Source: Lysobacter sp.
GTDB taxonomy: Bacteria > Pseudomonadota > Gammaproteobacteria > Xanthomonadales > Xanthomonadaceae
Length of the DNA: 33,673 nt
Direction: 5' to 3'
Assembly (NCBI GenBank): GCA_008015835.1
Contig: SSGH01000045.1
Location: 1 to 33,673, forward strand
This document shows positions 1 through 33,673 of this stretch, one piece after another. How positions within the stretch are numbered: position 1 is the first letter of the stretch; each line of letters opens with the position of its first letter. Under the pieces are notes generated by a model. That model was not told the origin of the DNA, did no database searches, and saw only the letters and a list, made by a program, of their open reading frames with translations. A program made the position numbers and the translations under genes.

Positions 1-344
1 ATCCAGGCCTGATTCCATTCCGACCCTTCCGGATCGATCGCGGCGGGATAGGTCGTTTCCCCGTTCGCGCCGCTGTTGTACCCGTCGCCGGCATCGGCGA
101 TGCCCTCGGCCTCGACCAACGCGCTCCAGCCACCGCCGAATTCGGCGCGCAACCCTGCGCGCAGCCGCAGCGTCGCGGCGTCCGCGGTGTGCGAAAACGC
201 GTCGTCCGCGACGTGTTCGTGCCGCGCGCGCAGATCCCATTCGAGACGCAACGGCGGCGGCGGATCGGCGGCGAATACGCACGCGGGGGCGGCGCAAGCC
301 GAAATGCAGGCGAGCGCGAGCGGTGCGACATTGCGGTTCTTCAT
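1..344 (-). CDS. Alginate-export-type outer-membrane protein, N-terminal part (runs off left edge)
   Basis: Reading the minus strand from ATG at 344 gives an uninterrupted frame to the window edge, about 114 codons. It begins with a signal peptide (MKNRNVAPLALACISACA, cleavage probably near VFAAD) and continues as mature sequence with alternating beta-strand character. The stretch with DAATLRLRAGLRAEF, then ALVEAEGI, then YNSGANGET and DPEGSEWNQAW matches the start of alginate-export/porin-like barrels as I remember them, where a conserved 'Y-N-S-x-x-N-G-x-T-x-Y-P' and 'D-P-x-G-x-E-x-N-Q' pattern occurs. The family is thought to form outer-membrane pores for polysaccharide or small solutes; the substrate here cannot be told. 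An AAGGAAG ribosome site lies about 7 nt before the ATG. The gene is divergent from the exported protein at 542. Family assignment is from pattern memory on a fragment. Confidence 0.72.
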   Translation of the reverse strand, partial: MKNRNVAPLALACISACAAPACVFAADPPPPLRLEWDLRARHEHVADDAFSHTADAATLRLRAGLRAEFGGGWSALVEAEGIADAGDGYNSGANGETTYPAAIDPEGSEWNQAW

Positions 345-541
345 GATCGTTCTTCCTTTGAAGTCGTGTGGTCCCAGTGTCGCGACCCAGGTCGCGTCCA
401 GCGATGACCGAAGTCAAGCGAGACTACCCTAATGCCCGAAACGCCAGAGCGGACGAATCGAATGCCGTGCCCGATCGTTCCTTGCAACCGCGTCCCGTCA
501 CGGGCGAAGATGGCGCGCATCCACTTTCGTCGGGGGCAATC

Positions 542-1276
542 GTGCTACGAGAACATATCCGTCTATTCGCCGTTGCGTCGGCGCTCGCGGCCTTAGCGTC
601 CCCGGCGTTCGCGCAGGAGCAGTTCGACGAACTCGATCGCGTGACCGTCGTGGGGACGCGGATCAGCTACGACGATTTGCTCGATACGCCCGCGGTCTCG
701 ATCACGCGGCCCGGAGATTTTCTTCTGCAGTCGATCGTCATGAGCAACGACAGCCGCGACTCCGCGTTGCGTCGGCGCGAGCTTCACGAGACGATCTTGC
801 AGATGATCTCGGCCGCCGGCGGCCGTTACCGCATTCTGTACGAAGACGATTACCCGATCGCGCTCAATCGCGAAAATTATCAGATCGAGCTGGACAACGA
901 CGACAAACGCCCGGACACCAATCGGGTCGACCTGAAGGTGCAAGTCGATATCGGCGGCGATCCGGCGCAAGCGCAGAGCATCATCGCCGCGATGCGGCGC
1001 TTCATCCGCAGCACGAATAAGGTCGGCCGCACCGAGATCGACGTCAAAGGCGAAACCGCGTTGGTGATGAATCGTCCCGAGCGTTTTCGCTACGACATCA
1101 TCGACGCGATCGCCAAGGACTCGAAAAAACTGATGGATGCGATGGCGCTGGATTGCAAAATCGAGATCGACGGACTCAACGGCCGAATCCAATGGGAACG
1201 CGCATCGGCGGCGGAATTGCTGCTGTACATTCCTTATCGCATGACGATCGGCGATTGCGGAAAACGCGCGCCCTGA
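542..1276 (+). CDS. Exported protein of unknown function with a 'VTVVGTRI' motif
   Basis: I chose the GTG at 542 because it is preceded by GGGG six bases upstream and starts directly at a signal peptide (LRLFAVASALAALASPAFA, cleavage before QEQFDELD). The open frame extends further upstream to 368, but that part looks non-coding. The 244-residue product carries VTVVGTRISYDD just after the signal peptide. That phrase is typical of the beginning of TonB-dependent receptors, yet no plug or barrel follows. The rest is a compact soluble domain with 'NRPERFRYDIIDAIA' and 'AELLLYIPYRMTIGDC' near the end. I believe relatives occur in Lysobacter and Xanthomonas genomes as unnamed exported proteins, but cannot name a family. 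The probable location is the periplasm. The function is unknown. Confidence 0.75.
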   Translation: MLREHIRLFAVASALAALASPAFAQEQFDELDRVTVVGTRISYDDLLDTPAVSITRPGDFLLQSIVMSNDSRDSALRRRELHETILQMISAAGGRYRILYEDDYPIALNRENYQIELDNDDKRPDTNRVDLKVQVDIGGDPAQAQSIIAAMRRFIRSTNKVGRTEIDVKGETALVMNRPERFRYDIIDAIAKDSKKLMDAMALDCKIEIDGLNGRIQWERASAAELLLYIPYRMTIGDCGKRAP

Positions 1277-1318
1277 TCGATCGACGGAGCGGCGGATCTC
1301 GATTCGGGCGGACGGGTC

Positions 1319-1720
1319 TCAGCCTTTCGACAAATGCGCGATCGCGGCCGTCGCCGCGTCGCGATCGTTGTCGTCGAACGCGACGATCGTCGTTTCGACC
1401 ACGGTGCCCGTGTCGAGACACCGCGCGTTGACGCTGTAGCCGTCGGGATGGCTGCGCGGCACGTAGAAGGCTTTGATGCCGCAGTGTCGGCAGAACAAAT
1501 GCCGGGCGGCGCCGGTGTTGAAGCGATATTCGGTCAGCGCATCGGCGCCCTGCAGCAAGCGAAAACGCGCCGCCGGCACGATCAAGTGCAGGAAACCCGT
1601 CATCCGGCACATCGAGCAATTGCAATCCAAGACCTCGATGCGCGACGGCGCATCGACTTCGAAACGCACGCGGCCGCAATGGCAGCCGCCGCGATGGGTC
1701 GTGGTCGCGTCGTCGCGCAT
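1319..1720 (-). CDS. GFA-family zinc-binding protein
   Basis: The protein has 133 residues and the full set of GFA/CENP-V-type zinc ligands: GGCHCG (Cys13, Cys15), CNCSMC (Cys33, Cys35, Cys38) and FCRHCG (Cys77, Cys80). Length and ligand spacing are typical of the family. The family was named for glutathione-dependent formaldehyde activation, but most members have no proven reaction, so only a small cytosolic zinc protein that may bind a thiol adduct can be claimed. Its start lies 3 nt after the stop of the exported protein at 1724-2326. Its AAGGAT ribosome site is inside the Lys/Gly-rich end of that gene, so the two are probably co-transcribed and translationally coupled. Confidence 0.88.
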   Translation of the reverse strand: MRDDATTTHRGGCHCGRVRFEVDAPSRIEVLDCNCSMCRMTGFLHLIVPAARFRLLQGADALTEYRFNTGAARHLFCRHCGIKAFYVPRSHPDGYSVNARCLDTGTVVETTIVAFDDNDRDAATAAIAHLSKG

Positions 1721-1723
1721 CGC

Positions 1724-2326
1724 TCAATCCTTCCCTTTGCCCTTCCCCTTGCCGTGGCTATTGCCGGGGCCATGATCCGAGCGGCCGCCGCCGTGTTCGG
1801 AGCCGTGGTCGTCGTCGTGTTCGCGATGCTTGCTCGCGCCTTTGCCGCGTCCCGGGAAGTCGCGTTGGAGTTGGGCGTCGAGATCGATCGGGCGGCCCCA
1901 GCGGTCGTAGGTCGGCACCATGCCGCGCTTGAGGCGATGGAATTCCGCCGAACCGGGTTTGATGCCCAGGCGCTTCGCCATCGCGCCCCAGCCTTGGCCG
2001 TGATCGCGTTCCCACAGGTCGACCACGTAGCGGCACGGATGGCCGGCTAAGCGCGCTAGCGCGCACGCGAAATAGATATCGCCCGGCGCCCAGCGGCGAC
2101 GCAGCAGATCTTCGACCAAATCGCGCGGCGCGCCGTGGTAGCGAACGATCTCGTCGACGAACGGATCGCGATACCGGCTGGCGTAGCGGTTCATGTCGCC
2201 GAGCCACACATCCACCCAGGCGTCGCCGCTGCGGGGGTTCCAAGAGAAGACGAAGGTTTGCGCGTGCGCGGCCGTGGCGGCGATGGCGAGCGCGAACACA
2301 AGAGCGGCGGCGTTGAAAATGCGCAT
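1724..2326 (-). CDS. Small exported protein with a charged His/Asp/Gly/Lys tail
   Basis: The product has 200 residues with a clear signal peptide (MRIFNAAALVFALAIAATAAHA, cleavage before QTFVFSW). A globular middle of about 120 residues contains WAPGDIYFACALARLAGHPC and YVVDLWERDHGQGWGAMAKR, which could be helix-rich. The last 45 residues are low-complexity and highly charged (HREHDDDHGSEHGGG, then GKGKGKGKD), resembling a metal-binding or disordered tail. No named family is recognised, although similar proteins are frequent in Lysobacter-type genomes. It is the first gene of a two-gene unit with the GFA protein downstream. The ribosome site before ATG 2326 is weak. The function is unknown. 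Confidence 0.72.
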   Translation of the reverse strand: MRIFNAAALVFALAIAATAAHAQTFVFSWNPRSGDAWVDVWLGDMNRYASRYRDPFVDEIVRYHGAPRDLVEDLLRRRWAPGDIYFACALARLAGHPCRYVVDLWERDHGQGWGAMAKRLGIKPGSAEFHRLKRGMVPTYDRWGRPIDLDAQLQRDFPGRGKGASKHREHDDDHGSEHGGGRSDHGPGNSHGKGKGKGKD

Positions 2327-2451
2327 GGCGTTGGCTCGGACGGGCGCGCGCGGCGCGCGAAAGGGCGTCGGCGACAGGATAGCGCGGACGCTTCGAGTCT
2401 GGCGCGCCGTTCGCCCGCGCGGCGATGCGCGGGCGCGCGAAGCCCGTCACG

Positions 2452-2483
2452 AAAGAAGGCCGGTCTTTCGACCGGCCTTCTTT
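2452..2483 (-). terminator. Rho-independent terminator
   Basis: A perfect 14-bp inverted repeat (aaagaaggccggtc and its complement) encloses a 4-nt loop. The A-rich/T-rich outer ends give a short T tract on either strand. It lies 36 bp past the stop of the exported protein at 2520-3005 on the minus strand, which it should terminate. Just beyond it begins the promoter region of the 1724-2326 gene. Confidence 0.88.
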
Positions 2484-2519
2484 GTCGTCGCGAGGGCGCC
2501 GCGATCGGGCGCGCGAGGA

Positions 2520-3005
2520 TCAATGGCCTCGACGGTGGCCACGATCGTCGCGATCGCGCCAGTCGTCGTTACGCCAGTCGTCGCGATCGTCGTGATGACG
2601 GCCGCGACGGCTATAACTGTAACGATCGTCGTCGTAGCGGTCGTAGCGCGGGTCGTAGTACTGCACCCGACAGCGACCGCGGTTGTCGCAGATGCGACGG
2701 GTGTAGCGGTTGTCCCCGCGATAATGACCGTAGGCATTGCCGTAAGGCGGGCGGTACTGCGCGCGCGGCACGTAACGGTAGTAGATCGGACGGCCGTAGC
2801 GGTCGCGTTCGACGATCAGCCGGTCGTCGTAACCGTAGCGGTTGCCGTAGCGGTAATACGGATGCCCGGCGCGAATCACGACATCGCCCAGATCGACGAT
2901 CACGCGAATCAGATCGTCTCGCGCGCTGGCGGGCGCGGGGGCGAACGCGGCGACGGCCAGGGCGGTGGCCAAGGCGGGCGTCGTCAGCCAACGGAAGAGG
3001 GACAT
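2520..3005 (-). CDS. Exported Tyr/Arg/Asp-rich protein
   Basis: The 161-residue product has a signal peptide (MSLFRWLTTPALATALAVAAF, cleavage near ASARDD). A short ordered region follows (LIRVIVDLGDVVIRAGHPYY). Then comes a long tail dominated by Tyr, Arg, Asp, Asn and His, with repeated R-Y-G and D-R-Y patterns and DDRDDWRNDDWRDRDDRGHR near the end. Such tails are expected to be disordered and could bind metal, polyphosphate or cell-wall polymers, but no family is known to me. A GGAGC ribosome site precedes the ATG at 3005, and a strong terminator follows the stop, so this looks like a single-gene transcript. The composition is unlike that of its neighbours. Confidence 0.72.
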   Translation of the reverse strand: MSLFRWLTTPALATALAVAAFAPAPASARDDLIRVIVDLGDVVIRAGHPYYRYGNRYGYDDRLIVERDRYGRPIYYRYVPRAQYRPPYGNAYGHYRGDNRYTRRICDNRGRCRVQYYDPRYDRYDDDRYSYSRRGRHHDDRDDWRNDDWRDRDDRGHRRGH

Positions 3006-3167
3006 CGCGAGTGCTCCGGAAGACCGCGGGAGTGCGGATGGGCAGACGATGCTACGGGCGGAGTGAACGGGATTTTAATTTCGCGAGCGCGACCCGCGGG
3101 ATTTAGGGAGAGCTAAGCCGGCCGGGAGCGTCGCGCCCAGGCGAGGATGCGATGTCCGCGAACGCCG

Positions 3168-3887
3168 TCACATCGCGTCGTTCAGCGCGGCGATCGCCGC
3201 CGGCCATTCGCTCGCCGTGCTCGCGCTGCGCATGCGCGCGGCCGCATCCGCCGGCAACGTCGCTTCGGTTTCGTGCGTCCACGTCACGTGATACGGCATA
3301 TGCACGCCCCAGCCGCCGAGTTCGAGCACCGGCACGATGTCCGAACGCAGCGAATTGCCGATCATCGCGAACTGCGCGGGCGTCGCGCCGCATTCGCCGA
3401 GCACGCGCGCGTAGGTGGCGGCGTCTTTTTCGCTGACGATTTCGATGCGTCGGAACAGGTCCGACAGCCCCGATTGCCGCACTTTCGCTTCCTGATGGAA
3501 CAGATCGCCCTTGGTGATCAGCACGATGTCGTGGTCTTGCGCGATCGCCGCGACCGCTTCGCGCACGCCGGGCAGCAGGTCCACCGGATGCCGCAGCACG
3601 GTTTTGCCCAGTTCGACGATGCGATGCAGGTCGGTGGCCGAGATGCGCGCATCGGTGATCGCGACCGCGGCTTCGATCATCGACAACGTCATGCCTTTCG
3701 CGCCGTAGCCGAACAACGCGATGTTGCGTTTCTCGATGTCGTAGAGACGGTCGTGCGCGTCGTTCAGATCGACGTACTGCGCGACGATGCGTTCGAATTG
3801 GGCTTGGGCGTCGCGATAGTAGTCTTCGCTCTTCCACAGTGTGTCGTCGCCGTCGAAGCCGATTAAGCGGAGGTGTTGGCGATTCAT
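3168..3887 (-). CDS. HAD-superfamily hydrolase (phosphatase-like)
   Basis: All four HAD motifs are visible. The DxDxT nucleophile motif is in LIGFDGDDTLW (residues 8-18), motif II is in IVLITKGD, the lysine is in IVSEKDAATYARVL, and the acidic motif IV is in IGNSLRSDI. The product has 239 residues, the usual size for a single-domain HAD enzyme with a helical cap (roughly residues 25-95). It would hydrolyse a phosphomonoester in the cytosol; the substrate is not predictable. The start is uncertain. ATG 3887 gives MNRQHLRLIGFDGD, ATG 3893 adds two residues and ATG 3926 adds thirteen; none has a strong ribosome site. The gene is divergent from the DUF4932-type gene at 3994. Confidence 0.87.
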   Translation of the reverse strand: MNRQHLRLIGFDGDDTLWKSEDYYRDAQAQFERIVAQYVDLNDAHDRLYDIEKRNIALFGYGAKGMTLSMIEAAVAITDARISATDLHRIVELGKTVLRHPVDLLPGVREAVAAIAQDHDIVLITKGDLFHQEAKVRQSGLSDLFRRIEIVSEKDAATYARVLGECGATPAQFAMIGNSLRSDIVPVLELGGWGVHMPYHVTWTHETEATLPADAAARMRSASTASEWPAAIAALNDAM

Positions 3888-3993
3888 GGGCATGAGCGAG
3901 AGAAGCGCAGCGCGCGGAGGGCTCATGACATCCAGCACGTGCGTCTTTGTCAATCCGCCGACAACATCTGAGTTCGTTTTCCGGAGCCGGCTC

Positions 3994-5112
3994 ATGTCTC
4001 GATTCGCGCGTATCGCCGCCGTGTGGTGTTCCGCCTTCGTCCTCATCGGCGCTGCGACGGCCGCGGAACCGCCGCCGGCTCCGCTTTCGACGCCTGCCGC
4101 CGCGCTGGAGATCGCGGTCGATCCGAGGATTGAATTGGTCGCAGCGGTCAGCTACCTCGCGGGCGGCCGCGACGGGTGGTCGCCGCGCAGCGAATCGCCG
4201 TATCGCGAGGCGATGAAAGCCTGGGCCGAGCCGTATCGCAAGCATCCGGCGGTCGCGCGGCTGCGGGCGATCCAGGGCTTCGCCTACAGCTATCCCGCGC
4301 AGGCGATTTTGCATTTCGGGCCGCCGCCCGCGTTCGAGCCGATCGCGCCGGTGCCGCAGGATGCGATCGACGCGATCGGCGGGCCGCGGGCGATGGACGC
4401 GTGGGTGCGATCCTTGCGCGAGTTCGCGCGCGACACGCGCTATATGGCGTTCTATCGCAGTCAACAGCCGCAATTCGACAAGATGCTCGCGCGGGCGCGC
4501 GCCACGCTGGGTGAGACCGACATCGTCGGCCCCTTCGAGCGGTTCTACGGCCTGCAGCCGCAGCGGTACAGCGTGATTCTGGCCCCGAATATACTCGCTG
4601 GCGCGTTCGGGCCGAACGTCGCGCTCCCCGATGGGCGGCATCACTTCTACAACATCCAAGGCGCTGCGGGATTGGTCGATGGCGTTCTGGATTTCGGTCA
4701 AGCCGCCTCGATCGCATCGCTGGGCTGGCACGAATTCGGGCATACGGTCGTGAACCCGCTCGACGCCGCGCAATCGACGAAGCTCGAAATGAGCGCGTCG
4801 TTGTACGCGCCGATCGCCGATGACATGCGCGCCGCGGCCTATCCGAACTGGCAGGTCGCCGCCAATGAAGCGCTGGTCCGCGCGAACGTGCTGCATCTGT
4901 GCCGCACGGTGTTCGTGGCAGACGCCGCCATCACTTGCATCGAATCCCAATTGACCGGTTCCGTCGTGTTCGACGGGTACGTATATCGCATCGCCGATTT
5001 CCGCACTGCCTACTACGAACGTTTTCGAGCGAAATGGCCGACCTACGCGGATTTTCACCCGATCGATCTGCAGGTGCTCGAACTGCTCGCCGCCTCGCGG
5101 CGGACATCCTGA
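3994..5112 (+). CDS. DUF4932-type exported metalloprotease-like protein
   Basis: ATG 3994 is preceded by GGAG at good spacing and starts a signal peptide (MSRFARIAAVWCSAFVLIGAATA). The 372-residue product contains a zinc-protease motif HEFGH at residues 246-250 followed by TVVNP, the arrangement I associate with DUF4932 ('HEFSHxFVNP'). Upstream residues such as AVSYLAGGRDGW and RDTRYMAFYRSQ fit the same family. It probably acts in the periplasm or outside the cell as a gluzincin-like peptidase, but no substrate is known for the family. Two Cys pairs late in the protein (CRTVFVADAAITC) may form a disulfide. It is transcribed alone, divergent from the HAD gene, and convergent with the lytic transglycosylase gene. 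Confidence 0.82.
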   Translation: MSRFARIAAVWCSAFVLIGAATAAEPPPAPLSTPAAALEIAVDPRIELVAAVSYLAGGRDGWSPRSESPYREAMKAWAEPYRKHPAVARLRAIQGFAYSYPAQAILHFGPPPAFEPIAPVPQDAIDAIGGPRAMDAWVRSLREFARDTRYMAFYRSQQPQFDKMLARARATLGETDIVGPFERFYGLQPQRYSVILAPNILAGAFGPNVALPDGRHHFYNIQGAAGLVDGVLDFGQAASIASLGWHEFGHTVVNPLDAAQSTKLEMSASLYAPIADDMRAAAYPNWQVAANEALVRANVLHLCRTVFVADAAITCIESQLTGSVVFDGYVYRIADFRTAYYERFRAKWPTYADFHPIDLQVLELLAASRRTS

Positions 5113-5143
5113 GCCCGATCGGTTCGCCGCGCGAGACGGGAAA

Positions 5144-5983
5144 TCAGGGCAACGTCGTGCGCAGCGCGTTACCGACCGGCACCGCGTCGGCAGGCCGCAG
5201 CGGCGGCGGGGACAGCGCGCGCTTGTACGCGTCGTACAGCGCTTCGACTTTCTGCAGGTACGCCTTGGTTTCGGCGTAAGGCGGCACGCCGGCGTAGCGC
5301 GCCACCGCGCCGGGGCCGGCGTTGTAGGCGGCGATGGCGAGCGTGCGGTCGTTCTTGAAACGCTTGAGCAACGTGCCGAGGTAGCGCGCGCCCGCCTCGA
5401 TCGACTGCGCCGGGGAGAACGGGTCGGTCACGCCCAGCGATTCGGCGGTGGCGGGCATCAGTTGCATCACGCCCTGCGCGCCCTTGGGCGAGACCGCTTT
5501 TTCGTCGAAGCGGCTTTCGGCGTGCGCGACCGCGCGCAGCATGGCTTCGTCCACGCCGCTGCGCTTCGCCGCGGTCTTGAAGGCTTTGGCGTGGCGGTCG
5601 AGTTTCGGCGCCTCCACCTCGCCCAAACCCTCGTGCGCGGGTTCGCCGGGCGGGGTGGCGACGGTGAAGCGCAGGTATTCGCGCGCGCCGGGCAGCTTGC
5701 GGGTGCCGTAGACCAGCACGCCGTCTTGTTCGCGTTCGTACAGGGTGCCGCTGAACACGCCCATCTCGCCCCACAGGTTCGGGGTCTGCACGGCGTCGTC
5801 GGGAATGTCCTTCGCCTCGCATTTGGAGCCCGGCTCCGGCGCGGTCGACAGGCTTACCGTGCCGGCGAGCACGCAGCGGTAGATCGTGCGGGCCTGGGCG
5901 TCGGCGCCGCCGAACGCCCACAGCGCCGCCGCCGCCAACAGCAGCGGGGCGCGGGAGCGGAGGCGGGATGGGCGGCGCGACAT
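5144..5983 (-). CDS. Soluble lytic transglycosylase (SLT domain, GH23)
   Basis: The 279-residue exported protein has a signal peptide near residues 10-31. It continues with an N-terminal domain of about 100 residues with two cysteines (Cys37, Cys55), then an SLT domain from about 135 to 260. The catalytic glutamate is E156 in AHAESRFDEKAVSPKGAQG; GVMQLMPATAESLGV and AAYNAGPGAVARY complete the family signature. It would cleave the MurNAc-GlcNAc bond of peptidoglycan with formation of 1,6-anhydroMurNAc. The N-terminal domain resembles the DUF4124-like Cys-containing domains seen in this group, but that is a guess. There is no ribosome site; a TACAAT element lies only a few bases upstream of the ATG. 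Confidence 0.92.
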   Translation of the reverse strand: MSRRPSRLRSRAPLLLAAAALWAFGGADAQARTIYRCVLAGTVSLSTAPEPGSKCEAKDIPDDAVQTPNLWGEMGVFSGTLYEREQDGVLVYGTRKLPGAREYLRFTVATPPGEPAHEGLGEVEAPKLDRHAKAFKTAAKRSGVDEAMLRAVAHAESRFDEKAVSPKGAQGVMQLMPATAESLGVTDPFSPAQSIEAGARYLGTLLKRFKNDRTLAIAAYNAGPGAVARYAGVPPYAETKAYLQKVEALYDAYKRALSPPPLRPADAVPVGNALRTTLP

Positions 5984-5990
5984 GGCGCGG

Positions 5991-5996
5991 ATTGTA
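5991..5996 (-). promoter_or_regulatory. Candidate -10 element of the lytic transglycosylase gene
   Basis: The minus strand reads TACAAT, a near-consensus -10 box, in an otherwise GC-rich stretch. It ends 7 bp before the ATG at 5983, which would place transcription start at or next to the start codon. No convincing -35 is seen. Confidence 0.35.
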
Positions 5997-6039
5997 GGCT
6001 CGACCCCGGCCGCGAGCCCGTGCCGTCGGTCGTGGCCGT

Positions 6040-6330
6040 TCAGCTTCGCGTGCGGTCGCGGGGGACGGTGGTGGAGGCCACGGCCCGGGCCAGCGCCAAG
6101 GCGGCGGGACGGAACAGGTAGACCGCGAGCACGGCCGACGGCCAGGCGATCGCCCAGGCGCTCAGCCAGCGCAGCGCGAAACCGGGCGCCAAGCCGGTGT
6201 TGATCGCGGTCACCACGCCGGCCACGAAGGCGGACATGAACGTCGCCAACGCGCCCGGCAGCAGGCGTTGCGTTCGGGCGGCCACGGCCGCGTCGCGTTC
6301 GGCGGAGGACATCGCGGGTATCTCGGGCAT
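6040..6330 (-). CDS. DUF2798-type two-helix membrane protein
   Basis: The 96-residue protein has two predicted membrane helices: LLPGALATFMSAFVAGVVTA (about residues 23-42) and WLSAWAIAWPSAVLAVYLF (about residues 55-73). The first is followed by INTGL and the second is preceded by FALRW. The 'FMS-x-x-x-x-G-x-V-T-x-x-N-x-G' and 'R-W-x-x-A-W-x-x-A-W-P' patterns fit DUF2798. The function of the family is unknown. It starts 37 bp after the stop of the antiporter gene on the same strand, so the two are probably co-transcribed. ATG 6312 is an alternative start. Confidence 0.8.
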   Translation of the reverse strand: MPEIPAMSSAERDAAVAARTQRLLPGALATFMSAFVAGVVTAINTGLAPGFALRWLSAWAIAWPSAVLAVYLFRPAALALARAVASTTVPRDRTRS

Positions 6331-6367
6331 TGCGGGATGAAGGGCGTGTTCGGCGCGGCGGTTCGGT

Positions 6368-7579
6368 TCAGGCGCTGCGCTCGACGACCTCGCGCATCCG
6401 CCGCAGCTTCGGCGTGACCAGCGGAATCGTCAGCATGGTGCTGGCGACCGCCATCAACAGCAGCGCGGTGAAGGTGGCGCTGGTGATGATGCTTTTGTCG
6501 AGCAGCACGTTGGCGAAGATGATCATGATCAGCGCCTTGGTCTGCAGCAGCCAACCGATCAACGAGGCTTCGCCCGGCGCCCAGTTCAGAATGCGGCCGG
6601 CCAGATGCACGCCGGCCAGCTTGCCCGCGAGCTGCGCGACCAACAGCGCCGCCGCCGCGACGAACACCATCGCGCCGCCGACGTCCCAACTCGTGCGCAA
6701 GCCGGTGCTGAGGAAGAACACCGGCATGATGGTGAGCAGCACGTTGTGGCGCAGCGTGTCCATCTTGTCGCGGTCGAACCAGTGATGGTCCATCACCATG
6801 CCGGCGAGAAACGCGCCGACCATGAAATGCAACCCGCTCCAATCGGCGCCGAACGCGCACGCGGCCAACCAGATCAACGCGACGTACCAGCGATCGCGTT
6901 CCTGCAGCCACCGCATCAATTTGCGGAAACCCACGCAGGCCGCGGCGAAAATCGCCAGAAACGCGACCTGTCGGCCGATGCGCTCCCAGTCCATCAGCAC
7001 CAGCGCCAACACGCCCCAAATCGCCACGTCGTCCAGGCTGGCGTAGCGCAGAATCCGCTGGCCGATGGGCTGGCGCAGAATCTCCAGCTTCTCCATGAAC
7101 AGAATCAGGATCGGCAGCGCGGTCACCGCGCAGGCCATGCCCACGCCGGCCACGAATTGCCAGGGCAGGCCTTTTTCGCCGATCCAACCGTCGAAGCCCA
7201 ACATGCCGAAGGCGACCGCGGCGCCGAACGCCAGCGGCGTGCCCAAGGCGAGACCCGCGGTGATCCCGCTTTCGCGGCGGTGCCGCCACGCGGCGCCCAA
7301 ATCCAATTCGATGCCCGCGATCCACACGAACAGCATCACCGCCCACCATGCGATGCCGTTGAGCGATTGGATCACGTCCTTGGTGAAGACGAATTGGTAG
7401 TAATCGGGAAACGCCGCGCCCAACACGCCCGGCCCCAGCAGAATGCCGGTGATGATCTGCACCACCACCAACGGCGCGTAGTACTCGGTGCGCCCCACGC
7501 GCCAGATCAGAAACGGCACGCAGAAGATGATCGCCATCGCGATCAGGAACAATTCGGTGGTGGTGATGGCGTGGGGCAT
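6368..7579 (-). CDS. CPA2-type cation/proton antiporter
   Basis: From ATG 7579 the product has 403 residues and about twelve hydrophobic segments. It begins at TTTELFLIAMAIIFCVPFLI and includes LLGPGVLG, MLFVWIAGIELDLGA, GVGMACAVTALPILILFM and FFLSTGLRTSWDVGG. These are typical of the Na/H-exchanger domain of KefB/CPA2 transporters. It should exchange a monovalent cation (Na+ or K+) for protons across the inner membrane. No C-terminal TrkA-N or RCK domain is present, so it lacks the nucleotide/glutathione regulatory part of KefB/KefC. The open frame extends 23 codons upstream to 7648, but that extension is hydrophilic, so I prefer the internal start just before the first membrane helix. It is followed by the DUF2798 gene. 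Confidence 0.9.
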   Translation of the reverse strand: MPHAITTTELFLIAMAIIFCVPFLIWRVGRTEYYAPLVVVQIITGILLGPGVLGAAFPDYYQFVFTKDVIQSLNGIAWWAVMLFVWIAGIELDLGAAWRHRRESGITAGLALGTPLAFGAAVAFGMLGFDGWIGEKGLPWQFVAGVGMACAVTALPILILFMEKLEILRQPIGQRILRYASLDDVAIWGVLALVLMDWERIGRQVAFLAIFAAACVGFRKLMRWLQERDRWYVALIWLAACAFGADWSGLHFMVGAFLAGMVMDHHWFDRDKMDTLRHNVLLTIMPVFFLSTGLRTSWDVGGAMVFVAAAALLVAQLAGKLAGVHLAGRILNWAPGEASLIGWLLQTKALIMIIFANVLLDKSIITSATFTALLLMAVASTMLTIPLVTPKLRRMREVVERSA

Positions 7580-8227
7580 GGCGGCGATTTTCGGGGCGAA
7601 TCGGGCTTCGAGCGTAGCCCTGGCGTGCATCGCGGGCGGGCTGCGCATGGTAGCCGTATTTCGCGACCGGGACCGATCGTCGGCGGCACCGGCGGCATGC
7701 GCGGATGTCGCGCTTTCGGATCGACCCAGCGAGTCGGTGCGCTCGTCGACCGATGAAGAATTCGCTCATCAACGATCGGATTCATGCCGTTCGTCGGCGA
7801 CTGCCGGCCAAGCTGAAGCGGATTGAATTTCGCGTTGCCGATCAATGGGCCCTGGTGTTGGCCAACCTTAGGTTTGTAGCGATAGCGAGCGAACTTTTAC
7901 GAACAAAGAAATCAATTGCTTACGCTTTTTGGCGCGGGTATTTCTTATATTCTTTTGAGATATCACGCCTCCTAAGTCAATGACCTTTACGGCCGGCGTC
8001 GTGTCTGCAGAAAAGAGCTAGATGACTGTTGATCGGAACTGGTCACAGTCCATCTCGGATGAATCATCGTACTAGCATGGTGACGCGCGATATGGCTTCA
8101 GTGTCTCTATTGAGGACAAATCGGCCACCAATCGCTTCCCCAGTGCTGAAAAGGGGCGAAGCGATGGGTGGTGATCTCATATGACAGAAAGCTAATCGCA
8201 TCCCTCGTGAACGTAGGCATGTGGTCC
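7580..8227. other. Intergenic region, AT-richer than surroundings, with a hairpin
   Basis: About 650 bp without a convincing gene. Bases from about 7860 to 8260 are clearly less GC-rich than the rest of the window (for example around 7900-7980). A 76-codon frame from ATG 7753 to 7983 exists, but its sequence has no recognisable features. The large inverted repeat at 8125-8171 lies in its right half. It could be the residue of a small horizontally acquired insertion or a regulatory region for the small gene at 8228. No tRNA, integrase or target-site duplication was seen. Confidence 0.5.
8125..8171. repeat. Large imperfect inverted repeat (hairpin)
   Basis: Bases 8125-8129 (ccacc) and 8131-8138 (atcgcttc) pair with 8167-8171 and 8158-8165, with one mismatch between them. 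Three further C-G pairs extend past a single bulged base. The result is about 16 bp of stem around an 11- to 12-nt loop. There is no T tract, so it is not an ordinary terminator. It might be a structured leader, a protein-binding site or a mobile repeat; only one copy was found in this window. Confidence 0.55.
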
Positions 8228-8449
8228 ATGAATCATCCCGATAATTCTTTTAATGCCGATCCTCGATACGAAGCCTTCAAGCTACGCGAGCGGCGATTGC
8301 GGATCGACATGATTTTGAGTCATTGCGAGCGAATCGCGGCATGCATCACATTTGGTGCCGTTTTGATCTTCACCGATCATCCCGCAGCGATCGGTAGTTG
8401 GTTCGCGGTGCTCATCGCGATGATGCGCAGCGGCGCAGCGCCGACGTGA
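8228..8449 (+). CDS. Small predicted membrane protein, unknown
   Basis: From ATG 8228 the 73-residue product starts MNHPDNSFNADPRYEAF. It has a charged helix (KLRERRLRIDMILSHCER) and then two short hydrophobic stretches (IAACITFGAVLIF and AIGSWFAVLIAMM), suggesting a hairpin in the inner membrane. Other in-frame ATGs at 8219 and 8168 are possible starts. The ribosome site is weak. Codon use is less extreme in third-position GC than in neighbouring genes, which fits a recently acquired gene or chance. No family is recognised. It is listed because the charged-helix-plus-membrane-hairpin layout looks protein-like, but it could be spurious. Confidence 0.42.
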   Translation: MNHPDNSFNADPRYEAFKLRERRLRIDMILSHCERIAACITFGAVLIFTDHPAAIGSWFAVLIAMMRSGAAPT

Positions 8450-8712
8450 TTGCTGGTCGCACCTCCGCGCGACTGTCGTGCGCGTTCGCTTCGTATCGAA
8501 GCGATGCGCTCGATGTCGCCGCCGTGCAGACTCGCGCCGGTCTTCGAAGGCGATCGGCCCGCGACGACGAGGGGATCGTCGTTCGCGGCAGGCGTTTCCG
8601 GAGGCGCCCGCGCGATGTCCCATCGGTCGATTCCCCGGGCGCTTTTGGATAGGTCCCCCCGCGCCCCCGTGCTACGCTCTCGCCGTCGTTCCGCGAGAAG
8701 AGGCGTAACCCT

Positions 8713-9906
8713 TTGATTTTTCGTGCCTTACCCCGTGCGGCGGCGGTCGCGATGAGCTTGACGCTCGCCGCTTGCGCCACCCAGAAGCCGCCCGCCAAGC
8801 CGGCGCAGCCGCTGAAAGACCTGCCGGCGCCCGCGCCGGGTCCGGCCACGCCCAAGCCCGCATCGTCGCCCGAGGCCGCGCTGTTGCCGAAAGTGCCGCA
8901 GCCCCCGGAGCGCCCGGTGGCGCCGCCGTCGGTCACCGACCCCGCCATCCCGCGCGAGCAGCGCATCGCCGCGTTCGTGGACTACACCGCCACCACTTAT
9001 GGCGTCGCGCCCGAGCGCATTCGCGGCGCGTTGGCGCAGGCCGAGTACAAGCAATCCATCATCGACGCCATCACCCGCCCGGCCGAGGCGGTGAAACCTT
9101 GGCGCGAGTACCGCACGATCTTTCTGACCCAGGCGCGCATCGACGGCGGCGTGGCGTTCTATCGCGACAATCGCGCGGCGCTCGATCGCGTGGCGGCGCA
9201 GACCGGCGTGCCCGCGGAGTATGTGGTCGCGATCATCGGCGTCGAGACGTTCTACGGCCGCAACACCGGCAGTTATCGCGTGCTCGACGCGCTGTACACG
9301 CTGGCGTTCGATCACCCGAAGCGCGCGCCGTTCTTCGCCGGCGAATTGGCGCAGTTGTTCGCGTTGACCGCGCAAGAGCCGCAGCTCGACACGTCGACGC
9401 TCAAAGGCAGTTACGCGGGCGCGATGGGCATGGGCCAGTTCATGCCGTCGAGCTATCGCCTGTGGGCGAAGGACGGCGACGGCGACGGTCGCCGCGATTT
9501 GCTCACGCACAAGCCCGACGTGTTCGCGTCGATCGCGAATTATTTCGTCGTCCACGGCTGGCAGCCGGGCGGCCCGGTCGTGGCGCGCGCGTCGCGCGAT
9601 GCGGCGCTGCCGGAATTCGTGCCGGAGACGACCGAGCCGAGTGTCCCGCTGCGCGTGTTGGCCGAGCGCGGCTATCGGCCGATGCCCGGCGAAGCGCTGC
9701 CGGCGGATCCTGCCGTCGAAGGCGCCACGGTCGTGAATTTCGACGGCGACGCGGGTCGCGAACATTGGTTGGGCTATCGCAATTTCTACGTGATCACCCG
9801 CTACAACCGCTCGCCGATGTACGCGATGGCGGTGCACCAGTTGGCGCAGGCGATTCGCGCGGGCGCCGACGCCCCCGCCGCGGGCGTCGCGCCGGCCGGG
9901 AGATAA
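8713..9906 (+). CDS. mltB: Membrane-bound lytic murein transglycosylase B
   Basis: The 397-residue lipoprotein starts at TTG 8713, with GAGG about 9 bp upstream. The signal peptide ends in a lipobox LAAC with acylated Cys21. The first in-frame ATG would leave too short a signal. A Pro/Ala-rich linker (residues 22-75) spans to the catalytic domain. There the glutamate is E178 in [15 protein letters not shown], and [20 protein letters not shown] and [10 protein letters not shown] are typical of MltB. It cleaves the glycan strands of peptidoglycan from the periplasmic face of the outer membrane, giving anhydro-muropeptides. It lies 4 bp before rlpA and within a peptidoglycan gene cluster, so it is very likely co-transcribed with it. 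Confidence 0.94.
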
Positions 9907-9910
9907 GCGC

Positions 9911-11083
9911 ATGCGTGGCTTTTCCAGCATTCCGTCGAATGTTTCCCCGTGGCCCATCGCTTGCGCGTTCGCGATCGCCGCTGCGCTGAGCGGCTGCGGC
10001 AGCGCGCCGACGAAGGACGCGCCGCCGGTCGCGCAGGCGCCGCGCGACATGCCTGCGGCCGACGCCGAACCGAAACAGTCTCCGTACGCGCCCGCGCAGG
10101 AAGACCCGAGCAAGCGCGGCGACTACGTCGCCGGTGGTCTGTACGCGCCGCACGTTAAAGACAGCGTGCCCGACTACGTGCCGGACGTGGCCGCGATTCC
10201 CGAGCCGGAAGTGAAGGACGAGCCGCGTTCGCGTTTCGGCAATCGCAGCTATTCGGTGCTGGGCAAGACCTATCGCGTGCTGGAATCGGGCGAGGGTTAC
10301 GTCGAAGAGGGCATGGCCTCGTTCTACGGCAAGAAATTCCACGGCCGTCGCACCTCGAATCAAGAGGTTTACGACATGAACGCGTTCAGCGCCGCGCATC
10401 GTTCGCTGCCGCTGCCCAGCTACGTGCGCGTGACCAATCTCGATAACGGCAAGTCGGTGGTGGTGCGGGTGAACGATCGCGGCCCGTTCCATTCCGGCCG
10501 CATCATCGATTTGAGCTACGCCGCGGCGGTCAAACTCGACTTCATCCGCAAGGGCACCACGCGGGTGGAAGTGCGCGCGCTGATGCCGGACGACCTGGAG
10601 GGCCAGCGCACGGGGTCGCGCCGCGAGCGCACGCGCCGCGAACGCGCCGAGCGAACGCCGACGCCGCCGACCGGCGCCGTGGTCGCCGTCGCGCCCGCGA
10701 CGCCCACCGACCCCGCCCTGCGCGCCGAGGAATTCGACCGCTGGATGCGCGAACGCGGCGTCCGCGTCGCCAGCGGCCGGCCTGGGTCCGCGAATGCCGC
10801 GTCGACCCCGGACGCCGCGCAGGCCGCTTCGACGCAGGCCGCGGCCGTCGAAGGCGGCGTTTCGCTGCAGGTCGCCGCGTTTTCGGCGCAGGACAACGCC
10901 GAGCGCGCGCAACAGCGTCTGCGCGATGCGGGCTTACCGGTGGTGCGCATCGATGCGGGCGAAGTCGACGGCAAGCCGGTGTGGCGGTTGCGCATCGGCC
11001 CGGTCGCCGCCGATCGCGTGCCGGAACTTTCCGCGCGCTGCGCCGATCTGGGCTTCGACGCGGTTCGGGTCGTGCGCGACTGA
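9911..11083 (+). CDS. rlpA: RlpA septal lipoprotein (DPBB + SPOR)
   Basis: The 390-residue lipoprotein has lipobox LSGC (Cys29). A double-psi beta-barrel domain follows at about 130-225, with [39 protein letters not shown] and DLSYAAA. A low-complexity Arg/Thr/Pro/Ala linker covers about 230-312. A C-terminal SPOR domain spans about 315-388 ([20 protein letters not shown]). SPOR domains bind denuded glycan at division sites; RlpA of some gammaproteobacteria is itself a lytic transglycosylase acting on denuded glycan. The linker is longer and more charged than usual. The start codon lies 4 bp after the mltB stop, and dacC follows after a 206-bp gap with its own possible promoter. Confidence 0.95.
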
Positions 11084-11220
11084 AGCGCGGAACGAACGCG
11101 AACGACCGGACGCGCAAGCGTTCGATCGATCGGGCGGAGGCATCGCATCGGCGACAGAGCGAACGATCGGGAGGATCGCGATCGACGCCCGACGGGACTC
11201 GGAATCGTTTCGGGCCTCGT

Positions 11221-11226
11221 TAAAAT
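11221..11226 (+). promoter_or_regulatory. Candidate -10 element upstream of the carboxypeptidase gene
   Basis: TAAAAT stands in a GC-rich spacer, 63 bp before the ATG of the D-Ala-D-Ala carboxypeptidase gene. This is a plausible -10 box that would allow transcription separate from rlpA. No clear -35 is present at 16-18 bp. Confidence 0.35.
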
Positions 11227-11289
11227 GCCCGCTTTCGGCGCGTTCCGCGCCCTTCGCGGCTTCGCGCCGCGCACCGGAGAACTCCATCG

Positions 11290-12705
11290 ATGAGCCGCGA
11301 GGCAGATCAAGCGACCGGGACGAGTAGGCCGCGCCGTTCGGAGATCGGTCCGGGTTCGACCGCGCGCGCGCCGATTCGGCGATTCGGCGCGACGTTGGCG
11401 ATGGCGCTGTGCGTCGTCGGCGCGACCGTCGCCGTCGGCGCGATCGCCCAGGCCCCGGCCGGCAAAGAGGCGCCGACCAAATCGTCGACCACGAAACCGA
11501 CGGCCGCAAAACCGTCGACCGCGGACGCTGCGCAGGCTAAACCCACGCCATCGAAACCCGCGCCATCGAAGCCTGCGCCCGAAAACGCGACCGCCGCGGC
11601 GAAGCCGCTGGCCGTGCCCGATGCGCCGAAACCCAAATCGGCGCGCGCGTGGTTGGTGATGGACGACGCCACCGGCAAAATTCTGGCCGGCGAACGCATC
11701 GACGAGCGCTTGGAGCCCGCCAGTCTGACCAAGGTGATGACGGCGTACGTGATCGCCGCGGAACTGCAGGCCGGGCGCATCGGCGCGCACGACGCGGTGA
11801 AGATGAGCCTCAACGCCTGGCAACACGGCGGCGGCGCGCTCGACGGCCGCTACAGCGGCTTCGAGGTCAATAAAAAGGCCGACCTGACCGAAATGCTCAA
11901 AGCTATGCTGGTGCAGTCCAGCAACGATGTGGCGGTCGCGCTGGCCGAACACGTCGACGGCACCGAACCGGCGTTCGCGGCCCGAATGAACGACCACGCC
12001 AAGCGCTTGGGCATGGAGAACACCCGCTTCACCACGTCGCACGGCTTATCCGCCGAAGGCCAGTATTCCACCGCGCGCGATCTGGCGGTGCTGGGGCGTG
12101 CGTTCCTGCACGATTATCCGAACGAATACGCCTACACCAAGATTCGCGAATTCCGCGTCGGCGCGATGAACCCGCAGCTCAACCGCAATATTCTGCTGTG
12201 GCGCGACGAGTCGGTGGACGGCATCAAGACCGGCGATCACGCCCGCGCCGGCTACTGCATGCTGACCTCGGCCAAGCGCGGCGATCAGCGCTTGATCGCG
12301 GTGGTGCTGAAAGCCGCGAGCGAGGAAGAGCGCGCGGTCGATTCGCTGGCGCTGCTGAACTGGGGTTTCCGCTTCTACGAAACGCACCGCCTGTACCAAG
12401 CCGACGCCGTCATCGCCACGCACAAAATTTGGAAAGGCGAAGCCGATGCGGTGAAGCTGGGCTTGGAGCAGCCGTTGCTGGTGAGCACGCCGCGCGGCCG
12501 CTACGCCGAACTCAAGCCGTTGATGGACGTGCCCAAACGCTTGATCGCGCCGGTCAAGGCCGGCACGCCGATCGGCACCGTGCGCGTGATGCTGGACGAC
12601 AAGACCGTGATCGAAGCGCCGCTGGTGGCGATAGAATCGGTGCCCGAGGGCGGTTTCTTCAAGCGCTTGTGGCACGAATTCCTGATGTGGTGGGAGTCGG
12701 TGTGA
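11290..12705 (+). CDS. dacC: D-alanyl-D-alanine carboxypeptidase (PBP5/6 family)
   Basis: The 471-residue serine peptidase (S11) has the three penicillin-binding motifs: SLTK (Ser145, Lys148), SSN (210-212) and KTG (313-315). It trims the terminal D-Ala from peptidoglycan stem peptides in the periplasm. The C-terminal domain (about 370-455) is the beta-rich PBP5-type stalk. The last residues, FFKRLWHEFLMWWESV, form the amphipathic helix that anchors the enzyme to the inner membrane. Two features are odd. About 30 hydrophilic residues precede the hydrophobic signal segment (32-52), so a later start such as ATG 11401 is possible. A Lys/Pro/Ala/Thr linker of some 60 residues with KPAPSKPAP repeats separates signal and catalytic domain, longer than in the classic enzymes. 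Confidence 0.94.
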   Translation: MSREADQATGTSRPRRSEIGPGSTARAPIRRFGATLAMALCVVGATVAVGAIAQAPAGKEAPTKSSTTKPTAAKPSTADAAQAKPTPSKPAPSKPAPENATAAAKPLAVPDAPKPKSARAWLVMDDATGKILAGERIDERLEPASLTKVMTAYVIAAELQAGRIGAHDAVKMSLNAWQHGGGALDGRYSGFEVNKKADLTEMLKAMLVQSSNDVAVALAEHVDGTEPAFAARMNDHAKRLGMENTRFTTSHGLSAEGQYSTARDLAVLGRAFLHDYPNEYAYTKIREFRVGAMNPQLNRNILLWRDESVDGIKTGDHARAGYCMLTSAKRGDQRLIAVVLKAASEEERAVDSLALLNWGFRFYETHRLYQADAVIATHKIWKGEADAVKLGLEQPLLVSTPRGRYAELKPLMDVPKRLIAPVKAGTPIGTVRVMLDDKTVIEAPLVAIESVPEGGFFKRLWHEFLMWWESV

Positions 12706-12820
12706 CGCCTGGTTTCGCGTCGACCACGCGCCAACGCGCGTCGACGCGACGGAACGTATTGAACGCGCGGCCCCGAACCCGCAAGATCGGTCCCAGTCTC
12801 GAACGATGAGGTGAAGCGGC

Positions 12821-13120
12821 ATGGACTACAGCGAGTTCGTCGCCGTCATCGGCGAGAAGAAAGAACCCGAGATGAAGGATTTCGGGCGCGTCGCGGTGTT
12901 CGCCCAAAGCGCGGACAAGGAATTGCTGTGGACGGCCCTGGGCAGCAGCGGCGTCCATCCGATCTATCGCACGCTGATCATCCAGGCGCTGCATCAGCGC
13001 ATCATCGAAGAACTCGAGCGCGAGCAGCAGGCGCGCAAGCGCAAGCTCGAAGAAGAGGCGCGATTGGAAGCGCTGAAGGAAGAGCGCGCGCTCGACGCGC
13101 CGCGCCGCCGGCTGCGCTGA
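12821..13120 (+). CDS. Small charged protein of unknown function
   Basis: The 99-residue product has an ATG preceded by GAGGTG. The first half (FVAVIGEKKEPEMKDFGRVA, then QSADKELLWTALGSSGVHPI) looks globular. The second half is a long charged helix rich in Glu, Arg and Lys (from HQRIIEELEREQQARKRKLE on) that may form a coiled coil. It sits where many gammaproteobacteria have ybeD (DUF493) after the dacA/dacC gene, but I see no DUF493 similarity. It is probably cytosolic. No family is recognised. Confidence 0.65.
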   Translation: MDYSEFVAVIGEKKEPEMKDFGRVAVFAQSADKELLWTALGSSGVHPIYRTLIIQALHQRIIEELEREQQARKRKLEEEARLEALKEERALDAPRRRLR

Positions 13121-13160
13121 GCGTTCTGCTCTTCTCGTCGGTTCGATCCGGAGCGTCGCC

Positions 13161-13541
13161 ATGACCCACCGCAGCCGTCTCGCCGGCTTCATCATCGATT
13201 GCGAAACCGACGATCTCGGCGCCGCCGCGCGGTTTTGGAGCGATGCCCTGGGCTGGCCGATCGGCGCGCTGCCGCCCGAAGAGGCGGAGACCTACGTCAA
13301 GCTCGACGACGCGCCGGGCGGGTTGCACGTCGAAGTGCAGAAAGTGACGCATCCCTCGCGCGTGCATTTGGATATCGAGACCGACGACATCGACGCCGAA
13401 GTGGCGCGCTTGGAAGCCCTCGGCGCGAAACGCATCGCCGCCGTCCACACCTGGGTGGTGATGGAAGCCCCGACCGGCCAAAGGTTTTGCGTCGTGCGGA
13501 TGAAACATCCGGAGCGCGGGGCCACGCCGAACGTGTGGTGA
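13161..13541 (+). CDS. VOC (glyoxalase-like) family protein
   Basis: The 126-residue protein has two beta-alpha-beta-beta-beta units of the vicinal-oxygen-chelate fold. The first is GFIIDCETDDLGAAARFWSD with ALGW after it; the second is VHLDIETDDIDAEVARLEAL with WVVMEAPTGQRFCVV. It looks like the Glyoxalase_6-type subgroup often annotated simply as VOC family protein. Members of this fold bind a metal and act on small organic substrates or bind drugs; nothing here identifies the ligand. A GGAG ribosome site lies 8 bp before the ATG. It is 40 bp downstream of the small charged protein and may share its transcript. It converges with the propeller gene at 13619. Confidence 0.87.
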   Translation: MTHRSRLAGFIIDCETDDLGAAARFWSDALGWPIGALPPEEAETYVKLDDAPGGLHVEVQKVTHPSRVHLDIETDDIDAEVARLEALGAKRIAAVHTWVVMEAPTGQRFCVVRMKHPERGATPNVW

Positions 13542-13592
13542 AGCGCGTCGACCGGCCTTCGTCGCGCGTGAGCACGAGCCAAGAAAAGTAGG

Positions 13593-13616
13593 TCGCGCGT
13601 CAGCGCGAAACATATC
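13593..13616 (+). terminator. Weak candidate terminator between convergent genes
   Basis: A 6-bp inverted repeat (tcgcgc / gcgcga, loop gtca) is followed by an AT-rich stretch ending in TTTT. The stem is short and the T tract is separated from it by several bases, so this is only a possible end for the VOC-gene transcript. Confidence 0.3.
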
Positions 13617-13618
13617 TT

Positions 13619-16372
13619 TTAGCGCACCGAAATCGAATCCCGCACCGTGCCGTCGCGGTTCAGCGCCAGCAGACGGCCTGCGTGATCGAACAGAAGAATG
13701 CCGTCGGGCGTTTCGCGGCTGAGCGGTCTTGCGCCCACCGGCCAATCGAATTCGGCCAGCGCGGCGGCGTCGCGATAACGGTACAGCCCGTACGACGCCT
13801 GCCGTTCGCCGCAGAGGCCGAGCAGCGCGCCTTGCGACAGCGCGCGGAAGAAGATCGACGGCGCGGTTTCGTCGATGGGTTTGCGCAGCCGCACGCGTTG
13901 GGATTGGTGGTACCAATCGAAGCCGATTTCGATCGCGACGCGATCGTTGGCGACGACCTCGAATTGCACCGCGCCCGCATGCGGAATCAAGACCCTCGCG
14001 TTCGTGTCGTCGACGAACGTCGCTTCGCGCGACAGCAGACGTCGACTCGGAAGCTGATACGTCCACAGCTCGAACGCATCGCCGCTGCGGATCAGATGCA
14101 GCTCGTGATGCGGGGCATACTGCGACTCCACGATCGGCCCCGACAAATCGCCGACGTGCCAGAGCACGTCCTGCAGCGATGTCGCCGTATCCACCACCAG
14201 AATGCGGTCGCGCGACACCAGGCTCCAGGCGATGCCGTCGAACGCGCGCGCGTGCGCGTCGATCGGCAGCGCGCCCAGATCGACGACGCTGTGCCGCACC
14301 AGGTCCAATCGGCTCACGCGCGAGACGCGCTCGCGCGGGGCGACGGCGAGCGCGATGTTGCGGCTGTCGGCGACGACGAGGGCGTAGGCGGGCACGTCGT
14401 AGCGCCGCAGCGTGCGGCCCTCGCGATCGATCACCGCGGCGCCGGCTTCGCCCAGCGCGATCAAATAACGATGGTCGTCCAGCGCCGCTGCATCGTGGAT
14501 CGTGCGTAAGCCCGGGGCGGGCGCGTGCCAGCGCAGTCCGCCGATGCCGTCCCACAGATCGATGCGGGTTTTCATGGGCGGCACGAGCGGATGGGGCGCG
14601 TCGGCGTTCAGCCACGGATCGTCGGCGAGCTGCAGCAAGCGGTTCAGACGCGCTTTGCTGAGGTCGTGTCGGCTTTCCGCGCGATCGGCGAGCAGCGCCG
14701 GCAGAATCGCGCTCGCCACCGCGCGCGTCGCGGCGTTCTGCGTCGCCGCTTCGAGCAAGGCGTCGGCCATCGCGCGCCGGGCCTCGACGTGATGTTCGGG
14801 TTCGCCCAGGGCCGACAGTCGTTCGCCGTACAGCTCCAGCGTATCCGGCCAGCGTTCGGCGCGCCGCACCAGCGCGCGCGCGGACAGCGTTTCGCCCGCG
14901 GCCTCGGCCATGCGCAGCCAGTGGAACGCGAGGTCGCGCGCCTGCGGCACCGGCCACACCGCGTCCATCGCCGCCAACCATTGCCCGCGTTCGGCCAGCG
15001 CTTCGCCCCACGCCAAGCGCAGTTTGATCGCCAGCTCCGGTTTGTCTTTCTCCAGCGCCGCGATCGCGCTGGCGAACTCGCCGTCGCGTCGCGCCACCTG
15101 CACCGCGCGCCGCCAATCGCCCGCGAGCAGCAGCAAGCGCACGATCGTCGTCGACGGCATATCCCAGGCCAACGCCAGTTCCGCCGCCTGCGCGTGGCGG
15201 CCGTGGCGTTCGAGATAATCCAGCGCCTCTTGTTTGGCGTTCAGCAGCTCCGCCAAGACGAACAAGGCTTCGTCGATTTTGCCGGCGCGATCCAAACGCT
15301 CGAACGTTTGCCGGTAGACGCCGCGCAGGTGATCGCGAAGTGCGTCCGGCAATCCGAGGTTGGTGCCGATATCCGACGCGCCGGACAAGCGCAGATCGTC
15401 GCGTCGGCCGGGCGTGGAGAAGGCTTGGCCGCGGTTCGGGCCGGTGGCGTCGATCGGCAGCGCGTGGCGCAGCGCCTCCTGCAGGTCGCCGTCTTCGAAC
15501 ATGCGCAGCATTTTGCGCAAGTACGCGCCGTGCCGGCGACCGATCAAACTCGACACGCGCGAGGCGATGGCCAATCGCGTCAAGGCTTCGCGCCAACGCG
15601 AGGGCGCGACCGGACGTTGGCGTTCGCGCAGTCCGCTCGCGCTCGCGCCGCGCCCGCCGCCTGCGCCCGTCGCCGCGAAAGCGCCCAGCCAGCGCGCCGC
15701 GAACCGGCCCAGCCAATCTTGCGCGATCGTGCGCGCACCGTCGGCCGCGCCGCCGATGCCGATGCGACGCTTGGCCGCGCCTGCGTCCGCGGCGCGGCCG
15801 GACAAACGCTCGAGAAACGCATCGCGCTCGGCGCTCGGCGGCGGAATTTTGTCGCCCAGCAATTCGCGCACCTGCCGGCCGACCAGCGCGCTCGCGTTCG
15901 GCACCGGCAACGCCTCGCTGCAGTCGAACGGTTCGCGCAGCGCGTAATCGTCGATGTCGATCAAGCGCGAGAGATCCAGCGGCGCGCCCTCGGCTTGCCG
16001 CAGCGCGAGCACGCGCGCGCCGCGCACGATCAGCAGGTCGGCGTCCGTTCCGCTCGATGCCTGCGCGCCGCGCTCCTCGGGCCGCAGCGGCGCGCTGGTC
16101 AACGCGCCGCGCGCATCCAGGCACAGCGGCAACGCGGGCAGCGCATCGCAATCCCACCACATCGGCGCGGGATAGCGCAGCAGGTCGCCTTCGGGAAACC
16201 GCAGCGCCTTCGCGCCGGTCCGCCAATGCGCGAGCATTCGCGCCGCGCGCGCATCGGCGTGCGACGAGTCCTCGCGCGGCGCATTCGTCGTTTCGGCGGC
16301 GAACCACAGCGCCGCCACCGGCTGGACGCCGCGCCACAGCGGAACGCGTACGGCGGCGACAGGGTTAGTCAT
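13619..16372 (-). CDS. bpX6/helical-repeat/beta-propeller protein of a MoxR-vWA ternary system
   Basis: The 917-residue cytosolic protein has ATG 16372 preceded by GGGGAG, overlapping the upstream gene by 8 bp. Residues 1-200 resemble the bpX6 N-terminal domain, with ALRFPEGDLLRYPAPMWWDC. A Gly/Ala-rich linker lies near 230-250. Residues about 255-600 are helix-rich in TPR-like pairs (for example ERLDRAGKIDEALFVLAELL, then ALDYLERHGRHAQAAELALAW). Residues about 610-917 contain repeated four-strand blocks (YLIALGEAGAAVIDREGRTL; ILLFDHAGRLLALNRDGTVR) like a beta-propeller. In this type of system the propeller protein is thought to be the recognition or scaffold subunit that works with the MoxR ATPase and the vWA protein. 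It is the last gene of the four-gene block. The domain name is from memory of Pfam and should be treated as probable. Confidence 0.82.
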   Translation of the reverse strand: MTNPVAAVRVPLWRGVQPVAALWFAAETTNAPREDSSHADARAARMLAHWRTGAKALRFPEGDLLRYPAPMWWDCDALPALPLCLDARGALTSAPLRPEERGAQASSGTDADLLIVRGARVLALRQAEGAPLDLSRLIDIDDYALREPFDCSEALPVPNASALVGRQVRELLGDKIPPPSAERDAFLERLSGRAADAGAAKRRIGIGGAADGARTIAQDWLGRFAARWLGAFAATGAGGGRGASASGLRERQRPVAPSRWREALTRLAIASRVSSLIGRRHGAYLRKMLRMFEDGDLQEALRHALPIDATGPNRGQAFSTPGRRDDLRLSGASDIGTNLGLPDALRDHLRGVYRQTFERLDRAGKIDEALFVLAELLNAKQEALDYLERHGRHAQAAELALAWDMPSTTIVRLLLLAGDWRRAVQVARRDGEFASAIAALEKDKPELAIKLRLAWGEALAERGQWLAAMDAVWPVPQARDLAFHWLRMAEAAGETLSARALVRRAERWPDTLELYGERLSALGEPEHHVEARRAMADALLEAATQNAATRAVASAILPALLADRAESRHDLSKARLNRLLQLADDPWLNADAPHPLVPPMKTRIDLWDGIGGLRWHAPAPGLRTIHDAAALDDHRYLIALGEAGAAVIDREGRTLRRYDVPAYALVVADSRNIALAVAPRERVSRVSRLDLVRHSVVDLGALPIDAHARAFDGIAWSLVSRDRILVVDTATSLQDVLWHVGDLSGPIVESQYAPHHELHLIRSGDAFELWTYQLPSRRLLSREATFVDDTNARVLIPHAGAVQFEVVANDRVAIEIGFDWYHQSQRVRLRKPIDETAPSIFFRALSQGALLGLCGERQASYGLYRYRDAAALAEFDWPVGARPLSRETPDGILLFDHAGRLLALNRDGTVRDSISVR

Positions 16373-18251
16373 CGCCGTTCTCCCCGTCGGCGTTCCAACG
16401 ACGCGTCTCGCCGCCCGGCGTCAGCGCGATCAACTGCCGATCCTCGGTGATCAAGGCGATCAACGACGTATCGGTGGCGACGCTGGCGGCGGTGATACTG
16501 CGCGCCGAGGCGTACAGCGTGTCGCCGCCGACGACGCGCTGCAGCATCAAGCGTTTGCGGTCGGCGGTGATCGCGACCAATCCGTACTCCGCGGGCGCGC
16601 CCGGCACTGGCGTCAGGCCCACGACCGACCAACCGGAGGGCACTTGGATCGATTGCGCTTGCGCAAGCAGTTGTCCGCGCTCCATGCGGAACAATTGCCA
16701 GATCGACGCACTGTCGTCGCTCTGCGCGCCGCGTTGCGTGCGTACGCACCATGCGCCGCTATCGGTCACGGGGTGACCGTAAAGAAACCCTTTATCGGGC
16801 CGCTTCGGCATCGGAATCTTCGCGATGGTTCGGCTGGGTGTGCCGCGACGATGGACTCGCATCAATTCGACCGCGCCGTTGCGATTGCGAAGATACGCCA
16901 AGTGCTCCGAATCGAGGCGCATCATGGCGATGGTGTCGCAGTCGATCGGTATCGCGCACATGGCCCGATCGTGACGTTGACCCTCGAACACCGATAATTG
17001 CCCTGCGGTATCCAGCACGAACACGTGATGCGGACGCTTGCCGCCGTTGAACCACAGCGCCGGCAGCCAATGCGCTTGCCCCGGCGTCGTTTTCAACACG
17101 GCGTTATCCGGTCGCGGCAAGACGCCCATGCCTTCGATCTGCCAGAAGAACAGATGGCTCCGATCCGCGATCGCGCCGCCCATGCTTTTGCCTGCGACCG
17201 CCGCGAACAACAATTCGCTGCCGCGGCCCCAGCGCATTTTGCGCACGGCTTTTTTCGAGCGTTTCGCCTGCGGCGACAAGTTGTAGAGCATCGCCGCGCT
17301 TTCGCCCAACACCGGCACGACGATCAAACGTCCTTCCGGCCCGATCAACGGCGGTTGCCGCAGCGAGAGTTTTTCCTTCGTCTTATCGGGCGATGGATCG
17401 AGCGTATGCGTCGCCGCCACTTCGTAGGCGAAGCCGCCGCGCAGCAAGCGCGCGCTGGCTTTGCCCGGCGGTAGCGGCACGTCCACGTCGCGTCGTCCGC
17501 TGGGGCCGGCGATCTCGACGTGCAGATTCGCGTGCAGATCGCGCGCGATGACGACCCGGTGCGAGAACGCGTCCGTCGCGTCGCGCGCGCCGCCGATGCA
17601 CCAACGCTCGCCGCTTTGGCAGGGATCGGCGGCCAATGCGGCTTGCCACGCGGCGACGCGGCTCGCGTCGGCGTGGTGCAGCGTGCGCGCCGCGAGCATG
17701 CGTTTGAGCGCATGCGCATCGCCGCCGGCGTCCAGCGCGCCGGGCGCATCGAGTACGCCCCAGCGAAAGCCGATGCCGGCCTCTTGCGCGCGACGCGCGA
17801 GCAGAATCCACAGCGCGATATGCGCCAGTCGCGGCGCGCCGAACTGCGCCGGGCCGCTGTCGAACACCGCGACGATTTCGGCGTCCGCGCGCAAGGTTTC
17901 GTAGCGTGGCGACAGGAACAGATGCTCGCCGCTGCTGGCGCGGCGCAGGAATTCGTCCGGCACTTCGTCGGCCAGCGCCCACTCGCTGAGCAAGAGTCGG
18001 TGATACGGACCGCGACGACGCAGTTCGTCGATGCCGTTGGGCGTGTGCGCGCCGCGCTGCAGCGTGCCGCGATAGCGGCCCATCGCCGCGTGCAGGCGCG
18101 GCAGCATGCCGCCGATCGCCAGCGCCGAATCGTGCGGGAACCACTGCAGCCAGTCGTGCCAGGGCTGCAGCGCGCGCGGCAACGGTTGCGGTTGCGGTGC
18201 TGCCGCTGGCGCCGGCAATAACGGCAGCGAAGGAGGCCTCGTCGCGTTCAT
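16365..18251 (-). CDS. vWA-like/beta-propeller protein of a MoxR-vWA ternary system
   Basis: I start the gene at ATG 18251, whose ATGA overlaps the stop of the preceding gene. The open frame continues upstream, but only as a shadow of that gene. The 628-residue product has a Pro/Ala/Gln-rich N terminus (1-30) and a helical region (35-120). A vWA-like segment is centred on EIVAVFDSGPAQFGAPRLAH (126-144), with AHIALWILLARRAQEAG after it. The expected DxSxS metal motif is replaced by D131-S-G-P-A. From about 300 on it becomes beta-rich with propeller-like repeats (HVFVLDTAGQLSVFEG; LIALITEDRQLIALTPGG). It is probably the vWA partner of the MoxR ATPase encoded two genes upstream. No signal peptide is seen, so it should be cytosolic. 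Confidence 0.82.
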   Translation of the reverse strand: MNATRPPSLPLLPAPAAAPQPQPLPRALQPWHDWLQWFPHDSALAIGGMLPRLHAAMGRYRGTLQRGAHTPNGIDELRRRGPYHRLLLSEWALADEVPDEFLRRASSGEHLFLSPRYETLRADAEIVAVFDSGPAQFGAPRLAHIALWILLARRAQEAGIGFRWGVLDAPGALDAGGDAHALKRMLAARTLHHADASRVAAWQAALAADPCQSGERWCIGGARDATDAFSHRVVIARDLHANLHVEIAGPSGRRDVDVPLPPGKASARLLRGGFAYEVAATHTLDPSPDKTKEKLSLRQPPLIGPEGRLIVVPVLGESAAMLYNLSPQAKRSKKAVRKMRWGRGSELLFAAVAGKSMGGAIADRSHLFFWQIEGMGVLPRPDNAVLKTTPGQAHWLPALWFNGGKRPHHVFVLDTAGQLSVFEGQRHDRAMCAIPIDCDTIAMMRLDSEHLAYLRNRNGAVELMRVHRRGTPSRTIAKIPMPKRPDKGFLYGHPVTDSGAWCVRTQRGAQSDDSASIWQLFRMERGQLLAQAQSIQVPSGWSVVGLTPVPGAPAEYGLVAITADRKRLMLQRVVGGDTLYASARSITAASVATDTSLIALITEDRQLIALTPGGETRRWNADGENGDD

Positions 18252-18808
18252 CCGCGCGCCCAATACGCATCGATGCGCGCCAATACCGCCGCGCTCGCCG
18301 CCAAGGCGCGATGCAGCGGCACCAGTTGCGCGGGATCGGGCCACAGCAACATCGACGATGCGGCCTGCGCGGGCGGCAGCTTGCGCGCGAGCGCGAGCGC
18401 CAGCAGATCGAGCGGCGCGTCGGGCCGCAGATGCGTCGGCAGCCACAGCGTGGGCGCCTCGGGCCGCGGTGCGATGTAGCGCGCGCCGTCCACCCACGGC
18501 AATGCGTCGGCGGGGCCGGTGAGGATCAGCAGATCGGCGTGCGCAGTCGCCATCAACGTCGGCGTTGTCGTGCGCTCCGCGGCGGCAGGCGTTGTTGCCG
18601 CATGCTTTGTTGCCGCATGCTCGGTTGACGCATGCATCGTGGCGTCGTCGTCGGTGGCGTTATCGTCGGCGCGCGTCTCGGTTTGCGCCCGCGACAGCGG
18701 TCGATCCAATTTCGGCCGCAGCGCGCGCGCGACCACGCCCACGCCGACCACGCCCGAAGGCGACGGCGGGTCCGGGTCCGGTCGCCAACGCAAGCGCAAA
18801 GGAGTCAC
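18248..18808 (-). CDS. Small bpX-type protein of a MoxR-vWA ternary system
   Basis: I place the start at GTG 18808, 18 bp after the MoxR stop; a CTG overlapping that stop is an alternative. The 186-residue product begins MTPLRLRWRPDPDP. It then has a low-complexity middle rich in Ala, Thr, His and Asp (about residues 40-82), encoded partly by a 15-bp tandem repeat. It ends with a conserved-looking domain (ADLLILTGPADALPWVDGAR; LLWPDPAQLVPLHRALAASA). Its position between MoxR and the vWA gene, and its size, suggest the small bpX component (perhaps bpX5). I am sure of the coding frame but not of the domain number. Its TGA overlaps the next gene's ATG (ATGA), so translation is coupled. Confidence 0.75.
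   Translation of the reverse strand: MTPLRLRWRPDPDPPSPSGVVGVGVVARALRPKLDRPLSRAQTETRADDNATDDDATMHASTEHAATKHAATTPAAAERTTTPTLMATAHADLLILTGPADALPWVDGARYIAPRPEAPTLWLPTHLRPDAPLDLLALALARKLPPAQAASSMLLWPDPAQLVPLHRALAASAAVLARIDAYWARG
18594..18638. repeat. Three 15-bp tandem repeats inside the small bpX gene
   Basis: Three consecutive 15-bp units on the plus strand (gttgccgcatgcttt, gttgccgcatgctcg, gttgacgcatgcatc) encode 5-residue units H-A-S/A-T-x on the minus strand. The period is a multiple of three, so copy-number change would keep the frame. Confidence 0.85.
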
Positions 18809-18825
18809 GCGCGCAGGCTCGTCGC

Positions 18826-19953
18826 TCAGCCCTGCACACCCGCGCGCGCCACTAACGCCGCGCGCGCATCCGTCAGTTCTTGCGGTAGCGATTCGGCGTC
18901 GAAATTCGCGTCGATCTCGCGCAGCACCGCTTCGGCGAGCGTGACGCCGGTCGCGTCGTCCTCGGGGCGCTCCAAACACGCCTGCGCGGCGTCGAGCAAA
19001 CGCGCCACGCGCGACACCGGCTGCAGCGCGGCGTGTTCGACGGCCGCGCGCAGCGTGGGGTTCGCCGCCGCCGCTAACGTGTCGCGCAGCGCATCCTGCG
19101 CTTGCGCCTGCGCGGTCTGCGTCGGCATCACGTAGAACAACGGCCACAGATCGGCTTGGGTGGCGCGGGTACGACCGGCCAGCACCGTCGCGGCCGCGAC
19201 CAAACGCTGCGCCTTCACGATGCGGCGGTCCGACAGCGTCAGTCCGGCGCCGCGCAGCGTGCGGATCGCGCCGGCCAACGCGCTGCGGGCTTCGTCCATC
19301 TCTACTTGCGCCACCGCGTCGCACAGCAGGCTCAACTGCGACAGATCGGCGCAGGCGCCGACGGCGGCGCGCTCGCTGCGCCAGCCGCCTTCGAGCAGCG
19401 CTTCGAGCTGATTGTCCGGCACCGCATCGACGAACAGATGCAGCAGGAAGCGATCCGCGAACGCGGCCAGCGATTCGTCGTCCGGCAGCGCGTTCGCCGC
19501 GCCGACGCACACGCGCAGCGGGCAGCGATGCACGGTTTGGCCGCGACGGAAGCGGCGTTCGTTGAGAATGCCCAGCAGCGTGTTCAACACCGCGGTGGAG
19601 CCGAGAAAGACTTCGTCGAGGAAGGCGACGTCCGCCTCCGGCAGCATGCCGGTGACGTCGGTTTCGACCACGCCTTCGCGCAGCTTGCGCAGATCGACCG
19701 GCCCGAACAGTTCCGAGGGTTCGGTGAACCGGCCGAGCAGATATTCGAAATAGCGGCCGCCCAGCGCGCCCGCGACCCGGCGCACGATCGCGCTCTTGGC
19801 GGTGCCGGGCGGGCCGATCACCAACAAATGTTCCTGGGCCACGGCCGCGAGCACGATCAATTCGGCCATTTGTTCGCGGCCGATCATGCCGTCGGTGGCG
19901 GCGACCACGACATCGCGCAAACGCGCGGCGGATTCGGTGAGAGAAGAGGTCAT
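18826..19953 (-). CDS. MoxR-family AAA+ ATPase
   Basis: The 375-residue ATPase has Walker A GPPGTAKS (47-54), Walker B VAFLDE (109-114), sensor-1 Asn154 in CVGAANALPDDE and the likely arginine finger R168 in FADRFLL. The GRFTEPSELFGP loop (about 74-85) and LDEVFLGSTAVLNTLLGILN are typical of the MoxR/RavA branch. The C-terminal helical lid covers about 190-290, followed by a helical tail. Such ATPases work as hexamers that load or remodel vWA-domain partners, and the genes immediately downstream supply a vWA-like protein and propeller proteins. It starts 37 bp after the three-helix membrane protein gene. The ribosome site is weak. It is the best-supported member of the ternary system. Confidence 0.94.
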   Translation of the reverse strand: MTSSLTESAARLRDVVVAATDGMIGREQMAELIVLAAVAQEHLLVIGPPGTAKSAIVRRVAGALGGRYFEYLLGRFTEPSELFGPVDLRKLREGVVETDVTGMLPEADVAFLDEVFLGSTAVLNTLLGILNERRFRRGQTVHRCPLRVCVGAANALPDDESLAAFADRFLLHLFVDAVPDNQLEALLEGGWRSERAAVGACADLSQLSLLCDAVAQVEMDEARSALAGAIRTLRGAGLTLSDRRIVKAQRLVAAATVLAGRTRATQADLWPLFYVMPTQTAQAQAQDALRDTLAAAANPTLRAAVEHAALQPVSRVARLLDAAQACLERPEDDATGVTLAEAVLREIDANFDAESLPQELTDARAALVARAGVQG

Positions 19954-19990
19954 CGGGCTCGATCGAAAGAAGAAGAGAGGGATCGCGCGC

Positions 19991-20308
19991 TCACGTCGCC
20001 GCGCGGCGGCGCAGCCAACGGCGGCGAACGAAGAACGCCGTCGTCATCACCGACAGCCACACGCCGTAGCCCAGCGACGCCGCGAGCACCTGCGGCCAAA
20101 TTTTGCCGCGGCCGACGCTGGCGTTGTCGTGCGCCCAGTGGATGCTGATGAGGAACGCGACGATCGACAGCGCCAACGCGGCGATATCGAACAGCCTACG
20201 CGCGGCGTGCCGCGGCGTGCGCGGATAGCACCAATACAGCGCGCCGAGGATCGCGAACCACGGCAGAAACAGAATCAGCGATAGATTGAGTTCGATCAGC
20301 GGGTTCAT
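19991..20308 (-). CDS. Small three-helix membrane protein
   Basis: The 105-residue protein has three hydrophobic segments: LSLILFLPWFAILGALYW (about 9-26), FDIAALALSIVAFLISIHW (about 40-58) and VLAASLGYGVWLSVMTTAFF (about 74-93). A short Arg-rich tail (VRRRWLRRRAAT) follows, which should stay in the cytosol. It starts 8 bp after the trpS stop and ends 37 bp before the MoxR gene, on the same strand, so it links the two in one probable transcript. No family is recognised. Whether it belongs functionally to trpS, to the MoxR system or to neither is open. Confidence 0.8.
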   Translation of the reverse strand: MNPLIELNLSLILFLPWFAILGALYWCYPRTPRHAARRLFDIAALALSIVAFLISIHWAHDNASVGRGKIWPQVLAASLGYGVWLSVMTTAFFVRRRWLRRRAAT

Positions 20309-20316
20309 CGCGCGAT

Positions 20317-21639
20317 TCAGCCGGCCTTCGCCGAGGCCTTCGCGTCCTCGGCCGCTTTCAACGCATCGAGCGCTGCGGCTGCGGCCGGATCGACCGCGGC
20401 GAACGCCTCGGCCGACGCATCCAGCGCGGCCGCGCCTTCACGCCTGAATCGCGCCACCCACGCGCCGGCGTCTTTCGGATTGTCGAAGCCGACGCTTTGC
20501 AGCAGCGTCTCGCCCGCATCGGAAGTGAGTTTGAAATAGAACCGACCGTCGGTCTCGCGATATTGCTTGAGCTGCGGCAGCGACGCCGTTTTTTCTTTCT
20601 CCGGCTTCGACGCCGGCGAGAGCTGCGACAAATCGCGGAAGCCCACCGCCTCGCGCAGCCGCTGCATCAACGGCAAGCCATGGCGTTCGCGCGCGACCTG
20701 CGCGCCTTCGCGCAGCATTTTTTCGATCTTCTCCGGCTGCGCCATCAGCGCTTCGTAGCGCTCGCGCATCGGTGAGAGTTCGGCGTCGATGCGCTCGAAC
20801 AATTTCTGCTTCGCGTCGCCCCAGCCGATGCCCTGCGCATAGGCCTCGCGCATCGCCGCGGTTTCCTCGGCGCTGGCGAAGGCTTGATACAACTGGAACA
20901 GCGCCGAGCCCTCGGTGTCTTTCGGCTCGCCCGGCGCGCGCGAATCGGTGACGATTGAGAAAATCAGCTTCTTCAACTGCTCGCGCGAGCAGAACAGCGG
21001 AATGGTGTTGTCGTAGCTCTTCGACATCTTGCGGCCGTCGAGGCCCGGCAGCGTCGCGACGTGCTCCTCGATCGCGGCTTCCGGCAGCACCAGATGGTCG
21101 CCGTACAGATGATTGAAGCGCTGCGCGAAATCGCGCGCCATCTCGATGTGCTGCACTTGGTCGCGGCCCACCGGCACCTTGTGCGCGTTGAACACCAGAA
21201 TGTCGGCGGCCATCAGCACCGGATACATGAACAGACCGGCGGTGATGCCGAAGTCGTCGTCCTGGTCGTCCGCGCGGTTCTTATCCACCGCGGCCTTGTA
21301 GGCGTGGGCGCGGTTGAGGATGCCCTTGCCGGCCACGCAGGTGAGGAACCAGGTGAGCTCGGGAATCTCGACGATTTCGCTCTGCCGGTAGAACCATACG
21401 CGGTCGTTGTCCGGCTCCAAACCGCAGGCCAACCAACTGGCGGCGATCTCGAGCGTGGAGCGCTGCACTTTCGCCGGGTCCTGCACTTTGATCAGCGCGT
21501 GCATATCCGCCAGAAAGTAGAAATTCTGGGTGCCGGGCGCACGGCTGGCGGCCACGGTCGGGCGGATCGCGCCCACGTAGTTGCCCAGATGGGGGATGCC
21601 GGACGTGGTGATGCCGGTGAGAACGCGGGTGACGGTCAT
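20317..21639 (-). CDS. trpS: Tryptophanyl-tRNA synthetase with C-terminal extension
   Basis: The protein has 440 residues, about 100 more than the classic bacterial enzyme. Class I signatures are present: the HIGH-type motif in TTSGIPHLGNYVGA (His17) and KMSKS at 204-208. The tryptophan and tRNA-binding core runs to about residue 335. It charges tRNA-Trp with tryptophan. The extra C-terminal part has a segment GRFYFKLTSDAGETLLQSVG (about 365-384) that looks like one YegP/DUF1508 repeat, then an Ala/Asp-rich helix. This extension seems usual for the Xanthomonas/Lysobacter group but its role is unknown to me. It is the first gene of the minus-strand run that continues into the MoxR system and is divergent from the exported protein at 21817. 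Confidence 0.95.
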   Translation of the reverse strand: MTVTRVLTGITTSGIPHLGNYVGAIRPTVAASRAPGTQNFYFLADMHALIKVQDPAKVQRSTLEIAASWLACGLEPDNDRVWFYRQSEIVEIPELTWFLTCVAGKGILNRAHAYKAAVDKNRADDQDDDFGITAGLFMYPVLMAADILVFNAHKVPVGRDQVQHIEMARDFAQRFNHLYGDHLVLPEAAIEEHVATLPGLDGRKMSKSYDNTIPLFCSREQLKKLIFSIVTDSRAPGEPKDTEGSALFQLYQAFASAEETAAMREAYAQGIGWGDAKQKLFERIDAELSPMRERYEALMAQPEKIEKMLREGAQVARERHGLPLMQRLREAVGFRDLSQLSPASKPEKEKTASLPQLKQYRETDGRFYFKLTSDAGETLLQSVGFDNPKDAGAWVARFRREGAAALDASAEAFAAVDPAAAAALDALKAAEDAKASAKAG

Positions 21640-21671
21640 GAGCGGGCGAGGGCGCGGCGAAGCGGGCCGGC

Positions 21672-21677
21672 TAGTTT
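21672..21677 (-). promoter_or_regulatory. Candidate -10 element of trpS
   Basis: TAAACT on the minus strand lies 32 bp before the trpS ATG in a GC-rich spacer between divergent genes. It is a plausible -10 box driving trpS and possibly the MoxR operon. No good -35 is visible. Confidence 0.3.
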
Positions 21678-21816
21678 ACCCGGCGCTGAACGCTCCGGCC
21701 GCGCGGCTCGAACCCACTTCGATTCGCCGCAACCCCACTCGCCGGCTTGGGGCGTTCAAGATCTGCGTCCGATGCGCGAGACGCGCGGACGCCCACCGAC
21801 CACGGAGACCTTTCTC

Positions 21817-22665
21817 ATGTTCCGCCCGACCGTTCTGCTGCTGTCCGCCTTGATCGCCACCAGCGCCTGTTCCTCGCTCTCGGCGCAGCCGCTCGTGGAT
21901 ATCGACGTCATCGACCGCGACACCGGCGAATGGCTGCCGGAATACCGTCATCGCGGCCAATACTGGATTCCCGGCGACCCCGGCCACCGCTACAGCGTGC
22001 GCCTGACCAACACCACCGGCGAGCGCGTGCTTGTGGTGCTGTCGGTGGACGGCGTGAACGCGATCAGCGGCCAGACCGCCGCCGCCAGCCAGACGGGCTA
22101 TGTGCTCAACCCGTGGCAAACCACCGAAATCAACGGCTGGCGCAAGTCGATGCAGGATGTGGCCCAGTTCTATTTCACCGACCTGCCCGATAGCTACGCC
22201 GCCCGCACCGGCCGCCCCGACAACGTCGGCGTGATCGGCATCGCGGTGTTCCGCGAACGCAGTTACCCGCGTCCGTACGACGCGCCAGCGCCGATCGCGC
22301 GCGAAGACGAGCGCTATCGCGGCGCCGCCGACAGCATGGGCCGCGCCGAAAGCAAATCCGCGCCGGCCGCGCCCGCGGGCGCGCGTAACGCCGAATCGGT
22401 CGCGCAGGATCGCGCCTACGGCGGTGCGCCGCAGCGCCGCATCGGCACCGGTCACGGCGAACGCGAATGGTCGCCGGTCTCGCACACCGATTTCGAGCGC
22501 GCGACCCGTAGCCCGGCCCAGGTGATGCAGTTGCGCTACGACGATGTCGACAATCTGGTCGCGATGGGCGTGATGCCGCGGCCGTATCGTTGGGACCGTC
22601 CGCGTCGCGGTTCGCCGGAAGCGTTCCCCAACGGTTTCGCGGCCGATCCGCCGAGCCGCTGGTAA
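21817..22665 (+). CDS. Exported protein of unknown function
   Basis: ATG 21817 has GGAG about 10 bp upstream and opens a signal peptide (MFRPTVLLLSALIATSACSS). The Cys is in a poor lipobox (TSAC), so cleavage by signal peptidase I near SAQP is as likely as lipidation. The 282-residue product has a beta-rich first half with LVDIDVIDRDTGEWLPEYRH, HRYSVRLTNTTGERVLVVLS and YVLNPWQTTEINGWRKSM. This could be an immunoglobulin-like or carbohydrate-binding fold. The second half is Ala/Arg/Pro-rich and probably flexible, ending in LRYDDVDNLVAMGVMPRPY. No family is recognised. It is a single-gene unit closed by a terminator. Confidence 0.8.
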   Translation: MFRPTVLLLSALIATSACSSLSAQPLVDIDVIDRDTGEWLPEYRHRGQYWIPGDPGHRYSVRLTNTTGERVLVVLSVDGVNAISGQTAAASQTGYVLNPWQTTEINGWRKSMQDVAQFYFTDLPDSYAARTGRPDNVGVIGIAVFRERSYPRPYDAPAPIAREDERYRGAADSMGRAESKSAPAAPAGARNAESVAQDRAYGGAPQRRIGTGHGEREWSPVSHTDFERATRSPAQVMQLRYDDVDNLVAMGVMPRPYRWDRPRRGSPEAFPNGFAADPPSRW

Positions 22666-22703
22666 GTCGCACGCCGCGCGTTTCGTCTCTTTCCCCGAGA
22701 ACC

Positions 22704-22735
22704 CACGGGCCGGCATCGCCGGCCCGTGTCGTTTT
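22704..22735 (+). terminator. Rho-independent terminator
   Basis: An 11-bp perfect GC-rich stem (cacgggccggc and its complement, 3-nt loop) is followed by TCGTTTT, 38 bp after the stop of the exported protein at 21817-22665. Confidence 0.8.
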
Positions 22736-22855
22736 CTGGGTATGCGCAACCGGAATGCGAACTTTCGGAACGCGAGCGCTAGGAATGCGAACCTGTCGAG
22801 CGAAACGAAGGATCTCGATGCCTCGTCGCGTCATTCGATCGCCTCCTCGCAATTT

Positions 22856-24295
22856 TTATTCTTTCGCGTCGGCGTAGCGTCGAATCACCTCGTACAGAAA
22901 ACGCCGGCTGTCCAGCAACGAACGCACGCGGACGCGCTCGTTCAACCCGTGCGATCGCGGGCCTTCGGCGTCGTGGAACAAGCCGGACAGGCCATAGGTC
23001 GGAATGCCCGCGGCGTTGAGGAAGCGGCCGTCGGTGGCGCCGGTGGCGAGTGTGGGCACCACCGCCACGCCGGGCCATAGCGATTCCGCCACGTCGCGCA
23101 CTGGGCCGAGCATGCGCGCGTCGATCGTCGGCATCGGCGCGGCGACCGGAATCTTGCCGATCGCGTTCACCGCGATGCCCTCGTCGTCGATCGCGCGCTG
23201 CAGCGCCTTGCGTACGTCCTCGACCGCGACGCCGGGCAGAATCCTGCAGTTGATGTTGGCGCTGGCGCGCTGCGGCAATGCGTTCGCGGCGTGGCCGCCC
23301 TGCGCCATGGTTGCGATGCAAGTGGTGCGCAGCATGCTGTTCCAGCCCGGATTCTCGGCCCACAGGCGGTCGACTGCGGCTTCGCGTTCGGCCGCGGGGC
23401 GCGCGTCGTCGAGCAGCGCGCGGAATTCGGCCTCCGATGCCGGCGCCAACGCGCGCTGGCGTTCGAAATACGCGCGCGTCACCGGGCTGAGCGACACCGG
23501 AAAACGATAGTCGCCCAAACGCGCGAGACCGCGGGCGAGGCGATGGATGGGATTCGCCCGCGTCGGTCGCGAACTGTGGCCGCCGACATCGGTCGCGACC
23601 AGTTCGAAGTCTTGATAGAGCTTTTCGCCGGCCTGCATCTGTAGCGCGATGTGTCGGCCCGCGGCGTCGAGCTCGCCGCTCGCGCCTTCGTTCAGCACGA
23701 ACGCGGCGTCCAGCGTCTCCGGGTTCGTCTGCAGCAGCCATTCGACGCTGTTGAAGATGTCCGGCGTTTCTTCGCCGCAGGTGAGCGCGAGTTTCAAGCC
23801 GCGGCGCGGCGCGAAGCCTTCGCGCTTGTAGCGGATCATGCTGTCGGTCAGCACCGAGGCCATCGCCTTGTCGTCGCTGGCGCCGCGCGCGGTGAACCAA
23901 CCGTCGCGCTCGATCAGCTCGAACGGATCGCGGCCCCAGTCTTCGCGCCGCGCTTCCACCACGTCGATATGCGCGAGCAGCAGGATCGGTTTGAGCGACG
24001 GGTCGCGGCCGTGCAGGCGCGCGATCAGCGCGCCGTCGCGCGGCCGGTCGTCGGGCGCGTAGATGCGCGCGTCCTCGGGCGCGTAGCCGGCCTCCAGCAA
24101 GCGCGCGCGCATCGCTTCGGCGGCGCGCGTGCAGTCGCCGTTCGAGCGCGTGGTGTCGATCTCCACCAGCGTTTCGTACAGCGCGCGAAAACGGGCTTCG
24201 TCGGCATCGACGTCGGATGCGGCGCGGGCCGGCGACAGCGCCGATGCGGAGGACAGGACTAAACCGAAACTGAACGCAGCGAGAGCCTTCGACAC
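22856..24295 (-). CDS. M20 family zinc peptidase, exported
   Basis: I use GTG 24295, with AAGGAA 7 bp upstream, because it opens directly into a signal peptide (SKALAAFSFGLVLSSASA, cleavage near ARAASD). The open frame upstream is hydrophilic and improbable. The 479-residue product has the M20 ligands and catalytic residues: LLLAHIDVVEA (His109, Asp111), GASDDKA (Asp141), TCGEETPD (Glu175, Glu176), with GGHSSRP and the late FHDAEGPRSHGLNER. Length and motifs fit the carboxypeptidase/dipeptidase group with a dimerisation lid around 210-330. It would remove amino acids from peptides in the periplasm using two zinc ions. It is divergent from the peptide synthetase genes; a role in that pathway is possible but not indicated. 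Confidence 0.92.
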   Translation of the reverse strand: MSKALAAFSFGLVLSSASALSPARAASDVDADEARFRALYETLVEIDTTRSNGDCTRAAEAMRARLLEAGYAPEDARIYAPDDRPRDGALIARLHGRDPSLKPILLLAHIDVVEARREDWGRDPFELIERDGWFTARGASDDKAMASVLTDSMIRYKREGFAPRRGLKLALTCGEETPDIFNSVEWLLQTNPETLDAAFVLNEGASGELDAAGRHIALQMQAGEKLYQDFELVATDVGGHSSRPTRANPIHRLARGLARLGDYRFPVSLSPVTRAYFERQRALAPASEAEFRALLDDARPAAEREAAVDRLWAENPGWNSMLRTTCIATMAQGGHAANALPQRASANINCRILPGVAVEDVRKALQRAIDDEGIAVNAIGKIPVAAPMPTIDARMLGPVRDVAESLWPGVAVVPTLATGATDGRFLNAAGIPTYGLSGLFHDAEGPRSHGLNERVRVRSLLDSRRFLYEVIRRYADAKE

Positions 24296-24658
24296 GGCGA
24301 TTTCCTTGTGAACGACCGTGTTCAGGGTGAGCCGGGCCGCGCTTCGGCGCAAGACTACGACCTCGCTCGCGCATGCATCCGTTTGCAGCGACCCAGCGCT
24401 GCGCACACGGCGATCGAACATCGCGCATCGAGGGCGAGGACGTCCTCGCGCGCTCGATCCGCCACGCCCGAACGAAAACGTTTCCAGCCAAGCACGGCAC
24501 GCCATCGGAGCCGTGGAGGCCGCGAGACCGTCGCCAAGCCGTCGCCGTTCCATGCCATCATGCGATGCACGTCACAGGATTGGGGGCCTGTGAGCGCGAC
24601 CGAAGTCGGAAACGACGGTCGAGGACAGCAGTTCGTTAGGCAATGGGAGTCAAGGAAC
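24296..24658. other. Intergenic region between M20 peptidase and NRPS1
   Basis: A divergent promoter region of 363 bp. I find no small gene I would support; frames across it have the composition of chance high-GC frames. A short dyad (cgaccg and cggtcg, around 24598-24621) lies 40-60 bp before the NRPS1 start and could be an operator. No clear -35/-10 pair is visible. Confidence 0.4.
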
Positions 24659-27600
24659 ATGGAGTGCGAGACCGCGCGCCGCATCCACACGATGTTCGAA
24701 CATTGGGTCGCCCGTACGCCCGACGCGGAGGCGGCGGTCGACGCCGGTACCCGCTTGAGCTATCGCGCGCTCGACGACCGCGCGAACCGTCTCGCGCGGC
24801 ATCTGCGCGCGGCCGGCGTCGGCCCGGGCGCGCGGGTCGGCATCTGCATGGATCGCGGCGTCGGCATGATCGAAGCGATCTTCGCGATCTTCAAGGCCGG
24901 CGGCGCATACGTGCCGATGGATCCGGCTTACCCGGCCCAACGTCTGCGCGAAATGACCGAAGACGCGCGGCTCGCCGCGCTGGTGGCGGATGCGACGGGG
25001 CAACGCGCGCTTGCGGCGGCGTTCGTCGATGCGGTCGCGCCGCCGACGATCGCTGTCGCCGACATCGCGACCCTCGCGATGCGCGATGCGACCGATCCGA
25101 TCGGCACCGACACCGCCCAAGCGTTCGCCTCGTCGGACGAGAACGACGATCCGGTCGCCTACGTGATCTACACCTCCGGCTCCACCGGCCGCCCGAAAGG
25201 CGTGGAAGTGACCCACGCCGCCGCGCTGCATCTGTGGCGCGCGCTCGATGCCGTGCTGTATTCGTCGGCCGTTCCGTCGACCGATCCGTCGGCCGATCCG
25301 TCGGCCGATCCGTCGGCCGATCCGTCGACCGACACGCCGAAAGCCGTCGCGCCGCATCGCGCGGCGATGAACGCGTCTTTGTCTTTCGACGTGTCGGTGC
25401 AGGGCTGGAGCCGTTTGCTGAGCGGCGACTGCGTGGTGGTGCCGTCGCAGGCCGCGAAACTCGACCCCGAACAGATGTTGGCCTTGCTCGAACGCGAGGC
25501 GGTCGATCTGTTCGATTGCACGCCCGCGCAATTGGTCGGATTGATCGACGCCGGTTTGCTGAGCCGCCCTGCGCTGGCGGGCATGACCGTGGTCGTCGCG
25601 GGCGAAGCGATTCCGCCCGCGCTGTGGACGCGGCTGCAGGCGAGCGACGGCCCGCGATTCTTCAACGCGTACGGCCCCACCGAAGCGACGGTATACGCCA
25701 CCGCGACGGCGATTCGCGGTGCCGGGCCGACGCCGCATATCGGGACGCCGCTGCCGAACGTACGCATCGAGATTCTGGACGAGACGCGTTCGCCGGTCGC
25801 GCCGGGCGCGGTCGGCGAGGTGTATATCGGCGGCGCCGGTGTGGCGCGCGGGTATCTGCATCGCCCCGAACTCACCGCCGAACGCTTCGTCGCCGATCCG
25901 CGCCGACCGGGCGAGCGCTTGTATCGCACCGGCGATCTGGGGCGTTTGCGCGACGACGGCGCGATCGACTACCTCGGCCGCAACGATTTTCAAGTGAAAA
26001 TTCGCGGGTTTCGCGTCGAATTGGGGGAAATCGAGGCGGCGATCGCGCAGATGCCAGGCGTGCGCGATGCGGTAGCGCTGATGCGCGACGACGCCAACGG
26101 TCCGCGATTGATCGCGTATTTTCGCGTCGATGCGATGGCGTCTTCGGCCGTCACCCCGATGACGATCCGCGAGGCGTTGGCGTCGCGCTTGCCGGACTAC
26201 ATGCTGCCGGCCGCCTACGTGCGCGTCGTCGCGTGGCCGCAGACGGTGAACGGCAAGCTTGATCGCGCGGCCTTGCCCGCGCCCGGCGCGGACGATGTCG
26301 CCGCCGACGCCTTCGCCGCGCCGCGCACCGCCACCGAGGGCGCGCTGGCGGCGATGTGGGCCGAACTGCTCGGCCGCGATGCGGTCGGTCGCGACGACGG
26401 GTTTCTGCGGCTCGGCGGCGATTCGCTGCGCTTGATCCAACTCGCGTCGCGCATTCGCGCCGAGTGCGCGGTGGATCTGCCCGTGCAGGCGCTGTTCGCG
26501 GCGCGCAGTTTGGCGGAGATGGCCGAGACGATCGACCGAGAGGCCGCGGCGCAGCGCGAAGACGACGGCGGTTTCGACGGTTGGACATCGCCGGATCCGC
26601 TGCCGACGCGCGTGCCGCTGTCGTATCAGCAGTCCGGCCTGTGGCTGTTGGAGCGACTGGCGTCGACCTCGATCGCGTACAACGCTCAAAACGTCATTCG
26701 CATCCGCGGCGCGCTCGATCCGGAACGGCTGGAGCGCGCGGTCGCGCGTTTGGCGCAACGCCACGAGATTCTGCGCACCACCTTCCACGACGACCGCGAG
26801 GCGGACCGCGGCGACGACCGTCTCGGCGAGCCCTACCAAGTGGTGCATCCGGATGCGCCGGGCATGTTCGTCTATCGCGCGCTGGAGACGCCGCCGGACG
26901 AGGCCGCGCTGCGCGCATTGATCGAAACCGAAGTCGCGCACGTCTTCGACCTCGCCCGCTTGCCCTTGCTGCGTTTCGCGCTGTTCGAGCTGGCGCCGGA
27001 GGATTTTTTGCTGATCCAGGTCGAGCAGCATTACGTGCACGACGGTTGGAGCATGAATCTGATCCTGCGCGAATTGCTCGCGCTATACGATGCGGATACC
27101 GATGCCGACACGGACGATGCGCTGCCGCCGCCGGCCGCCCAGTATCGCGACTACGCGCTGTGGCAGCGCAGCGAACCGGCGAAGGCGCGTTTCGCCGCGC
27201 AGGTCGCGTATTGGAAGCGCAAGCTCGAAGGCGTTTCGCTGGAACTGCCGATGCGCACCGATTTTCCGCGCCCGGCCGTGCCGTGCTACGTCGGCGACCA
27301 GGTGCGCGTGGTGCTGCCGCCCGATCTGAGTCGCGCGCTGCGCGCCTTCTGCCGCGACGAAGGCGTGACGCTGTTCGCGGCGATGCAGACTGCGTACCGC
27401 ATCACCGTCGCCTATTTCGCAGGCGGCGACGATTTCCTGATCGGTTCGGCCGTGGGCAATCGCGTCTGGCGCAACAGCGAAAGCATGGCCGGCATGTTCG
27501 TGAACATGATTCCGACCCGCTGCGATCTGTCCGGCGATCCGACCTATCGCGCGTTGATCGCGCGCACCACGGACGACCTCGCCGAAGCTTACGCGAACCA

Positions 27601-30001
27601 GGAAGCGCCGTTCGAATGGGTGGTGCGCGAGATCCATCCGCAGCGCGAGTTCTCGCGCAACCCGCTGTTCCAAACCGCATTCAGCACCCACAACTCGCCC
27701 GGCCCGCAGCTCGACCGGCCGCAGTTTTCGCTCAAAATCCACGAGGTCTACGGCAATCGCACGTCGAAGTTCGATTTCGACGCGGTCATGATCCCGCGCG
27801 CGACCGACGACCCCGACGGCATCACGCTGTTCTGGGAATACTGCGTCGCGCTTTATCGGCGCGAGACCATCGAACGCCTCAACGACGCTTATTTGCGCGT
27901 GCTCGCGCAGTGCGTGTCGCGGCCGTCGCTGCGCGTGTCGGACGTGGAGTTCCTCGCGCCGGAGGAACGCGCGCGCCTGCTCGAAGGCCGCGATCGCGCG
28001 CCGGAGGTCGAGTCGTCGGCCGCGATGCCGTCGCCGTCGTTCCTGCATGCGGGCTTCGAGGCGCACGCCGCGCGCGCACCGGACGCGCCCGCGGTCGAAG
28101 ACGGTGAGCGCATCGCGACGTACGGCGAACTCGATGCGCGCGCGAATCGCCTCGCGCGGCATCTGCGCGCGCTCGGCGCCGGACCGGATCGCCCGATCGC
28201 GCTGTGCATGACGCGCTCGATCGCCGCGGTCGAAGCGGTGCTGGCGGTCGCCAAAGCCGGTGCCGCTTACCTGCCGCTCGATCCGATGTTGCCCGAAGCG
28301 CGTCTGAGCTTCGTACTCGATGATGCGCGCCCGCCGATTCTGTTGACCGATCGCGCGCACCGCGCTGTGGCCGAGCGCGCCGTCGCCGCGCAAAGCGTCG
28401 CCGGGCATGGCCTCTCGGGGCATGGCGTCTCGGGGCCAAGCGGCGAACTCGCGGCCCGCGCGCATGTCGTCGATGTCGATGCGGACGCGGCGGCGTGGGC
28501 GTCGTACGCGGCGGACGGTATCGATCCGGCCGAGATCGGCCTCGCGCCGCATCATCTGGCCTACGCGATCTACACCTCCGGTTCGACCGGCACGCCCAAA
28601 GGCGTGTTGGTCGAACATCGCCAGATCATGGCGATCGCCGCGGGTTGGGCGCGGCAGTACGGCCTCGCGCCCGGCGTGCGTCATCTGCAGATGGCGAATC
28701 TCGCCTTCGATGTGTTCACCGCCGATCTGCTGCGCGCGCTCGGCCACGGCGGCACGCTGGTGCTGTGTCCGCAGGAGACGCTCGCCGACCCCGCGACGCT
28801 CGAAGCGCGCCTGCGCGCGTCGCGCATCGACATCGCCGATTTCGTGCCGGTGGTGCTCGACGCCTTGGTCGCGCATCTCGAAGCGCAGGGCCGCGATCTG
28901 AACTTCATGCGCACCATCGTATGCGGCTCGGATCGTTGGTCGGCCGAAGCCGCGGGTCGCGCGCGGCGCGTCGTCGGCGATCGCGTGCGCCTGCTGCATG
29001 CGTACGGCCTGACCGAAACGTCGGTCGACAGTACGTGTTTCGAGATCGCGCCCTGCGCAGATGCGTCGCACGAAAGCGCGCCGCCGCTCGCGGTGCTGCC
29101 GATCGGCGATGCGGTGGCCAATGCGCGCGTGCTGGTGCTCGATCGCGAGCGGCGTCCGGTGCCGGTCGGCGTGATCGGCGAGCTGTACATCGGCGGCGCC
29201 GGCGTGGCCCGCGGCTACTTGGCGCGGCCCGAATTGCAGGCCGAGCGCTTCCTCGACAGCCCGTTCCATCCCGGCGAACGCTTGTACCGCACCGGCGATC
29301 TCGGGCGTCGTCTGCCCGAGGGCGGTATCGAATTCGTCGGCCGCAACGACGCGCAGGTGAAGATTCGCGGCCATCGCGTCGAGTTGGGCGAAATCGAAGC
29401 GCGGTTGCGCGCGCAGCCCGGCGTGGAAGACGCGGTGGCGATCTTGCGCACGGACGCGCCGACGCGCGACGGCGTGCCCGCCGAAGCCGCGCTGGTGGCG
29501 TACGTGATGCCGAGCGGTCGCGATGCGGCCGTCGATGTCGACGCGCTGCACCGCGCGCTGCGCGCGAAACTGCCCGCGCACATGGTGCCGGTCGCGTACG
29601 TCGCGATCGACGCGTGGCCGCGCACCGCGAACGGAAAACTCGATCGCGCGGCGCTGCCGCCGCCGTCGGCCGGGTGCTTCGCGGCGACCGAGGAACCCAT
29701 CGCGCCGAGAACGCCGATCGAAGAAGCGGTCGCCGAGATTTGGTGCGACGTGCTCGGCCGCGACGCGATCGGCGTGCGCGACGATTTCTTCCGGCTCGGC
29801 GGCAACTCCCTCTCGGCGATGCGCGTGTTGGTGGCGCTGCGCGATCTGTTCGGCGTCGGCTTGCCGCTGCGCCGTCTGTTCGAAGCGCCGACGGTCGAAG
29901 GTTTGGTCGAAGCGATGTTGGATGCGTCGATGGCGGAAGCGCACCCGTCGGAAGAACGCGCGCCGGATCTGTCCGCGGAGGACGCCGAAACCATCGCTTG
30001 A
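24659..30001 (+). CDS. Nonribosomal peptide synthetase, A-T-C-A-T (NRPS1)
   Basis: I use ATG 24659, with GGAG 9 bp upstream; the frame is open further upstream but without NRPS sequence. The protein has 1780 residues. A1 spans about 10-540 (YTSGSTGRPKG at 171-181, FNAYGPTEATV, YRTGDLGRLR, NGKLDRA with Lys533). T1 carries Ser589 in LGGDSL. C1 spans about 630-1075 (RHEILRTTF, QHxxxDG at 790-796, FVNMIPTR, SRNPLFQTAF). A2 spans about 1130-1670 (YTSGSTGTPKG from 1305, Lys1660). T2 carries Ser1717 in LGGNSL. There is no thioesterase, reductase or epimerase. Read by alignment to GrsA from memory, the A1 pocket is DVQDVAAVYK (no confident substrate). A2 is DVADICAVDK, close to a pattern I associate with arginine; treat that as weak. 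A1 lacks a preceding C domain, so this looks like a starting module. Confidence 0.93.
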   Translation: MECETARRIHTMFEHWVARTPDAEAAVDAGTRLSYRALDDRANRLARHLRAAGVGPGARVGICMDRGVGMIEAIFAIFKAGGAYVPMDPAYPAQRLREMTEDARLAALVADATGQRALAAAFVDAVAPPTIAVADIATLAMRDATDPIGTDTAQAFASSDENDDPVAYVIYTSGSTGRPKGVEVTHAAALHLWRALDAVLYSSAVPSTDPSADPSADPSADPSTDTPKAVAPHRAAMNASLSFDVSVQGWSRLLSGDCVVVPSQAAKLDPEQMLALLEREAVDLFDCTPAQLVGLIDAGLLSRPALAGMTVVVAGEAIPPALWTRLQASDGPRFFNAYGPTEATVYATATAIRGAGPTPHIGTPLPNVRIEILDETRSPVAPGAVGEVYIGGAGVARGYLHRPELTAERFVADPRRPGERLYRTGDLGRLRDDGAIDYLGRNDFQVKIRGFRVELGEIEAAIAQMPGVRDAVALMRDDANGPRLIAYFRVDAMASSAVTPMTIREALASRLPDYMLPAAYVRVVAWPQTVNGKLDRAALPAPGADDVAADAFAAPRTATEGALAAMWAELLGRDAVGRDDGFLRLGGDSLRLIQLASRIRAECAVDLPVQALFAARSLAEMAETIDREAAAQREDDGGFDGWTSPDPLPTRVPLSYQQSGLWLLERLASTSIAYNAQNVIRIRGALDPERLERAVARLAQRHEILRTTFHDDREADRGDDRLGEPYQVVHPDAPGMFVYRALETPPDEAALRALIETEVAHVFDLARLPLLRFALFELAPEDFLLIQVEQHYVHDGWSMNLILRELLALYDADTDADTDDALPPPAAQYRDYALWQRSEPAKARFAAQVAYWKRKLEGVSLELPMRTDFPRPAVPCYVGDQVRVVLPPDLSRALRAFCRDEGVTLFAAMQTAYRITVAYFAGGDDFLIGSAVGNRVWRNSESMAGMFVNMIPTRCDLSGDPTYRALIARTTDDLAEAYANQEAPFEWVVREIHPQREFSRNPLFQTAFSTHNSPGPQLDRPQFSLKIHEVYGNRTSKFDFDAVMIPRATDDPDGITLFWEYCVALYRRETIERLNDAYLRVLAQCVSRPSLRVSDVEFLAPEERARLLEGRDRAPEVESSAAMPSPSFLHAGFEAHAARAPDAPAVEDGERIATYGELDARANRLARHLRALGAGPDRPIALCMTRSIAAVEAVLAVAKAGAAYLPLDPMLPEARLSFVLDDARPPILLTDRAHRAVAERAVAAQSVAGHGLSGHGVSGPSGELAARAHVVDVDADAAAWASYAADGIDPAEIGLAPHHLAYAIYTSGSTGTPKGVLVEHRQIMAIAAGWARQYGLAPGVRHLQMANLAFDVFTADLLRALGHGGTLVLCPQETLADPATLEARLRASRIDIADFVPVVLDALVAHLEAQGRDLNFMRTIVCGSDRWSAEAAGRARRVVGDRVRLLHAYGLTETSVDSTCFEIAPCADASHESAPPLAVLPIGDAVANARVLVLDRERRPVPVGVIGELYIGGAGVARGYLARPELQAERFLDSPFHPGERLYRTGDLGRRLPEGGIEFVGRNDAQVKIRGHRVELGEIEARLRAQPGVEDAVAILRTDAPTRDGVPAEAALVAYVMPSGRDAAVDVDALHRALRAKLPAHMVPVAYVAIDAWPRTANGKLDRAALPPPSAGCFAATEEPIAPRTPIEEAVAEIWCDVLGRDAIGVRDDFFRLGGNSLSAMRVLVALRDLFGVGLPLRRLFEAPTVEGLVEAMLDASMAEAHPSEERAPDLSAEDAETIA
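25262..25333 (+). repeat. 12-bp tandem repeat inside the A1 domain of NRPS1
   Basis: Six consecutive 12-bp units follow the pattern ccgtcg-g/a-ccga-t/c. Units 3-5 are identical, units 2 and 6 vary by one or two bases, and the first is more degenerate. Each encodes P-S-A/T-D, giving residues about 202-225 of NRPS1, a loop between core motifs A3 and A4. Confidence 0.92.
28403..28432 (+). repeat. 15-bp direct duplication inside the A2 domain of NRPS1
   Basis: Two adjacent 15-bp units (gggcatggcctctcg, gggcatggcgtctcg) differ at one base, with a further partial copy after them. They encode G-H-G-x-S repeats in a loop upstream of core motif A3 of A2. Confidence 0.75.
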
Positions 30002-30070
30002 GCCCGCGGTCGTTGCGACCGCTCGATTTCCCCCGCGCGCCAAGGAACGTCGACGACGGCAGGCGCGCTC

Positions 30071-30105
30071 AGGCGACGGAACGCCGCCCCCGCGGCGCGT
30101 CGCCT
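30071..30105. other. Two-part hairpin between NRPS1 and NRPS2
   Basis: Outer stem aggcgac/gtcgcct (30071-30077 with 30099-30105) and inner stem gccgc/gcggc with a cccc loop (30083-30096). It lies in the 156-bp gap between the two synthetase genes. There is no T tract, so it might slow transcription or protect the transcript rather than terminate it; it could also be chance in GC-rich DNA. Confidence 0.35.
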
Positions 30106-30157
30106 CCCACGTTCGAGCGCGGCAGGAGCCGCGTCGGGCGCGAAAAGGAGCCCTGCC

Positions 30158-33100
30158 GTGAACTCGCCTACCCCCGAATCCCTCGCCGAATCCACCCCGC
30201 CGCACTCGCTCATCCATCGCGTCTTCGAAGCGCACGCCGCGCGCGCGCCGGACGCGCCCGCCATCCGGACGCATGCGCGCGTCGACGACGCGACCGCCGC
30301 GACGACGCGCCGCTACGGCGAGCTCAATCGCGACGCGAACCGCTTGGCGCGGCATCTGCGCGGCTGCGGCGTGGCGAAAGACGGGTTGGTGGCGATTTGC
30401 ATGCAGCGCACGCCGGCCTTGTTCGAGTCGGTGCTGGCGGTGCTGAAGGCGGGCGGCGCGTATGTGCCGCTGGACCCGAATTACCCGGAAGAACGCTTGG
30501 CGCAGATGCTCGCCGATGCGCGCCCGGCGGTGGTGCTGACCGACGCGGCGAGCGCGGGCGTTTTGAAGGCCGCGATGGCCCGCGCCGAGCACGCGGCGCG
30601 CACGATCGATGTCGCGGCCGAGCGCGAGGCGTGGTCGTCGCAGCCGGCGGAGAATCTCTCGCGCGACGAAGCGGATATCGACGCCCGCGATTTGGCGTAC
30701 GTGATCTACACCTCGGGTTCCACCGGCGCGCCGAAGGGCGCGATGATCGAGCATCGCGGCGTGGCGCACTTGCTGCGCGCGCAGACCGCGACCTTCGATC
30801 TGGACGCGAACGCGCGCGTGCTGCAGTTCGCGTCCTTCAGTTTCGACGCCTGCGTGTTCGAGTGGGTCATGGCCTTCGGGCACGGCGCGTGCTTGTGTCT
30901 CGGCGGGTCGGGTATGCCGCCGATCGGAGACGCCTTGGTCGACGCGATCGACGCGCATCGCGTCACCCATGCGACGATTCCGCCGGTCGCGTTGTCCACG
31001 CTGCCGCGCGAGGCGGTTTTGCCGTCGCTGCGCGTGTTGATCTCCGCGGGCGAGGCGCTGCCGCCCGCGCTGATGCGGCGCTGGGCGCAGGGCCGCACAC
31101 TGTTCAACGCGTACGGGCCGACCGAAACCACCGTCTGGTGCACGGTGCACGCGTGCGACGCGAACGCCGACGATGCGAGCGTGCCGATCGGCCACGCGGT
31201 GCCGGGCGCGACCGCGCACGTGCTCGACGCGCAGCGTTGCCCCGTGTCCGATGGCGAACTCGGCGAGCTGTACGTCGGCGGCGGCGGTTTGGCGCGCGGG
31301 TATCTGCATCGGCCGGGACTGACGGCGGAGCGTTTCGTCGAAAACGCGCTCGGCGGCGAGCGTCTGTATCGCACCGGCGACCTCGTGCGCCGCCGGCCCG
31401 ACGGCGCGCTCGACTATCACGGCCGCAACGATTTTCAGGTGAAGATTCGCGGCTTCCGCGTCGAGTTGGGCGATATCGAGTCCGCACTGACGCAGTCGAA
31501 CGGGATCGAAGAGGCGGTCGTCGTCGCGCGCGACGACGAGAGCGGGCAACCGCGGTTGATCGCTTACCTACGCGCGCGCGCCGAACGCGACGTGACTCCG
31601 CAAACTCTGCGCGCCACGCTGTCGGGGCGGCTGCCCGACTACATGGTGCCCGCCGCGTACGTGCGGATGACCGCATGGCCGCAGACGCCGAACGGCAAGG
31701 TGGATCGGCGCGCCTTGCCGCCGCCGCAGGCGGAGGATTTCGCGAGCGCGGCGTATGTCGCACCCGAAGGCGAGACCGAAACGGCGCTCGCCGCGATCTG
31801 GGGCGAAGTGCTGGGAATCGAACGCGTCGGTCGCGACGATCGCTTTCTGGACTTGGGCGGCAATTCGCTGAAAACCATCCAATTGGCGACGCGCATCCGC
31901 GCGCGGCTCGGTCGCGATCTGCCGGTCGATGCGCTGTTCAAAGCGGCGAGTCTGCGCGCGATGGCCGCGGCGATCGACGCGCAGGCGCCGCAGCCCGATC
32001 GCGATGTCGACGCGGGCTCGTTCGATGCCTGGAGCGGTTCGACTTCCGGCGCGCGCGACGGCGAGTCCGCGCGCGATCCGGTGTCGTACCAGCAGCACGG
32101 CTTGTGGCTGTTGGAGCAGGTGACGAAGACGTCGCTGGCCTACAACGCGCAGAACGTGATCCGCATCCGCGGCGAGATCGACCCGGCGCTGCTACAGCGC
32201 GCGGTGGACCATGTCGTCGAGCGCCACGAAATTTTCCGCACTACCTTCCACGACGACGGCTCCGGCGAGCAATATCAACGCGTGCACGACGGCGCGCCGG
32301 GGATTCTGCAGACGCGAACGCTCGACGCCGATGCCGACGAGTCCGCGCTGCAGACCATGATCGACGCGCATGTGGCGCATCGTTTCGATCTGACGCGCTT
32401 GCCGCTGGTGCGCTTGACCCTGATCCGTCGCGGTCCCGCCGATTACGTGTTGATCCACGTCGAACAGCATTACGTCCACGACGGCTGGAGCGCGAACCTG
32501 TTCATGCGCGAACTGTTGGACGCCTACGCCGCCTACGCGCGCGGAGAGGAACCCGCGCTGCCGCCGGTGCCCGCGCAATATCGCGATTACGCCCGCTGGC
32601 AACGCAGCGAGGGCGCGCACGCGCGCTATGCCGAGCATCTGGCGTTCTGGACCGCGCAACTGGCCGACACGTCGCACACGCTGACCGTACCGACCGATCG
32701 TCCGCGCCCCGACGAACCTTCGTACGCGGGCCGGCAGTTGCGCTGCGAGCTGGCGCCGGCGCTGGCATCGGCCTTGCGCCGCTTCTGCGCGGCCGAAGGC
32801 TTCACGCTCTACGCGGCGATGCATGCGGTGTATCAGATCGTGCTGCACCGCGTCGGCGGCGCGGACGCCTTCCTGATCGGCTCGGCGGTGGCGAACCGGC
32901 GCTCGCGCAAGTCCGAGGGGATGCTCGGCATGTTCGTGAACATGATTCCGATCCGCGCCGACGTGTCCGGCAATCCCAGTTATCGCGAGCTGTTGGAGCG
33001 CACCGTCGCCACCCTGTCGGCGTCGTACGAACACGAAGAACTGCCCTTCGAATTGTTGGTGCGCGCGGTGCGACCGGAGCGCACCACCGGCCACAATCCG

Positions 33101-33673
33101 CTGTTCCAAACCGCGTTCAGCGCGCACAATTCCGATTTGCCGAACCTGCGTCGCGCCGGATTCGAGCTGTCGATGTTCGAGGCCTACAGCAATCGCACCT
33201 CGAAGTTCGATTTCGACGTGGTGATGCTGCCTCGCGGCCAAGCGCACGCCGACAGCGTGACGTTGCTGTGGAACTTCGCGACCGATCTGTTCGAGACCGC
33301 GACGATCGAACGTCTGCGCGATGCGTATCTGCGCGTGTTGGGTCAGTGCCTGGCCGACCCGGATCAGCGCTTGGACACTATCGACGCCATGGCGCCGGAA
33401 GAACGCGCCCGCCTGCTCGAAGGCGGCTATCGCGAAGCGCCGTTCGAGTCGACGCGATGCTTGCATCATGCGTTCGAGGCCCAGGCGGCGCGCGCGCCGG
33501 AGGCGTCGGCGATCGAGATGCGCGACGGCGCGCGCACGACGACGCGTCGCTACGGCGAGCTCAATCGCGACGCGAACCGCTTGGCGCGGCATCTGCGCGG
33601 CTGTGGCGTGGCGCGAGATGGTTTAGTGGCGATTTGCATGCAGCGCACGCCGGCCTTGTTCGAAGCCGTGCTG
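30158..33673 (+). CDS. Nonribosomal peptide synthetase, A-T-C-A (NRPS2), incomplete at right edge
   Basis: GTG 30158 has AAGGAG 7 bp upstream and opens a frame that runs to the window end without a stop (1172 codons). Domains: A3 at about 10-520 (YVPLDPNYPEERL, YTSGSTGAPKG from 184, FNAYGPTETTV, YRTGDLVRRR, Lys514 in NGKVDR). T3 carries Ser570 in LGGNSL. C2 spans about 615-1065 (RHEIFRTTF, QHxxxDG at 770-776, FVNMIPIR). The start of A4 runs from about 1100. The A3 pocket reads DAFTIAAVWK by alignment to GrsA from memory, similar to aromatic-type codes such as DAWTIAAVCK; an aromatic residue is a reasonable but weak guess. Like NRPS1 it begins with an A domain and not a C domain. Only 156 bp separate the genes, so they should be co-transcribed. 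Confidence 0.93.
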   Translation, partial: MNSPTPESLAESTPPHSLIHRVFEAHAARAPDAPAIRTHARVDDATAATTRRYGELNRDANRLARHLRGCGVAKDGLVAICMQRTPALFESVLAVLKAGGAYVPLDPNYPEERLAQMLADARPAVVLTDAASAGVLKAAMARAEHAARTIDVAAEREAWSSQPAENLSRDEADIDARDLAYVIYTSGSTGAPKGAMIEHRGVAHLLRAQTATFDLDANARVLQFASFSFDACVFEWVMAFGHGACLCLGGSGMPPIGDALVDAIDAHRVTHATIPPVALSTLPREAVLPSLRVLISAGEALPPALMRRWAQGRTLFNAYGPTETTVWCTVHACDANADDASVPIGHAVPGATAHVLDAQRCPVSDGELGELYVGGGGLARGYLHRPGLTAERFVENALGGERLYRTGDLVRRRPDGALDYHGRNDFQVKIRGFRVELGDIESALTQSNGIEEAVVVARDDESGQPRLIAYLRARAERDVTPQTLRATLSGRLPDYMVPAAYVRMTAWPQTPNGKVDRRALPPPQAEDFASAAYVAPEGETETALAAIWGEVLGIERVGRDDRFLDLGGNSLKTIQLATRIRARLGRDLPVDALFKAASLRAMAAAIDAQAPQPDRDVDAGSFDAWSGSTSGARDGESARDPVSYQQHGLWLLEQVTKTSLAYNAQNVIRIRGEIDPALLQRAVDHVVERHEIFRTTFHDDGSGEQYQRVHDGAPGILQTRTLDADADESALQTMIDAHVAHRFDLTRLPLVRLTLIRRGPADYVLIHVEQHYVHDGWSANLFMRELLDAYAAYARGEEPALPPVPAQYRDYARWQRSEGAHARYAEHLAFWTAQLADTSHTLTVPTDRPRPDEPSYAGRQLRCELAPALASALRRFCAAEGFTLYAAMHAVYQIVLHRVGGADAFLIGSAVANRRSRKSEGMLGMFVNMIPIRADVSGNPSYRELLERTVATLSASYEHEELPFELLVRAVRPERTTGHNPLFQTAFSAHNSDLPNLRRAGFELSMFEAYSNRTSKFDFDVVMLPRGQAHADSVTLLWNFATDLFETATIERLRDAYLRVLGQCLADPDQRLDTIDAMAPEERARLLEGGYREAPFESTRCLHHAFEAQAARAPEASAIEMRDGARTTTRRYGELNRDANRLARHLRGCGVARDGLVAICMQRTPALFEAVL
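33538..33673 (+). repeat. Near-identical copy of 30301-30436 (start of A3 and of A4)
   Basis: By eye about 126 of 136 bases match between 30301-30436 and 33538-33673, including two long exact runs. Both encode the first conserved block of an A domain (YGELNRDANRLARHLRGCGV). The match reaches the window edge and may continue beyond it. Confidence 0.85.

Follow-up and report, generated by a model that had tools for sequence, protein, structure and literature searches.

What do four co-directional minus-strand genes for a MoxR ATPase, the small protein bpX5, a 628-aa protein, and the 917-aa bpX6 protein do for a Lysobacter-like bacterium, and is their business biological conflict or the remodeling of a protein complex? 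The genes lie in the window, as we call the whole 33,673-nucleotide stretch of DNA analyzed (Table 1), and the closest MoxR from a named source shares 97% identity and belongs to a Lysobacter sp. MAG, in agreement with the host originally predicted. Pfam scores for bpMoxR (298.9 bits; E = 1.6e-89), bpX5 (124.6 bits; E = 2.9e-36), and bpX6 (166.1 bits; E = 8.3e-49) exceed the cut-off of 27 bits set for each model; the height of the score matters for bpMoxR because 12 of 14 control genomes also have matches above the cut-off of its model. The 628-aa protein had no Pfam match up to an E value of 5. The family assignment made in the original prediction is thereby upheld. As also inferred there, the cassette is a complete four-gene system, of the bpX5/bpX6 subtype, of the beta-propeller MoxR-vWA “ternary” class of Kaur et al. 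2020 (PMC7159879). Among open-license PMC papers no experiment on this class was found, consistent with the earlier statement that no experimental function is known. We lean toward reading it as a MoxR-vWA system with a RavA-like ring that serves the dispensable, niche-specific maturation or disassembly of one protein complex, rather than as an anti-phage weapon.

Table 1. Features of the cassette and its flanks (positions in the window)
Feature	Position	Strand	Basis or remark
MoxR AAA+ ATPase (bpMoxR), 375 aa	18826-19953	-	PF20030; closest relative of solved structure, by sequence: RavA
bpX5 small protein, ~186 aa	about 18248-18808	-	PF19921; GTG start inferred from relatives
vWA-propeller protein, 628 aa	16365-18251	-	No Pfam match; AlphaFold2 model; intermediates with D-x-S-x-S
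bpX6 protein, 917 aa	13619-16372	-	PF19922; AlphaFold2 model; hydropathy
Unit present or absent as a block	13542-19990		All four genes missing between these flanks in genomes G013, G089, G115, and G137
Glyoxalase-like gene, flank of block	13161-13541	+	
105-aa membrane-protein gene, flank of block	19991-20308	-	

The genes overlap by ATGA (bpX5 and the 628-aa gene) and by 8 bp (the 628-aa and 917-aa genes), as originally described, and 73 of 81 sources (the window and 80 loci) share the order MoxR, 628-aa-type gene, bpX6, the other eight ending at a contig end. The bpX5 profile match ends between the MoxR and vWA genes in 72 of these 73 ordered loci at E < 1e-15 and at 1e-14 in the remaining one (L122). 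Since the profile built for this locus scan contained frames overlapping MoxR, co-occurrence was counted with Pfam profiles, which place bpX5 and bpX6 in an identical set of 11 among 198 family genomes. The bpX5 of the window carries a low-complexity Ala/Thr/His insert absent from eight aligned relatives (alignment A8), and no credible match to it was found among solved structures.

The cassette is dispensable and is present or lost as a whole unit. It occupies a single genomic site within the genus and is absent from four of the eight genomes listed, each with an empty site in the same place; in G089 the flanks are kept and the 105-aa gene was not detected. Support in the genus tree is 100 at two nodes, 78 at one, and 42 to 51 at deeper nodes. 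In a phylum-level sample the cassette occurs in 3 of 398 genomes, the window's own among them, and part of PMC9677677 lists it in a region of genomic plasticity in Pseudomonas syringae clade 2b-a. Such patchy presence (11/198; 3/398) also suits a conflict system and counts against the reading we favor.

A role in biological conflict was proposed for the class by Kaur et al. (PMC7159879), and the original prediction called the operon possibly conflict related. In such an anti-phage or anti-invader system, MoxR-vWA would set a threshold and the N-terminal part of bpX6 would sense or act near the membrane as an effector. Besides patchy presence and absence as a whole unit, which are compatible with this role, four Lysobacter copies adjoin a divergent gene for an ATPase matching the PADLOC IetA model (E = 1e-27 to 7e-30). 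The bpX6 linker is also the faster-evolving part in several pairs of loci, and half of the aligned bpX6 proteins have a hydrophobic segment. Against it stand the four proteins themselves, none of which matched a defense model at E ≤ 1e-3 (the best, at 0.0013, being MoxR against an RtcR model); bpX5, the 628-aa protein, and bpX6 matched none up to E = 1. Whole-gene dN/dS stayed below 0.4 in ten close pairs (MoxR, 0.01 to 0.11; vWA protein, 0.08 to 0.25; bpX6, 0.06 to 0.37), although these hand-picked pairs, in which two loci were each used twice, give whole-gene averages that are compatible with selection at single sites; in L061/L062, dN exceeded dS over the initial 60 codons of the vWA gene (0.082/0.062). 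The operon tree (70 of 81 sources, rooted on L123 for display), read by itself, groups broadly by taxon. No relatives of the cassette were found in phage records or viral contigs, and the plasmid set held one matching record, of 5.7 Mb. No integrase or transposase family was matched by at least two of 136 flanking ORFs (as judged from the 25 most frequent families listed, out of 127 from Pfam and 47 from PADLOC). These were mostly ordinary genes in a survey run without a control set, which covered 136 of 158 ORFs at 57 of 76 loci, excluded ORFs of >900 aa, and drew none from L116. Selection, mobile-element, and phage searches thus yielded no positive evidence for the conflict suggestion, and we regard it as rather unlikely.

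Three further candidates arising from the neighborhood were rejected. An IetAS system in Lysobacter was discarded, as the gene after the IetA-like ATPase encodes a TPR protein without a PADLOC match (two loci). Sigma-54 control came into view because two flanking ORFs resembled RtcR, but the pattern used was present in 0 of 81 upstream regions, some of them short. As for a recurrent partner gene, the biggest cross-genus cluster among the 25 listed occurs in 11 of 81 loci, with neither its distance nor its strand constant; most others listed reflect synteny within the genus of the window, and the differing labels of that genus's members inflate genus counts in this survey.

The MoxR protein has the P-loop GPPGTAKS, a variant present in 78 of 81 members; GXXXTAKS is “often” found in MoxR proteins of the class (Kaur et al., PMC7159879). 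RavA structures match it at E values of about 1e-46, with no other solved relative at E ≤ 1e-5. The similarity is confined to about residues 8 to 271, and the NCBI RavA equivalog model, covering residues 10 to 270, scores 155.5 bits, below its cut-off of 681.

The bpX6 protein, the putative recognition subunit of the original prediction, was modeled with AlphaFold2 (mean pLDDT, 86.2; pTM, 0.77) as an alpha/beta N-terminal domain containing the bpX6 domain (residues 8 to 189), an alpha-solenoid (about 343 to 591), and a propeller (about 613 to 915). A low-confidence linker, read as disordered, has no transmembrane segment. The bpX6 domain is present in all 50 aligned members, which were collected by operon membership (alignment A5; the window plus 49 of 58 filtered entries, from 70 before filtering). 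Kaur et al. (PMC7159879) describe, without making it a Pfam criterion, a highly variable N-terminal region in the third component of the class; none was seen in these 50 members, and whole-gene dN/dS was low, as given above. They also describe a membrane-spanning segment, whereas in the window's bpX6 linker hydropathy peaks at 0.60, and bpX5, the 628-aa protein, and the 917-aa protein stay below 1.6 in every 19-residue Kyte-Doolittle window; one MoxR stretch near residue 29 reaches 1.67. The Lysobacteraceae complex looks cytosolic. A linker value of 1.6 is reached by 25 of the 50 bpX6 proteins, and a hydrophobic, often two-segmented stretch there probably ties the complex to the inner membrane in Pseudomonas (12 of 13 aligned proteins) and most betaproteobacteria seen (12 of 13).

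This hydrophobic linker, together with RavA as the closest solved ATPase, would fit a chaperone that, in the manner of RavA-ViaA or NorQ-NorD, serves a single membrane or respiratory enzyme and is of inner-membrane ancestry, with the anchor lost in the Lysobacteraceae form. None of the 25 clusters listed represents a gene family that keeps a constant position next to the operon in different genera, and the anchor may have been gained rather than lost, because seven bpX6 proteins of other lineages (Myxococcota/delta, Acidobacteria, Zooshikella, and one further bacterium) lack the segment, although that of Abditibacterium carries it. We consider such a dedicated chaperone improbable.

The 628-aa protein was modeled (mean pLDDT, 87.0; pTM, 0.60) with an alpha/beta N-terminal part, in which about residues 62 to 276 would form a vWA-like domain, followed by a predicted beta-propeller. 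Each propeller of the two large proteins has about 28 modeled strands, equivalent by strand count to about seven blades. For both models Foldseek found mainly propeller proteins, at low TM-scores over the whole chain, and such proteins dominated the best 50 for the 628-aa model. Direct comparisons with vWA proteins failed: Pfam VWA models matched 0 of 56 members (alignment A4; the window plus 55 of 63 filtered entries, from 73 before filtering, the split frames of Xanthomonas phaseoli L065 being dropped by the coverage filter), and a profile-profile comparison between the N-domain and 28 vWA sequences gave a probability of 0.2% (vWA control, 99.8%). An N-domain profile search recovered 17 intermediate proteins (E = 7e-8 to 2e-4), all of which have D-x-S-x-S, the part of the MIDAS compared, directly after the shared stretch, the remaining MIDAS residues lying outside the comparison; a single one of the 18 matched stretches lacks D-x-S-x-S, and it is a second, spurious hit within L219. 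One intermediate adjoins a bpMoxR and also matches an ordinary vWA profile. Through these intermediates, the 628-aa protein is identified as a vWA-propeller protein. That it is no vWA protein and the operon a MoxR-propeller machine lacking one, as the failed direct comparisons would allow, is very improbable in view of the conserved stretch that runs on into D-x-S-x-S in the intermediates and the register, read by eye, of the region past the Asp. The originally predicted vWA-propeller and helical-propeller architectures thus agree with the models of the two large proteins, each predicted singly, and neither other folds in these proteins nor orthologues scattered without the MoxR gene, the findings named beforehand as contrary, were encountered.

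In the alignment, D131-x-G133-P134-x-Q136-x-G138 stands where the MIDAS serines are expected, with D131 in 52, G133 in 56, P134 in 53, Q136 in 54, and G138 in 56 of the 56 members; the first MIDAS Asp is retained in those 52 and the serine positions are replaced. The class had already been predicted; what is seen here is this exchange of the usual MIDAS serines for another conserved motif.

Returning to the maturation or disassembly of one protein complex, we read the cassette by analogy as a RavA-ViaA-like remodeling machine. MoxR would form a RavA-like hexameric ATPase ring, as expected from its family, on which, by comparison with NorQ/NorD, the 628-aa protein's vWA domain may sit as a coupler. 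With the conserved D-x-G-P-x-Q-x-G in place of the MIDAS serines, a metal-mediated grip on the target is unlikely, and the 628-aa propeller, the bpX6 solenoid, and the bpX6 propeller might instead hold the target or scaffold. ATP hydrolysis would then remodel the held target, with bpX5 as a putative small adaptor.

The cassette shares with the ternary systems of Kaur et al. 2020 the bpMoxR family, the GXXXTAKS P-loop, a divergent vWA with a C-terminal propeller, and a third component with helical (TPR-like) and propeller regions, both modeled here. In addition to the differences in bpX6, it departs from them in having about seven modeled blades rather than the published “about four blades” and in keeping the first MIDAS Asp while the serines are replaced. 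As in RavA-ViaA of Escherichia coli, a MoxR AAA+ protein adjoins a vWA protein, but the cassette adds propellers, bpX5, and bpX6, its MIDAS serines are replaced, and the RavA similarity is limited to part of MoxR. NorQ-NorD is likewise a MoxR-vWA pair, whose vWA is proposed as a ring plug in part of PMC9976466; there, MIDAS changes leave ring binding intact and abolish target activity, so that NorD needs these residues, and the same part of that source states no counterpart of the propellers. FtsH-type ternary systems (ivWA) have a P-loop variant and a divergent vWA in common with the class (Kaur et al., PMC7159879), and one intermediate weakly matches PF19997, below its cut-off, but Pfam found no FtsH-like component in the four genes.

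More tentatively, and with greater doubt than belief, we suggest that the bpX5/bpX6 cassette, instead of acting in conflict, is a distinct MoxR remodeling machine, mainly vertically inherited and often lost. In place of the vWA metal site it may have acquired a new, conserved contact site, D-x-G-P-x-Q-x-G, with the capture of targets shifted from the MIDAS to the propellers, and it may exist in a cytosolic form in Lysobacteraceae and relatives and a membrane-tied form in Pseudomonas and most betaproteobacteria seen. The strict four-gene unit, its presence or absence at one site among sister genomes, the defined motif replacing the MIDAS serines, and the natural cytosolic and membrane-tied forms all offer handles on this proposal. 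If it is true, presumed immunity systems would become systems of target-specific remodeling, with a MoxR partner that works without a MIDAS.

The operon in the window is a complete member of the predicted class of beta-propeller MoxR-vWA ternary systems. In Kaur et al. 2020 (PMC7159879), Pseudomonas and Xanthomonas are among the hosts and the class is regarded as enigmatic conflict systems without a conventional effector. In a second paper, ravA, bpX5, a gene labelled by structure code alone, and bpX6 are listed together in a P. syringae plasticity region (PMC9677677). No experiments on the bpX class were found in open-licence PMC papers. Pfam scores of the window proteins are far over the cut-off for bpMoxR, bpX5, and bpX6, and the same search gave zero matches for the 628-aa protein. 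NCBIfam gave a partial RavA match, and PADLOC gave weak matches only, all of MoxR (best E value, 0.0013). The genome has a single strong bpMoxR locus (300 bits; runners-up, 56 and 54 bits).

Cassette genes of the window and IetA-like ATPase genes at four Lysobacter loci
Feature	Location	Strand	Match
MoxR (bpMoxR)	window 18826-19953	minus	Pfam
bpX5	window about 18248-18808	minus	Pfam
628-aa protein	window 16365-18251	minus	no Pfam match
917-aa protein (bpX6)	window 13619-16372	minus	Pfam
IetA-like ATPase	L055 6376-7890	minus	PADLOC
IetA-like ATPase	L056 6316-7791	minus	PADLOC
IetA-like ATPase	L059 6376-7776	minus	PADLOC
IetA-like ATPase	L060 6333-7703	minus	PADLOC

The cassette lies between a glyoxalase-like gene and a gene for a 105-aa membrane protein, and the view ends at the contig ends, the window being one entire contig. 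Elsewhere in it, a 1,897-aa frame resembling a non-ribosomal peptide synthetase (24308-30001, plus strand) has two AMP-binding, one condensation, and two PP-binding stretches. A low-complexity insert in bpX5 (about 18560-18690) is missing in all eight aligned relatives.

The four genes behave as a strict unit. bpX6 is present in 11 of 198 family genomes, the identical 11 that carry bpX5, and in three of 398 genomes at the phylum level, the window's genome included. Gene order is unchanged in all ten fetched relatives, one of which (L029) has its bpX6 cut by the contig end. Scanning with the MoxR alignment recovered 80 named loci, in Lysobacter, Xanthomonas, Stenotrophomonas, Tahibacter, Pseudomonas, Chromobacterium, Massilia and relatives, Myxococcales, one acidobacterium, and others. 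With the window added, MoxR, vWA-propeller, and bpX6 genes share strand and order in 73 of 81 sources, and every one of the remaining eight stops at a contig end. In these 73, a match to the bpX5 profile has its end between the MoxR and vWA genes, at an E value of <1e-15 in 72 and of 1e-14 in L122. In Xanthomonas phaseoli pv. phaseoli ATCC 49119 (L065, about 8876-14052), the vWA-propeller and bpX6 matches are broken up among several frames, suggesting either a decaying copy or sequence errors. Massilia frigida (L130, 9466-13127) has a tandem pair of vWA-propeller genes within a single operon.

The unmatched 628-aa protein is a vWA-propeller protein, its vWA identity coming from intermediates that bridge its N-terminal profile and vWA. 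In its model (56 alignment rows; pLDDT 87.0, pTM 0.60), an alpha/beta N-terminal part precedes a propeller with about 28 strands, and Foldseek recognised only the propeller. None of the 56 family members matches Pfam VWA models, and profile comparison against 28 vWA sequences gave no match, while the vWA control succeeded. In a Myxococcales genome, a 510-aa protein beside a second bpMoxR matches both the family profile (256-338) and the vWA profile (328-436), the two matches joining at the first MIDAS Asp. Across 188 genomes of that phylum, the profile search yielded 27 matches, spread over 26 genomes: ten are of the full kind, and 17 are weaker (E values of 7e-8 to 2e-4). D-x-S-x-S, the only MIDAS residues scored, directly follows the shared stretch in all 17 weaker matches, and five of the 17 have a MoxR match within the fetched locus, these loci being short enough to miss neighbours. 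L225 is the gene adjoining a bpMoxR in L192. Between bpMoxR and a D-x-S-x-S vWA protein in L192, where bpX5 would be, lies a receiver-domain-like gene (6164-6559; Pfam score just under cut-off).

Within the 628-aa family, the first MIDAS Asp is retained in 52 of 56 members, Gly replaces the first Ser in all 56, and the second position is Ser in just four. P134 (53/56), Q136 (54/56), and G138 (56/56) are conserved, and the metal site therefore looks swapped for another conserved motif, D131-x-G133-P134-x-Q136-x-G138, rather than simply decayed.

In the 917-aa model (50 rows; pLDDT 86.2, pTM 0.77), a linker of low confidence joins the bpX6 domain to an alpha-solenoid, which is followed by a propeller, and all 50 aligned members match bpX6. 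The third component has a membrane-spanning segment according to Kaur et al. (PMC7159879), whereas the window's bpX6 protein has no linker stretch reaching a hydropathy of 1.6. Linkers attain ≥1.6 in 25 of 50 members (12 of 13 Pseudomonas, 12 of 13 beta-proteobacteria, and Abditibacterium), with two hydrophobic segments in 14, one in ten, and three in one. None of 16 Xanthomonadales linkers, the window's included, and none of seven others reaches 1.6. Since no Xanthomonadales linker does so, the window's form of the system is probably cytosolic.

Four of the eight genomes shown for the window's genus carry the cassette. The four non-carriers retain flanking-gene order, and the 16 kb fetched from each has no match to any cassette protein at an E value of 0.01. 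In two, the matched ends of the 105-aa and glyoxalase genes are separated by 28 and 22 bases; in one, the 105-aa gene is not detectable. G115 (L048), whose site is otherwise empty, has a gap of ~1.6 kb (about 7470-9050) in which no cassette protein finds a match. Carriers and non-carriers are intermixed in the flanking-protein tree (G061 with G013, and G189 with G115 and G137, each at support 100; deeper nodes at 42 to 51). All four genus operons occupy one genomic site, and the window and three named genus loci form a single clade in the operon tree. Ancestral presence followed by repeated loss of the entire block fits best; repeated gain of the cassette at one site is possible. Judged by taxon names on the wider operon tree alone, Xanthomonadales, Oxalobacteraceae, and Pseudomonas cluster broadly, with exceptions including Achromobacter adjoining one Pseudomonas. 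Tahibacter, which belongs to another family, is placed among Lysobacteraceae.

A biological-conflict (anti-phage) role, as proposed by Kaur et al., finds some support in the ATPase divergent from MoxR at four Lysobacter loci, which matches PADLOC IetA (E values of 1e-27 to 7e-30); the gene after it in L055 and L056 encodes a TPR protein without a PADLOC match. No PADLOC model is matched by more than two of the 136 flanking ORFs, and no integrase or transposase family by two or more; LysR (seven) and MFS (six) are the commonest Pfam families, counting flanks alone. bpX6 relatives are absent from 50,697 phage records and from the viral-contig scan, and the plasmid set holds one, on a 5.7-Mb Embleya record with MoxR a few kilobases off. 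Whole-gene dN/dS of MoxR, the vWA protein, and bpX6 stays <0.4 across ten close pairs, several of which show faster evolution in the bpX6 linker; in one pair, dN/dS over the first 60 vWA-protein codons is >1. Evolution of the cassette is more like that of a dispensable machine than that of an arms-race system.

A MoxR of RavA type should assemble as a hexameric ring. In NorQ/NorD, the vWA protein is proposed as the plug of the ring, and MIDAS changes abolish target activity and leave ring binding intact (PMC9976466). By analogy with this separation, a vWA protein with replaced MIDAS serines would retain the coupling role, and the propellers and solenoid would assume target or scaffold binding. 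The exchanged MIDAS, the two localisation forms, and the machine-like evolution look to be new detail.
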